Positions 1 to 64,000 of a stretch of 64,000 bases of DNA are shown in pieces. This DNA is from Desulfobacula sp. (GTDB taxonomy: Bacteria > Desulfobacterota > Desulfobacteria > Desulfobacterales > Desulfobacteraceae), in the NCBI RefSeq assembly GCF_014237455.1, contig NZ_JABZFL010000096.1, forward strand, positions 1 through 64,000, read 5' to 3'. The notes under the pieces were generated by a model. The model was not told where the DNA came from, searched no databases, and saw nothing but the letters and a program-made list of their open reading frames with translations. A program made the translations under genes and the position numbers. Numbering within the stretch: the stretch's first letter is position 1; the number at the start of each line of letters is the position of its first letter.

Positions 1-474
1 AGCTCTCTGGATGAACTTGGCGGATGCATTGATCCGGTTCCCCTGGACGGTTCCACCAGTGCCGGGCTTACCGCCTCAAGTGAACTGACAGCCCATCTGG
101 AAACCATTTCCCGCACCGGCTGCAAGGCCATCCTCCACGGCCATCCCAAATTCTCAGTGATTTTATCCATGGATTGCGACCCGGTTGAGAAAGCTGCCTG
201 TGATTTTAAAGAACACTGCCATATCAAATGTCCGAAAAAAAGAGTTGTGGGATGCACCCCCATTGTGCCGGGCGAAGTCGGCACAGGCCCTTTCGGACTT
301 TGCAATACGCTGCCTCGTGCGCTTGAACAGACAAACAGTGCCATTGTTTATGGCCACGGCCTGTTTACAACCGGAAAGAATAATTTTTCTGAAGCTTTTC
401 GTACCATGCTGGAAGTCGAAGATCTCTGCTGCAACACCTATTTTGAAAAAATAGACAACCTGAGAAAAGCCTAA
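1..474 (+). CDS. Class II aldolase/adducin-family protein, C-terminal part (5' truncated by window)
   Basis: The frame is open from base 1 to a TAA at 472-474, so only the C-terminal ~157 residues are seen. Segments such as ILHGHPKFSVIL and VYGHGLFTTGK match the metal-binding and C-terminal histidine motifs of class II aldolase/adducin domains, followed by a Cys-rich stretch (CDFKEHCHIKC) that is less usual for the family. Such enzymes cleave or epimerise sugar phosphates, but the substrate here cannot be read. Its stop codon overlaps the stop of the convergent acyl-CoA ligase by four bases, so the two genes end tail to tail without a terminator between them. Confidence 0.6.
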   Translation, partial: SSLDELGGCIDPVPLDGSTSAGLTASSELTAHLETISRTGCKAILHGHPKFSVILSMDCDPVEKAACDFKEHCHIKCPKKRVVGCTPIVPGEVGTGPFGLCNTLPRALEQTNSAIVYGHGLFTTGKNNFSEAFRTMLEVEDLCCNTYFEKIDNLRKA

Positions 475-2309
475 TACATAGCTTCAATCAAATCTTTAAA
501 CGCCTCGTTGACAAATTTTCGCTTAATTTTCATGGTGGGAGTCACTTCACCATCTTCTTCGTAAAGCCGCTTGGGCAGAAGGGTGAATTTTCTGATATTT
601 TCAACCCTAGCAAGGGTTTCATTGACTTTTTTGACTTCGCGGTCAATGAGGGCAATCACCTGCTCGTCACAGGTTAAATCTTTATAGGTTGAAAACTGAA
701 TTTTGTTATCCTGGGCAAATTTCACCACATTGTCTTCATCAATCATGATCAGACAGGATAAGAATTTTCGCCTGTCTCCAATCACCACGGAATCATTAAT
801 ATAGACACTTGCCTTGAGTTTATTTTCAATATACTGGGGGGTGATATTTTTACCGCCTGCAGTAATAATAATATCTTTTTTCCGATCCGTTATTGTCAAA
901 AAACCCTCTTCATCAAGACTGCCCACATCTCCTGAATACAACCATCCGTCAATAACGGTCTTGGCAGTTGATGCTTGATTTTTAAAATACCCTTTAAACA
1001 CACCAGGCGACTTTACAAGAATCTCGCCATCTTCAGCAATTTTTATCTCTACGCCGTTAAGGGCTTTGCCCACGGTTCCAAATTTTACCTCATTCTCCCG
1101 GCAAAGAGCTGCAACACCCGTTCCTTCAGTCTGCCCATAGCCTTCAACCAGGTTCACTCCGATGGACTGGAAAAAATGCAATACATCTTTTGATATGGGG
1201 GCTCCACCAGAAATAGCTACCCGCATTTTTTCAAACCCAAGACGTTCTTTAAGTTTTCTGAAAACAGCAAACCATGCTAAAAAACAAAGGCCTTTTAGAA
1301 CAACCCCAAGGGGTTTGAAATTCATTAAGCGGTCAGCCCTTTTTTTTCCAATTTTTAGTGCAACCTTGAAGACATTTCTTTTGAACCACGTTGCATCCGC
1401 CATTTTAATCATGATATTGGAATAATATTTTTCCCAGATCCTTGGAACGGAATACCCGATGTCAGGTGATATTTCCATCGTATTCTGCATAACCGTATCC
1501 GGTTTTTCGACAAAATTTACAATAAATATAAATTTTATATGAATAAATACGGTGAATAGCCTTCCAAAAATATGGCACAGGGGGAGAAAGGAAAGGATAT
1601 TATCGCTTTGGTAGAGGCTGAAAGTGCCATCAACAATGCTACTGGCCTCCCACATCACATTTTTATGGGTGAGCATGGCACCTTTGGGCGGCCCTGTAGT
1701 GCCCGAGGTATAAATGATCACTGCAAGGTCATCCGGCTTGACTTTGGCCTGGTAATCTTTAAACAGCGTCGGATTCTCTTCATCTGTTTTACTGCCTTTT
1801 TCAATCAATTGATCAAAGGTCATCACCATGGGATCAGTGAAGGATAAAAGCCCCTTTGTGTCCCAGACAATAACCTTTTTCAACAGTGGTGTCTTCTGTC
1901 TGAACATCAACCATTTGTCCAGTTGTTCTTCATTTTCCACAAATAAAAACCTGGCATCGCAATGATTGACCACATACTCTACCTGCTGCCAGGCATTGGT
2001 GGCATAGACCCCGACAGACACCCCGCCCACGCATTGAATTCCTAAATCAGCCACCACCCATTCGATGCTGTTATCGCCGATAATACAGGCACTGTCCCCT
2101 TTTTCAAATCCCATGGATACCAGAGCACACCCAAGTTTTTTTGCCTTATCATGGTATTCATTCCAGGTGATATCATGCCAGAGACCCAGCTCTTTTGTTC
2201 GCAATGCAACCCTTGAACCGTTTTGACTAACCGTCTGATTAAACACCTGGGGAATCGTCTCAAATAGGGTATCGGTCTTTTTCATCGCCATGCTTTCTTT
2301 CTTTTCCAT
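471..2309 (-). CDS. AMP-forming long-chain acyl-CoA synthetase (ANL superfamily)
   Basis: Activates a carboxylic acid to its CoA thioester through an acyl-adenylate. The 612-residue length suits FadD15-like bacterial long-chain ligases. Visible motifs are the phosphate-binding loop YTSGTTGPPKGA in the first half, the adenine motif GYGQTEGTG near residue 390 and the YSGDVG/DRKKD hinge near 460-480. It is the last gene of the liv-type operon. The start is ambiguous: ATGs at 2309, 2291 and 2285 are in frame, and the one at 2285 overlaps the livF stop as ATGA, which favours translational coupling. The substrate may be whatever the adjacent ABC transporter imports (inference). Confidence 0.88.
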   Translation of the reverse strand: MEKKESMAMKKTDTLFETIPQVFNQTVSQNGSRVALRTKELGLWHDITWNEYHDKAKKLGCALVSMGFEKGDSACIIGDNSIEWVVADLGIQCVGGVSVGVYATNAWQQVEYVVNHCDARFLFVENEEQLDKWLMFRQKTPLLKKVIVWDTKGLLSFTDPMVMTFDQLIEKGSKTDEENPTLFKDYQAKVKPDDLAVIIYTSGTTGPPKGAMLTHKNVMWEASSIVDGTFSLYQSDNILSFLPLCHIFGRLFTVFIHIKFIFIVNFVEKPDTVMQNTMEISPDIGYSVPRIWEKYYSNIMIKMADATWFKRNVFKVALKIGKKRADRLMNFKPLGVVLKGLCFLAWFAVFRKLKERLGFEKMRVAISGGAPISKDVLHFFQSIGVNLVEGYGQTEGTGVAALCRENEVKFGTVGKALNGVEIKIAEDGEILVKSPGVFKGYFKNQASTAKTVIDGWLYSGDVGSLDEEGFLTITDRKKDIIITAGGKNITPQYIENKLKASVYINDSVVIGDRRKFLSCLIMIDEDNVVKFAQDNKIQFSTYKDLTCDEQVIALIDREVKKVNETLARVENIRKFTLLPKRLYEEDGEVTPTMKIKRKFVNEAFKDLIEAMY

Positions 2310-3058
2310 CGCTGGTAGCCTTTAGCAGATGTTTCGGATTTTATGCCAAGATAAAATTCTTTGACATCCTTGTCTTCTAAGAGATCTTTTGATTTGCCTT
2401 TCATTACAAACCGTCCGTTTTCAAGAATCAGGCCTGTGGAAGAAATGGAAAGGGCCATGTTGGCATTCTGCTCAACCAGAAGGATGGTGGTCCCTTTCGA
2501 GTTTATCTCCTGGATAATGGAAAAAATTTCTTTTACCAGGATAGGAGAAAGCCCCAAGGATGGCTCATCAAGGATCAACAGTGTGGGTCTAAGCATCAAA
2601 GCCCTGCCAATGGCAAGCATTTGCTGTTCTCCACCGGAGAGTGTTCCTGCCCACTGGTTGGTTCTATTTTTTAAAACGGGAAAATATTGAAAGACCTGTT
2701 CAATATCCTGTTTTATCCCTGACGGATCTTTCCGGGTATAGGCCCCCATCAATAAATGTTCATGGACGGTCAGTTCCTCGAAAACCTCGCGGCCCTCCGG
2801 CACATAGGCAATGCCTTTGCGGACAATTTCATCCGTATCCTTATGGTGTATGGGAACTCCTTCAAATTCAATGATGCCCTTGTCCGGCTGGTCTTCTATC
2901 TGGCCCATGATCGTTTTTAAAATGGTTGATTTTCCTACACCGTTATTGCCCAGGATTGCGGTAATGCTTCCCTCTTTTACAGCAAAAGAAGCCCCTCTGA
3001 TGGCATAAACCAGATCATAATAGGTTTCAATATTTTTGACTTCAAGCAGATCCGGCAT
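2282..3058 (-). CDS. livF: Branched-chain amino-acid-type ABC transporter ATPase (LivF-like)
   Basis: Cytoplasmic ATPase that powers a Liv-type importer together with LivG. Walker A GNNGVGKS lies near residue 38, the ABC signature LSGGEQQ near 141, and Walker B LLILDEPSLG follows. The 258-residue length is slightly above the usual ~235 because of a basic C-terminal tail (QRWKRKKAWR), which may be translated mainly as a coupling device to the downstream ligase. An ATG two bases after the livG stop fixes the start. Family membership is secure; the transported compound is not known. Confidence 0.92.
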   Translation of the reverse strand: MPDLLEVKNIETYYDLVYAIRGASFAVKEGSITAILGNNGVGKSTILKTIMGQIEDQPDKGIIEFEGVPIHHKDTDEIVRKGIAYVPEGREVFEELTVHEHLLMGAYTRKDPSGIKQDIEQVFQYFPVLKNRTNQWAGTLSGGEQQMLAIGRALMLRPTLLILDEPSLGLSPILVKEIFSIIQEINSKGTTILLVEQNANMALSISSTGLILENGRFVMKGKSKDLLEDKDVKEFYLGIKSETSAKGYQRWKRKKAWR

Positions 3059-3060
3059 TT

Positions 3061-3840
3061 TTAATTTTCCTCCCCAATGTATGCTTTGAGGACTTCTTTA
3101 TTCTGCTGGACCTGTTCAGGGGTTCCAAGAGTGACCTGCTTTCCGAAATTAATGGCCATAACCCTGTCGGATATATCCATGACCATTTTCATATCATGCT
3201 CAATGAGCAGGATGGATATCCCCAGATCATCCTGAATATCCTTGATCCAGAAAATCATATCCTGTTTTTCTTCCGAATTCATGCCGGCACAGGGCTCATC
3301 CAGCAGAAGCAAGTCGGGCTCCAAAGCAAGAGCCCTTCCAAGTTCAATCAATTTCTGCGTTCCATAGGGTAAAGCGCCTACAAACTTGTCGCGTATGTTC
3401 TGAAGCTCCAGAAAATCAATAATTTTTTCCACTTTTTCTCTGTGTTGAATCTCTTCTCTGGCGGCAAAAGAAGATTTTCCCCACATGAACATGCCTTTAA
3501 AAAGACCTGTTTCCATGTGGATATGTCGACCCAGCATGATATTTTCCATGGTGTTCATATGGGAAAAAAGTTCAATATTCTGAAAGGTTCTGGCAATACC
3601 CATCCTGGCAATGGTATCGGGTTTTTTATTTTCAATGAGATTGCCTTTAAACCGGATATTTCCCTGATCAGGCTTATAAAGCCCTGATATGCAGTTAAAA
3701 AGGGTGGTCTTTCCCGCACCATTGGGACCGATCACAGAAAAGATCTCACCCTTGTTCATGTTAAAGCTGATATCCTGCAAAGCCTTTATCCCGCCAAAGG
3801 AAATGGACAGGTGGTCAACCAGGAAAAAAGAAAAACCCAT
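3061..3840 (-). CDS. livG: Branched-chain amino-acid-type ABC transporter ATPase (LivG-like)
   Basis: Second ATPase of the Liv-type importer. Walker A GPNGAGKT is near residue 38, Walker B LLLLDEPCAGM near 170, and the signature motif is the LivG variant (LPYGTQKLIELGRAL) rather than canonical LSGGQ. Length (259) is typical. It begins immediately after the substrate-binding protein gene and is followed two bases later by livF, so the ATPases are co-translated. Confidence 0.92.
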   Translation of the reverse strand: MGFSFFLVDHLSISFGGIKALQDISFNMNKGEIFSVIGPNGAGKTTLFNCISGLYKPDQGNIRFKGNLIENKKPDTIARMGIARTFQNIELFSHMNTMENIMLGRHIHMETGLFKGMFMWGKSSFAAREEIQHREKVEKIIDFLELQNIRDKFVGALPYGTQKLIELGRALALEPDLLLLDEPCAGMNSEEKQDMIFWIKDIQDDLGISILLIEHDMKMVMDISDRVMAINFGKQVTLGTPEQVQQNKEVLKAYIGEEN

Positions 3841-3841
3841 A

Positions 3842-5038
3842 CTACTTAATATCCATCCAGTCCGTCAGCTTCTTTGCTTTTCCACCGGCAAGGCACTGAA
3901 CCAGAAAGGTCTGGGATGCCCCCTGCCGTGAATACATGTCATTCTTGTTATACGGCTTATAATTGACTTCAGGACCGATGCCTTTGAATCCGTTTATCTG
4001 TTCCATCGCAGTAATAAAACTTTCCCTTGTCAGATCACGCCCCGCCTTTTTCAATCCTTCAATCATAGGCTCGGTGAAAATAATACCCGCATAATAAAAA
4101 ACGCCCCATCTTTCTTCCTTGGCAGCATATTTATCAAACACTTCTTTTTTATATTTATTAAGCAAAGGATGATCTGATTCAGGAAGTTCACCAAGAGTAG
4201 CGGTAATCACCCCTTCCCAAATGCCTTTTGTGATATGCATCATCAAAGGAAAATCAGAGGTGGTACTGGTACTCATGAATTGCGGGGCAAACTGCATGGC
4301 CTTGCTGATACCGACGATCCTTGCAGAATGGCCCACTGTTGTCCACATGAGAACCATGTCTGCTTTAGATTTTCTTAGTTGCATCACATGGGGTTTAAGG
4401 TCGGAATCTTTGGTCTCCATGGACACCTGTGCAACCGCTTTCATTCCGTGAGCCTTTAATTCTGCAAGCGCCCCTCGAAGCCCGTTCTTCCCGTATTCAT
4501 CATTGAGGTACGCTATGGCAATTCGTTTTTTCCCCATCTTTTCAATGGCATATCTTACCAATGCCTTTGCCTCACCCACATAAAGCGGATACACGGCAAA
4601 TAGATTTTTCTGGGGAGGATTTACCCAGTGCATGGAGCCTGCGGCAGGCCCTACCCATGGAACATTCCTTTTGGCCAGATAATCTCGAACTGCTAAACCG
4701 GGAGATGTCCCTACTCCGCAGGCCCAGGCAAATATCCCTGTGCCTTCCTGGAGTTCTTTCACCCCGGCCTTTGTTTTGGCTGGATTATACCCGTCATCAA
4801 ACATATGATAGACAATTTTCCTGCCGTGGATACCGCCATTGTCATTGATCCATTTAAAATAGTCACCCGTACCCCTGGCCACATTACCCCAAGCTGCTGC
4901 AGGGCCGGTCTGAGGGCCCCACTGCCCAAGATGGATCTCTGTATCTGTCACACCCTCTTCAGCGCAAAGGTTTGGGGCAAAGCTCAACAAAAATGCCAGA
5001 GAAACAAATAAAACAAGCCTTAATCTTTTTTTCATCAT
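3842..5038 (-). CDS. livK: ABC transporter periplasmic substrate-binding protein (LivK-like)
   Basis: Periplasmic receptor of the Liv-type importer (type I periplasmic binding fold). The N-terminus is a clear signal peptide: basic MMKKRLRLV, hydrophobic core, and a likely cleavage near CAEEG. The first mature residues (VTDTEIHLGQWGPQTGPAA) are the classic start of this family. Length 398 is typical. It sits between livH and livG. Members of this clade bind amino acids, but also urea, amides, fatty or aromatic acids, and the neighbouring acyl-CoA ligase makes an organic acid plausible. Confidence 0.88.
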   Translation of the reverse strand: MMKKRLRLVLFVSLAFLLSFAPNLCAEEGVTDTEIHLGQWGPQTGPAAAWGNVARGTGDYFKWINDNGGIHGRKIVYHMFDDGYNPAKTKAGVKELQEGTGIFAWACGVGTSPGLAVRDYLAKRNVPWVGPAAGSMHWVNPPQKNLFAVYPLYVGEAKALVRYAIEKMGKKRIAIAYLNDEYGKNGLRGALAELKAHGMKAVAQVSMETKDSDLKPHVMQLRKSKADMVLMWTTVGHSARIVGISKAMQFAPQFMSTSTTSDFPLMMHITKGIWEGVITATLGELPESDHPLLNKYKKEVFDKYAAKEERWGVFYYAGIIFTEPMIEGLKKAGRDLTRESFITAMEQINGFKGIGPEVNYKPYNKNDMYSRQGASQTFLVQCLAGGKAKKLTDWMDIK

Positions 5039-5114
5039 TTCCTCCTTTTTAAACGATCATTGGTTCTATATTACGATCACGTATTCCCTGATTGAAGCCC
5101 GAGTTAAACCGGGA

Positions 5115-5990
5115 TTAAACCTTTTTCACATAATGCCTGGCAAAAAGACCGCTGGGTTTGATACACAACACCAGCACAATAATGGCAAAGGCAACCACAG
5201 TTTTAAACTCAATGGAAACATATCCACCAAACAGATTCTCAATAATACCCAGCATATAGGCGGCTATCACGACCCCGGGCAAAGAAGTCATGCCCCCCAT
5301 GACGGCTGCGGCAAATCCCTTAAGCATGGGATCCCACATCATAAAGGGGTGCATGATGGTCGGAGAAATCAAAAGCCCGGCCACGGCTCCCACAAGAGAG
5401 GATATCCCCCAGGTCATCATCAAAATCCGGTTGGTTCTGATCCCGACAATCTGTGCGGCGACACTGTTTTGCTGGGTGGCTTTCATGGCAAGCCCCAGTT
5501 TTGAATATTTAAAAAACAAATAGAGCACACTCATTAATAATAAGGCTGCTACCAGTGTCAAAACCTCAAGTTTGCTGATAAAGATATCCCCGATGATAAA
5601 GCTGTCATAGGGCCCTATTGGAAACGGCATGGTCTTTTGTTCCGCCCCGAATTTCCATGACACAAACCCTAAGAGAACCATTTCAATGCCAATGGTGATA
5701 ACGATCATCCCCAGAACATTGGGTTCCTTTGCCCGCCGAAGGATGGCAAATTCTAAAAAGACTCCCAGAAGGACTGCAAACACAAATGTTAAAAAAAACG
5801 CCGGATATACAGATATATTAAAAGAGGTTAAAAGCATCATGGCGAAAAAAGAAGATATCAGGGCCATTTCACCCTGGGCAAAATTCGGGACTTCAGATGT
5901 TTTATAAATAATGACCATGGCAAGTCCCATTAAGGCATAGGAGCTTCCCACTGCAATACCGTTGACAATCATCTGAATCAAATCAATCAT
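5115..5990 (-). CDS. livH: Branched-chain amino-acid-type ABC transporter permease (LivH-like)
   Basis: Inner-membrane permease of the Liv-type importer. The sequence is dominated by hydrophobic helices and contains the LivH hallmarks NGIAVGSSYALMGLAMVIIY at the N-terminus and AAVMGGMTSLPGVVIA near residue 230. Length 291 is typical. The start has a good ribosome site (GGAAGGTG). It is followed by a 76-base gap and then livK. Confidence 0.92.
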   Translation of the reverse strand: MIDLIQMIVNGIAVGSSYALMGLAMVIIYKTSEVPNFAQGEMALISSFFAMMLLTSFNISVYPAFFLTFVFAVLLGVFLEFAILRRAKEPNVLGMIVITIGIEMVLLGFVSWKFGAEQKTMPFPIGPYDSFIIGDIFISKLEVLTLVAALLLMSVLYLFFKYSKLGLAMKATQQNSVAAQIVGIRTNRILMMTWGISSLVGAVAGLLISPTIMHPFMMWDPMLKGFAAAVMGGMTSLPGVVIAAYMLGIIENLFGGYVSIEFKTVVAFAIIVLVLCIKPSGLFARHYVKKV

Positions 5991-6003
5991 TCACACCTTC
6001 CCA

Positions 6004-7053
6004 TTAAAACGGCCAGGTTCGCCAGTATTTTTTCGTTCGAATCCATATGCCATAGAGTCCAAGTGGTTCAAACAGTACAATCGCAATCATAATGGAACCA
6101 AACACAATATATTGAATGTTGGAGACACCGGTGATGGAAAACCAGTGTCTGGAAAGCTGTTCCAGCCATTCCCCGACATAGGGAATATCAAGAATATTGC
6201 GCAATTTTAAGTCCAGCCAGCAAAGAAGTGTGGCCCCGACAATGGGCCCCATCATGGAACCAAGGCCTCCCACCACCACCATGGCCAGAAACATGATGGA
6301 CATCATCAGGGTAAAAATTTCCGGCTCAATAAATTTTAAAACAAAGGCAAATAACCCCCCTGCAATGCCGGCATAAAATGCACTCACTGCAAATGCCAGG
6401 GTTTTGTAATAAAGAATATTCACCCCCATGGTCTGGGCAGCGATATCAGCATCCCTGATGGCAATAAATGCCCGGCCTGCCCTGGTCTTGATCAGGTTCC
6501 GCATGAAAAACAGCAGCAGGATTGTCAGGGTGATCAACAGATAATAAAACTCCTTATCCGTATCCAGAACCCAGGGGCCAATAGTGATGTCAGGTGCATG
6601 GAGACCTTCCCTGCCGCCAAAAAATTCAATCCGCCCGATAATCTGAGTAATGGTCAATCCGAATCCCAGCGTGGCGATGGCAAGATAGGGCCCCTCAAGC
6701 CGAAGCGCCGGCAGACCCAGCAGGAACCCGAAACAGGCTGCAATAAAAGCGGCGCATGGCAGGGCCAGAAGAAATGGGAATCCTGCCTTTATCATCAGAA
6801 TAATCGTTCCATACGCGCCAATGGCAAAAAAACCGGCATGACCAAGGGAAATCTGTCCTGTATATCCGACCAGAAGATTTAAGCCCGCTGCCACAATGAT
6901 ATTAATGGCAATATAATTGGCTACATAAACATAATAATTGCCTGCAAACAGGGGGAAAAGATAGAGCGCTCCGATCAAGGCAGAAAACCAGAAGATGACA
7001 ACAGGAGATGTAAAAAGCTGTACATCCTCATAGTAATCTCTTTTCATATCCAT
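6004..7053 (-). CDS. livM: Branched-chain amino-acid-type ABC transporter permease (LivM-like)
   Basis: Second permease of the importer, first gene of the minus-strand operon. It has the LivM signature GYTGQISLGHAGFFAIGAY and the C-terminal VGGLGSMMGPIVGA. I chose the ATG at 7053, which follows AAAAGG by about nine bases; a TTG at 7077 would add eight residues. Length from this start is 349 residues. Genes livM-livH-livK-livG-livF-ligase all run in one direction with short gaps, so one operon is likely. Confidence 0.9.
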   Translation of the reverse strand: MDMKRDYYEDVQLFTSPVVIFWFSALIGALYLFPLFAGNYYVYVANYIAINIIVAAGLNLLVGYTGQISLGHAGFFAIGAYGTIILMIKAGFPFLLALPCAAFIAACFGFLLGLPALRLEGPYLAIATLGFGLTITQIIGRIEFFGGREGLHAPDITIGPWVLDTDKEFYYLLITLTILLLFFMRNLIKTRAGRAFIAIRDADIAAQTMGVNILYYKTLAFAVSAFYAGIAGGLFAFVLKFIEPEIFTLMMSIMFLAMVVVGGLGSMMGPIVGATLLCWLDLKLRNILDIPYVGEWLEQLSRHWFSITGVSNIQYIVFGSIMIAIVLFEPLGLYGIWIRTKKYWRTWPF

Positions 7054-7199
7054 ATGCAACAATCCTTTTGTGTTCAATGGTCGGATGAAACGATCTATAC
7101 TCCAACTTATTGACTAAGCATAGTGGGTGTCAAGCAAAAAAGGAAAGACTGCTGCCTGCGGCTTGAACATTTTCATTTAATATAGTATCTTTACAGCAA

Positions 7200-7275
7200 G
7201 CCAATGTAGCTCAGGTGGCAGAGCAGCTCACTCGTAATGAGCAGGTCTACGGTTCGAATCCGTACATTGGCTCCA
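7200..7275 (+). tRNA. tRNA-Thr (anticodon CGU)
   Basis: A complete cloverleaf can be drawn: acceptor GCCAATG/CATTGGC, D-arm GCTC/GAGC, anticodon stem GCTCA/TGAGC with loop CTCGTAA (anticodon CGT, reading ACG Thr), T-stem TACGG/CCGTA with loop TTCGAAT, discriminator T and encoded CCA. All stems pair. It lies alone between the divergently oriented livM and a minus-strand gene. Confidence 0.95.
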
Positions 7276-7375
7276 GACTTTTTCTGAATTTTTATTCTTT
7301 TGTTTCTATTGAATTAAACCTATTACTAGAAAAGGATTTTATAGATGACTGTCCTCGGTCTTTTTGAATCTTGAA

Positions 7376-7487
7376 TAGCCTGGACTATAGCCAGAGATTT
7401 GATCGTGGCCGCTGAGCGAATTAAATTGAAGGCTCACTCGCCGCCCCCGAAATCAATCTCTCAGAACCGTATCAGTAGTCCGGGCTA
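7376..7487. repeat. Long imperfect inverted repeat (possible structured RNA or mobile-element relic)
   Basis: In the 384-base gap after the tRNA, TAGCCTGGACTA (7376-7387) can pair with TAGTCCGGGCTA (7476-7487), 12 pairs with one G-U. Inside it AGAGATTTGAT (7393-7403) pairs with ATCAATCTCT (7452-7461) with one bulge. The ~50-base centre is GC-richer and contains further short complementary segments. A run of A precedes TTTT just beyond the 3' arm. No coding frame of note was seen in the gap. It could be a small RNA, a cruciform or a MITE-like relic. Confidence 0.4.
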
Positions 7488-7659
7488 AAAAAATTTTACC
7501 GGTAGATGCTTTTGAACAATGTATCTTTAACTTTCTGACTGGAAATTAATAATTTTGGAAGTCTACGGGGTTTCTTTAAATATTTGCCCGTCACTGATTA
7601 TACCATTAGTGCTCAGAAGAAAAGCTGCTTAAAGCATATAAAGATTTTACAATCTCCGT

Positions 7660-8100
7660 TTAAGGGGTCACCTTTGCTAATGGCTCAAATTTCTCTTTGA
7701 TCAAATCTTGCTTAATGATATTCCTTTGCTTACCTTGCCCTTCACATTCACAAGCAAGGCCAATCATGTTTGCCCAAAGTTTGTTCCCGCTCTCATCTTT
7801 AACTCTAACAAAAATATTGCCTTCGTATTCCTCATACTCGACATATTCAACACGGTCCTGACTTTTTCCACTTTTAACGATATGAACTTTCGAATCTTTT
7901 ATTAATTGATTTGCTTTTGCTATATCTCCTTTTTCGATGTAAGCATTTTGTTTTTGAAGATCCTTGAGATCCATAGCTACAGCACTCCCATTTAAAAGTA
8001 TCATATTGGGCTCAAAGCTGAACCAACCACCCCAGGCACTCCCGCCAAAGACAATAAGAACCATAAAAACAAAACCTATCTTTTGGGTAATTCCATTCAT
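7660..8100 (-). CDS. Small secreted hypothetical protein
   Basis: I do not recognise the family. The 146-residue product starts with a signal-peptide-like segment (basic start, then a hydrophobic run to about residue 25, GFVFMVLIVFGGSAWG), so it is probably exported. The rest is a charged soluble domain with two cysteines in a CECEG motif near residue 125. The start is supported by a strong AGGAGG site upstream of the ATG at 8100. It stands alone, between the tRNA region and a kinase-like gene. Confidence 0.6.
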   Translation of the reverse strand: MNGITQKIGFVFMVLIVFGGSAWGGWFSFEPNMILLNGSAVAMDLKDLQKQNAYIEKGDIAKANQLIKDSKVHIVKSGKSQDRVEYVEYEEYEGNIFVRVKDESGNKLWANMIGLACECEGQGKQRNIIKQDLIKEKFEPLAKVTP

Positions 8101-8376
8101 TCTACACGTCCTCCTTCCAAAATTTAAGACAAAAAAAGGCCTTCGCCCGGTAATATTGGGAAAACACCTTTGTTTTCTTCTAATTCTGCTAATACGCCAT
8201 TGTATTCAGCGGAAATTTTAAACTAAATTTTATTTTTTAAACTGTCAAGTATTTTTTTATAAAAAAAATATCCCTGCTCAATAATTTATGCGCCGGTTTA
8301 AACGGCTCAAGTATTATTATCCCTGTCCAGAGTTTTCAGAATCCGAAATTTTAAAAAATACAGAAACAATCTTTTA

Positions 8377-9312
8377 TTAAAATGAAAAAGACATTTTTCG
8401 CAATTGTTTCACCCTTGCAATAAGCGCCTGCGCTCTTTTATATTTTATGGTATCATTGTCTTCCATTACATCTATTAAATGCCAAGCAATCATGCAATGT
8501 GCTCCCCATTGCATGTATGCGGGTAGCAATTCTTTCTCAATTTGGTTCAGCTTGTAATATTTTTGATATTCATTAAGAAAAGTATGCAAAAGTTCTTCTG
8601 ACAATTTATTATCAACATAGCAAAATCCTTGGATTGCAGTCCCAAGTTCATGCAATAAATTTTCAATACAAATTACTTCAAAATCTAAAATAGCAAGCAA
8701 TTTATTGCCCTTAAACATTGTGTTGTCAGGGAATAAATCGCCATGTACTAAACCCCTGGGAAGTTTTACCGACAATGGTTCTTCCAGATAGTTGGTTTGC
8801 TCTATGAAATAATCAAAGATATCGGGTTGTGCATAAACGGCGGAAGGAATTTTTTGAATAACAGTCTTACAGAAATCAATATCTACCCAGTTTTTTTGAG
8901 TGAAAGATGTCGGCACTTCTAATAAATTTAGAGAGGCCGCAACTTTGGCTATCTGTTGTGTTGTTTCTATATTCACCTCTGGGTGATGTCCGTTTATAAA
9001 TTCATATATCACAATATTATCGTTGCCAAGTGCATTAATAAATTTATTTTCCCTGTCTGGAATAGGATAAGCCGAGGGTATGTCTTTAGTCTTTAAATAT
9101 TCCAAAATTTTTATTTCGGGAATAATATCCTCGATTTTTTTGTTTAGATGAATTTTCAGCAGATAATCTCTCTTGTTAGTACTAACTTTATAATTTATAT
9201 TAGCATATCCACCAACCGTACGAATTATATTTGTGATTTTTCCACTATTATATCTATCCATCAATAGCTGAATTTCATGCATTGCTTTTGTTTTATCGTT
9301 AAAAAATTCCAT
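8377..9312 (-). CDS. APH-family phosphotransferase, similar to homoserine kinase (ThrB type II)
   Basis: Protein-kinase-like phosphotransferase of 311 residues. The catalytic motif LVHGDLFPDN near residue 190 and the metal-binding ILDFE near 217 are those of the aminoglycoside phosphotransferase fold. The spacing and the following ELGTAIQGFCY resemble the non-GHMP homoserine kinase of Pseudomonas type, which phosphorylates homoserine in threonine synthesis. No threonine pathway genes adjoin, so a different small-molecule kinase remains possible. It is monocistronic as far as can be seen. Confidence 0.7.
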   Translation of the reverse strand: MEFFNDKTKAMHEIQLLMDRYNSGKITNIIRTVGGYANINYKVSTNKRDYLLKIHLNKKIEDIIPEIKILEYLKTKDIPSAYPIPDRENKFINALGNDNIVIYEFINGHHPEVNIETTQQIAKVAASLNLLEVPTSFTQKNWVDIDFCKTVIQKIPSAVYAQPDIFDYFIEQTNYLEEPLSVKLPRGLVHGDLFPDNTMFKGNKLLAILDFEVICIENLLHELGTAIQGFCYVDNKLSEELLHTFLNEYQKYYKLNQIEKELLPAYMQWGAHCMIAWHLIDVMEDNDTIKYKRAQALIARVKQLRKMSFSF

Positions 9313-9546
9313 TAGTATTTCTATATAGAGGTCTATGGAAAAGCAATAAATAGTTTTGTTATTTTTAGGTCAACCTCCATCCATCATGAATTTGGATACG
9401 ATGGATTTCATCTTTCTCGAATTAAAACATTTCCATTCTAACACGGGCTGGACAATCCATGGCCACTTAACCCGAATTTTTCAAATGCTTTTAAATCTGG
9501 TACAATATTAAATGAAAGCCGCATGACCAATATATTGAGGTCGCTT

Positions 9547-10269
9547 ATGGACAAAATGGCCGTTATTTCAGATATTCACAGCAACCTTGAGGCATTAACA
9601 GCTGTATTGAATGACATATCCGGACAATCAATACAAAAAATTGTTTCACTGGGTGATAATATCGGGTATGGCCCCGATCCTGAAGACGTTCTTTTGAAGC
9701 TGAAATCCTATTTAGTTACATCAATACGCGGCAATCACGAATTCGCCATTCTCAACGACAACTATAAAAGATTGTTTAATGTAAATGCCATCACAGCCCT
9801 TGATATCAACCGTAAAAAATTATCAGGCAGCTCAATACAATACATTTCTTCATTGGATTCAAGCCTGGGATTGTATGGGGCCTTATTTATCCACGGCATC
9901 TCTTCAAATTTAATTGATGGCTATATTTTTAACCTATCTGATGCCCAGCTGATCAAACGCGCTAAAAAGATTCATAAACGCATTGCCTTTGTCGGGCATA
10001 CGCACCTGCTGAAAATCTATGAATTTGATAATAAGGGCCTTAAAAAAAAAGAATTCACCCAAAGGACATCTTTGTTAAATGACAAAAAATACATCATCAA
10101 TGCCGGCAGTGTGGGGCAGCCAAGGCACGGTGCCCATGAAGCCACCTACGTCATCTGGGATATTCAAAAAAATACGGTTGAACCAAGATTTGTAACATAC
10201 AACTATCATCATACTGCCATGAAAATCAAACAGGCCGGATTGCCCCGGATTTATGCGGATATACTTTAA
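9547..10269 (+). CDS. Calcineurin-like metallophosphoesterase
   Basis: Dinuclear-metal phosphoesterase, 240 residues. The ordered motifs are all visible: DIHSNLEAL near the start (D-x-H), GDNIGYGPDP (GD-x-G), RGNHEFA (GNH), and later VGHTHLL and AGSVGQPRHG (GHTH and C-terminal motif). These residues are typical of cytosolic YfcE-like or diadenosine-tetraphosphatase-like enzymes; the substrate is unknown. I chose the ATG at 9547 because TTGAGGT sits six bases upstream; an ATG at 9523 would add eight residues. Confidence 0.82.
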   Translation: MDKMAVISDIHSNLEALTAVLNDISGQSIQKIVSLGDNIGYGPDPEDVLLKLKSYLVTSIRGNHEFAILNDNYKRLFNVNAITALDINRKKLSGSSIQYISSLDSSLGLYGALFIHGISSNLIDGYIFNLSDAQLIKRAKKIHKRIAFVGHTHLLKIYEFDNKGLKKKEFTQRTSLLNDKKYIINAGSVGQPRHGAHEATYVIWDIQKNTVEPRFVTYNYHHTAMKIKQAGLPRIYADIL

Positions 10270-10433
10270 CCCAAATATTTCATAAAATTTTCTTTGAGAT
10301 ATCAATAAGGAAAAAAGATCAAAAGACCGATTTCATGGGCATAGATTTGCATGATCTCTTAACGGAAAGGACATAAAAGACGAATCAAAATCTTCTCATC
10401 TTATCTATAAATGGTCCCCTATGCCCCTACCTT

Positions 10434-10778
10434 TCAGGTCTTAAAATCTGCCAATTTAATATTAAATTCATCTGCAACCTGAGTTAACCCCGCTTTTTTT
10501 GCGGCCTTCAAAGTTTTACCTATTGCGGGTGAATCACCATAAGTAACATTTGCTCCGGCATTTATTAATATTTCAATAACGGCTTTGAAAACAGCCGGAT
10601 TTGTTGTCACACACTTTTCCGGGGCGTCACCCACGAGGATATTGGGCTTTAATAAAATGTTTTCACCTTTTTGAACAAACAGGGAAAGACCGCCTATAAG
10701 TGAAACTCCTCTCTCAATAGATCTTTTCACACTATCGTATTCATATGATTCACATCTTACAAGAGCAACTTTTGACAT
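10434..10778 (-). pseudogene. Truncated DUF362-domain protein (N-terminal third only)
   Basis: From an ATG at 10778 with AAAGGTG upstream, the product (MSKVALVRC..., about 114 residues) matches the start of DUF362 proteins, including the KPNILVGD motif. Family members are usually about 300-400 residues; this frame ends at a TGA after the first third, and only ~160 bases separate it from the convergent phosphoesterase gene, so the remainder is missing rather than frameshifted. Compare the full-length homologue at 16934-17854. Called a truncated gene; a functional short protein cannot be excluded. Confidence 0.55.
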
Positions 10779-10996
10779 AGAACACCTTTTGTTTTCTTCT
10801 GCATCTTTTATTATACAACTTTTGGAACGGCACATGAAAATAATTATTGATATCAAGTTATGCATAGATAGGAAAACATTTTTTCAATTAAAGTGGAGAA
10901 TGAATTTTATCTCACTCTGCAGGGAGGTAAAAATTCATTAATTCCCTTGACTTGAAAAAAAATATATGGTTTACCTGTTTCTCAAAGGATAAACAT

Positions 10997-11074
10997 ATGA
11001 ATTTTTGCTTAACAGACAGATTTTATTTTTATTTCAGGTATTTTTTTTATACCGGTCTGCCTGTTTTGCGCTAA
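10997..11074 (+). CDS. aroF leader peptide, Phe/Tyr-rich (25 aa)
   Basis: A short frame with its own ribosome site (AAAGGA at 10984-10989, seven bases before ATG) encodes 25 residues ending at TAA 11072-11074. Residues 9-18 read FYFYFRYFFY; 10 of 25 residues are Phe or Tyr and none is Trp. This is the composition expected of a leader peptide whose translation senses charged tRNA-Phe and tRNA-Tyr. It lies directly upstream of DAHP synthase, the first enzyme of Phe/Tyr synthesis, and overlaps the pairing segments of an attenuator. Confidence 0.8.
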   Translation: MNFCLTDRFYFYFRYFFYTGLPVLR

Positions 11075-11121
11075 AGTTTATTTTTAACAAAAAAGCCGCA
11101 GGCAGCAAAAGCCTGCGGCTT
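11011..11121 (+). promoter_or_regulatory. Transcription attenuator of aroF (alternative RNA pairings 1:2, 2:3, 3:4)
   Basis: Segment 1 AACAGACAGA (11011-11020) pairs with segment 2 TCTGCCTGTT (11056-11065), nine of ten pairs. Segment 2 CTGCCTG (11057-11063) pairs perfectly with segment 3 CAGGCAG (11099-11105). Segment 3 is also the 5' arm of the terminator (3:4). The Phe/Tyr codons (11021-11050) lie between segments 1 and 2. By the classic attenuation model, stalling there covers segment 1, frees 2 to pair with 3 and prevents termination. Confidence 0.75.
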
Positions 11122-11125
11122 TTTT
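11093..11125 (+). terminator. Rho-independent terminator (attenuator) before aroF
   Basis: Stem AAGCCGCAGGC (11093-11103) and GCCTGCGGCTT (11111-11121), loop AGCAAAA, followed by a run of six T ending at 11125. It stands 46 bases before the aroF start, after the leader peptide stop, so it acts on transcripts entering aroF. Confidence 0.88.
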
Positions 11126-11171
11126 GTTTTCAGTTGCCGGCTTTTGAATAAACCCTGCAAAGGAAAAGGCC

Positions 11172-12209
11172 ATGAAACAGACCTATGATGTAAATGTAAA
11201 AGAGTTCAAACCCCTTATTTCACCGGCATCCATTAAAGAAGAGCTTCCGGTAGCAGATGATGTTGCAAAAACCGTTCTTAACGGACGCCGTGAAGTTGAA
11301 AATATTTTACAGAAAAAAGATGACCGGGTCCTTGTGATTGCAGGACCCTGCTCAATCCATGACACGGATGCCGCCCTTGAATATGCCCAAAAAATGAAAC
11401 GATTAAGGGATGTGGTTAAAGAAAAAATTAATCTGATTATGAGGGTTTATTTTGAAAAACCCAGAACAACGGTTGGATGGAAAGGGTTGATCAATGATCC
11501 CTTTCTTGATGCTTCTTATGATATGAATGAAGGATTGAGAAAAGCCAGATCCCTGTTGATAGACATCAATCGAATGGGGCTTCCCACTGCCACAGAAATT
11601 CTTGATCCCATCACACCCCAGTATATTGCCGGCCTTTTAACCTGGGTGGCCATTGGTGCCAGGACAACGGAATCCCAGACCCATCGTGAAATGGCAAGCG
11701 GTCTTTCCATGCCGGTTGGATTTAAAAACTGCACGGATGGAAGTCTTACTGCGGCCATCAATGCCATGACAGCGGCAGGCGCACCCCAGCATTTTCTCGG
11801 AATCGACCCGCAGGGATATTCTTCAGTGGTCAGCACAAAGGGAAATCCTTTCGGCCATATTGTTCTTCGAGGTGGTCCCCACCCGAATTACGATCCGGTT
11901 TCCGTGGAAAAAGTCCAGAAAAGACTTAAAACAAAAAACCTTCTGGATGCCGTGATGATAGACTGCTCCCATGATAACTCGGGACAAAAACACAAAGGGC
12001 AGTCCTTTGTATTTAAAAGTGTGCTGGATCAGCGGCTTGACGGTAACACCAGTATTATTGGATTAATGCTTGAAAGCAACTTGTTTGAAGGCAACCAGAA
12101 ATGCAATGGGGATTGCAAAACGCTTAAATACGGAGTCTCCATTACCGATGAATGCATCTCCTGGGAAACCACTGAGAGTCTGATCCGTTGCTCCTATGAC
12201 AGAATATAA
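11172..12209 (+). CDS. aroF: 3-deoxy-7-phosphoheptulonate (DAHP) synthase, class I
   Basis: Condenses phosphoenolpyruvate and erythrose 4-phosphate, the first step of the shikimate pathway. The 345-residue protein carries GPCSIHD, RVYFEKPRTTVGWKG, GARTTESQTHREMASG and the metal site MIDCSHDNSG. Several segments (TEILDP, SQTHREMASGLSMPVGFKN, TDGSL) are closer to the tyrosine-sensitive AroF than to AroG of E. coli, from memory of those sequences. The upstream Phe/Tyr leader peptide and attenuator indicate control by Phe/Tyr supply at the RNA level. The stop is followed after nine bases by a methyltransferase gene. Confidence 0.93.
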   Translation: MKQTYDVNVKEFKPLISPASIKEELPVADDVAKTVLNGRREVENILQKKDDRVLVIAGPCSIHDTDAALEYAQKMKRLRDVVKEKINLIMRVYFEKPRTTVGWKGLINDPFLDASYDMNEGLRKARSLLIDINRMGLPTATEILDPITPQYIAGLLTWVAIGARTTESQTHREMASGLSMPVGFKNCTDGSLTAAINAMTAAGAPQHFLGIDPQGYSSVVSTKGNPFGHIVLRGGPHPNYDPVSVEKVQKRLKTKNLLDAVMIDCSHDNSGQKHKGQSFVFKSVLDQRLDGNTSIIGLMLESNLFEGNQKCNGDCKTLKYGVSITDECISWETTESLIRCSYDRI

Positions 12210-12218
12210 AAATGACAG

Positions 12219-13412
12219 ATGATACCGATGACAACATCTTCGTTTGAAAAAAGAGTAAAAAGAAGAATTACTGGCAGGGACCATGGTTTTTTTGCTGTCT
12301 GTTCACCCGGATTAAAAAAAGTCTGCCTGAATGAAATGCTTGCACTGGGATTCCCTGAAGATAGTCTAAAGGCCATTCAGGGGGGGATTGAATTTAAAGA
12401 CAAACCCAATACATGCATGGCGTTCAATCTTAATTTAAGAAGTCCTTCAAGAATTTTGATGCGGATCAGCCAGTTTAAGGCAGACTCTTTTGACAAACTT
12501 GAAAAAAAAATGAACGCCATTGACTGGATACTCTATCTGCCGCAAAATTGTTCGCTCAAGTTTAGTGTCACAACAAAAAAATCAAGGCTATACCATTCCG
12601 ATGCCATTGCACAGCGGTGTGAAAAAATTATTTTAAATCAATTAAGTTCGGGCGGTGCATTTATTTCACCGGGTAAAAACAAATCAAATCAGACGATTTA
12701 TATCAGGGCTGAGCAAAATAATTTTACGATCTCACAGGACACCACAGGAGCGCTTTTATTTAAACGAGGCGTCAAAAAGAAGGTAAGCCAGGCACCGTTA
12801 CGAGAAAATCTGGCCTTTGCCATGCTTTTCTGGGCCAATTTTTCAAAAAAAGACATATTGATTGATCCCATGTGCGGGTCAGGCACTTTTTCTCTTGAAG
12901 CCGCTATGATGAAAACCAATCTGCCGCCAGGATTTTTCAGATCCTTTGCATTTGAAAACTGGCCGGGGTTCAGCCAAAAGACATATGCTTATCTGAAAAA
13001 ACAGACCCGGGAAAAAATTCTTGTCTTTTCAAAAAAAGAAATTTTTGCATCTGATATCGATGATATGGCCTTAACTGCCCTGGAACAAAATATTTCAAAC
13101 CATGACTTCACCCGTATCATAGATGCCGCAAAAAAAGATTTTTTTTCCATCAATCCATCTGAAATATCCCCAGGAAAAAAAGGGGTAGTGATGTTAAATC
13201 CGCCTTATGGGAAAAGGCTCGGGGGAAATAGCGATCCCCGGTCCTTTTACCGTGAGATCGGAAAAAAACTGACGACTGATTTTAAAGGGTGGCGTGCGGG
13301 GATCATTCTTCCGTCAAGAGAGTACAAATCGTATCTTGGACTGAAGCTTGAGCTAAAGCCCATTTTTCATGGCGGTCTTGATATTTTTGCCGGTATTGGA
13401 ATAATCTCATGA
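12219..13412 (+). CDS. THUMP-domain RNA N2-guanine methyltransferase (RlmL N-half-like)
   Basis: SAM-dependent RNA methyltransferase of 397 residues. The N-terminal ~170 residues look like a ferredoxin-like/THUMP RNA-binding region, and the C-terminal half is a Rossmann methyltransferase with DPMCGSGTFSLEA near residue 210 and catalytic NPPYGKRLG near 327. The layout fits the RlmL family, which methylates G2445 of 23S rRNA in E. coli, without the fused RlmK domain. It may be co-transcribed with aroF (gap nine bases). An ATG at 12228 is an alternative start. Confidence 0.82.
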   Translation: MIPMTTSSFEKRVKRRITGRDHGFFAVCSPGLKKVCLNEMLALGFPEDSLKAIQGGIEFKDKPNTCMAFNLNLRSPSRILMRISQFKADSFDKLEKKMNAIDWILYLPQNCSLKFSVTTKKSRLYHSDAIAQRCEKIILNQLSSGGAFISPGKNKSNQTIYIRAEQNNFTISQDTTGALLFKRGVKKKVSQAPLRENLAFAMLFWANFSKKDILIDPMCGSGTFSLEAAMMKTNLPPGFFRSFAFENWPGFSQKTYAYLKKQTREKILVFSKKEIFASDIDDMALTALEQNISNHDFTRIIDAAKKDFFSINPSEISPGKKGVVMLNPPYGKRLGGNSDPRSFYREIGKKLTTDFKGWRAGIILPSREYKSYLGLKLELKPIFHGGLDIFAGIGIIS

Positions 13413-13439
13413 AAAAAACCTGAAGATAAAGAGGTATCT

Positions 13440-14186
13440 ATGCAAACCAGATTCAAATATATCATTGGTTTATCTATTCTATTCTTGTTTTTCACAACCC
13501 ATTCCATGGCAAAGGATGATATTGACAATCGTATTTATGCATCGCTTTTAAAAAAGCATGTCACAAATAAACACGTTAACTATGACGGGTTTAAAAAAGA
13601 TGAAAAACTACTGAATGCGTATCTGGCCATATTGAGTCACACCAATATAAAATCCCTTTCAAGGAACTCTCAATTTGCGTTTTATATCAACGTTTATAAT
13701 GCATTCACCATAAAACTTGTATTGACAAAATATCCAGGGATTAATTCCATTAAAGAGGTTGGCAGTTTTTTTTCCAATCCCTGGAACAAAAAATTTATTT
13801 TGCTGCAAAAAAAAACCGTATCCCTTGATCACATCGAGCATAAAATCCTTCGGCCAAAGTTCAAAGACCCCCGGGTTCATTTTGCCATAAATTGTGCCTC
13901 TAAAAGCTGCCCACCGCTTCGGAATGAGCCCTATAAAGGTGAAACTCTGGAAAATCAGCTAAATAACCAGGCAAAAAAATTTATCAATGATAAAAAAAAT
14001 ACTTTTATCAAAGGAGACACCCTTTTTGTCAGCAAAATTTTCAAATGGTTTGAAGCGGATTTTTCCGATAACTCACTTCTGTTTATTAAAAAATATGCAT
14101 CTAAAGAGTTGGAAGAAAAGCTTAATTCTTCCCGGGAAAAGATTAAAATCAGTTACCTGAATTATGACTGGACCCTAAACCGCTAG
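13440..14186 (+). CDS. DUF547-domain exported protein
   Basis: 248 residues with a signal peptide (MQTRFKYIIGLSILFLFF..., likely cleaved after HSMA). The body has the DUF547 signature: NAFTIKL near residue 85 and HFAINCASKSCPPLR near 145. Function of the family is not established. A ribosome site (AAGAGGT) precedes the ATG. It runs in the same direction as the methyltransferase and ends nine bases before the convergent amidotransferase gene. Confidence 0.8.
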   Translation: MQTRFKYIIGLSILFLFFTTHSMAKDDIDNRIYASLLKKHVTNKHVNYDGFKKDEKLLNAYLAILSHTNIKSLSRNSQFAFYINVYNAFTIKLVLTKYPGINSIKEVGSFFSNPWNKKFILLQKKTVSLDHIEHKILRPKFKDPRVHFAINCASKSCPPLRNEPYKGETLENQLNNQAKKFINDKKNTFIKGDTLFVSKIFKWFEADFSDNSLLFIKKYASKELEEKLNSSREKIKISYLNYDWTLNR

Positions 14187-14194
14187 AGAAAGAT

Positions 14195-14905
14195 TTATTC
14201 CACCAGCTTTCCAAATCGTTCCAAAATCTTAAGTGGAATTGGAGCGGGCTCTATTTTATTCAAAATTTCGAATAAAATAAGCCCTGATTCCTTGATCTCG
14301 GCTTCCATATTTTCTGCATAGGCAGCCATAATCCGGGCATCATATTCCGGGTGGAACTGGACCCCCCAGGCGGATGGACCGATCCTGAAGGCATGGTTGG
14401 GTTCAAATGAGTTTTTGGCTATGCAGATAGCATTATCCGGAAGTTTAGCAACCGTTTGAGAATGACAGACATGGGCTGTAAACGTTTTCGGCAATCCTTT
14501 GAAAAGCATATCTGATGTATCTTCTTGCACAATTTCAATCTCAGCGGTACCGATTTCAATTCCCCCGGCATGGTACTCCACCACTCCGCCCATGGCTTTA
14601 GCAAGCAGTTGATGACCATAGCAGATGCCCAGAATGGGTATATTGGAATGGATGACGTCCGGAACCCATTGTTCAATTGCCACACTCCATGAAAAATTGC
14701 CGGTCACCATGGCATGGGATCCGGCAATCACTACACCCTTACATATTTCAACGGCCGGCAACGCATCTCCGTTTGGGACATCCACCACCCGGACATTTTC
14801 TTTACCGACACTTAAACCTTGAAAAATCCAGTCTTCAAAATCTCCCAACTGCTCTGCAATAGCTGGAAAGGTGTCACCTGTTTTTATGATAACAATCTTT
14901 TTCAT
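14195..14905 (-). CDS. Class I glutamine amidotransferase (GMP-synthase-like)
   Basis: 236-residue GATase1 protein. The nucleophile motif GICYGHQLLAKAMGG is near residue 94 and the His-Glu pair is in WGVQFHPEYD near 185, so the catalytic triad is intact. Stand-alone proteins of this type resemble the GuaA amidotransferase domain but act on other or unknown substrates. It lies downstream of, and probably with, the CbiX gene on the minus strand. Confidence 0.85.
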   Translation of the reverse strand: MKKIVIIKTGDTFPAIAEQLGDFEDWIFQGLSVGKENVRVVDVPNGDALPAVEICKGVVIAGSHAMVTGNFSWSVAIEQWVPDVIHSNIPILGICYGHQLLAKAMGGVVEYHAGGIEIGTAEIEIVQEDTSDMLFKGLPKTFTAHVCHSQTVAKLPDNAICIAKNSFEPNHAFRIGPSAWGVQFHPEYDARIMAAYAENMEAEIKESGLILFEILNKIEPAPIPLKILERFGKLVE

Positions 14906-14930
14906 ACACGGCTCAACCGGTTAACGAAAT

Positions 14931-15293
14931 TCATTTCATCACCTCATGGAGGATGATATCTTCAATAGCTTCAATTTTTCCAAGATGCCGGGTCAACTTG
15001 AATTCAACCTGTTGATAGGTTAATTGAGCCTTTTTTATCAATTCAGGCATATCCACAAGAATATGGTGGCCACTGCCGATAAAAAACGGAAATATGACAA
15101 TCTTTGTTGCCCCCTTTTGCACCAGCTCATCAATTCTCATTTCAAGAAGAGGATCGGCAAATTGCAAAAAAGCATACTCAACTACTTCAAATGATCTTTT
15201 TGCTTTTTCAAGCACTCTTGCTGCAAGTGATGCAACTTCCAGGTTGGATTCTTTTTTCCTGCTGCCATGGGCAGCAATAATCAATGCTTTCAC
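14931..15293 (-). CDS. cbiX: Sirohydrochlorin cobalto/ferrochelatase, short CbiX type
   Basis: The 120-residue protein starts ALIIAAHGSRKKESN, with the chelatase histidine (HGSR), and has the second metal-site histidine in FFIGSGHHILVDMP near residue 75. This is the length of single-domain CbiX-S, which works as a homodimer and inserts cobalt, or iron or nickel in other members, into sirohydrochlorin for cobalamin or siroheme. Starts with GTG after AGGGAG. Other cobalamin genes are not seen here. Confidence 0.85.
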   Translation of the reverse strand: MKALIIAAHGSRKKESNLEVASLAARVLEKAKRSFEVVEYAFLQFADPLLEMRIDELVQKGATKIVIFPFFIGSGHHILVDMPELIKKAQLTYQQVEFKLTRHLGKIEAIEDIILHEVMK

Positions 15294-15386
15294 ACGTTTC
15301 TCCCTGATGGCCTTTTTAGCTTATCACTGGTTTGTACGTTTTTGACAATTAAAAATAACATTAATTTTTTGTTTTACAACCCATAA

Positions 15387-16928
15387 TTATGTGTATCCTG
15401 ACCTGGATACCATCTTGCTGTCTTTGCCAACCACCTTTATGGCAGCCTCCCCCTGGACCGGACAAATATGCTCACAGATACCGCATCCAATGCAAAGTTC
15501 CTCCACCACATAGGGCTGTTTCAATACAACAGGATTTCCAAAGACATCCCGAATTTTGATTTCATTAAATTTAATGGCTTTATCATGGGTCGGGCAATGT
15601 TCTTCGCACACGATACAAGATTTTTTCTCTGCATAGACCATACACTTATTTTTATCAAAATATGCCTTGCCGATGATAAAAGCATGCTTTTGCTTTACAT
15701 TCAGTCGGCCCAAAGCACCTGTGGGACAAACCTGGGAACAGAGCGTGCAATTGAATTCACAATATCCCAGCCTCGGAACCAGCTTTGGTGTAAACATGCC
15801 TTCAAAGCCCTTCTCCAGAAACAAAGGCTGCAGTGCATTATTAATGCAGACTTTCATACATTCCCCACACCGCACACAGGATGCTAAAAAATCTGTTTCA
15901 TTCAGGGCACCGGGCGGCCGGATCAAATCATCATCCGGCATTTTAGACATCGCATTGGTCCTGCAAAGAACCGGCAGGGCCAGTCCGGTAAGCCCGGCGA
16001 CGATCAATTGCCGTCTATTGATGTTGACAAATGGTTTGTTTTTCGGGATGGAAAATTTAAACGTGGTGATATTGTCCGGACAAAACTCGAGGCAGTCCAT
16101 GCAGAGGCTGCACTCTTCAAACATGAAGTAATGATTTTTGTCAAAGGCGTTCATCCGGCACTCTGATTCACACAGCTCACAATTTTTACAGACTTTGACA
16201 GGAATCCTTTTGAAAATGGACAGTCTTGAAATAAGCGCCAAAAGTCCGCCCAAAGGACACAGGTTCCGGCACCAGAACCGTTTACCAAAAACTTCCATTA
16301 TAAAAATAAGGATCAGTAAAAAAAATGATAAAAATGACAGATAAAAAAAGCTCTGCTTAAAAGGAAGAACAAAGGTCTTAAGCACTTCATATACCGGCTC
16401 GCTTATATTTGAAAATGCGGCAGGCCCCCTGGTATAGACTGAATCAAAAAACAGGGAAACAAGATAATTCATTACGGGGTCGATACTGAACACCATTCCC
16501 CGCACAAGGAGTGAAAAAGGGTCTGCAAATCCCAGGAGCTGCACCCCGAAGGCAGAAGAGATCAATATAATAATCAGAATGACATATTTTAAATATGGCA
16601 GGCGAACGCTGGTTTTTGGGGATTTGATAAAATGATCGGATATATCAATCAATGTTCCCAATGGACAGATCCAGGAACAAAAACACCTGCCGAAAAGAAA
16701 AGTCAACCCGATAATGATAAAAGACGGCCAAAGCAGTGTGACAAATGTTTTTTGGGCTAAAGTTATAGTGGCCAGTACAAGAGGATCAAGCCTGAATAAA
16801 ATATTGACGGCATAGGGGATGGTATCACTTCCGGTATAATCGGTCTGCCTGAATAAAAATAAAAATATCACCAGGCAGATAAGCTGGGATAATCGACGTA
16901 CCTGTTTTAAATAAGGTTTTATCTTCAT
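15387..16928 (-). CDS. Membrane polyferredoxin (NapH-like N-terminus fused to multi-4Fe-4S ferredoxin)
   Basis: About 513 residues from the ATG at 16928, which avoids overlapping the upstream gene; an ATG at 16961 is also possible. The N-terminal ~240 residues have several membrane helices and the CSWICPLG and CRNLCPLG motifs of NapH/CcoG-like proteins. The C-terminal part carries many cysteine clusters (CKNCELCESEC, CSLCMDCLEFC, CVRCGECMKVC, CTLCSQVC, CIVCEEHC, CIGCGICEHIC) and an internal RR-containing helix like NapG. It probably moves electrons between the quinone pool and periplasm or cytoplasm. It is paired with the DUF362 gene five bases upstream. Confidence 0.85.
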   Translation of the reverse strand: MKIKPYLKQVRRLSQLICLVIFLFLFRQTDYTGSDTIPYAVNILFRLDPLVLATITLAQKTFVTLLWPSFIIIGLTFLFGRCFCSWICPLGTLIDISDHFIKSPKTSVRLPYLKYVILIIILISSAFGVQLLGFADPFSLLVRGMVFSIDPVMNYLVSLFFDSVYTRGPAAFSNISEPVYEVLKTFVLPFKQSFFYLSFLSFFLLILIFIMEVFGKRFWCRNLCPLGGLLALISRLSIFKRIPVKVCKNCELCESECRMNAFDKNHYFMFEECSLCMDCLEFCPDNITTFKFSIPKNKPFVNINRRQLIVAGLTGLALPVLCRTNAMSKMPDDDLIRPPGALNETDFLASCVRCGECMKVCINNALQPLFLEKGFEGMFTPKLVPRLGYCEFNCTLCSQVCPTGALGRLNVKQKHAFIIGKAYFDKNKCMVYAEKKSCIVCEEHCPTHDKAIKFNEIKIRDVFGNPVVLKQPYVVEELCIGCGICEHICPVQGEAAIKVVGKDSKMVSRSGYT

Positions 16929-16933
16929 AAAAA

Positions 16934-17854
16934 TCAGGCTTTTAGATAGCGGACATTGCATTTACCCAGGTCCATCTGTCCCAATCCTCTTTTATAGGCC
17001 TCAACCGTGGACTTAATCTGATGGGGTTCCAATCCGAAAAGAGTGGTGGCATACGCATCTGCTGCTACAGGATCCACAGACCCGATAATGGTATTAAGTA
17101 TCTTTACATCCTTTAAATCCCCGCCCTGTGGACCGTTCCTTACAATCACCCGGGTGGCATCCACAATGGTGAGTTTTGGTTTGATGACCATGTTCAAATC
17201 TGCAAGTTTGGCGCCAAGCTTATAATGAATTTTACCCCGCCAGCCACCGATAACGCCCATGACATTTTTAAGCCCGATGCTCAATCGGGACAGGCTGTGG
17301 TGCTTGGCAACCGGCACATTGATATAGCAATCCGCTTCAAGGGCATCTTTATAAAAAGACCATTCCTTTAATGCCTTTCCTTTTTTGATGTTTACAGGTA
17401 CAAATTTTCTATCATCAATATACTCAAGCCGGAGTCGTTTATCCCGGATCTCTTTCATTGCTGACTTTATGCCGCTATTGTTATAGCACCTGCGCTCTTC
17501 ATTACATGTCCTGTCAAAAATAAATATCTTTGATGCCCCGGCACCAAGACAAAGCTTTGCAAGCTCGGCCACAATCAACGGATGGGTATTCGCCCCCTGC
17601 TCAACATTTCTGTCCCACCCGATGTTGGGTTTAATCACGACTTTGTCACCGTTTTTAACAAAGGCCTTTATCCCGCCCAGGGACTGAACAACCTGTCGTA
17701 CCATACCGGAATAATCATCCCCTTTTGCCACTAGAATATCCGGTTTTATCAAAGGAGAACCAAACAATTTTGGGGTAAGATTAAACACGGGAGGAGTAAT
17801 AATGATACCGGCAGACCACAATGACACCTGTTTTAAAAATTTGCGCCTGTCCAT
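16934..17854 (-). CDS. DUF362 protein with Tat-like signal
   Basis: 306 residues beginning MDRRKFLKQVSLWSAG, a twin-arginine signal, so the protein is probably exported folded. The DUF362 core follows with VVIKPNIGWDR near residue 70, VPVAKHHSLSRLSIGLKNVMG near 180 and NGPQGG near 235. The family's biochemical role is unknown; with the polyferredoxin immediately downstream, a redox partner function is a reasonable inference. A strong GGGGGAAA ribosome site precedes the ATG. Confidence 0.8.
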   Translation of the reverse strand: MDRRKFLKQVSLWSAGIIITPPVFNLTPKLFGSPLIKPDILVAKGDDYSGMVRQVVQSLGGIKAFVKNGDKVVIKPNIGWDRNVEQGANTHPLIVAELAKLCLGAGASKIFIFDRTCNEERRCYNNSGIKSAMKEIRDKRLRLEYIDDRKFVPVNIKKGKALKEWSFYKDALEADCYINVPVAKHHSLSRLSIGLKNVMGVIGGWRGKIHYKLGAKLADLNMVIKPKLTIVDATRVIVRNGPQGGDLKDVKILNTIIGSVDPVAADAYATTLFGLEPHQIKSTVEAYKRGLGQMDLGKCNVRYLKA

Positions 17855-18118
17855 TTTCCCCCTTTTTATGATCGACTAAACCTTAAAAATATGAATTGCC
17901 TTTTTAAAATCTGATTTAATTGTGCCAAGCCCTATTCTTTCAATCATCCGGCCCATACGCTCGCGTTTTGAATGTTCCCTGCCTCATATTCATACCATTA
18001 TCCGTATTATTCTTAAAAAATGGAAGGCTTATTAAATAAACATGGCTTTTGTGTTCATTTCTATTTAAACTCCCAAAAGCCAGACTCGGTTGGAATGATG
18101 ATTTTGCAGGAGATGGAT

Positions 18119-18496
18119 ATGATTAAAATATTGATGGTTGGAATAGGAGGTTTTGCAGGATCTATCTGCCGATATATCATCAGCGATTTATCCCACAGAC
18201 TGTTTAATGATCCCTTCTTCCCCTACGGGACCATAACGGTCAATGTAATCGGGTGTCTTTTCATCGGCATATTAGGCGGATTATCTGAAACAAGACAAAT
18301 ATTTACCCCTGAAATTCGCGCATTGATTCTTATTGGATTTCTGGGAGGATTTACAACTTTTTCAACGTTTGGATATGAAATATTCACGGCTTCCCGGGAT
18401 GGACAGTTTGTTGGAGCGTTAACAAACTTCATGCTTCATCTTATCCTTGGGTTCGGTTCTGTCTGGCTTGGATTTTCCATGTCTAAACTATTATAA
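18119..18496 (+). CDS. crcB: Fluoride channel CrcB/FluC
   Basis: Small four-helix membrane protein exporting fluoride. From the ATG at 18119 it has 125 residues, the usual size, with GGFAGSICRY at the start and the signature GFLGGFTTFSTFGYE near residue 70. AGGAG at 18108-18112 is six bases before this ATG; in-frame codons further upstream extend an unlikely leader. No fluoride riboswitch was found upstream. It is followed 14 bases later by a DUF190 gene, the common partner. Confidence 0.92.
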   Translation: MIKILMVGIGGFAGSICRYIISDLSHRLFNDPFFPYGTITVNVIGCLFIGILGGLSETRQIFTPEIRALILIGFLGGFTTFSTFGYEIFTASRDGQFVGALTNFMLHLILGFGSVWLGFSMSKLL

Positions 18497-18510
18497 AGGA
18501 GGTTGAATTT

Positions 18511-18843
18511 ATGGTTCTTCCGGAAAAAGGGCATTTGCTCAGGATCTTCATCGGTGAGAGTGACAAAAAAGACGGGGCTCCTCTGTACGAATGGATTGTA
18601 AAAAAAGCAAGGGAGCACGGATTGGCCGGGGCAACAGTTACTCGCGGCATCTTAGGTTTCGGAGCACATTCAATGATTCATACCACAAAAATTCTAAGGC
18701 TTTCAGAAGGCATGCCCATGGTCATAGAGATTGTCGATACCCTGAAAAAAATAGACGACTTTATGCCGATCATTGATTACGCCATTACAGAGGGACTGGC
18801 CACCGTAGAAGAAGTAAGTATCCGGTTCTACCGGACAAGTTAG
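18511..18843 (+). CDS. DUF190-domain protein, crcB partner
   Basis: 110 residues with the DUF190 layout: LRIFIGESDK near residue 10, ATVTRGILGFG near 43, and MPMVIEIVDT near 70. The fold is a PII-like ferredoxin fold. Genes of this family often follow crcB and a regulatory role in ion transport has been suggested; the present operon matches that. A strong AAAGGAGGT ribosome site precedes the ATG. Confidence 0.88.
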   Translation: MVLPEKGHLLRIFIGESDKKDGAPLYEWIVKKAREHGLAGATVTRGILGFGAHSMIHTTKILRLSEGMPMVIEIVDTLKKIDDFMPIIDYAITEGLATVEEVSIRFYRTS

Positions 18844-18885
18844 CTATGAAGCCTTTCAAATGACTCACTTTACAGGACATAAATA

Positions 18886-19287
18886 ATGAATGATTCAAAC
18901 AGGCAAACACATCTTTTCCCAGCCCGGGTTTATTATGAAGACACAGACCACTCAGGGGTTGTCTACCATGCCAATTATTTAAAATTCTTTGAACGGGCAA
19001 GAGAAGATATCATTGGTATTGACGTGCTTGCTGACATGTGGTATGAGCAGGGAATCGGTTTTGCCGTTTATAAAATAACCTTAGGTTACCACGACGGAGC
19101 AGTTTTCGGGGATCTTCTCGATATTAAAACAACATGGGAAAAAGAAGGGGATTACAGGGTCATCTTTTTCCATGAAGCCTGGCGGCCGGATGCCACAAAA
19201 CCGGCTGTTACCTGCACGTTGGAACTTGTCTGCCTGGGACCGAACAAGAAGCTGATGCCGATTCCAGATCTCGATTTTCTCATTTAA
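18886..19287 (+). CDS. ybgC: YbgC-type acyl-CoA thioesterase (4HBT hot-dog fold)
   Basis: 133 residues. The catalytic segment YYEDTDHSGVVYHANYLKFFE near residue 17 carries the Asp of the YbgC/4-hydroxybenzoyl-CoA thioesterase family. It hydrolyses short- or medium-chain acyl-CoA in the cytoplasm; in E. coli it accompanies tol-pal, but no tol gene is seen here. It runs in the same direction as crcB/DUF190. Confidence 0.88.
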   Translation: MNDSNRQTHLFPARVYYEDTDHSGVVYHANYLKFFERAREDIIGIDVLADMWYEQGIGFAVYKITLGYHDGAVFGDLLDIKTTWEKEGDYRVIFFHEAWRPDATKPAVTCTLELVCLGPNKKLMPIPDLDFLI

Positions 19288-19337
19288 AATAAAAAAGAAA
19301 TACTGTTAATCATATAAAAAATTATAGGAATTATAGG

Positions 19338-19366
19338 TTGACAACAAAAATTGAACGCTATATTTA
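19338..19366 (+). promoter_or_regulatory. Candidate sigma-70-like promoter of the hys operon
   Basis: TTGACA at 19338-19343 is a perfect -35 hexamer; 17 bases on, TATTTA (19361-19366) is a fair -10. It lies about 120 bases before hysB in an AT-rich gap. The spacing is standard but the -10 matches only four of six bases, so this is tentative. Confidence 0.4.
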
Positions 19367-19489
19367 AAATAAATTATATTTAGTGCAATGTAAAATCAGC
19401 ATACTTTGCATGAATTAAATTGGCCATAAGATACCAAGGAGGTATAAATATAGGATTGATTAATTCTTAACAACATCAAGGAGGTGCCC

Positions 19490-20446
19490 GTGAAAGACAA
19501 AGAAATGTTGCTTGATGGCCAGCAAAAAAAAACAGGGGTTTCCAGAAGAACTTTTTTGAAAACTGTTACCGGAACAGCTGCTGGAATCGGTATTTCTCAA
19601 ATGTTCAATCCCGCCCTTATTTCAGCACTGGAAAAAGCCCTTGAAACCCATCCGGTTCTCTGGATTCAGGGGCAAGGCTGCTCCGGTTGTTCAGTTTCCC
19701 TATTGAACAACGTTGATCCATCCATTGCCGATGTACTTCTCAAAGTTATCAGTCTTCAGTACCATCCCACTGTGATGGCCAGTGAAGGTGAAACCGCCCT
19801 GGAAAATCTCTACCATATTGCAGAAAAGTACAAAGGAAAATTCTCCCTGGCTATTGAAGGTGCCATTCCAATGGCCGCAAATGGGAAATACTGCAATTTC
19901 GGAGAACTGGACCACAAAGAAATCACCATGGTTGACATTGCAAAAGACCTGGGTGCAAAAGCAGGAAGCGTTCTGGCCGTGGGAACCTGTGCCGCGTATG
20001 GAGGAATTCCGGCTGCCGAAGGGAATCAAACCGGTGCGACAGGTGTAATGGATTTCTTTCACATTTATCACATTAAAACGCCGGTTGTTAATATTCCAGG
20101 TTGTCCTTCGCATCCTGACTGGATTGTCGGATCCATCGTTCATCTGCTCACAAAAGGTCTTCCTGAATTAGATGACGATGGACGTCCCGTGGTCTTCTTT
20201 GGAGAGAATATCCATGATAACTGCCCCCGTGTTAAAGAGTATGATGCAGGTGAAATGTCTGAAAAACTTTCCGATGCAAAAGGCTGCCGTATGGATCTTG
20301 GTTGTAAAGGTCCGGATACATATGCTGACTGTTACAAACGCAAATGGAACAGCGGCATGAACTGGTGTGTGGACAATGCTGTCTGCATTGGGTGTGTTGA
20401 ACCCGGATTTCCGGATTTATCATCCCCTTTCTATGAACCCGCATAA
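19490..20446 (+). CDS. hysB: [NiFeSe] hydrogenase small subunit (Fe-S electron-transfer subunit)
   Basis: 318 residues. The twin-arginine signal SRRTFLK followed by a hydrophobic helix marks Tat export with the large subunit. Cluster ligands are in GQGCSGCSVSLLN (proximal), VGTCAAYGG, and the C-terminal CIGCVEPGFPD region. No C-terminal membrane helix is seen, so the enzyme is likely periplasmic and soluble or peripheral rather than cytochrome b-linked. I place the start at GTG 19490: AAGGAGG at 19478-19484 then has normal spacing, whereas a GTG at 19484 falls inside that site. The large subunit gene follows after 41 bases. Confidence 0.92.
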   Translation: MKDKEMLLDGQQKKTGVSRRTFLKTVTGTAAGIGISQMFNPALISALEKALETHPVLWIQGQGCSGCSVSLLNNVDPSIADVLLKVISLQYHPTVMASEGETALENLYHIAEKYKGKFSLAIEGAIPMAANGKYCNFGELDHKEITMVDIAKDLGAKAGSVLAVGTCAAYGGIPAAEGNQTGATGVMDFFHIYHIKTPVVNIPGCPSHPDWIVGSIVHLLTKGLPELDDDGRPVVFFGENIHDNCPRVKEYDAGEMSEKLSDAKGCRMDLGCKGPDTYADCYKRKWNSGMNWCVDNAVCIGCVEPGFPDLSSPFYEPA

Positions 20447-20487
20447 CACAAATATCCGAAACTTTTAAACCTTAAGGAGATTTTATT

Positions 20488-21999
20488 ATGGCAGGCTGTA
20501 AACCACAAGCTGTTCCGGTCATTGCCGGGAAAAAAATTAAAGTTGCCATTGATCCTGTCACCAGGATTGAGGGTCATCTTAAAGTAGAAGTTGAAATAAA
20601 GAACGGTGTTGTCGTTGATGCCAGAGTATTTGGCGGCATGTTTCGCGGCTTTGAACAAATATTGATCGGCAGGGATCCAAGGGATGCAACCCAGATTACC
20701 CAGAGAATCTGCGGTGTATGCCCTACCGCACATGCAACCGCATCTGCACTGGCGCTTGATGATGCATTCAAAGTTAAACTGACCAAAAACGGCAGAATTG
20801 CAAGAAACCTGATTCTGGGTGCCAATTTCCTTCAATCCCATATTCTTCATTTCTATCATCTGGCAGCCCTTGACTATGTCAATGGTCCTGATGTTGCCCC
20901 GTTTATCCCAAGATACGCAAAAAATGATGTCCGCGTTCCAAAAGACATCAATGATGTTGCTGTCGGCCAGTATCTTGAAGCCCTTGAAATGAGAAAAATC
21001 TGTCACGAAATGGTGGCTCTTCTTGGCGGTAAAATGCCCCACGTTCAGGGTGTTGTTGTGGGTGGAACCACAGAAATCCCAACCAGAGAAGCGTTAAATG
21101 CCTATGCAGAACGTTTTAAAATAGTCAAAAAATTTGTCCTTGAAAAATATGTCCCCATAGTATATCTGCTTGCAGGTCCCTATGGAGATCTTCTGAAAAC
21201 AGGCGGCGGCTATCAAAATTGTGTTGCATGGGGTGTATTCCCAATGGATGATGCAGGCAATACGCTTTTGAAAAGAGGAGTTTACACCGACGGAAAAGAT
21301 TACCCGGTTGATCCGGCCCTTATCAAAGAATATGTAAAATATTCTTATTTTGAGGATTCCACAACCGGTCTTACCCCTTCCGAAGGGAGAACCCTTCCTA
21401 ATCCGTACAAAGAAGGTGCATACAGCTTTATCAAAGCACCCAGATACAATGGCAATCCCCATGAGGCAGGCCCGCTTGCAAGAATGTGGGTCACCAATCC
21501 TGAATTGTCTAAAATCGGCCAGGAAAAACTGGGCGTTAAAAAAATGCGAGATATTGGTGATGCTGCATTCTCTATTCTTGGAAGACATGTTGCCAGAGCT
21601 GAAGAGACTGTCATGGTTGCAGATGCTGTTGAACAATGGCTTGCAGAAGCACAACCTGGAAAAGAAACCTTTGTTCCGGCGCCAATTCCTGATTCATCAG
21701 AAGGCCTTGGACTTACAGAAGCACCTCGTGGCGCTCTTCTTCACTACATTGACATTAAAGATAAAAAGATTGCCAATTACCAGATTACTTCGGCAACGAT
21801 CTGGAATGCCAACCCAATGGATGATATGGGCCAGAGAGGACCAATGGAACAGGCGCTGATCGGTGTTCCTGTTCCTGATCCTGAAAACCCGGTGAATGTG
21901 GGGCGGCTGATCCGCTCCTTTGACCCCTGACTGGGTTGTGCCGTCCACGTGCTGGACGCCAACACCGGCAGAGAAATTAAAGTGGAAATTCCATTATAA
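20488..21999 (+). CDS. hysA: [NiFeSe] hydrogenase large subunit, selenoprotein (UGA481 = Sec)
   Basis: Catalytic subunit that oxidises or produces H2 at a Ni-Fe site. The N-terminal ligands are in RICGVCPTAH (Cys75, Cys78). The frame meets TGA at 21928-21930 after SFDP, but continues LGCAVHVLDANTG to TAA at 21997-21999. Read as Sec this gives DPULGC, the C-terminal metal ligands with Sec481 and Cys484, as in HysA proteins. The last 16 residues after His487 would be the propeptide removed on maturation. Stopping at 21930 would delete the essential Cys484. Total 503 residues. A hairpin just after the UGA fits a bacterial SECIS. AAGGAG precedes the ATG. Confidence 0.95.
21928..21958 (+). promoter_or_regulatory. 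UGA codon plus candidate bacterial SECIS hairpin in hysA
   Basis: UGA at 21928-21930 is followed by 11 bases, then a perfect 6-bp stem CGTCCA (21942-21947) / TGGACG (21953-21958) closing a five-base loop CGTGC that contains the apical G-U expected of bacterial SelB-binding hairpins. Distance and loop agree with the E. coli fdhF type as known from the literature. No bulged U is evident in the short stem. Confidence 0.75.
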
Positions 22000-22022
22000 T
22001 TTAAATTGATTTTTACTGAATT

Positions 22023-22056
22023 ATAAGAGGGGGTGAAAAATTTCATCCCCTCTTAT
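22023..22056. repeat. 16-bp stem-loop between hysA and hysD
   Basis: ATAAGAGGGGGTGAAA (22023-22038) pairs along its whole length (one G-U) with TTTCATCCCCTCTTAT (22041-22056). The T run (22071-22076) is 14 bases downstream, so it is not a standard intrinsic terminator. It could be a partial terminator, a 3'-end stabiliser giving more hysBA than hysD product, or a processing site. Confidence 0.6.
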
Positions 22057-22127
22057 GGTTGCATGAAAATCTTTTTTGTCTATCAGCTAAATTTTAGAAA
22101 TTGCAATAAAATGGAAAATTTAACCAA

Positions 22128-22595
22128 ATGAAAAAACTGTTGGTTTTGGGTGTGGGAAATATCCTCATGATGGATGAAGGTGCCGGGGTTCATGCTATTC
22201 ATAAATTCTGGAAAGAAAAAGAAAATTACGATGAAACCCTGGTTGATTTTATCGATGGAGGAACCTTTACCCAGGATATATTTTATCTGTTTGAAGAATA
22301 CGAACAAGTTCTGGTTTTGGATATTGTGAGAGCCGGACATGAGCCGGGCACCCTCTACAGCCTTGATGAAAATGATCTGGTGAAAAATGAGAAACAGGTA
22401 TTGTCCCTTCATGATGTTGATCTTCTGGACTCCCTTGACATGGCCCGGATGAGAGGCCACAGGCCCAAACTAAAGGTGGTTGGCATTGAACCTGACAAAA
22501 TTGACTGGGGAACCGAGATGACCCCTGTCCTTGTCAAGGCTTTACCGTCATTCATGAACGTCGCAAGAGAACATATAGAAAAACTTCTTAACTGA
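22128..22595 (+). CDS. hysD: Hydrogenase maturation endopeptidase (HysD/HybD type)
   Basis: 155-residue protease that removes the C-terminal propeptide of the large subunit after Ni insertion. Motifs are LGVGNILMMDEGAGVH (Ni-sensing Glu), DGGTFTQD, VLDIVRAG (Asp) and LHDVDLLD (His). Position directly after hysA supports HysA as its substrate; the predicted cleavage is after His487. The gene ends 21 bases from the convergent hypE. Confidence 0.9.
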   Translation: MKKLLVLGVGNILMMDEGAGVHAIHKFWKEKENYDETLVDFIDGGTFTQDIFYLFEEYEQVLVLDIVRAGHEPGTLYSLDENDLVKNEKQVLSLHDVDLLDSLDMARMRGHRPKLKVVGIEPDKIDWGTEMTPVLVKALPSFMNVAREHIEKLLN

Positions 22596-22616
22596 AATAA
22601 CCGATTCAACTTGAAT

Positions 22617-23627
22617 TTAACAAATTCTTGGAAACTGCTCTCCGGTCAGCATATCGATTATCCTCAACCCGCCAATCGTGGTTTTTAAAAAAACCTTACC
22701 AGGATCCTCACTTGTTACTTCACCAATGATCACTGCATCTTTTCCAAACTCATCCTGCTGAATAAGCTCAAGTGCTTTTCGGGCATATTTTTCAGGCACA
22801 AAGGCGATCAATTTGCCTTCATTGGCAATATATAAGGGATCAAATCCCAACAGCTCACAGATTCCCTGAACAGGTCCCCGGATGGGAAGAGACTGCTCAT
22901 CTATTTTAATTCCCACATTGGATTGTGATGCAATCTCGTTTAAAGTTGTGCCAATGCCTCCCCTTGTGGGATCTCGAAGCACATGAATATCACAGTCGGA
23001 CTGGATAACGGACTGCACCATCTTGTTTAACGGTGCTGAATCGGTTTTGATATCAGAATCAAATTTCAGGCCTTCCCTTGAACTTAAAATCGTAATCCCG
23101 TGATCTGCGATGGTACCGCTGATGATAATTTTATCTCCGGGTTTTGCATTGCTTCCTGACACGTTGACATCAGGGGGGATCACTCCGATACCGGAAGTAT
23201 TAATAAAAATCTTGTCCGCTTTTCCCCTGGGAACAACCTTGGTGTCCCCGGTTACAATCTTGACCCCTGCCTTTTTCGCAGCAGTTGCCATGGTTTCAAG
23301 GATGAGCTTAAAGTCTTTTATTGGCAGTCCTTCTTCTATAATCAATCCGACACTGATATATTTAGGGACTGCACCGCACATGGAGATATCATTGACGGTT
23401 CCGTTTACCGCCAGATCACCGATATTTCCGCCGGGGAAAAAAATGGGATCCACCACATAAGAATCGGTTGAAAAAGCAAGCGTTGTGCCTTCAACATCCA
23501 GAGTTGCCCCGTCATCCTGTTTTGATAATTCAAAATTTTCAAACAAGGGCAGGATCATATTGGAAAACAGTGTGTGGGAGGCTTTGCCTCCGGAACCATG
23601 GTCTAATAATATTTTTTCTTCAATCAT
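22617..23627 (-). CDS. hypE: Hydrogenase maturation factor HypE (carbamoyl dehydratase)
   Basis: Converts the thiocarbamoyl group delivered by HypF into thiocyanate for the Fe cyanide ligands. The protein starts MIEEKILLDHGSGGKA and ends in the required PRIC, whose cysteine carries the group. ATP-binding segments typical of the PurM/SelD fold are seen (GDTKVVPRG, DPTRGGIGTTLNE). I use the ATG at 23627 with AGGAAG before it; the frame is open to 23684 but that would overlap hypD. 336 residues. Confidence 0.95.
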   Translation of the reverse strand: MIEEKILLDHGSGGKASHTLFSNMILPLFENFELSKQDDGATLDVEGTTLAFSTDSYVVDPIFFPGGNIGDLAVNGTVNDISMCGAVPKYISVGLIIEEGLPIKDFKLILETMATAAKKAGVKIVTGDTKVVPRGKADKIFINTSGIGVIPPDVNVSGSNAKPGDKIIISGTIADHGITILSSREGLKFDSDIKTDSAPLNKMVQSVIQSDCDIHVLRDPTRGGIGTTLNEIASQSNVGIKIDEQSLPIRGPVQGICELLGFDPLYIANEGKLIAFVPEKYARKALELIQQDEFGKDAVIIGEVTSEDPGKVFLKTTIGGLRIIDMLTGEQFPRIC

Positions 23628-23646
23628 TTTTCTTCCTGTTCTTTGC

Positions 23647-24732
23647 CTAACTATATCGGTAAAATGCTGCGCAAGATCCTTCACTTGAAACCATACAGGG
23701 CCCTACAGGATTCAGGGGGGTACATTTTTTTTTATAAAGGGCGCATTCGTAAGGCCTTTTCAACCCCATGAGGATTTCCCCGCAGGCACAGCCTTTTGGC
23801 TCCGGCACATCCGGCATATCCATCCCAAATTTTATGGCGGCATCAAATTTTTGATACTCTTTTTTCAATTCCATGCCGCTTGAAGGAATTTCCCCTATCC
23901 CTCTCCAGGACGCATTACAGACCTCAAAAACCTGATTCATGATTTGCTTTGCCTTTACATTCCCTACATCGGAGACCGCCCTTGGGTATGCATTTTCAAG
24001 GGCGGGTTTCCCTGCCTCATTCTGCTCAATTAAAAGGAGAATGGCCTGTAAGATATCGATGGGCTCAAATCCTGAAATCACGGATGGTATATCATATTTT
24101 TCAAACGTATCCCTGTAGGCATCGGTTCCCGTAATCACAGAGACATGACCCGGAAGGATAAAGCCGTCTAGTTCTACCCCGTCTGTTTCCATCAAGGCGG
24201 CTAAGGCCGGCGGTGTGAGTTTGTTAGCCGAATAAACGGAAAAATTATCAACTTGCCCCTCGATTCCCATGAGAATACCGGCCGCAATCGTCGGGATGGT
24301 TGTTTCAAACCCCACACCACAGAATACCACTTCTTTATCTTTATTTTCCCTGGCAATATTAACGGCATCAAACACCGAATAAACAATTCTTACATCAGCC
24401 CCGGCAGCCTTCTCTTTTCCAAGGGTCGAACTTGAGCCCGGCACCTTGATGAGATCCCCAAAGGTGGTCACAATCACATTCTTAACCCTTGCAAACCCCA
24501 CAAAGGCATCAATATCTTTCTGGGCAGTCACACACACAGGGCAGCCGGGACCGGAAAGAAGCGTAATACCCTGAGGCAGCACACTCCTGATGCCATGCCT
24601 GAAAATGGCCGTGGTATGGGTTCCGCAGACCTCCATCAGTCTTAGGTCTTTTTTGCTGACAGAATGAATTTTTTTCACAAGATCCCTTGCAAGAGAACCA
24701 TCCCTGTACTCTTCAATATATTTTAAAACCAT
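23647..24732 (-). CDS. hypD: Hydrogenase maturation factor HypD
   Basis: Fe-S scaffold that, with HypC, assembles the Fe(CN)2CO unit. 361 residues; conserved CGTHTTAIFRHGI near residue 36, GPGCPVCVTAQ near 63, GFETTIPTIA near 147, and a C-terminal cysteine-rich region (CACGEILMG...KKCTPLNPVGPCMVSSEG) that binds the 4Fe-4S cluster. Between hypF and hypE. Confidence 0.95.
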   Translation of the reverse strand: MVLKYIEEYRDGSLARDLVKKIHSVSKKDLRLMEVCGTHTTAIFRHGIRSVLPQGITLLSGPGCPVCVTAQKDIDAFVGFARVKNVIVTTFGDLIKVPGSSSTLGKEKAAGADVRIVYSVFDAVNIARENKDKEVVFCGVGFETTIPTIAAGILMGIEGQVDNFSVYSANKLTPPALAALMETDGVELDGFILPGHVSVITGTDAYRDTFEKYDIPSVISGFEPIDILQAILLLIEQNEAGKPALENAYPRAVSDVGNVKAKQIMNQVFEVCNASWRGIGEIPSSGMELKKEYQKFDAAIKFGMDMPDVPEPKGCACGEILMGLKRPYECALYKKKCTPLNPVGPCMVSSEGSCAAFYRYS

Positions 24733-24748
24733 ATTTTAACCTATTTTT

Positions 24749-27070
24749 TTAATTGGCTTCCAAAGCAGCAGCAACCACTGCCTGACCTAAACAGATTCCC
24801 CCATCCCCGGTTGGAACCTTTGTGTGTGTGTATACCCTAAGATTATTTTCTTCAAGAGTCCTGATCATCTGTTTCAGGATTATATCATTATTAAATACAC
24901 CTCCTGATAGGACGACCTTTTGTATACCTGTTTCTTTACTCACTCTTAATGTTGCTTTAGTAAAGGCCGCTACCAGTGTATGATGAAACTTTAAACTGAT
25001 TCTGCCGGATGATTCACTCTGTTTCAAATCCTGAGTAATCTGCCGGATACAGGTCATCATATCAATTTCAAATGATCCATCCCTGTCATCATTTTTATTT
25101 TGTACAATATCAAATCCATAGATATCATCTATCAGATTTTTGTCTGCTATGGCTTCCAGTTCCATTGCGGCCTGACTTTCATGGGTAATCTTGTGCCGGA
25201 TACAAAGCAGGGAAGCAACCGCATCAAACAGCCTTCCTGCACTGGATGTCAAAGGAGAGTTCAAGTTTTTCTCCATCATCTGGCATACAAAGGACAGCTT
25301 TCCTTTTTCCATCTGCCTTATATATGGAATATCCAAACTTAAAAAATCATTTCCAAAGGCCTGGTAAAGAACCGACGCTGCCATGCGCCAGGGTTCCAGA
25401 ACGGCAGCATCACCGCCCGGCATCTTGATATATGAAAGGTGCGCTTTTCTTTTAAACTTTTTTTGTGTGCATACAAGAAGTTCCCCGCCCCAGATATGGC
25501 CGTCTGTTCCATACCCTGTACCATCAAGGGTTATGGCAATGACGTCGCCATCAAGATCATTTTCTGCCATACAGGCCGCAGCATGGGCATGGTGATGTTG
25601 AACTGCCACCTTTTTTACATTGTTCTGTGCTTTGGCATAATCGGTACTCATATAGCCCGGGTGCATATCATGGGCAATAATCTCAGGTTGAATGTCGAGA
25701 ATCTGTTTTAAATGATCAATACTGTTTTGATAAAAATCATACACCTTCACATTATCCATATCCCCGATATGCTGGCCTAAAAACACATCATTATCCCGTG
25801 TCAGGCAGATTGTGTTTTTAAGCCCTGCCCCGCATCCCAGAATTTTCGGCATTTTTTTATTTAAAGATATTGGCAAAGGGGCATACCCTCTTGAACGTCT
25901 TATAAATCTTGTCTTCCCTGTCTGAATCCTTGCAATGGAATCATCTGCCCCAAAATAGATGTCCCGGTTGTGCAATAAAAAATAATCTGCAATATGAGAA
26001 AATGCATCCAATGCGTCCTCATTATCAATGGAAAGCGGTTCTCCTGAACGGTTCCCGCTGGTCATCACAAGTACATCAGGCCCCTTTTCAAGCAATAAAT
26101 AATGCAAGGGTGTATAGGGCAGCATGACCCCGAGACAATTGTTAAAGGGGGCCACATCCGGTGCAAGTCCTTTAATATCATCCTGCCTGATATTCTTCTT
26201 GTTCAGCAGGACAATGGGCCTGTGATAGGACTCTAAAAGTTCCTTTTCATCAGAACCTACATGAACATGATCAAACAGATGAGATGCCGATTGAGCCATC
26301 AGGGCAAAAGGCTTATGGGGGCGTGCTTTTCTCAGCCTTAAGCTTTTAACAGCATCCTGGCTGGATGCATCACAGGCCAGATGGAATCCGCCAAGACCCT
26401 TTACGGCAACAATCTTTCCCCGGCTTAAATATTGCGCTGCAAGGATTATAGCCTCTTTTGAATCCGAATAGATCCTTTTGCCCTTATTGTCTGTTAAAAA
26501 AACCTGCGGGCCGCAGTCAGGACATGCATTGGGCTGGGCATGAAATCTTCTGTTTAACGGATCATCGTACTCGCTTTGACAGTCCGAACACATCTTAAAA
26601 TGCTTCATGGACGTTTGAGGCCGGTCATAGGGAATATCTTCAATAATGGTATACCTTGGGCCACAATTTGTACAATTGACAAACGGGTATTCATACCGCC
26701 TGTCGCAGGGATCTTTCATTTCAGCCAGGCAGTCCGGACAAATACTTACATCAGGAGAAATTAAAGTGGTCCGGCTGTTGGAGGCACGGCTCTTCACAAT
26801 TTGAAACAAAGAAAAATTGTGAAGCTCTTCGTCAAAAGGTTCAATCCTTGTCACACAAGCAAGCAAAGGGCTTTTATAATAAATATCATTAATAAAATTC
26901 TCAATATTATCAGGCGGTCCTTCCACAATAACCAGCACGCCGCCGGAGGTATTGGAGACCTCCCCTTTCAAATAATATTTTTTGGCCAGGGCAAATAAAA
27001 AAGGCCGGAAACCAACGCCTTGAACCACTCCGCTGATTTCCAGCCTTTTTGCTGCGATAGAAACTTTCAT
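24749..27070 (-). CDS. hypF: Carbamoyltransferase HypF
   Basis: Makes the carbamoyl group from carbamoyl phosphate and passes it to HypE. 773 residues with all domains in order: acylphosphatase (GVVQGVGFRPF near 15), two zinc fingers (CPDCLAEM...CTNCGPRY; CSDCQSEY...CPDCGP), YrdC-like domain (VKGLGGFHLACDA near 225) and Kae1-like domain (HHHAHAAACMAEN near 482, LSGGVFNN near the end). The ATG is six bases after the hypC stop. Confidence 0.96.
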   Translation of the reverse strand: MKVSIAAKRLEISGVVQGVGFRPFLFALAKKYYLKGEVSNTSGGVLVIVEGPPDNIENFINDIYYKSPLLACVTRIEPFDEELHNFSLFQIVKSRASNSRTTLISPDVSICPDCLAEMKDPCDRRYEYPFVNCTNCGPRYTIIEDIPYDRPQTSMKHFKMCSDCQSEYDDPLNRRFHAQPNACPDCGPQVFLTDNKGKRIYSDSKEAIILAAQYLSRGKIVAVKGLGGFHLACDASSQDAVKSLRLRKARPHKPFALMAQSASHLFDHVHVGSDEKELLESYHRPIVLLNKKNIRQDDIKGLAPDVAPFNNCLGVMLPYTPLHYLLLEKGPDVLVMTSGNRSGEPLSIDNEDALDAFSHIADYFLLHNRDIYFGADDSIARIQTGKTRFIRRSRGYAPLPISLNKKMPKILGCGAGLKNTICLTRDNDVFLGQHIGDMDNVKVYDFYQNSIDHLKQILDIQPEIIAHDMHPGYMSTDYAKAQNNVKKVAVQHHHAHAAACMAENDLDGDVIAITLDGTGYGTDGHIWGGELLVCTQKKFKRKAHLSYIKMPGGDAAVLEPWRMAASVLYQAFGNDFLSLDIPYIRQMEKGKLSFVCQMMEKNLNSPLTSSAGRLFDAVASLLCIRHKITHESQAAMELEAIADKNLIDDIYGFDIVQNKNDDRDGSFEIDMMTCIRQITQDLKQSESSGRISLKFHHTLVAAFTKATLRVSKETGIQKVVLSGGVFNNDIILKQMIRTLEENNLRVYTHTKVPTGDGGICLGQAVVAAALEAN

Positions 27071-27076
27071 AAATGT

Positions 27077-27328
27077 TTATAAATGGTCATTCAAACCCTT
27101 TGCCTGTCTGGCTTCTGCTGCAAGAATATTGCGCATATCCTCCAGGGTTTGAAGAGCAGCCTCTTCATCAATCTTATTAATGGCAAAGCCTGCATGGACA
27201 ATGACATAATCCCCTATTTTTACATCATCCATGAGCATGATGCTGGTTTCCCGGATGACACCATCCACATCCACTTTGGCAATCTTGTCATTGATTTCAA
27301 TAATTTTAGACGGAACTGCTAAACACAT
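27077..27328 (-). CDS. hypC: Hydrogenase maturation chaperone HypC
   Basis: 83 residues beginning MCLAVPSKI; Cys2 is the functional residue that binds HypD and the Fe intermediate. First gene of the hypC-hypF-hypD-hypE operon, which points towards the hys genes. A GGGGGAA site lies upstream of the ATG. Confidence 0.95.
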   Translation of the reverse strand: MCLAVPSKIIEINDKIAKVDVDGVIRETSIMLMDDVKIGDYVIVHAGFAINKIDEEAALQTLEDMRNILAAEARQAKGLNDHL

Positions 27329-27541
27329 ATATTTATACCTATTCCCCCTTAAATACTAAAAAATCAATATACCACAAGATTTCGATTGGACAAACCTTAT
27401 TTTATCGGTGCTCGCGACTATACTTAAAAAAATTCAGATGTGCCGGCAGAAGATCATTTAAAATCAGCTTATGATATTAAAATTGATTATCTGCGTAATG
27501 AATAAATTTTCCCCAACCACAAAATATTGCGTCTGTCTTTG

Positions 27542-27588
27542 GCTCAGAAAACCCGGGACTGTTAATAGTCCGGGCTTTTCAATTGAGC
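27542..27588. terminator. Bulged hairpin with T run between hypC and the defence operon
   Basis: Outer arms GCTCA (27542-27546) and TGAGC (27584-27588) enclose AAAACCC-GGGACT (27548-27560) and AGTCCGGGCTTTT (27567-27579) with a GTTAAT loop and two single-base bulges. The TTTT on the plus side and AAAA on the other allow action in both directions. It sits in the 464-base gap between hypC and the first gene of the island and may insulate them. The remaining gap is AT-rich and I see no credible gene in it. Confidence 0.5.
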
Positions 27589-27690
27589 AGTGGGGGATTT
27601 CATTTTTGATATAGTCCTTAGTGATAAAATATTGAAGGTAGTGACAAAAAATAACGACCATAAAATTAATAATAGAATAAAACAATTTTC

Positions 27691-27719
27691 TTGACACCAA
27701 ACTTCGATATTAATAAACA
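27691..27719 (+). promoter_or_regulatory. Candidate promoter of the defence operon
   Basis: TTGACA at 27691-27696 is a perfect -35; 17 bases later TAAACA (27714-27719) is only a weak -10. It lies about 75 bases before the first ATG I accept (27793), leaving room for a short leader that holds the tandem repeat. Confidence 0.3.
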
Positions 27720-27727
27720 TCTATCAA

Positions 27728-27749
27728 AGAAGTATAAAAGAAGTATAAA
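27728..27749. repeat. Perfect tandem 11-bp repeat before the defence operon
   Basis: AGAAGTATAAA occurs twice without a gap (27728-27738 and 27739-27749), between the candidate promoter and the first ATG. Eleven bases is about one helical turn, so two protein subunits could bind on one face; an operator role is speculative. Confidence 0.45.
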
Positions 27750-27792
27750 ATACCTTATTTTAGGTTTTTCAATCTTATACAAAGTAATTCTT

Positions 27793-29538
27793 ATGCCACT
27801 TGCTCCACTTAATGATTTTGAATCAGATAGCCTTGTTTTAGAAAATCGCTATCTCTCTGCTTTTGAAGGTTCATTAACAGCAGGGTATTTTTCGTTTATT
27901 GAGAACTGTTCTAATTCTATAACTTCAAATAAATCCCTTTATTCATTCGAGGATATTAAAAAAATTACATATATCTTCAAATTTCTTAAAGATCAATGGC
28001 TGCTAACTGATAAAGATATCAGGGCTCTCAAGAAAACTGTGTTGGAAAGATTGTTTTTATTATTCCTGACTAAAAAAAAGATTAAGAATAAGAAACAAAT
28101 AATAGATAATTTAGTATACCAAATTGGAGAAAAATGGTGTTTCTGTGAAGAAGACTTCCCATATCTTGATGATGAGGAAAAAAACGATTTAAAGAAAACA
28201 ATCTCTATCTCTCCTTCTAATGAAACAGACTCGATGTTTGCGGATTTAAAATTTGTAAAACGAATTCCATCAAATGATATTTTGCAAATCTTTCCAGACT
28301 TCTTCAAAAAAATTGAAAAAACTTATGCTGATTTTAATAGAAAAATAGACTGCTATAAAAATGAAGACCAAGCATTAATTAAATCAATTTTCATAAGTAT
28401 TATAGAGAATAAATTACAGGAAGATTATCCAGGATATACCAAATTTTTAACATATCAATTCTTTCTGAGCGAAATTGATATAATTAACAATGAGACGTTT
28501 GATATCAGAAATTCAGATTCTGACATGAAAGTAGTCTTCAGAGACTTAAGTTCATGTTATGTAAGTAATAAAATTTATATCAAGAACAGCTCTGATCGAC
28601 ATCAGTCTCTGCCTGACTGGGCGTTATGGTTTTTTAAGGCCGGGCAAAGAACAGCTTTATTACCTGAAAATAATACCGAAATTGTAATTGGCTTTTCTCT
28701 CCCATCTCGATCCTATGCCGCATTGTTTTTTCTGCTTGGGTATGAAACTGAATCAGCAATTAGGCGAATGGGCTTTGATGGTTCTAATAATGAATATTTT
28801 CATTCAATTACTGGAATGGAGCAAAGCACACCACTTCTTATATGGGATAATGACAGGTGGAAAAGGTGTTTTTCAAAAGGGATAATGGAATTTGAAGGGC
28901 AGAAAATGTTTTCTGTAAGTGTCCCGGGAACCGAGAATAGAAGGCACGATAGAATAATTCCTGAAGCTCATATCCATTTGTTTAGAGAGGCCGTTCATCC
29001 AGAAAGGAAAGTCGGTGATCACCAAGTCGGATATGCTATGCGCGGGTTTGATTTTTTTAGGAATTATTACTGTAAAAACGAAAAAAAATTACTGAAATAT
29101 CTTATTGAATCAAAAGATAGATTTACTATAGTCGGGAATAAAACAACCTTAAAAAATGAAATTGATAATCTTCCAGTTTACTTGAATTTGGCTGAAGATT
29201 GGCTTGAGGGTTCAATACAGGATATTATACGCTTAGATAATTATCTGTTTTCTGAATATGATTTGTCAAAAGGGACTGTTCTCAGTTCTGATTCCCTGGA
29301 GGATTCTAATCATCAGTCGGGACTCGTTGTCTTTGATGGTTCAATGCCTTTCCTGAAACATTTTGACGATATTGAATGCGATAAAAAGATTGTATTTCTG
29401 GACCGATGTGACCACCAGTTTTCAACTGCGCGCAACGTATTTATAGACCAGCACTATTCCGATCGTGAAAATGATGAAGAGATGATTTTATTAAAAACGG
29501 TGCCAGAAACTATCGAAATGATCATGTTTGAGGTATGA
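27793..29538 (+). CDS. Unrecognised first protein of the DISARM-like operon
   Basis: 581 residues from ATG 27793; the frame opens earlier with TTG at 27691, but that overlaps the candidate promoter. I do not recognise a domain. The product is soluble and acidic with no signal peptide or membrane helix. Notable segments are IGFSLPSRSYAALFFLLGYE near residue 297 and VVFDGSMPFLKHF near 515. Its stop TGA is followed at once by the ATG of the next gene in the same frame. Position at the head of a DrmA/DrmB operon makes a DrmE-like or accessory sensor role possible, but this is inference. Codon use is AT-rich compared with the hyd/hyp genes. Confidence 0.75.
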   Translation: MPLAPLNDFESDSLVLENRYLSAFEGSLTAGYFSFIENCSNSITSNKSLYSFEDIKKITYIFKFLKDQWLLTDKDIRALKKTVLERLFLLFLTKKKIKNKKQIIDNLVYQIGEKWCFCEEDFPYLDDEEKNDLKKTISISPSNETDSMFADLKFVKRIPSNDILQIFPDFFKKIEKTYADFNRKIDCYKNEDQALIKSIFISIIENKLQEDYPGYTKFLTYQFFLSEIDIINNETFDIRNSDSDMKVVFRDLSSCYVSNKIYIKNSSDRHQSLPDWALWFFKAGQRTALLPENNTEIVIGFSLPSRSYAALFFLLGYETESAIRRMGFDGSNNEYFHSITGMEQSTPLLIWDNDRWKRCFSKGIMEFEGQKMFSVSVPGTENRRHDRIIPEAHIHLFREAVHPERKVGDHQVGYAMRGFDFFRNYYCKNEKKLLKYLIESKDRFTIVGNKTTLKNEIDNLPVYLNLAEDWLEGSIQDIIRLDNYLFSEYDLSKGTVLSSDSLEDSNHQSGLVVFDGSMPFLKHFDDIECDKKIVFLDRCDHQFSTARNVFIDQHYSDRENDEEMILLKTVPETIEMIMFEV

Positions 29539-31098
29539 ATGAAAAGTTCAGCTATTGAAAATATATCTAAACTATATCAGAGTTATACCAATCTTTATCA
29601 AATTAAATTTGATAATAGATATCTTGCTACAATCTCATCAAAAATTTCGAAGCTGTTAAGTAGTTTAGGTGATCTCAGAGAACTCGCCTTCTGGCCGGAA
29701 TTGAGCTCTGCATTGAAGCGGTTTCGTTTTGATCTAACAACAACACCACTACCTTTTTCCTCTGCAGAATTACTATCAGAAAAACTTAGATCCTCTCTGA
29801 AAACAGCTCTTAATTTTGCTTCTCAGTTCCCTGAACAAATTCAGTTAATAAATGAAATCAATGATCTAATCAATAATTTGCCGTCTGAAGAACATCCTTT
29901 TATGACTTGGGTGAAATCTATGATGCTCAATAGGGAGGTGAATGATTCTTTTGCCATTTGCCTCCCAAATGCAAAAAACGTTTTTATTGTTGAAGAGTTT
30001 TTCCGTCAGAGTGAGGATCTCTTTGATTCAAAATGTGAAATACTAAATCCGAGGCAGTTAAAAGAACTTAGATTTTATGATCTGATAGTTTTCTGTGGTT
30101 CAATAAAACTATTTTCAGAAAATCCATTTGCTGATTATGAATATGTTTGGCGCTCTCCCAGGGCCAGGAACCTTTATTTTCTATCTTTCTCATGGATTAA
30201 AGGAGAGTTTAAACCTACCCCAAGTTTTGATGTAAAACCTAACTGCATAGCATTGAAGGAATTTGATGAATATATACCTGATCCAGGGTATAAGTATGTC
30301 AGTGATGATGATATTTTTGAATCGACACCTATTTCTTTCGACGATTATAATTTTTCTCCGGTATCTATTTTAGTTACCAAATCAAACGTACTCCCCAAGA
30401 ACGATTATTCATCGGTATCGGACTGTGAATGCCGAATAGTTTCTTTAGACGATGGTTGTTATCTTTACAAGGATATTGAAAGTTATTCTCATATTGTAAA
30501 TTTTCAGCCGGAAACAGAGGTAAATAAGATTTCGAACAGGCAGTTAGAACCTGGTATGCCGCTGATTGTAAGGACCGAGGGAAGTAATGATTCCATTGCT
30601 GCTGTGGCAGATATGCTTTTAGGGGAACGTGCAGAATTAGTAAGAATGCTGCAAAATGAGTGGAAGATCGCTTTCAGGCGTAAATTGTTTTCATATGAAT
30701 ATTTATCAGATGTTCAATCAGAACTTATCAAATTGGGATCTCTGATAGCAAACGAAAGTAATATAAGAAACTGGAGCAAAGACGAAACTATAAAACCAAA
30801 AGATTATCGGGACTTTGAAGCAATAATGAAATTTTCAGGAATCTCTGAGAGAGCGGAGGTATACTGGAATAATGCAAAATCAATTTTCAAAATGCATGTT
30901 CAAGCTGGTCGAGAAATAAGTAAACTACTTCGATCGAAAATTACAGCCGCCAGTATGAATGAATTCGTTAAATATGGAAAGATTGAAGTTGACCTTCCAG
31001 ATATAGCCGGAAAATTATCAGTGATTCATATTGAAGCGATCTCAAATACAAAATACATAATCAGTTCAAATTCAGTTAATAAATTAATGTACAGTTAA
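29539..31098 (+). CDS. Unrecognised second protein of the DISARM-like operon
   Basis: 519 residues; TTGAGG six bases upstream supports the ATG directly after the previous TGA. No domain is recognised with certainty. The C-terminal half has an orderly helical look with LEPGMPLIVRTEGSND near 348, a Trp-rich NEWKIAFRRKLF near 380 and IRNWSKDETIKPKDYRDFEA near 412. Being in the same frame as the preceding gene, the pair may correspond to one larger protein in relatives; comparison with DrmE, the class 2 DISARM component of unknown function, is the first test to make. The next gene starts four bases later. Confidence 0.75.
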   Translation: MKSSAIENISKLYQSYTNLYQIKFDNRYLATISSKISKLLSSLGDLRELAFWPELSSALKRFRFDLTTTPLPFSSAELLSEKLRSSLKTALNFASQFPEQIQLINEINDLINNLPSEEHPFMTWVKSMMLNREVNDSFAICLPNAKNVFIVEEFFRQSEDLFDSKCEILNPRQLKELRFYDLIVFCGSIKLFSENPFADYEYVWRSPRARNLYFLSFSWIKGEFKPTPSFDVKPNCIALKEFDEYIPDPGYKYVSDDDIFESTPISFDDYNFSPVSILVTKSNVLPKNDYSSVSDCECRIVSLDDGCYLYKDIESYSHIVNFQPETEVNKISNRQLEPGMPLIVRTEGSNDSIAAVADMLLGERAELVRMLQNEWKIAFRRKLFSYEYLSDVQSELIKLGSLIANESNIRNWSKDETIKPKDYRDFEAIMKFSGISERAEVYWNNAKSIFKMHVQAGREISKLLRSKITAASMNEFVKYGKIEVDLPDIAGKLSVIHIEAISNTKYIISSNSVNKLMYS

Positions 31099-31102
31099 AA
31101 CT

Positions 31103-32833
31103 ATGGCCACAATAATTCCTCCAGTTATAGCCGATTATAAATACGATGGCGAACGTAATGTAGCTCTTAAAATAAAAAAGGACTCTAAAGCTAAAGACTG
31201 GATTGTCTTACATTCGCTGGATGTTTCAAAACACATATCTCAAGTAGTGGGAGAATGCGATTTTGTAATAATAATTCCAGGGAAAGGAGTTTTATGTCTG
31301 GAAGTGAAGGGTTGTAAGTCTCTTGCTGTTGATAAAGGCCTCTGGCATTACGGTAAAAAAAGTAAAGGTGACAAAAGAGGACCTTTCAAACAGGCTGCTG
31401 ACAATATGCACAGTATAAGGAATTATCTTACAAATCTCAATTTTGATCTGGGAAAAGTGATTTTCTGGTCTGCTGTTATTTTTCCATTCATATCCTTCAA
31501 AAGGAAGTCTCTTGAATGGAATGACTGGCAAGTTATTGACAGCGACAATTTTAATGCAAGACCTGTTTCTCAGCTATTTTCTAATGTTCTGGATCAGGCA
31601 AGACTGTTGTTAAAGAAGAAAACCGGCATGAATTGGTTTGATCCTTCTTTTAACGGGCCTGATAATGGATTGTGTAGTGTAATCAAAGATATATTAAGGC
31701 CTGAATTTGAATATTACCAGTCACCCTCTTCACGTAGAAAAAAATTATCTGAGAGTTTGAAAAAATATACTTCGGAGCAATTTGTAGCTCTTGATGCAAT
31801 GCAGACGAATGCTATGGTGGTTTTCAATGGTCCTGCCGGTACGGGAAAAACGCTTCTTGCAATAGAAACAGCTCGTAGATCAATGCTTGAAGGAAAGAAG
31901 GTACTCTTTCTTTGTTTTAACAAGAATATCTCGATTTGGATTAAAAGACAGTTTGAACAAGAGGATCTAGAAAAAATTACTATATCGACTCTTCATGCCC
32001 TAATGTTAAAGGTTTCAGGTTTAAAAATGGAAAGTAATCCTTCTTCAGATTTCTGGTCAAAAACATTACCAGAAGCTGCGATTGAGAAAATATTAAACTC
32101 AGATGGAACTGATGTTGAGGCTTATGATTTTTTAGTGTTGGATGAAGCTCAGGATGTTCTTAGAGATGAATATCTTGATTTTATTGATCTGCTGTTAAAG
32201 AAGGATCTGTCTGATGGATATTGGAAGATATTTGGGGATTTTGATAATCAACAAATTTATTCTGCTTCTGACATAAAATTGATGGATTTCATAACACACC
32301 GCTGCCAAGGTACTCCTGTTTATACTTTGGGTATTAATTGCAGAAACACACCTAGGATCGCCGAATATGCACATTTGCTTGGAGGGCTTGATCCTGAGTA
32401 TCAAAATATTCTCAGGCCTGATGATAAGGTTAAACCTGAGTTGAAGTTTTATGACAATGATGATGAGCAGGCTGATATCTTAGCGAATCTTCTGGATAGA
32501 TTTCGAACTAAGGATAAATATAAAAATGAAGAGATTGTAATCCTTTCACCAATTTCAAACTCATGCTGTTCGAAAAAATTAAAACCCCCTTGGGATAAAC
32601 GAGTCGCTGTATATTCCCCTGAAGAAAGTGTGCATAATAAAATCAGTTATTGTACCATACACGCTTTCAAAGGGCTGGAGACTCCTGTTGTAATAGTTAC
32701 TGATATGGATAGAATTCAACATATTGAAACAATAAACCTATTATATATTTCAATAACTAGGACTCTCTCAAAGCTTGTTATTTTATTGAATAATTCGGCT
32801 CGCGATGATTTAAAACAAATACTTGGAGTGTAA
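31103..32833 (+). CDS. NERD-domain nuclease fused to superfamily 1 (UvrD-like) helicase
   Basis: 576 residues. The N-terminal ~150 residues look like a NERD domain, a PD-(D/E)xK nuclease relative, with CDFVIIIPGKGVLCLEVKG near residues 52-70 giving Asp and the E-x-K pair. A P-loop helicase follows: Walker A GPAGTGKT near 243, Walker B FLVLDEAQD near 345, and C-terminal TIHAFKGLETPVVIV and LLYISITR like UvrD motifs V-VI. It probably unwinds and may cut DNA. It lies between the two unrecognised proteins and DrmA with gaps of four and two bases, so it is an integral operon member; this component is not part of the classical DISARM definition. Confidence 0.85.
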   Translation: MATIIPPVIADYKYDGERNVALKIKKDSKAKDWIVLHSLDVSKHISQVVGECDFVIIIPGKGVLCLEVKGCKSLAVDKGLWHYGKKSKGDKRGPFKQAADNMHSIRNYLTNLNFDLGKVIFWSAVIFPFISFKRKSLEWNDWQVIDSDNFNARPVSQLFSNVLDQARLLLKKKTGMNWFDPSFNGPDNGLCSVIKDILRPEFEYYQSPSSRRKKLSESLKKYTSEQFVALDAMQTNAMVVFNGPAGTGKTLLAIETARRSMLEGKKVLFLCFNKNISIWIKRQFEQEDLEKITISTLHALMLKVSGLKMESNPSSDFWSKTLPEAAIEKILNSDGTDVEAYDFLVLDEAQDVLRDEYLDFIDLLLKKDLSDGYWKIFGDFDNQQIYSASDIKLMDFITHRCQGTPVYTLGINCRNTPRIAEYAHLLGGLDPEYQNILRPDDKVKPELKFYDNDDEQADILANLLDRFRTKDKYKNEEIVILSPISNSCCSKKLKPPWDKRVAVYSPEESVHNKISYCTIHAFKGLETPVVIVTDMDRIQHIETINLLYISITRTLSKLVILLNNSARDDLKQILGV

Positions 32834-32835
32834 AT

Positions 32836-35800
32836 ATGGATACCGAGTCTGTACATATCGAGAACAGAAATAAACTGGTTCGATTTTTAAAATCAGAAAT
32901 CATGGGGCCGTGCAAGGTCGGAGAACCCCTTGACTGTTCTGGCAGCATCCATTTTGAAAGCTGGAAAGATGCAAATAAACCCTGGATTCAGAAAGAGTCT
33001 CTTGATGAAATTATAAAAAAGGAAACACCAATTAACCGGTATGGTATTGGTGTTCTGTATCCCCCCAGTATAAGCCATGATGAAATACAATCTTCTGATG
33101 TCGAAGCAGCTGAAGATTCATTAGGAATTGAAACGGAAACGTCTGTTGAAATTAATTCAGTTGGCAAATCTGACAATGTTGCCAGCGATACCGATGATTT
33201 TGATTTATCCCTGACGAATACTGTTCAGCCTTCAAGTATGGGTATAAGCTTTTTAGCTGAACTTCCTGAGAATTCCAAAATTATCGTAACCGTAAATACG
33301 GGTAGATACGTTCCAAAAGAAGTTACAATAGGAGAGGCTGCCAGGATATGGTTTTTCAGGGAAGCTATCTCAATACCCGAATTGTCTTCACCCTCTGAAA
33401 ATATTAAAAATAGTTCGTTTGTAAAAATTGGGGAGAGGAAATTTGATAACGGCTTGAAATTTTCAGTGGAATGCTTTTCACGCCCTGATATTTATTCAAG
33501 TCAGAAAAACAGAGCTGACAAGCGTCTATTAACTGTATGTCTCGTGAATAGAACAGAACGGCAGGCATCAAGTGCTTCGGAACAGAGCCAGCTGACTCTT
33601 TTCCAGTCGAATCTTTCTTTAAAAATACAAGGTGGTAGAATTTTACCTTATCCTGAGGCTGAGATGGATGTAAATGCTGATGATATTGAATTAAAATCGT
33701 TTAGGCTTTTATATAACAAGAAAAAAACTTTTGCCGTTGGTCATGGTTGTGCAGCCAGTTGGGATGACAGTTCACGGGAACCTCCTGAAAATCTTATTGC
33801 CGATCCTCTTCCTCAATATGAAATTCCCAGTATAACCCCTGATGCTATTGATTCTAATGGTAACCTTTTAAAGATATCGATGTCTGTTTTATCTGGCCTT
33901 GAACCTGGACTGTTTGAATTGCTTGAGACCTTTATATCTGAATATCTTAACTGGATTTCTAAAAGATCTGACGAAATTCCTCTTCTAGAGGAAGACTTAC
34001 AGGACGTGGCTGATGATCATGTATCAAATGCTGATATATGTGCACAAAGAATGCGGGATGGTCTAAAATTTTTAAAAGAAGAGGAAACGGCCCTCAAAGC
34101 TTTTCAGCTTGCCAATAAGTCCCTCTTTATGCAGCAGATTGCAGGTGATGGAAAACGGCTTTTTGACTATGACAGAGCGAATCATAGAAACATTTTCAAT
34201 CCACCTTATAAAGAAATCAACTTTGAAAATATTCCAAAAAATGCAGGTTACTGGCGAGCATTTCAAATAGCTTTTATTTTGATGTCCCTTCGTTCAGCTG
34301 TTTTGAATTGCGAAACGAGAAATGATGTAGAGTTAATATGGTTCCCAACTGGTGGAGGAAAAACAGAAGCGTATCTGGGGTTGGCCGCTTTCACAATGTT
34401 CTATAGACGTTTTCAGAAAGCAGATGATGATGGTGTTCATGTATTGATGCGTTACACTTTGAGATTGTTGACAACTCAACAGTTCCAGAGAGCCAGCAGA
34501 TTGATATGTGCCATGGAAAAAATACGGCAGGACATAGGTGGTTTAGGTGAAAAACCTTTTTCCATAGGTATATGGGTCGGGAGTGCCAATACACCCAATA
34601 AAAGAGCTGCTGCTAAAATAGCCTTAAGGAAGTTAGAGACAAATCGTTATTCCGAAAATCCATTTATTTTAAGACAGTGCCCATGGTGCGGTGCTGAAAT
34701 GGGAAGAATTATTATTAGGGGGACAACCTATATTCGTGGCTATAAATCTAGAGGTAATACAGTCACCTTCAAGTGTCCGGATAAAAAATGTCCTTTTCAC
34801 AAGAACCTTCCAGTGCATGTAATTGATGAAGAAATATATGAGAATAGACCCTCTTTGATAATTGGAACGGTAGATAAATTTGCCATGCTATCCTGGATTC
34901 CTGCATCTGGCTCTCTCTTTGGAATTGATATTCATGGAAAACGAGTGAAACCACCACCAGGATTGATTATACAAGACGAACTACATTTGATATCAGGACC
35001 TCTTGGAACAATGGTCGGTCTTTATGAAACCATAATTGAAGAGTTGTGTACCCATGAAGAGAATAATGTTAAAATTAAACCAAAAATAGTATGTTCAACT
35101 GCTACTATCAGGCGTTATCAGGATCAAGTCAAATCCCTTTTCGCACGTAAAAAAACAAATCTTTTTCCACCGTCGGGTCTGGATGCTGGTGATTCTTTTT
35201 TTGCTCGATATGCAGAGAGTGAAGATGGAAAACTCAAACCGGGTCGCAGGTATATAGGTATTTACGCCCCCGGTTTACCTTCAATGCAGACTTTACAGGT
35301 CAGGGTGTATTCTGCACTGTTAATGGGTGCGATGATGTTTGATGGTATTGGAACACGAGATCCATGGTGGACTTTACTCGTTTTCTTCAACAGTATCAGG
35401 GAGCTGGGTGGAGCATTGTCTCTTTTTCAGACGGATATACCCGGTGCGATAAAAGGGATTGCTGCCAGGCATGGATTTACAGAAAAACGATTTTTGAATA
35501 GAGTCCTGGAATTAACCAGCAGGATGACGAATGAAGAAGTTCCGTTAGCGCTCGAAGAACTGTCGCGTAAATACTCGGGTAAAAATGCCCGTTCGATTGA
35601 TGTATGTCTGGCTTCAAGTATTATTGAAGTAGGAATAGATGTAGACCGACTTACATTGATGTCAATAGTTGGCCAACCTAAAACAATGGCTCAATATATA
35701 CAGGTGTCAGGTCGTGTTGGAAGGAAATGGTGGGAGCGTCCAGGGCTTGTGACGACCCTTTTCAGCAGCAGCAAACCGAGGGATAGATCTCATTTTGAAA

Positions 35801-36276
35801 AATTTCAAAGTGCCCACAGTCAGATGTATGCACAGGTAGAACCTACAAGTGTCACTCCTTTTGCACCTCCTGTTATTGACAGGGCTCTGCATGCACTTTT
35901 TGCTGTTTATTTAAGATTAATGGGTTCTAAAGAAGCTTCAAGCAAGCCAACTAATGTTGACCCTGTCTTAATTGAAAAACTTAGAAATATTATAAAAAAT
36001 AGAGTGATATTTGTTGATGAAAATGAACTTTCCTCTGTCATGAAAAAATTTGAGACAAGATTGAAACAGTTTAACAAATGGCAGAGAACTTGGTGGGAGA
36101 AACAACAGGAACAGCCAGACAGCCTTCTGAGACGATATGAAACGTGGGTAACGTGGGACATCGAGCAGACTTCATGGGCAACCCCAACATCAATGAGAAA
36201 TGTTGATGCGGAATGTCAAATGGATATAACTAATATGTACAATATATATAATGAACTTGAAGAAGAGGATGAATAA
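32836..36276 (+). CDS. drmA: DrmA-like DISARM helicase (superfamily 2)
   Basis: 1146 residues. Helicase motifs: WFPTGGGKTEAY near 502 (I), MRYTLRLLTTQQFQR near 538 (Ia), QDELHLISGPLG near 714 (II, DELH form), CSTATIRR near 755 (III), SIIEVGIDVDRL near 934 and QVSGRVGRKWW near 956 (V-VI). A zinc-binding insert (CPWCG...CPDKKCPF) lies near 614-655. This arrangement and the downstream DUF1998 gene identify the DISARM DrmA type, an ATP-driven DNA helicase implicated in recognising or processing phage DNA. It overlaps drmB by one base (TAATG). The N-terminal ~450 residues are not recognised in detail. Confidence 0.85.
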   Translation: MDTESVHIENRNKLVRFLKSEIMGPCKVGEPLDCSGSIHFESWKDANKPWIQKESLDEIIKKETPINRYGIGVLYPPSISHDEIQSSDVEAAEDSLGIETETSVEINSVGKSDNVASDTDDFDLSLTNTVQPSSMGISFLAELPENSKIIVTVNTGRYVPKEVTIGEAARIWFFREAISIPELSSPSENIKNSSFVKIGERKFDNGLKFSVECFSRPDIYSSQKNRADKRLLTVCLVNRTERQASSASEQSQLTLFQSNLSLKIQGGRILPYPEAEMDVNADDIELKSFRLLYNKKKTFAVGHGCAASWDDSSREPPENLIADPLPQYEIPSITPDAIDSNGNLLKISMSVLSGLEPGLFELLETFISEYLNWISKRSDEIPLLEEDLQDVADDHVSNADICAQRMRDGLKFLKEEETALKAFQLANKSLFMQQIAGDGKRLFDYDRANHRNIFNPPYKEINFENIPKNAGYWRAFQIAFILMSLRSAVLNCETRNDVELIWFPTGGGKTEAYLGLAAFTMFYRRFQKADDDGVHVLMRYTLRLLTTQQFQRASRLICAMEKIRQDIGGLGEKPFSIGIWVGSANTPNKRAAAKIALRKLETNRYSENPFILRQCPWCGAEMGRIIIRGTTYIRGYKSRGNTVTFKCPDKKCPFHKNLPVHVIDEEIYENRPSLIIGTVDKFAMLSWIPASGSLFGIDIHGKRVKPPPGLIIQDELHLISGPLGTMVGLYETIIEELCTHEENNVKIKPKIVCSTATIRRYQDQVKSLFARKKTNLFPPSGLDAGDSFFARYAESEDGKLKPGRRYIGIYAPGLPSMQTLQVRVYSALLMGAMMFDGIGTRDPWWTLLVFFNSIRELGGALSLFQTDIPGAIKGIAARHGFTEKRFLNRVLELTSRMTNEEVPLALEELSRKYSGKNARSIDVCLASSIIEVGIDVDRLTLMSIVGQPKTMAQYIQVSGRVGRKWWERPGLVTTLFSSSKPRDRSHFEKFQSAHSQMYAQVEPTSVTPFAPPVIDRALHALFAVYLRLMGSKEASSKPTNVDPVLIEKLRNIIKNRVIFVDENELSSVMKKFETRLKQFNKWQRTWWEKQQEQPDSLLRRYETWVTWDIEQTSWATPTSMRNVDAECQMDITNMYNIYNELEEEDE

Positions 36277-38195
36277 TGGCAAAAAGAGGTCCCTTAAGAC
36301 AATCGCAAATCATAGCCCCTTTTGGCCCAGGCGCGATGCATACCGATAGATTCGGTATTTCACTTATCTGCTGTGGTCTGGATCACTGGTTCAGTCAGAT
36401 AGAGAATGACAGCGACTGTGAAGAGTTCAAGATAGATGATGAATGGCGAATAAACCGGAGTTTAGGAGTGGATCATCTCAGAAAACCACCGGATTTCAGA
36501 AGAGGCATCCCGGGTGTCGAAGTACCTAATGTGGGCCTTACTATCCCTTTTCTCAGATTTCCTACATGGCATTATTGCAGTAACAGCTATTGCGGGCATA
36601 TGGAAAAAACTGTGTTAACGTACCAAGGGTTGAAAAAACAAAATATATGTCCAGTATGTCAAGCAAAGAATTCTAAAAAATTTCCTATGGTACAGGTTAG
36701 ATTTGTTGCCGTGTGCGATCATGGCCATATTCATGATTTCCCGTGGAATGAATGGGCACATCAAGAACCTGCTCCCAGCTGCGGGGAGAACAGCTTGAAA
36801 TTAATAGAGTATGGTGGAGGGACTCTGGAAAGTATTGAAGTGAGCTGTACAAAATGCGGAAAGAGACGAAAGCTTGGCGGGATAACGTCTAATGATTTAG
36901 CCATAAGAGGAGGCCTACTTCAATGTGGCGGGCAGCGTCTATGGCTCCATGATACTGATGGATCTACCTGTGGAAGACCCTTAAGAGGTGCACTGAGGAA
37001 TTCTTCAAACATCTATTTTTCCCAGATTTTCAGCTCAATATTTTTGCCCAAAACTGCTGGTAAAGCTCAAGAAGATGACTCGGATAGTGAAGAAATCAGG
37101 CATCTTATTGAAAAACCGAAATTTTCTGACCTTATCGATATACTTTCCAACTTAGGTCTGCCACCAGATAAAATATTGGAAAGTCTAAAAAATAAACACG
37201 GAAAATATTTTGAAGAATATGAAGATAATCAGTTAATAACAGCTTTAAAATTTTATCTGGACAATGGAGGTGATAATGATCAAGGTGATGGTGATGATTC
37301 CTACGATCGAATCAGTTTTAGAAAAGAGGAGTATAATATCCTTTCAGAAGAATGGGATGGGCCTTTCCTGAAATCTGAAATAGCAGATTTAAACGATTAT
37401 TCGGATAATATATCAAGAATATTTTCGAAAATAATGTTGATTAAAAAACTGCGTGAAACGAGAGTTTTTACTGGATTTACAAGATTGATACCACCTCGTG
37501 AACAGAACCTTTTTGAGCTTAGAAATAATTTATGGCTTAATCCCCCCTCATTATCAGATTCCTGGTTACCCGCTTCAATTGTCAATGGGGAAGGTTTGTT
37601 TTTTGAATTTAACCAGCTTTCTTTAAAAAAATGGCTTGAAGGCTCAGACAAGGAGAAAATTGAAAATCGAGTTTTAAATCTTCGTACCAATTATGAAAAT
37701 GCTACTTCCGAGAGAGGAAGTTTTGAAGTTCTTAACGAGCTACATCCTGTATTTATAGTTATTCATACGTTTTCTCATCTTTTAATGAATCAGCTGACGT
37801 TTGAATGTGGCTACAGTTCTGCCTCGTTAAGAGAAAGGCTTTATTTCTCTACAGATAAGGACAGTCCCATGGCAGCTCTCTTGATTTATACGGCAGCAGG
37901 TGATTCTGAAGGTACAATGGGGGGGTTGGTACGTATGGGGCAACCAAAACTTTTTGAGCCTTTATTGAAAGATGCTGTAAGAAAATCACAGTGGTGCTCT
38001 GCAGACCCAGTGTGTATGGAACTCGGTGATATGGGGGGGCAGGGTCCATATTCCTGTAATCTCGCAGCTTGTCATAATTGTGCACTCGTTCCTGAAACAT
38101 CCTGCGAAGAATTTAACCGATTTTTGGATAGAGGCGTTACCACGGGCACTGTTGATAACAGAGCGCTTGGTTTTTTGAATTTTCTTTTTGATTAG
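36276..38195 (+). CDS. drmB: DrmB-like protein with DUF1998 domain
   Basis: 639 residues. N-terminal PFGPGAM motif, Cys clusters CSNSYCGH...CPVCQ near 107-132 and CTKCGKR near 194, and a C-terminal DUF1998 region: HTFSHLLMNQL near 497, AALLIYTAAGDSEGTMGGL near 530, and CNLAACHNCALVPETSCEEFN near 595. DrmB accompanies DrmA in all DISARM classes and binds it in vitro according to published work. The ATG shares a base with the drmA stop, so translation is coupled. An acidic linker lies near residues 325-345. Confidence 0.87.
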   Translation: MAKRGPLRQSQIIAPFGPGAMHTDRFGISLICCGLDHWFSQIENDSDCEEFKIDDEWRINRSLGVDHLRKPPDFRRGIPGVEVPNVGLTIPFLRFPTWHYCSNSYCGHMEKTVLTYQGLKKQNICPVCQAKNSKKFPMVQVRFVAVCDHGHIHDFPWNEWAHQEPAPSCGENSLKLIEYGGGTLESIEVSCTKCGKRRKLGGITSNDLAIRGGLLQCGGQRLWLHDTDGSTCGRPLRGALRNSSNIYFSQIFSSIFLPKTAGKAQEDDSDSEEIRHLIEKPKFSDLIDILSNLGLPPDKILESLKNKHGKYFEEYEDNQLITALKFYLDNGGDNDQGDGDDSYDRISFRKEEYNILSEEWDGPFLKSEIADLNDYSDNISRIFSKIMLIKKLRETRVFTGFTRLIPPREQNLFELRNNLWLNPPSLSDSWLPASIVNGEGLFFEFNQLSLKKWLEGSDKEKIENRVLNLRTNYENATSERGSFEVLNELHPVFIVIHTFSHLLMNQLTFECGYSSASLRERLYFSTDKDSPMAALLIYTAAGDSEGTMGGLVRMGQPKLFEPLLKDAVRKSQWCSADPVCMELGDMGGQGPYSCNLAACHNCALVPETSCEEFNRFLDRGVTTGTVDNRALGFLNFLFD

Positions 38196-38203
38196 GTAAT
38201 AAT

Positions 38204-40255
38204 ATGGATTTAAACAATACAACACTTACAGATAAACTGCTTCAAAATATTAATCGAGAAATTGAAGATATAATAAATCACTCTGATGAAAATACTTCAT
38301 GGGATGATAAATATGCAGAATTAATGATTGAACACCTTACCGAAGCAGCTGAAATAGATGATGGGGAAATCTGTGAGCATAAAAGACGGGAAATAAAAAT
38401 CAATGGCTATAGCTATGGAGCAGATATCGATTCGATTGATCTGTTTTCTGTGTTTTGCAGCAGGAAATGCCCCTCAGTTTCAATAAGCAAAAAACAGATT
38501 CAAATCGAATTGAATAAAGCACTGAACTTTCTGAATAAATGTCTGGATGATGGATATTTTAACCTGATTCCTGAGGTCTCTCCAGCTCTGGATCTTGCTC
38601 TGCTTTTACATGAACGGCGGAAAAAATTAAAAGAAGTGAGAATTTTTCTATTCACGGATTGCAGATGTAAGCCCGTTTCTTTTTCAGATATCGAAAAAGG
38701 TCATCTGAAAATTTCCTTTCATGTTTGGGATATTCAAAGGTTCGTACAGATAATAAGCTCCGGCAGCAAAAGGGAGACAATTGAAATTGATTTTAAAAAA
38801 GACTTCAAGACAACAATTCCCTGTCTTGAAATTGCTGACAGTAACACTGACTACAAAACAATTCTGGCCGTGTTTCCTGGAACTGTCCTTGCTGATTTGT
38901 ATAAAAAATATAATGCCCGCCTTCTTGAAAGGAATGTACGTGCATTTCTTCAGGCAAGAGGAAAAGTTAATAAAGGAATCAGGGTAACTCTTAATACCGA
39001 ACCGGAGATGTTCCTTGCTTATAACAACGGAATTACAGGTACTGCTGAAAGTATAGTTCTGGAAGATTCTGAGGACGGCGGTAAAAGGATTACATATTTG
39101 AAAGATTTCCAGATTGTCAATGGAGGTCAGACAACGGCATCTTTATACCACACCCGAAAAAACGACAAAGCTGATTTGTCTTCAGCATTTATTCAGGCCA
39201 AGTTATGCATTATCAATGATCAAATCAGGCTCGATAAAGTTGTTCCATTAGTTTCTAGGTATTCGAATAGTCAAAATAAAGTGAATGAAGCAGATTTCTA
39301 TTCAAATGACCCATTTCATGTCGAGCTTGAAGAGCTGTCGCGCACAATCTGGGCACCGGCCCCAAGTGGATCTAATCAACTTACACACTGGTTCTATGAA
39401 CGTTCCAGAGGACAATATAATGATGAAAAATCAAAGCTGACACTGGCTCAGAGACGGACCTTTAATAGAGAGAATCCTACCCGGAAACGTTTTGTAAAAA
39501 CCGATCTGGCGAAGTTCGAGAATACATGGCTTCAGATACCATGGATAGTAAGTCTCGGGGCTCAGAAAAATTTCAGAGATTTTACAGCGCGTCTTAGTGA
39601 AAGAAAAGGTTTTAAAGCAAATAAAGAGTATTTTCAGAAATTGGCAGCCAAAGCGATTCTTTTTAGAGAAACTGAAAAAATAGTTTCCAGTCAGAAATAT
39701 GGAGGTTATAGGGCACAGATAGTTACTTATTCTTTAGCTTGGCTTTCTTTTTATTCATATCAGCGTATAGATTTGGGAAAAATATGGAAAAATCAAACTC
39801 TGAGTGAAGACCTTTCAGAAGCGATAAGAAAAATATCAATTACAGTACACGCTCATATCACTGATCCACCAGGTGGAAGGAATATTACCGAATGGTGTAA
39901 AAAGAAAGAATGTTGGGAAGGACTTAAAGAACTTGACATACCGATTAAACTTTCCGATATATCCTCGGATCAAATTGCTTCAAAAGGATACAGGGCCAGT
40001 GTCCCTGAAAGAGGGATCGATGGGCCTGATGAAAATGATGAAAAACTAATTACGGAGGTGATGAAAACCCCATTTGAGAAATGGTTTGAAATTGCCCGAT
40101 GGGCGAAAGAAACTGATAACTTACAAGCTTGGCAGAGAAGTATCTCTTTCAGCATTGGCAAACTCCTTGCCCGGGGTAAAAAACCCTCACGGAAACAGGC
40201 TCTTCAGGGTAAAAGGATTGTTGATGAAGCTAAAAAACTGGGTTTTCCTGTTTAA
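38204..40255 (+). CDS. AIPR-family abortive-infection protein
   Basis: 683 residues. The AIPR signature is clear: FLAYNNGITGTAE near residue 268, FQIVNGGQTTASLYH near 303, SNSQNKVNEADFYSNDPFH near 355, and a later domain with KTDLAKFENTW. AIPR proteins are associated with abortive infection and occur next to cytosine methylases and Vsr nucleases in other restriction-like loci; their activity is not established. Here it occupies the position where a DISARM locus would be expected to carry the phospholipase-D protein DrmC, which I do not find. It starts eight bases after drmB and ends two bases before the methylase. Confidence 0.85.
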   Translation: MDLNNTTLTDKLLQNINREIEDIINHSDENTSWDDKYAELMIEHLTEAAEIDDGEICEHKRREIKINGYSYGADIDSIDLFSVFCSRKCPSVSISKKQIQIELNKALNFLNKCLDDGYFNLIPEVSPALDLALLLHERRKKLKEVRIFLFTDCRCKPVSFSDIEKGHLKISFHVWDIQRFVQIISSGSKRETIEIDFKKDFKTTIPCLEIADSNTDYKTILAVFPGTVLADLYKKYNARLLERNVRAFLQARGKVNKGIRVTLNTEPEMFLAYNNGITGTAESIVLEDSEDGGKRITYLKDFQIVNGGQTTASLYHTRKNDKADLSSAFIQAKLCIINDQIRLDKVVPLVSRYSNSQNKVNEADFYSNDPFHVELEELSRTIWAPAPSGSNQLTHWFYERSRGQYNDEKSKLTLAQRRTFNRENPTRKRFVKTDLAKFENTWLQIPWIVSLGAQKNFRDFTARLSERKGFKANKEYFQKLAAKAILFRETEKIVSSQKYGGYRAQIVTYSLAWLSFYSYQRIDLGKIWKNQTLSEDLSEAIRKISITVHAHITDPPGGRNITEWCKKKECWEGLKELDIPIKLSDISSDQIASKGYRASVPERGIDGPDENDEKLITEVMKTPFEKWFEIARWAKETDNLQAWQRSISFSIGKLLARGKKPSRKQALQGKRIVDEAKKLGFPV

Positions 40256-40257
40256 CT

Positions 40258-41835
40258 ATGAGAACTGTTGCTGTTGTAGATCTGTTTGCTGGTCCGGGTG
40301 GCTTGGGGGAGGGTTTTTCCTCCGCAAGTGACGATAATGGAAATTCTGTTTTCAAAACTGTTCTTTCCATCGAAAAACAGATAGAAGCACATAAAACTCT
40401 TCTGCTAAGAAGTTTTTTTCGAAAATTTCCAAAAGGTCAAGTCCCCTCTGAATATTATAGCTACTTGAGGGGCGAAATTGACAGCCAGGAAACTCTTTTC
40501 AGTTTATATCCAACTGAGTTTAACAAAGCTAATGACGAGGTCTGGTGTGCAGAACTGGGTTCGTCTGACTCGTTAAACAAAAGAATTGATGAAAGAATAA
40601 AATCTTTAAAAAAAGATTATGGAGATCGATGGGTTCTTATTGGTGGGCCGCCATGTCAAGCCTACTCTGTCATTGGTCGTTCAAGAAATAAAGGAATAAA
40701 AGATTATATACCCGAAGAAGATCCCAAAAATTATTTGTACAAAGAATATTTAAGGATCATTGCCAAGCATTTGCCTACTGCTTTTATCATGGAAAATGTT
40801 ACGGGGATGCTTTCTGCCAAGGTTAATGGCAAATCGATTTTTGAGAAAATTCTCAGTGACTTAAAATGTCCACTCAAAACATTACAAGGTAGTGATAATC
40901 GCAATGCTGAGTTCGAAGATGATTATGAAATTTATCCTCTCATCATGCCTGAAAAGGGTGATGCAGTGACTCCTGAGTTTTCAAATCCAAGAGATTATAT
41001 AATCAAATCGGAGGAGTTCGGTATTCCACAAAGGAGACACCGTGTTGTTCTGTTTGGTATCAGAAGAAAATATTCATTTGGAAGGCCTGATACACTTAAA
41101 CCAAGCAAGAAGGTCACAACCGTTGTAGAAACGCTCAGTGATCTGCCAAAACTGAGGAGTGGATTATCAAGGAGTAAAGATTCAGCCAAAAAATGGAAAA
41201 AGCGTGTACTTCAACTCGGAAATAATAAATGGTTCCTTGAATATATCAAGCGAGATGGTGATATTCAGAACTGTCTTGTAGAAACTCTTAAAAAAATAGA
41301 AAAATCATCAGATTTAGATACTGGTGGTCAGTTTGTTCAAGGTAAATTTAATGGCAAAATGATAAATTCATGGTGGTATAAAGATAAAAAATTGGATGGG
41401 GCATGTAATCATCAGAGTAAATCCCATATGACGTCGGATTTACACCGTTATCTTTATGCAGCATGCTATTCCAAATGTTTTGGTGTATCCCCCAAAATCC
41501 TGGAGTTTCCAAAAGAATTGATACCAAAACATAAGAATGCTCGAAGCGGTAAGTTCAACGACAGATTTCGTGTTCAAGTTGATAATATACCCTCAACTAC
41601 TGTAACCAGTCATATTTCAAAAGATGGTCATTATTTTATTCATTATGACCCAATACAGTGCAGAAGTTTTACCGTAAGAGAGGCAGCAAGGCTCCAGACA
41701 TTTCCCGATAATTATTTTTTTGAAGGAAGTCGAACCCAGCAGTACATTCAAGTCGGTAATGCGGTTCCTCCTCTACTGGCATTTCAAATTGCCGGAGTGG
41801 TATTTAAAAGTTTAAAAAAAGCTGAAATGTTGTAA
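40258..41835 (+). CDS. C5-cytosine DNA methyltransferase
   Basis: 525 residues. Motif I VVDLFAGPGGLGEGF is at the N-terminus, catalytic motif IV GGPPCQAYS near 131 with nucleophile Cys, ENV in MENVTGML near 179, motif VIII PQRRHRVVLFG near 258, a target-recognition region, and motif X QVGNAVPPLLAF near 500. It would methylate host DNA to mark it as self, the role of DrmMII in class 2 DISARM. The sequence recognised cannot be read. Vsr follows three bases after the stop. Confidence 0.92.
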   Translation: MRTVAVVDLFAGPGGLGEGFSSASDDNGNSVFKTVLSIEKQIEAHKTLLLRSFFRKFPKGQVPSEYYSYLRGEIDSQETLFSLYPTEFNKANDEVWCAELGSSDSLNKRIDERIKSLKKDYGDRWVLIGGPPCQAYSVIGRSRNKGIKDYIPEEDPKNYLYKEYLRIIAKHLPTAFIMENVTGMLSAKVNGKSIFEKILSDLKCPLKTLQGSDNRNAEFEDDYEIYPLIMPEKGDAVTPEFSNPRDYIIKSEEFGIPQRRHRVVLFGIRRKYSFGRPDTLKPSKKVTTVVETLSDLPKLRSGLSRSKDSAKKWKKRVLQLGNNKWFLEYIKRDGDIQNCLVETLKKIEKSSDLDTGGQFVQGKFNGKMINSWWYKDKKLDGACNHQSKSHMTSDLHRYLYAACYSKCFGVSPKILEFPKELIPKHKNARSGKFNDRFRVQVDNIPSTTVTSHISKDGHYFIHYDPIQCRSFTVREAARLQTFPDNYFFEGSRTQQYIQVGNAVPPLLAFQIAGVVFKSLKKAEML

Positions 41836-41838
41836 GTT

Positions 41839-42243
41839 ATGGATACTCTTTCTCCAGAAAAAAGAAGCTGGAATATGTCACGAATTAAAAATCGTGATAC
41901 CAAACCTGAGATTGCTGTCCGTTCACTTTTACATAGGATGGGATATCGTTTCAGGCTTCATAGAAAAGATCTTCCCGGCAAGCCAGATATTGTATTACCT
42001 AAATACAGGACTGTCATATTGGTTCATGGGTGTTTCTGGCATCGCCATGAAGGTTGTAATCTGGCATATAAAGTTAAAAGTAATGTTAAAAAATGGGAGG
42101 CAAAATTTGCACGCAATGTTGAAAGAGATAAAACAAAAAGAAATAAGCTATTGGAACTTGGTTGGCAGGTTAAAATTATTTGGGAATGTGAAACGAAGGA
42201 CAAAAAGAAGTTAAAACAAATAGTCCATGATTTTTTTCAGTAA
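41839..42243 (+). CDS. vsr: Very-short-patch-repair-type endonuclease (Vsr)
   Basis: 134 residues, the size of the family. Residues equivalent to the E. coli Vsr active site are present: Glu24, Asp50 (GKPDIVL), His63 (VHGCFWHRH) and Trp67-His68, with the NVERD helix near 95. Vsr nicks T-G mismatches made when 5-methylcytosine deaminates, so it fits beside a cytosine methylase. Within a defence operon it could also act as the nuclease, which is inference. It is the last gene of the tightly packed operon. Confidence 0.92.
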   Translation: MDTLSPEKRSWNMSRIKNRDTKPEIAVRSLLHRMGYRFRLHRKDLPGKPDIVLPKYRTVILVHGCFWHRHEGCNLAYKVKSNVKKWEAKFARNVERDKTKRNKLLELGWQVKIIWECETKDKKKLKQIVHDFFQ

Positions 42244-42326
42244 TAGTTTGATATTTGTGCTATATTGATTTTTATTAAAATAATATATTTTTTATATCAT
42301 GATTTATTGAATACTGTGGAGAAGAT

Positions 42327-42527
42327 ATGGCAATAGAAGATTGGGATATAGATGGGATTGCAAGAGAGGTTATTACAGAGATGAAGAATGATTCAGCTGA
42401 TATAAATGATGTTGATGACTATGTGCATCAAATTGCTTACTATTCCATTTACAGCAGGGTTCCCGAAGATGCAAAAATTATATCTGAAAAAGTAAAATTA
42501 AAAATCCTCGAAAAGTATGGTGCATAA
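42327..42527 (+). CDS. Small acidic hypothetical protein after vsr
   Basis: 66 residues, strongly acidic in the first half (EDWDIDGIAREV...NDSADINDVDDY), with GGAGAAG before the ATG. I do not recognise it. An 83-base AT-rich gap separates it from vsr, so it may have its own promoter. Same direction as the defence operon; possible accessory or regulator, unproven. Confidence 0.55.
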   Translation: MAIEDWDIDGIAREVITEMKNDSADINDVDDYVHQIAYYSIYSRVPEDAKIISEKVKLKILEKYGA

Positions 42528-42555
42528 TTAGCGAAGTAGAAAATATTCCCATGTT

Positions 42556-42828
42556 TTACAGACTCAATTGACACGGAAAACTCCATAAACCGGATGATCT
42601 TAACACTTTTACCCCACAATCAAGTTCATAAATTTCATCAAATCGAATGACACCAACTTCCCCAGAAAATTTAGCATTCATTTCAGACGTCACTATAATT
42701 CTGTCATAAGTGCAACTTGCTCCAGCCACGTTAGTATCCTTATTACGTTCAGAACTCACTTTTTTTAAAAAAATGACCCCCCAAGATATTGTGTGTCTTG
42801 TGATTTTGTCATTTGCAATGAAATTCAC
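42556..42828 (-). CDS. Possible small hypothetical protein or fragment
   Basis: A 90-codon frame that fills most of the 490-base gap between the small acidic gene and parE. The C-terminal part (VGVIRFDEIYELDCGVKVL) looks protein-like, but no ribosome site or family is recognised, and it may be a decayed cassette gene. The rest of the gap holds only the partial repeat at 42930. Confidence 0.3.
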   Translation of the reverse strand: MNFIANDKITRHTISWGVIFLKKVSSERNKDTNVAGASCTYDRIIVTSEMNAKFSGEVGVIRFDEIYELDCGVKVLRSSGLWSFPCQLSL

Positions 42829-42929
42829 ATTTCAAATGTTGGATTTTATCGTTTGATTTTATCAGACTGAATTTGTTGTGATGGCGAGGACTATGTATAG
42901 AACAAGCTCATTTTTTTAACGAACTAGCA

Positions 42930-42946
42930 CCCCAGACTGTCCCTGT
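42930..42946. repeat. Partial copy (17 bp) of the TA-flanking repeat
   Basis: CCCCAGACTGTCCCTGT is identical to the last 17 bases of the two 83-bp repeats at 43703 and 44524. It lies just beyond the 3' end of parE, so the parDE module is bracketed by this fragment and the full repeat at 43703. Confidence 0.6.
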
Positions 42947-43017
42947 TATTGAATGCTCGTTTTAGATAAATCATGGCAATAGAAATATACTATCGCTCAG
43001 TTGGTTAAGGTAAAAAC

Positions 43018-43311
43018 TTACATCAAATTCTTATCGATATCCATTTTCCCATGCAAAATACCAATGATATCAATGTGACTACCTGAGTTTAAATAGAAGA
43101 TGATGTGTTTCTGTGCAGGAAAGGAATAATATCCGGGCGAAATTTCAGGTCGTTGTCTTCCAAGTTCCGGATTAGCCGCAAGTTGATTAAGCTTGTCTTC
43201 GATTTCCTGAAGATATTTTTCAGCTTGTTTCTCACCCCAGATCTCAACAGAATAATTCCAGATTTCAATTAAATCTGATTTTGCGGAAGGAGTGAGGCGG
43301 TATTTACGCAT
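43018..43311 (-). CDS. parE: ParE/RelE-family toxin
   Basis: 97 residues from ATG 43311. The layout RLTPSAKSDLIEIWNYSVE...ELGRQRPEIS...FPAQKHIIFYL...IIGILH is that of ParE toxins, which act on DNA gyrase; RelE-like ribosome action is an alternative within the superfamily. It overlaps the end of parD by eight bases. Confidence 0.88.
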   Translation of the reverse strand: MRKYRLTPSAKSDLIEIWNYSVEIWGEKQAEKYLQEIEDKLNQLAANPELGRQRPEISPGYYSFPAQKHIIFYLNSGSHIDIIGILHGKMDIDKNLM

Positions 43312-43552
43312 TCCTGACCTCAGAAACAATTTCGCTGACGGATTGCTCAACAAATTCCCCCTGATTAGCTTGATCAGCACCGATCAATAGGCGTTCTTTT
43401 AACATTTCAAGTTTCATGTGCTGTACCAATTCTTCGTTTTTTTCCCAGAACCGCAAAGCATCCCGAATCACTTCACTGGCATTGTTGTAAAAACCTGATG
43501 CTACTTTTTGCTTAACTTTGGTTTCAAGCTCAGGTGTTAGTGAGATATGCAT
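43304..43552 (-). CDS. parD: ParD-family antitoxin (ribbon-helix-helix)
   Basis: 82 residues from ATG 43552, chosen because AAGGAGGG lies just upstream; the frame opens earlier. MHISLTPELETKV followed by GFYNNASEVIRDALRFWE is the ribbon-helix-helix DNA-binding start of ParD. The acidic C-terminal tail would bind ParE. First gene of a two-gene operon, probably autoregulated. Confidence 0.9.
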   Translation of the reverse strand: MHISLTPELETKVKQKVASGFYNNASEVIRDALRFWEKNEELVQHMKLEMLKERLLIGADQANQGEFVEQSVSEIVSEVRNA

Positions 43553-43702
43553 ACTGCCCTCCTTATCTAAGAGACATTTACATATCATAATAACAAAACT
43601 ACAAACATTGTCAATCTTTGGAAATATCCATTGTTGCGTTCAAGTGTCTATTATGTTGCCAAACCATTATTCAAAAAATAGCGCTGGATTCTTTTATTGG
43701 TA

Positions 43703-43785
43703 ACTCGATCTATGAGAAATAAGCGTGGACTTCTATTATTTGGGGCTTGATCCCAAAGTCTAAAATTCCCCCAGACTGTCCCTGT
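43703..43785. repeat. 83-bp direct repeat, copy between the two TA modules
   Basis: Matches 44524-44606 at 79 of 83 positions, with the last ~60 bases identical. It contains two internal inverted repeats, TTTGGG/CCCAAA and AGTCT/AGACT, and ends with the core also seen at 42930. It lies between parDE and the second toxin-antitoxin pair. Confidence 0.85.
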
Positions 43786-43863
43786 AAATCCACTTCATCA
43801 AATCTTTAGGAAACGGAAAAATGGTAACTCTCGGACGACCAAATATACTGATGGGTTATCTAT

Positions 43864-44142
43864 CTATGCAACCGCCAATTTAAACCCCAAAGCTTTAGTT
43901 ACTTTGCTAATGGTGCTGAACCTTGGATTGCCCCCTTCAGCAAGGGATTTATATAAACTGGCACGGGTGACGCCTGCCTTTTGAGCAACTTCTGTCATTC
44001 CCATGGCCCTGGCAGCGGTACTCAACGCATGAATAAAATCTGAATCATCCCCAGTATCCAGTACCTCCTGCAGATAAGCACGGATTTCTTCCGGATTCTG
44101 CATGTATTCAGCAATATCAAAAGGTTTTGTTTCTAAAGTCAT
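43864..44142 (-). CDS. Addiction-module antidote protein (HTH, HigA/TIGR02684-like)
   Basis: 92 residues. The start PFDIAEYMQNPEEIRAYL and the helix-turn-helix VAQKAGVTRASLYKSL near residue 54 with KALGFKLAV at the end are characteristic of the antidote that follows RelE/HigB-type killers. It starts three bases after the toxin stop, so the order is toxin then antitoxin. Confidence 0.9.
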   Translation of the reverse strand: MTLETKPFDIAEYMQNPEEIRAYLQEVLDTGDDSDFIHALSTAARAMGMTEVAQKAGVTRASLYKSLAEGGNPRFSTISKVTKALGFKLAVA

Positions 44143-44145
44143 TTT

Positions 44146-44445
44146 TCATTCCTCCAGTTTTTTCAAAAGCGCATCGGCTTTATTGATATCTTTTTGTTGG
44201 CTGGACTTATCTCCTCCGACAAGCAGGAGAACAACTCTCCTTTTCTTGATGGTATAATAAATTCGAAAACCTGGGCCAAAGAATAATCGCAACTCATAAA
44301 GTTTTTCGTCCAACTGCTTATGGTCTCCAAAATTCCCATTTTCAACACGGGAAAGTCTGGCTAAAATTTTGATTCTTGACGAGGTATCCTTTAATTTTTT
44401 AAACCATTTGTCATATTGGCTTGTGCTTTCAAGGGTATAGTTCAT
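44146..44445 (-). CDS. RelE/ParE-superfamily toxin (addiction-module killer, HigB-like)
   Basis: 99 residues: QYDKWFKKLKD near the start, DHKQLDEKLYELRLFFGPGFRIYYTI in the middle and LLLVGGDKSSQQKDI near the end, the pattern of the putative addiction-module killer family. Probably an mRNA interferase. Paired with the antidote gene downstream; the module is bracketed by the 83-bp repeats. Confidence 0.9.
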   Translation of the reverse strand: MNYTLESTSQYDKWFKKLKDTSSRIKILARLSRVENGNFGDHKQLDEKLYELRLFFGPGFRIYYTIKKRRVVLLLVGGDKSSQQKDINKADALLKKLEE

Positions 44446-44523
44446 GGCTCAAATGTATCTCATGGGATACATTTTGTCAAGATCTCACCCGGAAATTTAA
44501 ATTTGAAATAAAAAATATTGGCG

Positions 44524-44606
44524 ACTCGATTTATAACAAATAGGCGTGGACTTCTATTATTTGGGGCTTGATCCCAAAGTCTAAAATTCCCCCAGACTGT
44601 CCCTGT
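44524..44606. repeat. 83-bp direct repeat, copy upstream of the second TA module
   Basis: Second full copy of the repeat at 43703, in the same orientation, 79 of 83 bases identical. It lies just upstream of the toxin gene on the minus strand and may carry its promoter or mark a recombination junction. Confidence 0.85.
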
Positions 44607-44639
44607 TAAACTTGTTGGATAATTGTAAACATTTTCTTT

Positions 44640-44846
44640 TTAAAGAGATGAGTAAACCAAAGAATTTGAAACATCCTCGTTCCTTTGCTCGGCTATTTTT
44701 AAAGCAGCCGTAATTGCGTATAAACCGTTTTCATCTACCCCAACTGCTACTTGCCTTTCATCTTTAAAAATCAGTATGGTTTTGCCATAAATGATTGAGA
44801 TATAACTTAAAATCGGCTATTGTCCCGGAACTGTTTTAAATGGCAT
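44640..44846 (-). pseudogene. Small gene remnant with in-frame amber codon
   Basis: Reading the minus strand from ATG 44846 gives MPFKTVPGQ, then TAG, then 58 further in-frame codons of protein-like sequence (TILIFKDERQVAVGVDENGL...) to TAA at 44640. No ribosome site is evident. I take it as a decayed small gene of the cassette tail. The rest of the 44446-44910 gap holds only the 83-bp repeat. Confidence 0.35.
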
Positions 44847-44910
44847 GCTTAAAAAGAAAATTGGCATAAAGCTGATCAATTGCTGTCGGATATATGAGGT
44901 ACAAAAAATA

Positions 44911-45363
44911 ATGACAGAACAAAGTTGTGATTATAAAGTCAGGTGCAAATCGTGTTTTAACCAGTTTTCTGTCCAGATGTATGACAGCCACGAAAAATGC
45001 CTCTGGCTTGTGGACAACAAAGACTGGTACTGCGATTCATGTAAAAAAGAGTATCTTGATAAAAAGATAGCAACACTTTCAAAAGCCAATGCGAGCTTAG
45101 GTTTCCCACAGCTTACCGGCACACCCAAAAGAATTGCCTGGGCTGAAAAAATAAGGGCAGAACTGATAAACAAAGCCAACTATTTAAATCAAAGTCTGAA
45201 CCATGAAGATGAAGACGCAAAAGCATTATCAGACAAAGCATTCCTGCTATTCTTCCAGGAGTGGCAAAAAGAAAAAGACGCGAAATGGTGGATAGATAAC
45301 AGAACGACAAATGTCAGGGATATATCGATTCGAATAAAGGAAATCACTGATACCCTGTCATAA
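44911..45363 (+). CDS. Zinc-ribbon hypothetical protein
   Basis: 150 residues from ATG 44911 with GAGG upstream. Two Cys pairs (CKSCFNQF near residue 12 and CDSCKKEY near 42) form a probable zinc ribbon. A conserved-looking TGTPKRIAWAEKIRAELI follows near 68, a phrase I have seen in a family of bacterial hypothetical proteins, then a charged helical C-terminus. No function is known. Confidence 0.6.
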   Translation: MTEQSCDYKVRCKSCFNQFSVQMYDSHEKCLWLVDNKDWYCDSCKKEYLDKKIATLSKANASLGFPQLTGTPKRIAWAEKIRAELINKANYLNQSLNHEDEDAKALSDKAFLLFFQEWQKEKDAKWWIDNRTTNVRDISIRIKEITDTLS

Positions 45364-45462
45364 TGATCTGTAAGAAAAAAATAAAATGCTTGGCACATCA
45401 ATCATTGCATGTCATTCTCATATGTCAGTCACATTTTGTTACTATGGACAAAAGATAAAAAA

Positions 45463-46278
45463 ATGATCGGTTTTATACAACAATTTGATCCTGTTATGCA
45501 GGCCTTCATTGCCACACTCTTTACCTGGAGTGTAACGGCTGCAGGAGCGGCACTTGTTTTTTTTACAAAAGCTGTAAACCCGAAAGTCATGGATTCAATG
45601 CTTGGTTTTGCTGCCGGGGTAATGATTGCTGCAAGCTTCTGGTCTCTTCTTGCGCCCGGCATAGAGATGGCGGAACAATTGGGACATACCCCATGGCTCA
45701 CCGCTGTCATAGGATTTATGGGGGGAGGAATTTTCATGAGACTGACTGACAAATTCCTGCCGCACCTTCATCCGGGCTTAAGTATTGATAAAAGTGAGGG
45801 CATAAAGACGTCTTGGCAGCGAAGTACCCTTTTAGTACTTGCCATAACCCTTCACAATATACCTGAGGGCTTAGCTGTCGGTGTTGCTTTTGGAGCGGTA
45901 GCAGCTGATCTTCCTTCTGCCACGATTGGAGGAGCAATTGCTCTGGCAATCGGTATCGGGATTCAAAATTTTCCTGAAGGCACTGCGGTGTCAATGCCAT
46001 TGAGAAGAGAAGGAATGAGTAAAGGGAAGAGTTTTCTCATGGGGCAGGCTTCCGGTATAGTTGAACCCATTGCCGGGGTAATCGGCGCTTTATTTGTCCT
46101 GAAGATGCAGCATATTCTTCCATACGCTCTGTGTTTTGCGGCAGGCGCCATGATTTTTGTTGTGGTGGAGGAACTCATACCGGAAGCTCAAAGAGACAAT
46201 ACAAACATCGACATGGTGACAATGGCGACAATGATCGGTTTTTCGATAATGATGATTCTCGATGTATCTTTGGGGTGA
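45463..46278 (+). CDS. ZIP-family metal transporter (ZupT/GufA-like)
   Basis: 271 residues from ATG 45463. About eight membrane helices; the metal-binding motifs are in helix [16 protein letters not shown] near 144, and helix [12 protein letters not shown] near 181. Imports zinc or related divalent metals into the cytoplasm. An earlier in-frame ATG at 45409 is less likely. The stop is directly followed by a ribosome site for the next gene. Confidence 0.9.
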
Positions 46279-46290
46279 CAGGAGTAAGAT

Positions 46291-47607
46291 ATCGGTTATA
46301 TCAATAAAAATATTCTGACGGCTGTTGCGGCGGCAGAAAATGGGGAAATATTTGAGCTGGAAGGCTATGGTGCAGCCGGGATGTCAGGCAACACGCCTGT
46401 TGTATTGAAAAAAGATAAGACTGTGCCCATGCCCCATGGCAGCGAACTCATGATGCTGCCCCAGAGAAAGCCCATTGTCTATAATATCGCGAAAGACAAG
46501 TTTGAAATTATTGAACACAGCCCGTTTGATCCAAAAGAAAAAATATTCCCTGTTGCCATATTCAACTCGCCGGGATATGTGAACCGGCATTTCTGCGCTT
46601 ACGATGATGAGGGAATCAAAAATTTGCTCCCATTGTTCTCTTATGGTGCGGTTGGATTTGGGAAAAACGATTTCAGATCTGCTGCCATACTTGTGGACAC
46701 AGAACCCCGCCAGGATTTAAGACAAATGCCTCATAAAGGTGTTGTCAAAGGCGTCAACCAGATGCAGAAAAAATATCCTGGCAACCGCCTGATCCGGCAT
46801 CTTGAAACCTGCGCCTTGCAATATGGCTGTCCTGCCGGGAAAAACTTTTTCCTCAAACGGTATGAAGCGCCTCTTCCCACATCAACGGTATGCAATGCCA
46901 ATTGTCTTGGATGTATCTCCCTTCAAACAGAAAATAACCTGTGCGCCTGCCAGGAGAGAATCAGCTTTACCCCGAGCCCTGAAGAAATCGCCCAGGTGTC
47001 CCTTGAACATATTTTCCACGTTAAAAAGGCGGTCGTCAGTTTTGGCCAGGGATGTGAAGGAGATCCCTTAACTGCATTCAAAGCCATAGAGCCTGCCATA
47101 AGGCTTATCCGGGAGAAAACAGACAAGGGCACCATCAACCTGAACACAAATGCCAGCCTGCCCCGGCATGTTGAAAAATTATGCAAAGCCGGGCTTGATT
47201 CCATGAGGGTCAGCTTAAACTCCGTCAGAAAAAATTGCTATCACGCTTATTTCAGGCCAAAGTCCTATCAATTTTCAGATGTCCTTAAAAGTATTCAAGC
47301 AGCAAAACAGCGAGGAAAATTTGTTTCCATCAACTATCTTAACTGCCCGGGATTTACGGATTCCGAAAAAGAATTTGCTGCATTAAAAGAATTTATTGAT
47401 GCCTATCAAATCGATATGATCCAATGGCGCAACTTAAACTTTGATCCTAAAAAATATTATGAACTTATGTCCAAAATAGAAGACGGCGGCAGGCCTTTGG
47501 GGATGGAAACCATCATTAAACAATTATCCAAATATTTTCCCAAATTGATTCATGGATATTTTAATCCGCCCCTATTTAATCCAATAAAAGGACGCCATGG
47601 AAAATAA
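46291..47607 (+). CDS. Radical SAM protein with apparent non-AUG (AUC) start
   Basis: Radical SAM enzyme with the cluster motif CNANCLGC near residue 196 and a barrel that follows. Conventional starts give ATG 46381 without a ribosome site, yet protein-like sequence in frame (AAAENGEIFELEGYGAAG) precedes it. AGGAG at 46280-46284 is six bases before ATC 46291, and an in-frame TAA at 46285 excludes an earlier start. I therefore extend by 30 residues to 438. Substrate unknown; other cysteines lie near 175-185 and 205-210. It overlaps the HMGL-like gene by 11 bases, so the two act together. Confidence 0.75.
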   Translation: MGYINKNILTAVAAAENGEIFELEGYGAAGMSGNTPVVLKKDKTVPMPHGSELMMLPQRKPIVYNIAKDKFEIIEHSPFDPKEKIFPVAIFNSPGYVNRHFCAYDDEGIKNLLPLFSYGAVGFGKNDFRSAAILVDTEPRQDLRQMPHKGVVKGVNQMQKKYPGNRLIRHLETCALQYGCPAGKNFFLKRYEAPLPTSTVCNANCLGCISLQTENNLCACQERISFTPSPEEIAQVSLEHIFHVKKAVVSFGQGCEGDPLTAFKAIEPAIRLIREKTDKGTINLNTNASLPRHVEKLCKAGLDSMRVSLNSVRKNCYHAYFRPKSYQFSDVLKSIQAAKQRGKFVSINYLNCPGFTDSEKEFAALKEFIDAYQIDMIQWRNLNFDPKKYYELMSKIEDGGRPLGMETIIKQLSKYFPKLIHGYFNPPLFNPIKGRHGK

Positions 47608-48715
47608 AAAAATTACCATCATTGATGAAACCCTCAGGGAAGGTATGCAATACAGAGGATTAATGTTCTCCCCCACACAGCGGTTAAAGATTCTTGACTT
47701 CCAGGAAAAGCTAAATGTTGATATCTGCCAGGCAGGCTACCCTCCTGCCCATGATGTTGAAGTCGATACGGTCAGAACACTTTGCCGGCACGCCCAAAAA
47801 AACGAATATAAAATCCGCATTGCGGCCATGGGAAGGGCCAACATTCATGATGCCGCTATTCTGCTGGATACCCATGTGAATGATCTGCATTTTCATCTGC
47901 ATATAAAAAATGATGTAACGCCTGATCAGCTTGATAATATTCTTCATGGCCTTTCAAAAACCATTGATTTTATCAGAAAAAAACATTCCAGCGCCAGCAT
48001 CTCCATTGCCATGCTGGATATCGGCAGATCTGATGATCGTATTTTAGATCAATGCGTTTCATTTTTAAGTCATCACCATATAGATATGCTTTCTTTACCG
48101 GATACTTCGGGGATAATGGCCCCCAACCAAGTCTTTGAAAAAATAAATCGGCTTTCCTCTAAAACCGGGAATACAAACATATCAATTCACTGCCACAATG
48201 ATATGGGTATGGCATCGGCCAACTCTATGATGGGAATTCTGGCAGGCGGAAGTGCCCTTGAGGCTTCTGCTTTGGGAATTGGAGAAAGAAACGGAATTGC
48301 CGATCTTTATACAACGGCAAAAACACTTCAGGACCAGGGCTTTGATATTAACCTTAACACGGATGATATCCCTGCATTTAAAGCCTATTATAAATATATT
48401 GATTCCATAATATATGAACAGACCCATGAGCACCTGTTAACCGTTAATACCCCTATGTTCGGGGATGCTGTCAAAACCCATGTGGCGGGCACCCATGCAG
48501 ATGGAGACTACGGAATGATGTCAGAAGAACAATTCTTTTTAAATATTCTATGCGGCAGGCACATGGTTAAAAAATATCTGGAATTGCAGAACATCTCCCA
48601 TGATGAAAAAAAACTGGAAGAGATAACTTTGAAAATAAAAACCCAAAGTTTCACCTGGGGCAGACGGCTGACCAGGGATGAAGTCAAGACCATTGCCGCA
48701 TCATTTAATATGTGA
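47597..48715 (+). CDS. HMGL-like / 2-isopropylmalate-synthase-family enzyme
   Basis: 372 residues of the DRE-TIM barrel family. The metal and catalytic motifs are DETLREGMQYRG near residue 10, HCHNDMGMA near 196 and GERNGIADL near 231. Members join or cleave acyl-CoA and 2-oxoacids (homocitrate, isopropylmalate, HMG-CoA). The short C-terminus lacks the LeuA regulatory domain. It overlaps the end of the radical SAM gene, suggesting a two-enzyme pathway not known to me. Confidence 0.82.
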   Translation: MENKKITIIDETLREGMQYRGLMFSPTQRLKILDFQEKLNVDICQAGYPPAHDVEVDTVRTLCRHAQKNEYKIRIAAMGRANIHDAAILLDTHVNDLHFHLHIKNDVTPDQLDNILHGLSKTIDFIRKKHSSASISIAMLDIGRSDDRILDQCVSFLSHHHIDMLSLPDTSGIMAPNQVFEKINRLSSKTGNTNISIHCHNDMGMASANSMMGILAGGSALEASALGIGERNGIADLYTTAKTLQDQGFDINLNTDDIPAFKAYYKYIDSIIYEQTHEHLLTVNTPMFGDAVKTHVAGTHADGDYGMMSEEQFFLNILCGRHMVKKYLELQNISHDEKKLEEITLKIKTQSFTWGRRLTRDEVKTIAASFNM

Positions 48716-48857
48716 TCATTTAATAAATCCTTGATAAACCTACAAACATTGACCAAAAACTAAAATTTATAAAAAAATTATTTGCAAAACAGAGGATTTT
48801 CTGATTTAATTAAAGTTTTGAGTGATTTATTAAAATTTATCCTTTAGGGAATGTTGT

Positions 48858-49541
48858 TTGGATATAGATATTAAAGGGATTGTCGTTATTTGCGGGAATT
48901 ACGGCAGTGGCAAAACCGAAACTGCGGTAAATCTTGCGGCAGCAAGAAAAAAGGACGGTATTGATGTAAAGATTGCTGATCTTGATCTTGTCAATCCCTA
49001 TTTCAGAACCCGTGAAGCAAGAGTTTATCTTGAAGATATGGGGATTGAGGTTGTCTTGCCGGACAAAAAATACATGCATGCAGATCTTCCCATTCTCGCA
49101 CCGGCCGTTGCCGGGATCATCCAGCAGCCGTCTGAACTGACCATTCTTGATGCCGGTGGAGATGATGCGGGAGTAACGGTGCTTGCCGCACTGGAAGACC
49201 ATCTGTCCAAAAAAGAGGTCCATATGCTGCAGGTTATAAATCCATTCAGGCCGTTTACCGAAAATGTCCAAGGCTGTATCAAAATAAAAGAGGAGATTGA
49301 AAGCTCTTCAAAAATAAAGATAACAGGACTTGTCAGCAATGCCAATCTCATTGACGAGACAATACCTGAACATATTTATAAAGGGTATAATCTTTTAAAA
49401 GATATATCTTGCGAAACAGGACTTAAAATTGAATTTATTACGGCTGTATCACATTTAATACCGCAACTTGAGATGGATCGTTTTACCTGCCCCATACTGG
49501 AAATAAACAGGAAACTGAATCCTCCCTGGAAACGGGTTTGA
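48858..49541 (+). CDS. MinD/ParA-like P-loop ATPase
   Basis: 227 residues from TTG 48858, supported by AGGGA seven bases upstream. Deviant-type Walker A ICGNYGSGKTETAVN near residue 11, then DLDLVNPYFRTREA near 43 and LDAGGDDAGV near 98. It resembles CobQ/MinD-family ATPases used in cofactor or cluster handling. The vor operon begins 19 bases later, so a role in assembling or regulating that enzyme is possible. Confidence 0.8.
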   Translation: MDIDIKGIVVICGNYGSGKTETAVNLAAARKKDGIDVKIADLDLVNPYFRTREARVYLEDMGIEVVLPDKKYMHADLPILAPAVAGIIQQPSELTILDAGGDDAGVTVLAALEDHLSKKEVHMLQVINPFRPFTENVQGCIKIKEEIESSSKIKITGLVSNANLIDETIPEHIYKGYNLLKDISCETGLKIEFITAVSHLIPQLEMDRFTCPILEINRKLNPPWKRV

Positions 49542-49560
49542 GAACAAAGGAGTATTTTAA

Positions 49561-49803
49561 ATGGCGTACCAACATATTATTGATTCTGAGCGGTGCAAGG
49601 GATGCGGGCTTTGTATCAACTTCTGTCCCAAAAAAGTACTAGAAATCACTGATAAGGTGAATGCGAAAGGACATTTTCCCGTATATCAGGCAAGACCTGA
49701 TGATTGCATCCACTGCACCATATGCTGTATCATGTGCCCTGATGTTGCCATCAGCATTGTTGAAACCGAAAAAGTGAGCCCCGAAAAAGTGACCACTGAT
49801 TAA
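49561..49803 (+). CDS. vorD: 2-oxoacid:ferredoxin oxidoreductase, ferredoxin (delta) subunit
   Basis: 80 residues with two 4Fe-4S motifs, CKGCGLCINFCPKK near residue 12 and CIHCTICCIMCPD near 46. It passes electrons from the catalytic subunits to ferredoxin. First of four adjacent subunits. Confidence 0.9.
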   Translation: MAYQHIIDSERCKGCGLCINFCPKKVLEITDKVNAKGHFPVYQARPDDCIHCTICCIMCPDVAISIVETEKVSPEKVTTD

Positions 49804-49821
49804 TGAATAAGGATAAAAAGA

Positions 49822-50889
49822 ATGTCTAAAGTGTTAATGAAAGGGAATGAAGCGATTGGTGAAGCCGCAATCCGGGCTGGATGTAAAAATTATTTTGCAT
49901 ATCCCATCACCCCCCAGTCTGAAGTTGCCGAATACCTCGCAAAAAGGATGCCTGAAGTTGATGGCGTATTTTTGCAGGGCGAAAGCGAAGTGGCTGTCGG
50001 CTATATGATTTTTGGTGCAGCCGCTGCCGGTGAAAGAGTCATGACAACCTCTTCCAGTCCCGGTGTCAGTTTGATGAGTGAAGCCATCTCATATATTTCA
50101 GCGGCCCAGTGCCCTGCCGTATTTGTCAACATTATGCGGGGCGGCCCGGGACTCGGCGGTATTCTGCCTTCCCAGGGAGATTATTTCCAGGCCACCAAAG
50201 GCGGCGGTCACGGGGATTATCACCTGCTGGTTCTTGCACCGGACGGTGTTCAGGAAGCGGTTGAAATGACCATGAAAGCCTTCACTTTGGCAGAAAAATA
50301 TCGCGGGCCGGTGATGATCTTAGGTGACGGATTAATCGGACAGATGATGGAGCCTGTGGAGTTCCCGGATGACCTTAAGACAGAACCGTCTAATAAAGAC
50401 GACTGGGCAACCAGCGGCATGGACACAAGAAAAAGCAATAAAAGAAATCTTGTCAGATCTCTTTTCCTTGATCCAAAAGAGCTCAACGCGAACAACCTTG
50501 CCCTGAAAGCCAAATATGAACAGATGAAAAAAGAGGAAGTGCTGTACGAAGGGTATAATACAGACACGGATTATAAAGTCCTCATTGTCAGTTACGGCAC
50601 CATGAGCCGTGTATGTAAAACATCCATTGATATGATGAAACAAGAAGGGATTGAAGTTGGGCTGTTAAGGCCGAAGTCCCTGTTTCCGTTTCCGGAAGAA
50701 GCGATTTTTAAAGCAGCTACCAAAGAAAGCTGCAAATCCGTCATCAGCATTGAAATGAGCATGGGACAAATGGTCGAGGATGTGGAACGCTGCATTAAAG
50801 GCCAGAAAAAAGTTGATTTTTATGGTGAATGCGGTGGGGAGATTCCTTCGCCTGAAAAAATTATCGATGTTATTAAAGGGCTGCTCTAA
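49822..50889 (+). CDS. vorB: 2-oxoacid (probably 2-oxoisovalerate):ferredoxin oxidoreductase, alpha subunit VorB
   Basis: 355 residues. KGNEAIGEAAIRAGCKNYFAYPITPQSE at the start and SSPGVSLMSEAISY near 75 are the pyrimidine-binding domain of 2-oxoacid:ferredoxin oxidoreductases. The length and sequence agree with VorB-type subunits. It oxidatively decarboxylates branched-chain 2-oxoacids to acyl-CoA, reducing ferredoxin; 2-oxoglutarate (Kor) is the alternative substrate. The nearby ilvE, acyl-CoA dehydrogenase and Liv genes favour branched-chain substrates. Confidence 0.88.
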   Translation: MSKVLMKGNEAIGEAAIRAGCKNYFAYPITPQSEVAEYLAKRMPEVDGVFLQGESEVAVGYMIFGAAAAGERVMTTSSSPGVSLMSEAISYISAAQCPAVFVNIMRGGPGLGGILPSQGDYFQATKGGGHGDYHLLVLAPDGVQEAVEMTMKAFTLAEKYRGPVMILGDGLIGQMMEPVEFPDDLKTEPSNKDDWATSGMDTRKSNKRNLVRSLFLDPKELNANNLALKAKYEQMKKEEVLYEGYNTDTDYKVLIVSYGTMSRVCKTSIDMMKQEGIEVGLLRPKSLFPFPEEAIFKAATKESCKSVISIEMSMGQMVEDVERCIKGQKKVDFYGECGGEIPSPEKIIDVIKGLL

Positions 50890-50914
50890 TCGCAAAATTT
50901 AGGAGAAAAATATA

Positions 50915-51652
50915 ATGGGAAAAACATTTTCAACGCCAAAAAGCTTCAGTGACAATTACACACATTATTGTCCCGGCTGTACCCATGGCATTGTTCACAG
51001 GCTTGTGGCAGAAGCTATTGACGAATTAGGTATAAGAGGAAGAACAGTGGGGATTGCCCCGGTCGGGTGTGCAGTGCTGGCATATAATTATTTTAATTTT
51101 GATTTCCAGGAAGCCGCGCATGGGCGTGCGCCTGCTATGGCAACGGGAATGAAAAGGGTCAGGCCCGATCTCATCGTTTTCACTTACCAGGGAGACGGTG
51201 ACCTTGCCAGTATTGGTATGGGTGAAATCATCCATGCTGCCAACAGAGGTGAAAAATTTACAACCATTTTTATTAACAATGCCATTTATGGCATGACAGG
51301 CGGCCAGATGGCGCCGACAACCATGCCGGGTCAACGCGCCACCACAGCACCTATGGGCCGTGATACAGATCAGACCGGAATGCCCATAAGGATGGCGAAC
51401 CTGTTGGGAGAGCTTGTGACCCCGGGATATGTTACCCGACAGGCGGTATTAAAACCCCAGCAGGTCAATAAAACTAAAAAAGCCATTAAAAAAGCCTTTG
51501 AATATCAGGTAGAAGGAAAATGTTTCAGTTTTGTGGAAGTTATCAGCACCTGCCCGACCAACTGGGGTCTGACACCACTTGATTCATTAAAATGGGCCGA
51601 GGACAATCTTCTGCCATATTATGAACTGGGAGATTACAAGGTACCTGAATAG
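50915..51652 (+). CDS. vorA: 2-oxoacid:ferredoxin oxidoreductase, beta subunit (TPP-binding)
   Basis: 245 residues. Thiamine diphosphate/Mg motif GDGDLASIGMGEIIHAANRG near 92 and NNAIYGMTGGQMAP near 125; cluster cysteines in HYCPGCTHG near 17. AGGAGAAAA precedes the ATG. Follows vorB after 25 bases. Confidence 0.9.
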   Translation: MGKTFSTPKSFSDNYTHYCPGCTHGIVHRLVAEAIDELGIRGRTVGIAPVGCAVLAYNYFNFDFQEAAHGRAPAMATGMKRVRPDLIVFTYQGDGDLASIGMGEIIHAANRGEKFTTIFINNAIYGMTGGQMAPTTMPGQRATTAPMGRDTDQTGMPIRMANLLGELVTPGYVTRQAVLKPQQVNKTKKAIKKAFEYQVEGKCFSFVEVISTCPTNWGLTPLDSLKWAEDNLLPYYELGDYKVPE

Positions 51653-51676
51653 GTATTATAATTTTTGGAGAAACCA

Positions 51677-52216
51677 ATGCAAACAGAAATAAAATTTGCA
51701 GGATTTGGCGGCCAGGGAATTTTGCTCAGCGCAAAACTTTTAGCCTATGCAGCAATGAAACAAGATTTTTTTGTGGCCTGGGTGCCGTCATATGGACCTG
51801 AGATGAGAGGCGGAACCGCCTATTGTACCGTTGTGATCAGTGACAAAAGGATCGGCTCTCCCATCATTAAGAATCCGAGCCATCTTGTGGCTATGAACCG
51901 TCCGTCCCTGGAAAAATTTGCCAAGGATGTAAAACCGGGCGGTGTTATTTTTATAAACAGCTCTCTTATTCCCACCCGGAGTGAAAGAGATGATATTACC
52001 GAACTGATTGTTCCGGCAAATGATATTGCCACAAAAGCAGGCAGCATCAGAGCAGCTAACATTGTTGCATTAAGCGCATTCGCTGCAAAAACAAAGCTTG
52101 TTGATTTGGAAATTTTGAAAAACTGTGTTAAAGAAGAGTTTGCCGCCAAGGCAAAAATTATTCCGCTGAACATGAAAGCGTTTGATGATGGCGTGAATAT
52201 CACAAATAACAGTTAA
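51677..52216 (+). CDS. vorC: 2-oxoacid:ferredoxin oxidoreductase, gamma subunit
   Basis: 179 residues starting EIKFAGFGGQGILLSAKLLA and containing PSYGPEMRGGTAYC near 43, typical of the gamma (CoA-binding) domain. I use ATG 51677, six bases after GGAG; a TTG at 51665 lies before that site. Last subunit of the complex. Confidence 0.9.
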   Translation: MQTEIKFAGFGGQGILLSAKLLAYAAMKQDFFVAWVPSYGPEMRGGTAYCTVVISDKRIGSPIIKNPSHLVAMNRPSLEKFAKDVKPGGVIFINSSLIPTRSERDDITELIVPANDIATKAGSIRAANIVALSAFAAKTKLVDLEILKNCVKEEFAAKAKIIPLNMKAFDDGVNITNNS

Positions 52217-52246
52217 AGGTAATTATACAGACTATAAGGGGGCAGC

Positions 52247-52735
52247 ATGATCAGAATAGAAATATCTCTTTTTCTTAAAAACGTACCTGGGGAACTTGCA
52301 AAATTAACTGAACTTTTAGCCGGAGACACTATTAATATTGATGCTATCACCATCCAGGATGCATCTGCATATGTCCAGAACCTTTTTGAAGCCAGAGGCA
52401 AATCTTTAAAAAGATTTGCATCCTCTGCAAGCTACAGTTCCATGAGAAGAGACTCTGCCCAATTTGCCCTGATCCGGCTCATTGTTGACCAGCCGGAAAA
52501 AGCCATAGATCTTTTAAAAGAAAACGATTATTTGTTTGATTCAAAGGAAGTCGTTGCCATTGACATTACAAACAAACCCGGTGAATTTACAAAAATTACC
52601 AAAAAATTTGGCGAGGAAGGTATTAATATTAATTATGTCTACGGGTCTGTGTCTGATTCAGACGGCAAATGCCTGTTCATATTCTGTCCTGAGGATGTTA
52701 AAACCGCAGCAAGCATTTTTAAAGACGGTTATTAG
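52247..52735 (+). CDS. Tandem ACT-domain protein
   Basis: 162 residues with two ACT-like repeats: EISLFLKNVPGELAKLTELL at the start and DITNKPGEFTKITKKFGEEG near 104. ACT domains bind amino acids. Position after vorC suggests it senses an amino acid, perhaps a branched-chain one, to modulate the operon's function. AGGGGG lies before the ATG. A terminator follows. Confidence 0.82.
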   Translation: MIRIEISLFLKNVPGELAKLTELLAGDTINIDAITIQDASAYVQNLFEARGKSLKRFASSASYSSMRRDSAQFALIRLIVDQPEKAIDLLKENDYLFDSKEVVAIDITNKPGEFTKITKKFGEEGININYVYGSVSDSDGKCLFIFCPEDVKTAASIFKDGY

Positions 52736-52760
52736 ACCCTTAACTTCTTTTTAAACTATC

Positions 52761-52803
52761 AAAAGCAGCCATTTTCAGGGTTCCCCCAAATGGCTGCTTT
52801 TTT
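52761..52803. terminator. Bidirectional terminator between the ACT gene and acyl-CoA dehydrogenase
   Basis: AAAAGCAGCCATTT (52761-52774) pairs with AAATGGCTGCTTTT (52788-52801), followed by T to 52803. The A run on the other side gives a T run for minus-strand transcripts, so it can serve both convergent genes. Confidence 0.9.
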
Positions 52804-52837
52804 CCCTTAGGTCAAGCCAGTCAAAAAAATGATGTTA

Positions 52838-53992
52838 TCAAGGCTTTCTCTTGTCTTTAAGAATCTGGTTTGAAATGACGATCCTCTGGATCTCGCTGGT
52901 GCCTTCATAAATGGTAAACACCCTTGCATCCCGGTAGAATCTTTCAACATCATAATCTTTGGTAAACCCGTATCCGCCATGCATTTGAATGGCTCTTGCC
53001 GCAATATCATTCACCATTTCAGATGCAAACAGCTTGGCAATGGAAGCCTCCTTTGTATAGGACTCTCCTCTGTCCTTCATGGATGCCGCTGAAAAAATCA
53101 ATTGTTTGGCCGCTTCAATCTGAGTAGCCATATCCGCAATCTGGAACCGTATGCCCTGGTGCTTTGAAATGGCCATGCCAAATTGTTTTCTTTTTTTTGC
53201 GTATTTTATGGCAGCGTCAAAGGCAGCCATTGCAACACCGTATGATTGGGCAGCAATGCCGATTCTGCCACTGTCCAGACCTGACATGGCAATTTTAAAA
53301 CCATCTCCTTCTTTACCCAGCATATTGGTTGCTGAAACCCTGCAGTTTTCAAGTATGATATCGGTTGTGTCAGATGCCCTCAACCCCATTTTGTCTTCCA
53401 TATGGCCGACAATTAACCCTGGCGTTCCCTTGGGAATAATAAAACAGCTGATCCCCTTATGCCCTTTACTCTCATCAGTTTTTACAGTTACCAGGACTAG
53501 TTTTGAATGTTTGCCGGATGTAATAAATCGCTTGGTTCCATTTAAAATATAATGGTCGCCATCCCTGACAGCTGTTGCCTGCTGGCTGACCGGATCAGAT
53601 CCGGCATCAGGCTCTGTCAGACCAAATGCACCAATTATTTCACCGGAAGCCAGGGGAACCAGAAACTCTTGTTTTTGCTCCTCTGTCCCAAATTTATAAA
53701 GACTTTCACACACAATTGAATTTTGAACCGACATAACAACTGATGTTGACGCACATGAGTAGGCAATCTCCGATAATGCCAACACATAGGAAATCGTATC
53801 CGCAGACTCACCGCCATATTCTTCAGGGATCATCATCCCCATTAATCCGAGTTCACCCATCTGCCGAAAATTTTCAGCGGGAAATTCCTTTGTTTTATCT
53901 CTTTCTGATGCGGTTGCTGCGATGACTTTCCGGGAAAACTCCCTGACCATATTCTGAATCATCAACTGTTCATCGGTAAGCTTGAATAACAT
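52838..53992 (-). CDS. Acyl-CoA dehydrogenase
   Basis: 384 residues, standard length. FAD and substrate motifs FGLTEPDAGSDP near 123 and the C-terminal YEGTSEIQRIVISNQIL, whose Glu (near 367) is the usual catalytic base of short/branched-chain members. It oxidises acyl-CoA to enoyl-CoA, passing electrons to ETF. The Vor operon nearby suggests isobutyryl-, 2-methylbutyryl- or isovaleryl-CoA, though butyryl-CoA is possible. Confidence 0.92.
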   Translation of the reverse strand: MLFKLTDEQLMIQNMVREFSRKVIAATASERDKTKEFPAENFRQMGELGLMGMMIPEEYGGESADTISYVLALSEIAYSCASTSVVMSVQNSIVCESLYKFGTEEQKQEFLVPLASGEIIGAFGLTEPDAGSDPVSQQATAVRDGDHYILNGTKRFITSGKHSKLVLVTVKTDESKGHKGISCFIIPKGTPGLIVGHMEDKMGLRASDTTDIILENCRVSATNMLGKEGDGFKIAMSGLDSGRIGIAAQSYGVAMAAFDAAIKYAKKRKQFGMAISKHQGIRFQIADMATQIEAAKQLIFSAASMKDRGESYTKEASIAKLFASEMVNDIAARAIQMHGGYGFTKDYDVERFYRDARVFTIYEGTSEIQRIVISNQILKDKRKP

Positions 53993-54019
53993 GATTAACT
54001 CCTTTATTTCCCTGAAACG

Positions 54020-54565
54020 CTATGGTGCATACACCACAACAATAAGTTCTGCATCTGTTTTACCGGTATTTCGCAAGTCATGTTTAACGCCGGAATTAAA
54101 GTGGAGTGAATCCCCTTTTTTCAATTTGTTGACATGATCACCGACCTGGACTTCCACCTTCCCTTTAAGAACATAAACAAACTCCTCTCCCTCGTGCTGA
54201 AACCCCACCCCACCATGGCTTTTTTCAGCTTCAACCAGGATCCTGAAGGCTTTAAGATGTTTATTTTCAGCAGTGGGGGTCAATGGGGTATAAGCATAGT
54301 TATCCGTCCGCCTGGTATACGCCTTGGATCTTTCTTCAATGGCATCATCCTGCTCTTTCAGCAAAAAACTTGAATCAATATGAAGGGTTCTTGAAATTTG
54401 CAAAAGCGTTCCAACCGATGGTCTTTGATCACCTGACTCTATTTTCTTAATAAATTCTTTTGACAATCCTGTTTCATTGGCCATTGTGTCCAGACTAATT
54501 TTTTTATCCAGCCTGACCCGCCTTATCCTTTTGCCAATGGGTATAATTCCTTTCTTTTTCGCCAT
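54020..54565 (-). CDS. XRE-family regulator with cupin domain
   Basis: 181 residues: helix-turn-helix ISLDTMANETGLSKEFIKKIE near 24, then a C-terminal cupin barrel (HEGEEFVYVLKGKVEVQVGD near 118). Such proteins sense a small ligand. It lies between ilvE and the acyl-CoA dehydrogenase gene, all on the minus strand, and probably controls them. Confidence 0.9.
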   Translation of the reverse strand: MAKKKGIIPIGKRIRRVRLDKKISLDTMANETGLSKEFIKKIESGDQRPSVGTLLQISRTLHIDSSFLLKEQDDAIEERSKAYTRRTDNYAYTPLTPTAENKHLKAFRILVEAEKSHGGVGFQHEGEEFVYVLKGKVEVQVGDHVNKLKKGDSLHFNSGVKHDLRNTGKTDAELIVVVYAP

Positions 54566-54576
54566 TTTATCTCCAA

Positions 54577-55641
54577 TTAATCAATTATTTCAATCCAGTT
54601 TTCTTTATCTTCGGCTTTTCCGTATTGTATGTCGGTTAATGCATTATAAAACTTCATTGCTGTTTCACCGGGAGTCCCGTCACCTATGGAAATAACCTTA
54701 TCACCATATTTTATTTCGCCGACAGGAGAAATAACCGCAGCGGTTCCAGAGCCGAACACTTCTTTGAGTTTTCCATCTTCATGGGCCTTAAACACTTCGT
54801 CAATACTGATTTTTCTTTCAGATATGTTCATCCCCCAGTTTTTTGCAAGGCTGATGACTGAATACCGTGTGATCCCGGGCAGAATAGTCCCGGTAAGGTT
54901 GGGGGTCACTAATTCATCATCTATGAGAAAGAAAATATTCATGGCACCGACTTCTTCTATATACTTTCTTTCAAGGGCATCAAGCCAGAGCACCTGGGCA
55001 TACCCTTCCTTTTTTGCTTTTTCAGATGCAATCAAACTTGCTGCATAGTTCCCGGCAGTCTTAAATTCACCCACACCGCCTTTGGCTGCCCTGACATGGT
55101 CCTTTGAAACCCATATTTTCACCGGGTTCAATCCTTCGGCATAGTATGCACCAACAGAAGAAAGGATAATATAAAACTTATAGGTAAAGGATGCCCGAAC
55201 GCCTAAGAACGGATCTGTTGCAATAATTGTGGGCCTTATGTACAGAGACGTCCCAATGGTTTCAGGAATCCATTTTTCTTCCAGCCTGATCAATTGTTTC
55301 AAGGCATCCATGACAAAATCAATATCAAAACGCGGGATGCACATTCCTTTTGCAGACCGGTTCATTCTTTCAAAATTATTCCTGGCCCTGAAAAGGCAGA
55401 TCTTCTTATCCAGTGTTTTATAGGCTTTCAACCCCTCAAAAATGGCCTGACCATAATGAAGAACCATGGCGGAGGGGGAAATAGAGAGATCCGCATAAGG
55501 TTCTATCCGCGGGTCATGCCACCCAATATCCTCTGAATAATCCATGACAAACATATGATCCGTAAACACTTGGCCAAAGCCCAGATCAGAATCTTTGGGC
55601 CTTGTCCTGTTCGTCTTTGCCTGGGTGACTCTAATTTCCAT
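54577..55641 (-). CDS. ilvE: Branched-chain amino acid aminotransferase
   Basis: 354 residues of the class IV PLP aminotransferases, large BCAT type. Motifs YGQAIFEGLKAYK near 64, the ALERKYIEEVGAMNIFF region near 229 and GSGTAAVISPVGEI near 303. Interconverts Leu/Ile/Val and their 2-oxoacids, the substrates of the Vor complex. First gene of the ilvE-regulator-dehydrogenase group. Confidence 0.93.
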   Translation of the reverse strand: MEIRVTQAKTNRTRPKDSDLGFGQVFTDHMFVMDYSEDIGWHDPRIEPYADLSISPSAMVLHYGQAIFEGLKAYKTLDKKICLFRARNNFERMNRSAKGMCIPRFDIDFVMDALKQLIRLEEKWIPETIGTSLYIRPTIIATDPFLGVRASFTYKFYIILSSVGAYYAEGLNPVKIWVSKDHVRAAKGGVGEFKTAGNYAASLIASEKAKKEGYAQVLWLDALERKYIEEVGAMNIFFLIDDELVTPNLTGTILPGITRYSVISLAKNWGMNISERKISIDEVFKAHEDGKLKEVFGSGTAAVISPVGEIKYGDKVISIGDGTPGETAMKFYNALTDIQYGKAEDKENWIEIID

Positions 55642-55806
55642 ACCATCCTCCGTGGATTCAATTAAAATTAACTTTGTTTATTTAAACTAAAATAAGCCTC
55701 CAATTTTTATTTTGTCAAGATAATTTCATCCCTTTATATTGACTGACTCATTTTTTTTAGGCTACTATATTAAATTATTTATTTGCTTAAGACAAAGGAA
55801 AAAATA

Positions 55807-56355
55807 ATGAACATGAAATATCATATTGAAACAGCATGGAAACATTGCATCAATAACATTGTATCACTGATTATTTTAACGCTTGTGACCGCTGCTGTCA
55901 GTATTGTTTCCATCGGTATCCTGACGCCTGTTGCATTTGCAGGATATACCCATTCCCTGTTTCAATTATTAAAACACAACCGGGAACCCAAAGCCCAGGA
56001 TGTTTTTTCGCAACTCCGATTATTTCTACCATTATTCATTTTCGGTCTGGTTGTCTTTATTATCACTGTCATCGGGTTTACCCTGTTTGTTATACCCGGT
56101 ATTTTGTTCACCATTATAATGGGTTACACATGCCTCTATATGATCCCGATAATGGTGGACAAACAATATGGGCTTTTGGATGCCATTAAAAAAAGCATCT
56201 CCATGGTCACAAGCGCTCACCTTTCCGATCATATCATTGTCTTTATTATTTTTGCCGCACTGACGACCGTTGGCGGATCATCCTTTATCGGCTTTTTATT
56301 CCTTCAGCCCTTTGCAACATTGTTCCTTTTGTCTGTCTATGAAGAGATAAAATAA
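55807..56355 (+). CDS. Multi-pass membrane hypothetical protein
   Basis: 182 residues from ATG 55807 with AAAGGA upstream. Four or more hydrophobic helices, with Pro/Gly-rich turns (VIPGILFTIIMGY). Similar small membrane proteins with DAIKKS motifs are usually uncharacterised. It precedes a radical SAM gene by eight bases. Confidence 0.75.
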   Translation: MNMKYHIETAWKHCINNIVSLIILTLVTAAVSIVSIGILTPVAFAGYTHSLFQLLKHNREPKAQDVFSQLRLFLPLFIFGLVVFIITVIGFTLFVIPGILFTIIMGYTCLYMIPIMVDKQYGLLDAIKKSISMVTSAHLSDHIIVFIIFAALTTVGGSSFIGFLFLQPFATLFLLSVYEEIK

Positions 56356-56363
56356 GAAAATCC

Positions 56364-57401
56364 ATGCAACAACCTTCGAGCAGAAACTATGAGTTTGAGA
56401 CCGGCATATATCGACCGCCAAGTGAAGGTGGCACTGCATCCCTCCTTTTACGGATGACGCGCAACTGCCCCTGGAACCATTGTACTTTCTGCGCCATGTA
56501 TAAATCGGAAAAATTTGAACTGCGAAGCACTAAGGATATCATTCAGGATATCAATGTCATGCATGAAATATATTTACAGCTAAAAAAGATATCAATGCAG
56601 CAGGGCAAAGAAGGGCTGATTACGACCGAAATTTTTGATCAGTTCTTAAAAAAAACACCTGAACTTTATTTTCACCCTGGTATTTCCATGCTCTTCAACT
56701 GGCTGGCCGTTGGAGGGAAAACCGTCTTTTTACAGGATGCCGACAGCCTGATCATGAAAACGGATCACATGGTTCAGATCTTAAAACATTTAAAAACAAC
56801 CTTTCCGACAATTCAAAGGGTCACTTCTTATGGCCGCTCCAGAACCATTGTAAGGAAACCAGCCATTGATCTTGAAAAAATTCGCAAGGCAGGTCTTAAC
56901 CGGCTTCATATCGGGCTTGAAACAGGAGACGCCGCCCTGCTGAAAAAAATCAAAAAAGGCACCACGCCCGAAGACCATGTCAAAGGCGGCCAAAAAGCCA
57001 TGAAAGCAGGTTTTCAGATTTCAGAATACTGGATGCCGGGACTGGGCGGAAAGGCCATGTCTTACGACCATGCAAAAAATACCGCCCATGTCCTCAATCA
57101 AATCAATCCCCATTACATCAGGTCACGGCCCTTTACCCCCAGGCCCGGAACCATATTCTTTGAAAAGGCTTCCAGGAACGAACTGGACCGAATGACCCCC
57201 AAAGAGCAGCTTTTGGAAATCAAACAAACACTTGAAACCCTGAATGTAACTTCCAGAATATGTTTTGACCATGCAGGAAATTTCTGGACCACACCAAATG
57301 GCAGACTCCTATTAAGCCAGAGTTATGAAGGGTATCAATTCCCTGAAGAAAAACAAAACTTGATGGGTCTGCTTGAAAAAGGCATCACGCATTATTCATA
57401 A
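56364..57401 (+). CDS. Radical SAM protein
   Basis: 345 residues. Cluster motif CPWNHCTFC near residue 36, GLETGD near 192, and RPFTPRPGTIFFEKAS near 255 in the barrel. The set resembles Elp3/HemN-like uncharacterised radical SAM proteins; substrate unknown. Likely co-transcribed with the membrane protein. Confidence 0.85.
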   Translation: MQQPSSRNYEFETGIYRPPSEGGTASLLLRMTRNCPWNHCTFCAMYKSEKFELRSTKDIIQDINVMHEIYLQLKKISMQQGKEGLITTEIFDQFLKKTPELYFHPGISMLFNWLAVGGKTVFLQDADSLIMKTDHMVQILKHLKTTFPTIQRVTSYGRSRTIVRKPAIDLEKIRKAGLNRLHIGLETGDAALLKKIKKGTTPEDHVKGGQKAMKAGFQISEYWMPGLGGKAMSYDHAKNTAHVLNQINPHYIRSRPFTPRPGTIFFEKASRNELDRMTPKEQLLEIKQTLETLNVTSRICFDHAGNFWTTPNGRLLLSQSYEGYQFPEEKQNLMGLLEKGITHYS

Positions 57402-57509
57402 TTTAAAAAATAAATCTTCATTTATCAGTAAACAGACTGACCAAATCCAGCAATTCTTTCATGTAACAGGGTTTTGATAAAACAGCATCAAAATTACTCT
57501 TACTTTAAA

Positions 57510-57631
57510 TATTGTTACATCCAACTTTGTTAGAAGCCTTTATTCCGATCCCGGAAAATAATTTCTGGAAATAATGAAGGGCCCGATGATGAGTCGAACC
57601 CTTCAATTAAAGGAACTAAGTTGTAACAATA
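57510..57631. repeat. 122-bp element with 10-bp terminal inverted repeats (MITE-like)
   Basis: TATTGTTACA (57510-57519) and TGTAACAATA (57622-57631) are perfect inverted ends. The interior has short hairpins (GAAGGG/CCCTTC, TTCC/GGAA). A further TATTGTTACT lies at 57670-57679. It occupies the 352-base gap after the radical SAM gene, which otherwise has no gene apart from the tiny frame described next. Confidence 0.4.
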
Positions 57632-57646
57632 GTGGAGGTGCCCAAA

Positions 57647-57697
57647 ATGAAGAGAAAACGGACAAATTCTATTGTTACTTCTTGTCTGTTTGATTAA
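57647..57697 (+). CDS. Possible 16-residue peptide or transposase relic
   Basis: ATG AAG AGA AAA CGG... to TAA 57695-57697, preceded by a perfect GGAGGT (57634-57639) with seven-base spacing. The basic start MKRKRTNS resembles transposase N-termini, so this may be the stub of a deleted insertion sequence rather than a working peptide. Confidence 0.25.
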   Translation: MKRKRTNSIVTSCLFD

Positions 57698-57753
57698 TAT
57701 AAAATCAAAACTAAAACAACCTGGATTTATTGCGTAAAAAATACTTGGATTTT

Positions 57754-58650
57754 CTAAGTAGTCGTTTTTTTTGTCGCCAGATATGACGATAAATTCATGT
57801 CTTTATTTGATATACCCATTTTTTTTCTGATATTCATTCGATGGGTCTCAACAGTACGTATAGAAACATTCAATAATTCGCAAATCTCTTTGGATCTTTT
57901 CCCGGTTTGAATTAATTTTGCAATCTGTGTTTCTGAAAGCGTAAAATTATAATCCTTGAATTCCATTTGACCGGAAAACGGTAATAAAACATCATTTATT
58001 TTTTGGGTTAATTGATCAACTAATTTTTGCTGAGTACCATTTAAGCTAGAATTATTTAATTTTGTAATGGTCGGCTCAACAATATTTTTCATATTTAAAA
58101 TGATTTCTTTTTCAACTTCGACTCTATCTTCATCCTTCTTTTTCAACAGCACATTTAAGGCTATATTTAAATCTTCAAGAGAAGAAGCCCTTTCTTTTAC
58201 CCGTTGTTCAAGCTTTTCATGGCTCTCTTTCAATGCCTGTTCTGCGCGTTTCCGGTCGGTAATATCTATTGCGATTTCCATTCGCACAAAATGGCCGTCT
58301 ACCCAAAGGATCGCCTGGTCATGCAGTTCGTACCACCTTCCAATTTTCTTATTGTAAAATTCCCATATATGAGGTTCGGTCGGGTTCCCGTCCGCATCTG
58401 TTAATTTGTCATTCGTGCAGAATTCACAAGGCCCTTTTAAATTTTTATGAATTGATTTCCAGCAGATACTGCCCGTCAGGTCAGTTCCAAAAAGATTCTT
58501 CATATGATCATTCATGAAAAATATCTCATGTGATTTCATATCAGCAATATAAATGGATGAATTAAGGCTGTTAAGGATAGTCTCTAATGGGGATCCCAAA
58601 GCATTATAGGAATCGCCCCTTTCTTTGAAAATTTTTCCGCCCATTGTCAT
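57754..58650 (-). CDS. PAS-domain LuxR-type transcriptional regulator
   Basis: 298 residues. N-terminal PAS domain (ILNSLNSSIYIADMKSHEIFFMN near 26) with Cys-containing GPCEFCTND near 93, a coiled-coil around 138-175, and a C-terminal LuxR helix-turn-helix (SKEICELLNVSIRTVETHR near 255). The cytoplasmic sensor probably reads redox state or a small ligand. Divergent from tdh. Confidence 0.88.
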   Translation of the reverse strand: MTMGGKIFKERGDSYNALGSPLETILNSLNSSIYIADMKSHEIFFMNDHMKNLFGTDLTGSICWKSIHKNLKGPCEFCTNDKLTDADGNPTEPHIWEFYNKKIGRWYELHDQAILWVDGHFVRMEIAIDITDRKRAEQALKESHEKLEQRVKERASSLEDLNIALNVLLKKKDEDRVEVEKEIILNMKNIVEPTITKLNNSSLNGTQQKLVDQLTQKINDVLLPFSGQMEFKDYNFTLSETQIAKLIQTGKRSKEICELLNVSIRTVETHRMNIRKKMGISNKDMNLSSYLATKKTTT

Positions 58651-58927
58651 TACCCGATACGATTTAAAATAGTGATTAATAATGCAGTATCAAAATAAAT
58701 TATTTTTGTATATAGGTATAAACCCCTATTTTTGAAGAAAAAAATCCTACAGGAGATCCGACGTCATTAATTTCTATACATCATGGATATTATAAGCTGC
58801 TTTTCAATTCAGGTGCGGCTGCCCTTTTACGGCTCCTTATATAAATAGCATTTCGTCACCATTTGTGCTATACCACTTTCCATGGAGAAGTATTAATATT
58901 TATCTAAATTCATCGGATTTATATGCC

Positions 58928-59962
58928 ATGAAAACAATGAAAGCACTTGTAAAAGCAAAGCCTGAAGAAGGTTTATGGCTTCAGGATGTTCCAATTCCCG
59001 GAATCAGTTATAATGAGGTGCTGATAAAAATCAAAAAAACTGCCATCTGCGGGACGGATGTCCATATCTATAACTGGGATAAATGGTCCCGGGAAACCAT
59101 TCCCGTTCCCATGCACATCGGCCATGAATTTGTGGGAACAATTGAAAAAGTCGGCTCCCATGTGGTCGATTTTAAGCCGGGAGACCTGGTTTCTGGTGAA
59201 GGCCACCTGGTTTGCGGCCGTTGCAGAAACTGCCTGGCCGGGCGACGGCATTTATGCATGAACACAAAAGGGGTGGGTGTCAACAGACCGGGTGCCTATG
59301 CCGAATATCTTGCCATACCGGTCACCAATGTCTGGTATTGTAATAAAAACATCCCCCTGGATGTGCTTGCCTGTTTTGATCCCCTGGGAAATGCAACTCA
59401 CACGGCTCTCTCCTTTGATGTCCTGGGAGAAGATGTTCTGATTACAGGGGCCGGCCCCATCGGATGCATGGCCGCCGCCATTGCAAAACATGCAGGTGCC
59501 CGGTATATAGTGGTGACAGATATCAATCCTTACAGACTCAATCTTGCTAAAAAAGCAGGCGCCACCTTAGCCATTGATGTGACTAAACAGAGTGTTGAAC
59601 AGGCCAAAAAAGACCTTGGCATGAAAGAAGGGTTTGACGTGGCCATGGAAATGTCAGGCAACCCTTCCGCCTTAAAATCAATCCTTGATAACATGTGTCA
59701 TGGCGGGAAAATTGCTCTTCTCGGCATCATGCCCGATAATACGGATATTGACTGGAACAAAGTTGTGTTTAACATGCTGACAATCAAGGGCATCTATGGC
59801 AGGGAAATGTATGAAACCTGGTATAAGATGACCAGTATGATTCAAACTGGACTTGATATTTCACCTTTAATTACCCATAAATTCCATTACACCCAATTTG
59901 AAAAAGGATTTGAGGTGATGCGGTCGGGTCAATCAGGAAAAGTCATACTTGACTGGGATTAA
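58928..59962 (+). CDS. tdh: L-threonine 3-dehydrogenase
   Basis: 344 residues from ATG 58928. Zinc alcohol-dehydrogenase fold: catalytic zinc [11 protein letters not shown] near 41 and GHEFVG near 67, structural zinc cysteines [15 protein letters not shown] near 100, and NAD site [15 protein letters not shown] near 175. Oxidises threonine to 2-amino-3-oxobutyrate. The next gene encodes the lyase that completes the pathway. Confidence 0.92.
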
Positions 59963-59989
59963 ATATCTATTTTTTTGGAGTAAAACAAA

Positions 59990-61213
59990 ATGTCCACCAG
60001 CAAACTTGATACATCCTTAACAAAGGAATTAGAAGCGTTAAAACAAGAAGGAAGGAGCAAATCCCCTGAAAGAATAATTGAACAATACATCCCGCCTAAG
60101 GATGAATCTGGCCCTCGGTATAAAATGGTTGGAAGTAATAATAAGTTTATCCGGCTCAACTCCAATTCTTACTTATCCCTTTCCAATCATCCCGAGCTTA
60201 TAGCTGCGGCAGACAAAGCAACCCACAAATTCGGTGTTGGCCCGGGTGCGGTAAGATTTATTGATGGAACCTTTATCCATCATGACAAACTTGAAAAAAG
60301 AGTGGCCAAATTTGCGGATAAACCTGCTGCCAAAATTTTTAATTCAGCCTACACCTCGAACTGCGGGCTTGCTCTGACGCTTTCCAATAAAAAAACCCAT
60401 TGGATCGGGGACCAGCTCAATCATAACAGCATTATCAGGGCCATGCGAATCAGCAACATACCCAGGGAAAACAAAGGCATTTTCAAACATAATGATATGA
60501 CAGACCTGAAGCGCTGTCTTGGTGAAGTCCGCCCTGACATCGAGCGTATTATCGTCATATTTGACGGAATTTTCAGTATGCGGGGTGACTATGCGCCCAT
60601 TGATAAAATCAATCAGATCTGCAAGGCATACGATTCAAAATTCAAGGATGGGGTCATCACTATTGTCGATGATTCACACGGGATCGGTGCCTATGGTGAT
60701 ACTGGCCGGGGCACGTCTGATTTTTGCAATGCGTCACCTGATATTATTATAGGAACTTTTGGAAAAGCCTTTGGGGTGAATGGAGGATTTATTGCGGCAA
60801 GCAAAACCATTATCGAATCAGTCCGGCAAAAGGCGGACACTTATATTTATACAAACCCTTTAAGTGTTGCCGATTGTGCTGCTGCCATAAAAGCCATTGA
60901 TATTTGCGACAGTGATGAGGGCCTTAATCTGTTAAAAAGCTTAAAAGAAAGAACTGCTCAGTTCCGGCAGGGGCTTGAGAGACTTGGAAAAGAATCCATA
61001 AAAGGTCCCCACCCGGTTGTCCCGTTAATGGTAAGAGATACCCCAAAAACCCATGATCTTGTAAAATATTTATTCGACCATGGTGTGCTGGTTGTCGGAT
61101 TAACCTTTCCCGTGGTGCCCAAAGGGGATGAGACCATCAGATTTCAAATTAATGCCTGCCATACATCTGCCGATATAGAATATGTAATTGAATTATTAAG
61201 TACTTTTGACTAA
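59990..61213 (+). CDS. kbl: 2-amino-3-ketobutyrate CoA ligase (glycine C-acetyltransferase)
   Basis: 407 residues, PLP enzyme of the alpha-oxoamine synthase family. The lysine motif is GTFGKAFGVNGG near 258, with DDSHGIGAYGDTGRG near 225. Splits 2-amino-3-oxobutyrate with CoA to glycine and acetyl-CoA. The 27-base gap after tdh supports one operon; 8-amino-7-oxononanoate synthase is a less likely alternative. Confidence 0.88.
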   Translation: MSTSKLDTSLTKELEALKQEGRSKSPERIIEQYIPPKDESGPRYKMVGSNNKFIRLNSNSYLSLSNHPELIAAADKATHKFGVGPGAVRFIDGTFIHHDKLEKRVAKFADKPAAKIFNSAYTSNCGLALTLSNKKTHWIGDQLNHNSIIRAMRISNIPRENKGIFKHNDMTDLKRCLGEVRPDIERIIVIFDGIFSMRGDYAPIDKINQICKAYDSKFKDGVITIVDDSHGIGAYGDTGRGTSDFCNASPDIIIGTFGKAFGVNGGFIAASKTIIESVRQKADTYIYTNPLSVADCAAAIKAIDICDSDEGLNLLKSLKERTAQFRQGLERLGKESIKGPHPVVPLMVRDTPKTHDLVKYLFDHGVLVVGLTFPVVPKGDETIRFQINACHTSADIEYVIELLSTFD

Positions 61214-61274
61214 CACAATATAATGATGAATTTCCCATGTTTACCTGCAAATAAAAATAGGAAGCGCAATAAAT

Positions 61275-61793
61275 ATGCAAAACATTCTTGAGAACAAAAA
61301 AATCCTTGTGGTTGATGATGAGCCGGATATTTTGGAAACCCTTGAAGAGTTGCTCTACATGTGTTCGGTCGACACAGCCTCAACCTTTGAAGAGGCCATC
61401 CATTTTTTAAAGAACAATACCTATGATATTGCTGTCTTGGACATTATGGGTGTTAAAGGCTATGATCTTTTGAGGGCCACTAATAAAATGGATATTCCCG
61501 CCCTGATGCTGACGGCCCACGCACTCACTCCGGACAATTTAAAACGATCCGTTGAACAGGGAGCAGATGCCTATGTCCCCAAAGATAAGCTTGCGGACAT
61601 TTCCATCTATATCGCAGACGTGTTGACAGCAAGAAAAGAAGGTAAAAAATCCCATGTCACATGGTTTTCATTGCTTAAGCCGCTGTTTGATAAACTATTT
61701 GGTGAAGGTTGGAGGCAAACAGACAGGGAATTCTGGGATGAATTTGATAAGAAACATATAGCATCAAGGAATGACATTCAAAAAATGGAATGA
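61275..61793 (+). CDS. Response regulator, single receiver domain with C-terminal extension
   Basis: 172 residues. Receiver motifs: LVVDDEPD near 12, phosphoacceptor Asp in AVLDIMGVKGYD near 54, and YVPKDKL with the conserved Lys. The C-terminal ~50 residues (WFSLLKPLFDKLFGEGW) have no DNA-binding domain. Its stop abuts that of the convergent histidine kinase. Confidence 0.9.
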   Translation: MQNILENKKILVVDDEPDILETLEELLYMCSVDTASTFEEAIHFLKNNTYDIAVLDIMGVKGYDLLRATNKMDIPALMLTAHALTPDNLKRSVEQGADAYVPKDKLADISIYIADVLTARKEGKKSHVTWFSLLKPLFDKLFGEGWRQTDREFWDEFDKKHIASRNDIQKME

Positions 61794-62534
61794 CTATAAT
61801 GGAATTTTTACAATAAACTCAGCCCCTTTCCCATTGTCTGAACTTAACCTAAGGGTTCCTCCCATATCCTTTAACAATACCATTACCCCGGCAAGGCCCA
61901 GGCCATGACTTTGAATGGCAGTCTCAATGGATGATCCCGTTGTAAAATAGGTTTCAAAAATTCTTTGATGGTCTGCCGGCGAAATGCCCCGCCCGTCGTC
62001 TTTCACTTTTAAGGTCAGCTGATTTTCCTCAATGCTGCCTGAAATCTCCACAAAAGAAGATCGATGTTTAAATGCATTGGTAGCAAGATTCCGCAAAACC
62101 TGCCTCACCTTGGCCTCATCAAGGTGAACCATTGTTTTCCAGACTTTTGGATCAAAAGACAACCTGGCACCACTGGCCTGAACCGCCTGCACTAGCTCAT
62201 TATAGGTTTTAATTTTTCGAATATCCTCTGCCACGGCGGGATCAGAAAGATCAAATATTTCCATTAAGACAGATGTTACAAGAACTGAGATGGGGAAATC
62301 AGAAGTGATCATGACTCCCTCCCTGGATCTTCCGAGCTCCATCACATCATTCACAAGCCGTTGGGTTATCAATGTATTTCTTATGATTCTTTTTAGCACT
62401 TTTATCTGCTTGTCTGTCAGAGGGCCATAGGAACCCTGTCGATTCAAAAGTGATTTTGCCCCGGCATCTATTACTGAGATGGGAACCTTTAGATCATGGA
62501 TAAGAATTTCTGTCTTAATGGTGGTATCTGGCAT
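61794..62534 (-). CDS. Sensor histidine kinase without input domain
   Basis: 246 residues. The H-box is IHDLKVPISVID near residue 13, then the N-box NLATNAFKHRS near 148 and G-boxes DDGRGISP and GLGLAGVMVLL. No sensor or membrane segment, so it is cytosolic and depends on a partner for input. It faces the response regulator gene. Confidence 0.9.
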   Translation of the reverse strand: MPDTTIKTEILIHDLKVPISVIDAGAKSLLNRQGSYGPLTDKQIKVLKRIIRNTLITQRLVNDVMELGRSREGVMITSDFPISVLVTSVLMEIFDLSDPAVAEDIRKIKTYNELVQAVQASGARLSFDPKVWKTMVHLDEAKVRQVLRNLATNAFKHRSSFVEISGSIEENQLTLKVKDDGRGISPADHQRIFETYFTTGSSIETAIQSHGLGLAGVMVLLKDMGGTLRLSSDNGKGAEFIVKIPL

Positions 62535-62720
62535 TTTTCTCTTTAGCCCTTAAAATCCTTGCAATTTCAATCAATGATTTTATATATTGTAGGCAATTGT
62601 TACAAATTAGCTATATATTAGCAAGAACATTTAAGACCCTTTAATTTATAATATTTGGCAAATTGTAAATTTTGTTATACGAGGATCGAATACTCTTGTA
62701 AAGTCTTTTGGGGTTTATTT

Positions 62721-64000
62721 ATGAAAAACGATGCGGATTATGTTGCTGCGCTTGAAAACAAGATAAAAAAACTGGAAGAACAGAATAAAGAGCTTAATAA
62801 TATTATTTTTAAAGCCCCTATTCCCATATTTGTTGTCGATAAGAACCATACGATCACTCATTTCAACCAGGCGCTTGAAGAACTGTCCGGGCTGTCTGCT
62901 AAGGATATGATCGGAACAAAGGACCAATGGAAGGCTTTTTATTCGTCAAAGCGCCCGGTTATGGCGGATCTTATCGTTGACAAATCTTCAGATGCCCAGA
63001 TTATTGAGCGTTATGGCTTAAAATATAACCGGTCATCCAAGGATAAAGGAAAATTTGCAGCCACTGATTTGTTTCCGGATCTAGGTGAAGAAGGAAAATG
63101 GCTTTTTTTTACGGCCTCCGCATATACGAACAGTCATGGTAATATTGCCGGTGCAGTTGAAACCCTTCAGGATGTCACAGAAGAAAAAATTGCCGAAAAA
63201 AAAACCAGTGAACTATACCATATCTATCGAAAAATCCTGGAATTTATTCCATATCCCATTGTTGTTTATGATGATAATGGATTGGTTTCCTACGTAAATC
63301 CATCTTTTTCAACAATTTTTGGCTGGTCTATCAAAGAACTCAAAGGCAAACCGGTTCCGTTTGTACCCGAAACGCTTGAAGCGGAAACCACTGATATAGT
63401 GAACAAATTCAAAAAGAACAAATTTATTGCCCGTTACGAAACCCAACGTCTGACACGGGATGGCAAGGTCCTTGATGTAGTGATCCGGGCAGCTTCCCAT
63501 TCAAGATATAAACCCGATTCAACGGATAACTTTGTCATTTTAAGGGACATTACCGAAGAAAAAAGGATCGAAGCAAACAATAAGACCATTATGAGAATCA
63601 GTGCTGTTCTCCCGGAATATCCTGAGCTTGAAGACCTGATGAATTATATTTCAAAAGAGGTCAAAGGGCTTTTAAATACAGAAGGCGCGCTGGTTCTTTT
63701 ATATGATGAAATTACAGATGAGTTGTTTTTCACAGGAGGCGCCTATGATGATTCAGATACAGAAAAAAGAGCAAAAACCTTCCGGTTTCCTGCTGATTCG
63801 CTCCTGGCAGGAAAAATTATTAAAACCGGTGAATATGCCCTGGTAAATGATACTGAAAAATTAATGAATGATTATCCTGAAAGGGATGGAAAATTGGGAT
63901 ATAAAACAAAAAGTCTCCTGGAAGTGCCTATTAAAAGTGAGGACAGAATCATTGGGGTTCTTTGTGCCATTAACAAAAAACAGAACCTGTTTAATTATAA
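62721..64000 (+). CDS. PAS-PAS-GAF sensor protein, N-terminal part (cut by window end)
   Basis: Open from ATG 62721 to the last base (426 complete codons). A short N-terminal coiled coil is followed by a PAS domain (KAPIPIFVVDKNHTITHFNQAL near 33), a second PAS (FIPYPIVVYDDNGLVSYVNPSF near 177) and the start of a GAF domain (LLNTEGALVLLYDE near 317). A histidine kinase or diguanylate cyclase output is likely beyond the window. Confidence 0.82.
   Translation, partial: MKNDADYVAALENKIKKLEEQNKELNNIIFKAPIPIFVVDKNHTITHFNQALEELSGLSAKDMIGTKDQWKAFYSSKRPVMADLIVDKSSDAQIIERYGLKYNRSSKDKGKFAATDLFPDLGEEGKWLFFTASAYTNSHGNIAGAVETLQDVTEEKIAEKKTSELYHIYRKILEFIPYPIVVYDDNGLVSYVNPSFSTIFGWSIKELKGKPVPFVPETLEAETTDIVNKFKKNKFIARYETQRLTRDGKVLDVVIRAASHSRYKPDSTDNFVILRDITEEKRIEANNKTIMRISAVLPEYPELEDLMNYISKEVKGLLNTEGALVLLYDEITDELFFTGGAYDDSDTEKRAKTFRFPADSLLAGKIIKTGEYALVNDTEKLMNDYPERDGKLGYKTKSLLEVPIKSEDRIIGVLCAINKKQNLFNY

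Follow-up and report, generated by a model that had tools for sequence, protein, structure and literature searches.

A DISARM-type operon lacking DrmC, with a probable split DrmE and a NERD-helicase, in Desulfobacula sp.

The window, a stretch of 64,000 nucleotides from the Desulfobacula sp. contig NZ_JABZFL010000096.1, contains an operon of eight open reading frames (ORFs). Their coordinates agree with the original prediction of eight same-strand genes separated by gaps of 0, 4, 2, -1, 8, 2 and 3 bases. The genes and the evidence used to assign them are as follows.

27691/27793-29538, plus strand: ORF1, probably the N-terminal part of a DrmE divided in two (unmatched in Pfam, PADLOC and NCBIfam; hhalign, AF2, VIA)
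29539-31098, plus strand: ORF2, probably the C-terminal part of the divided DrmE (Pfam DrmE_C, hhalign, AF2, VIA)
31103-32833, plus strand: protein joining a NERD nuclease domain to an SF1 helicase (Pfam NERD and UvrD_C_2)
32836-36276, plus strand: DrmA, SF2 (YprA-type) helicase (PADLOC DrmA, NCBIfam DrmAS, PDB 7s9v)
36276-38195, plus strand: DrmB, DUF1998/MZB zinc protein (NCBIfam DrmB_fam, PDB 7s9v)
38204-40255, plus strand: AIPR family protein, MzaE-like (Pfam AIPR and AIPR_N)
40258-41835, plus strand: C5-cytosine DNA methyltransferase, DrmMII-like (Pfam DNA_methylase, PADLOC DrmMII)
41839-42243, plus strand: Vsr, very-short-patch mismatch endonuclease (Pfam Vsr, NCBIfam vsr)

Searches of the eight proteins against Pfam, PADLOC and NCBIfam returned profile matches for all of them except ORF1. 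DrmA scores 702 bits with PADLOC and 882 bits with NCBIfam DrmAS (below the cut-off of 950), carries the motifs PTGGGKT, DELH and QVSGRVGR, and has DrmA of 7s9v as its sole match among PDB sequences at E <= 0.001 (E 8e-141). DrmB, encoded by its own separate gene, reaches 430 bits with NCBIfam DrmB_fam (cut-off 240), and its sole PDB match at E <= 0.01 is DrmB of 7s9v (E 1.5e-66); both calls, made originally from the sequence alone, thus pass profile search. The AIPR protein matches Pfam AIPR (340 bits) and AIPR_N (112 bits) as well as NCBIfam MzaE (427 bits, below the cut-off of 1050), with nothing meaningful among PDB sequences. The C5 methylase (motifs PPCQ, ENV and QRRHR) matches Pfam DNA_methylase at 155 bits and has DrmMII as its best PADLOC match (318 bits), and Vsr (motifs PDI and GCFWH) exceeds the cut-off of Pfam Vsr at 109 bits and that of NCBIfam vsr at 147 bits. 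The predicted families of these proteins and of the NERD-helicase therefore stand, but ORF2, taken originally as unrecognised, matches Pfam DrmE_C. Neither DrmD nor the adenine methylase DrmMI was found among the eight proteins (PADLOC) or the jackhmmer-labelled ORFs of the window, and neither a Z1 protein nor a MutL-like ATPase was found among the eight (Pfam, PADLOC, NCBIfam). No closely similar DNA turned up in E. coli genomes, and a search of phage records for DrmA gave nothing at E <= 1e-10.

Conservation of the operon was surveyed in the 80 loci nearest by the window DrmA, so that the proportions given here do not represent DISARM as a whole. Genes in these loci were taken as the longest non-overlapping ORFs, a rule under which an overlapping ORF can displace a real gene; L008, a duplicate of L011, was excluded from locus counts and from the tree and included in motif counts. 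An uninterrupted ORF1-ORF2-NERD-DrmA-DrmB core is present in 34 of the 80 loci, the core with a fused DrmE in 9, a NERD-less core in 10, and the remaining 27 are of other arrangement or cut. DrmB lies immediately downstream of DrmA in 77/81 loci. The order DrmB-AIPR-methylase-Vsr appears in 0/80, so what is conserved of the predicted arrangement is the five-gene core and not the eight-gene set. In the DrmA tree, 64 of the 65 split rows fall within one group of 71 rows (SH-aLRT 99), and the five rows of class 1 DISARM cluster separately (SH-aLRT 99). L065, a split locus, is placed in the fused group. We consider the operon core, on sequence evidence, to be a widespread and coherent DISARM variant of predicted function.

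The gene between the probable DrmE genes and DrmA encodes a protein that scores above cut-off with two Pfam domains, NERD at 48 bits and UvrD_C_2 at 37 bits. Its NERD domain shows a D-x13-ExK pattern made up of D53, E67 and K69, and its helicase part has the motifs GPAGTGKT and DEAQD; the best PADLOC match is RTasNERD-Hel (139 bits), and no PDB sequence matches at E <= 0.001. A NERD gene stands immediately upstream of DrmA in 59/81 loci. It is absent from 10 split-DrmE loci, mostly of Bacilli and cyanobacteria, and is thus not obligatory.

DrmC, by contrast with known DISARM types, has no PADLOC match among the eight operon proteins, which bears out the prediction of a DISARM-related operon without DrmC and led to the rejection of a DrmC disguised as ORF1 or ORF2, an outcome that would have counted against the prediction. 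Across the whole genome, one PADLOC DrmC model finds none at E <= 1; two PLDc_2 proteins encoded elsewhere in the genome could serve the operon in trans. Among the related loci, a jackhmmer search with the DrmC of L110 as query strongly matches L110 and L114 and marginally L120 (E 0.0011) and L018 (E 0.0032), the last being a 736-aa protein with a PLD motif. Later jackhmmer labelling gave ten DrmC labels, six of them directly after DrmB in classical-type loci (L110, L114, L126, L127, L131 and L133). The other four (L015, L018, L019 and L121) are longer and lie either on the opposite strand or kilobases off, that of L121 adjoining DrmB on the opposite strand; they were not counted as DrmC and remain PLD-like candidates.

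The two genes at the head of the operon were modelled with AF2, giving for ORF1 a core at residues 261-581 with blocks of pLDDT 67-98 and for ORF2 a mean pLDDT of 84. Compared with known folds by VIA, the ORF1 model reaches a best Z of 8.5 and the ORF2 model a Z of up to 11.5 across residues 6-247; a fold missing from the VIA lists excludes nothing. Foldseek against the PDB gives no match at E <= 0.001 for either model (best E 2.3e-3 for ORF1 and 2.2e-2 for ORF2). Both models appear to resemble helicase RecA domains, ORF2 being probably a RecA2-like domain with a helical insert followed by DrmE_C. Assignment of ORF1 to RecA1 rather than RecA2 is inferred from gene order, the VIA fold lists mixing both. 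Since homologues of ORF1 elsewhere are 304-383 aa long, its conserved part would start near the in-frame ATG at 28525 (337 aa) and at about 28525-29538 comprise a predicted RecA-like domain with a Tudor-like insert. The stretch upstream of 28525 is a window-specific extension, and the GC content of 27793-28530 is 28%. Pattern searches find Walker A, DExx and arginine-finger motifs absent from nearly all ORF1 and ORF2 homologues: the Walker A pattern occurs in 1/60 ORF1, 1/67 ORF2 and 2/20 fused proteins, compared with 106/106 DrmA and 64/64 NERD helicases. RecA-like models devoid of ATPase motifs therefore suggest a pseudo-helicase.

What this putative pseudo-helicase might be is addressed by the related loci. 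ORF2, which has nothing meaningful among PDB sequences, matches Pfam DrmE_C at 30.2 bits (cut-off 27), and in 11 of the 80 loci one long DrmE-like protein replaces ORF1 and ORF2 at the same operon place; two of these long proteins (L063 and L084) are missed by a profile of split ORF2s and one (L080) is truncated by a contig end. The ORF1 and ORF2 profiles align in order to the halves of fused DrmE, ORF2 to the C-half with an hhalign P of 3.5e-35 and ORF1 to the N-half with 1.1e-6 (8.9e-8 with a pooled set, 8.3e-5 with a second set), while the crossed half-to-half controls are negative (0.19 and 0.59). For these reasons ORF1 and ORF2 most likely represent DrmE, a protein of class 2 DISARM, divided between two genes, and the class 2 hallmark that had been thought missing is probably present. 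The alternative is that they are distinct from DrmE, a helicase-like pair of proteins that DrmAB acquired as a partner. It draws on the failure of PADLOC DrmE models to match ORF2 and on the moderate kinship between ORF1 and the N-half of DrmE, with hhalign probabilities of 91 and 94, and of 61 with a set including the class 2-type L110. Against the curated Pfam match, the long proteins at the identical place and the ordered alignment of the halves, we regard it as highly improbable. The window pair is in frame with an ATG directly after the TGA, and readthrough of this TGA was considered; 49 of 55 split pairs lie in different frames, only the window and five others sharing one, which makes a true gene split likelier than readthrough and led to the rejection of a recent frameshift as well. 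Scanning viral contigs with an ORF2 alignment of four rows produced 31 pattern matches, of which none was confirmed.

The downstream genes raise two further alternatives to a single DISARM-type system with NERD-SF1 in the place of DrmC. In the original prediction NERD, Vsr and AIPR together replace DrmC, as the missing DrmC would allow and as would accord with NERD and Vsr both being placed among the PD-(D/E)xK nucleases in PMC12458937. However, Vsr, present in 23/81 loci, is never without a C5 methylase (23/23), an HhH-GPD glycosylase stands in for it in 7 methylase loci, none with Vsr (an 83-aa glycosylase fragment in L074, with no methylase nearby, is excluded), Vsr is absent from many NERD loci, and a Vsr label lies beside the class 2-type L110, which carries DrmC. 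Because it keeps to the methylase and is replaced by HhH-GPD elsewhere, Vsr is probably the repair partner of the C5 methylase and not a DrmC substitute. AIPR, found in 7/81 loci and also known from restriction operons, reads as an occasional accessory. Joint replacement of DrmC is very unlikely. A somewhat better case, although still an unlikely one, can be made for two adjacent systems sharing only an operon, namely the five-gene DISARM variant and an independent AIPR-methylase-Vsr module resembling restriction-modification. Plasmid AIPR relatives lie beside ATP-binding, Z1 and PD-(D/E)XK genes in all four regions inspected from 19 records, with a C5 methylase and Vsr nearby in two of the four; the DrmB-AIPR-methylase-Vsr order is peculiar to the window among the loci surveyed; and NaeI- or MvaI/BcnI-type restriction enzymes occur near the core in some other loci. 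On the other hand, a C5 methylase is near the core in 56/81 loci (a count that includes a 127-aa fragment in L063), though ten genomes searched give only 1-3 matches each; methylase and Vsr flank the core on opposite sides in 7 of the 23 loci having both; and the gaps in the window are 8, 2 and 3 bases.

On balance we favor reading the operon as an anti-phage system of DISARM type, from a lineage that has DrmE but no DrmC, joined to a module for cytosine methylation. By homology with what is published for DrmAB, DrmA-DrmB would load onto and translocate along incoming unmethylated phage DNA. The split DrmE, with predicted helicase-like folds free of ATPase motifs, might serve DrmAB as a scaffold without motor activity or as a sensor of DNA ends. 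As putative effector, the NERD-SF1 helicase would unwind and cut the engaged DNA in place of DrmC, a role suggested by the constancy of its place in the operon, by its intact motifs and by the lack of DrmC. The C5 methylase would mark host DNA as self, Vsr would repair T:G mismatches arising from 5-methylcytosine deamination, and AIPR may be an accessory effector common to other restriction operons. More tentatively, DrmE could be a motor-less Hef/RIG-I-type helicase acting as the DISARM sensor or clamp, split across a large bacterial lineage at the RecA1/RecA2 boundary, with NERD-SF1 replacing DrmC to define a third widespread class.

No named system in the profile libraries or the literature searched matches the operon, as had been anticipated; this variant is not described in that literature, which covers few subscription papers, and within the same scope no paper brings together DISARM and a NERD domain. 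Of the proposed DISARM variant, the DISARM relationship and the lack of DrmC hold, but the absence of DrmE and the roles given to Vsr and AIPR probably do not, and the eight-gene conservation does not. DISARM class 1 comprises DrmD, DrmMI, DrmA, DrmB and DrmC. The operon shares with it homologous DrmA and DrmB as separate genes and differs in having no DrmD, DrmMI or DrmC and a cytosine instead of an adenine methylase. Type II DISARM in PADLOC is DrmA, DrmB, DrmC, DrmE and DrmMII, as outlined in PMC9252829; DrmE is also named in PMC11705971. The class 2 likeness extends to DrmA, DrmB, a DrmMII-like methylase and probably DrmE (here two genes) with the order DrmE-DrmA-DrmB. The class 2 type is exemplified by L110 with a single DrmE of 759 aa (PADLOC 677 bits), DrmA, DrmB and DrmC (183 bits). 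In contrast, the window operon has no DrmC, a probable split DrmE, NERD-SF1 between DrmE and DrmA, and Vsr and AIPR, and in the tree its DrmA does not group with the three sampled rows that carry both DrmE and DrmC.

Resemblances to other systems are partial. MZA-like and MORC-type restriction operons, as described in PMC2292703 and PMC9523054, contain AIPR, Z1, an ATPase, a nuclease, a C5 methylase and Vsr; AIPR, the methylase and Vsr are shared, whereas here DISARM helicases stand where Z1 and the MutL/MORC-type ATPase would be. TALON likewise combines a YprA-family helicase and a NERD nuclease in a single operon, but according to PMC12458937 its helicase is ARMADA-like and is accompanied by TPR-CSD and TBP genes, unlike the DrmA-type helicase, separate DrmB and NERD-SF1 fusion found here.

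In the DISARM system examined in PMC9142583, DrmC is dispensable and the ensuing DNA degradation is called a mystery; a DrmC-less lineage with an in-operon helicase-nuclease offers a direct candidate for this step. No fold or role of DrmE is described in the portions of the literature searched, and a predicted dead helicase fold that already comes as two subunits renders its function testable. In these loci the methylase is paired with Vsr or with a glycosylase but not with the two together, which hints at how such systems cope with the mutational cost of cytosine methylation. Tools requiring DrmC, as the PADLOC type I and II definitions do, would not report such loci as those types.

The operon consists of eight ORFs on the same strand with gaps of 0, 4, 2, -1, 8, 2 and 3 bases, an arrangement in the original prediction that ORF calling bore out. 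The operon and the features in and around it are as follows.

19484-27070: NiFe hydrogenase and maturation genes (HycI, AIRS-type, HypD, HypF), upstream of the operon
27793-42243, + strand: operon, in the order ORF1, ORF2, NERD-SF1 helicase, DrmA, DrmB, AIPR, C5 methylase, Vsr
27793-28530, + strand: N-terminal extension of ORF1, about 244 aa and 28% GC; homologues begin near the ATG at 28525
31103-32833, + strand: NERD helicase
43018-44445: region downstream of Vsr with a ParE-type toxin gene and further small - strand ORFs, putative toxin-antitoxin partners by appearance

Profiles from Pfam, PADLOC and NCBIfam support the predicted NERD-SF1 helicase, DrmA, DrmB, AIPR, C5 methylase and Vsr, and a motif search found catalytic motifs in the NERD domain, the SF1 helicase, DrmA, the methylase and Vsr. 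Among PDB sequences, DrmA (E <= 0.001) and DrmB (E <= 0.01) each match nothing but the corresponding chain of 7s9v, from Serratia. The top PADLOC match of the NERD helicase is RTasNERD-Hel, an entry listed under DRT systems, and thus this effector type may be common to several defence systems.

The two genes ahead of the helicase had been left unrecognised, which no longer holds for ORF2, as it has a curated Pfam match to DrmE_C (30.2 bits, cut-off 27). A DrmA-alignment scan of species genomes yielded at least 595 stretches, at least 534 of them relatives, and the best 80 of these form our set of loci. Iterative searches of the 80 loci found ORF1 and ORF2 as neighbouring separate genes in most loci showing both, and one protein of 780-897 aa in their place in 11 loci, among which L063 and L084 are unmatched by the split-ORF2 profile and L080 is truncated at a contig end. 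In the long proteins, hhalign places ORF2 on the C-half (P values of 3.5e-35 and 1.5e-26) and ORF1 on the N-half (P 1.1e-6 at probability 91, P 8.9e-8 at probability 94 for the pooled set, and P 8.3e-5 at probability 61 for a second set including L110), the crossed controls being negative (P 0.19 and 0.59). L110 is a class 2-type system with a single 759-aa DrmE (PADLOC DrmE, 677 bits), DrmA, DrmB and DrmC (183 bits); the same class-wide search gave four loci (L111, L113, L115 and L116) where a long DrmE-like protein is followed by a NERD helicase. Taken together, the DrmE_C match, the long proteins and the ordered alignments make a split DrmE the probable identity of ORF1 and ORF2. The split is unlikely to be an in-frame stop codon, because the reading frames differ in 49 of the 55 split pairs. 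The window pair is in the same frame, with an ATG immediately after the TGA.

Predicted structures and motif patterns suggest that this probable DrmE is likely helicase-like but motor-less. The AlphaFold model of ORF2 has a mean pLDDT of 84, and the 50 VIA matches shown for its residues 6-247 bear helicase titles apart from seven unnamed chains of spliceosome or pre-ribosome complexes, the best match being DRH-1 (Z 11.5, rmsd 4.5, 201 aligned), with MDA5 (Z 11.2, rmsd 4.9, 206 aligned) and Hef (Z 10.8, rmsd 3.6, 197 aligned) also high. The confident core of the ORF1 model spans residues 261-581 (pLDDT blocks 67-98). Its best Z, 8.5, is shared by an SSU processome chain (rmsd 4.5, 160 aligned), ZorD (rmsd 3.9, 163 aligned) and RIG-I (rmsd 2.8, 115 aligned); since this value is near the level that the VIA tool calls common, the predicted ORF1 fold is a weaker claim than that of ORF2. 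Residues 337-411 of the ORF1 model would form a Tudor-like insert (UvrD Tudor domain, Z 7.8, rmsd 2.2, 65 aligned). Foldseek returned no match at E <= 0.001 for either model. The Walker A pattern occurs in 1 of 60 ORF1, 1 of 67 ORF2 and 2 of 20 long proteins, compared with 106/106 DrmA and 64/64 NERD helicases. Q..GR..R is absent from all three DrmE sets, Q..GR.GR is present in 70/106 DrmA, and the NERD catalytic pattern in 60/64 NERD helicases.

Conservation of the predicted eight-gene order extends to its first five genes, ORF1-ORF2-NERD-DrmA-DrmB, contiguous in 34 of the 80 loci, and not to the continuation from DrmB into AIPR-methylase-Vsr (0/80). Long DrmE-NERD-DrmA-DrmB is contiguous in 9 loci, and a further 10 have a NERD-less ORF1-ORF2-DrmA-DrmB; the remaining 27 have contig-end cuts, a broken gene or one unlabelled gene, or are different. 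A quick-build DrmA tree of 105 rows contains a group of 71 rows (SH-aLRT 99) taking in 64 of 65 split-labelled rows, and a second of 19 rows (SH-aLRT 100) taking in 14 of 19 long-DrmE rows together with the split locus L065. Five class 1 DISARM rows group together (SH-aLRT 99), and the three rows in which DrmC accompanies a long DrmE fall outside both larger groups. NERD-bearing rows carry organism labels from 15 phyla. ORF2-type proteins are rare, with 5 of 395 phylum genomes at E <= 1e-10 and 2 of 58 relatives' genomes (window's own genome counted in each); the order in the window's genome is also that of genome G046. Four other plasmid DrmA-DrmB operons (L123, L124, L125 and L130) have UvrD- or AAA-type genes and NERD-helicase profile matches adjoining DrmA-DrmB, L124 and L125 additionally carrying DUF2357, Vsr and C5 methylase.

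DISARM class 2, defined by DrmA, DrmB, DrmC, DrmE and DrmMII (PMC9252829), has DrmC, whereas this operon does not, and it thus lies outside class 2 as published. A DrmC homologue hidden among the two unrecognised genes was not borne out, as PADLOC profiles found none among the eight operon proteins. One PADLOC DrmC model, positive in 9 of 14 control genomes, had no match at E <= 1 in the whole window genome (97.8% complete), which encodes two PLDc_2 proteins elsewhere (frames of 1143 and 460 aa). Passages of the YprA helicase preprint name ARMADA, BRIGADE and TALON, give DISARM systems as typically having DrmC and mention NERD in connection with TALON; neither DrmE nor AIPR is named in its main text (PMC12458937). 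Passages of PMC10270631 and PMC11090510 refer to DISARM-like operons that have other partners. We found no prior description of this variant in the literature searched, most subscription papers being outside its scope.

A C5 methylase is labelled in 56 of 81 loci (window included), with PPCQ-like and ENV motifs in 37, ENV and QxRxR in 18, and one fragment. Because ten genomes searched have only 1-3 methylase matches each, some being pieces of one gene, we infer that its closeness to the core is far above chance. Vsr is found in 23/81 loci, always with the methylase, the two flanking the core on opposite sides in 7. HhH-GPD glycosylase genes lie near the methylase in seven loci, none with Vsr (L011, L014, L015, L020, L033, L059 and L069 by jackhmmer; L011, L014, L020, L059 and L069 also by Pfam), leaving 26 methylase loci with neither; the Fisher p is 0.034, on loci that are not independent. 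These glycosylases possibly provide T:G mismatch repair, standing in for Vsr. NaeI-type restriction enzymes are near the core in L019 (Pfam), L021, L025, L027 and the cut L060 (jackhmmer) and L005 (annotation), and an MvaI/BcnI-type enzyme in L034.

DrmAB is reported to bind 5'-overhang DNA and to have a lower ATPase with methylated DNA, DrmC being dispensable (PMC9142583). The analysis itself shows gene content, models and co-occurrence. The published properties, combined with the gene content, suggest a mechanism by which DrmAB would take hold of unmodified phage DNA, aided by the split DrmE as a motor-less partner, and the NERD-SF1 helicase would degrade DNA. The C5 methylase would label self DNA, Vsr would mend deamination damage and AIPR may contribute an accessory effect.

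AIPR is present in 7/81 loci. It is commonly encoded by RM operons, and MORC operons carry cytosine methylases and Vsr-type nucleases (PMC2292703); an AIPR/Z1 system is similar to mza (PMC9523054). Relatives of AIPR turned up in 19 plasmid records, and the four that were opened have ATP-binding, Z1 and PD-(D/E)XK proteins as neighbours by annotation, with C5 methylase and Vsr nearby in two. Two further AIPR relatives (L139 and L140) are on viral contigs.
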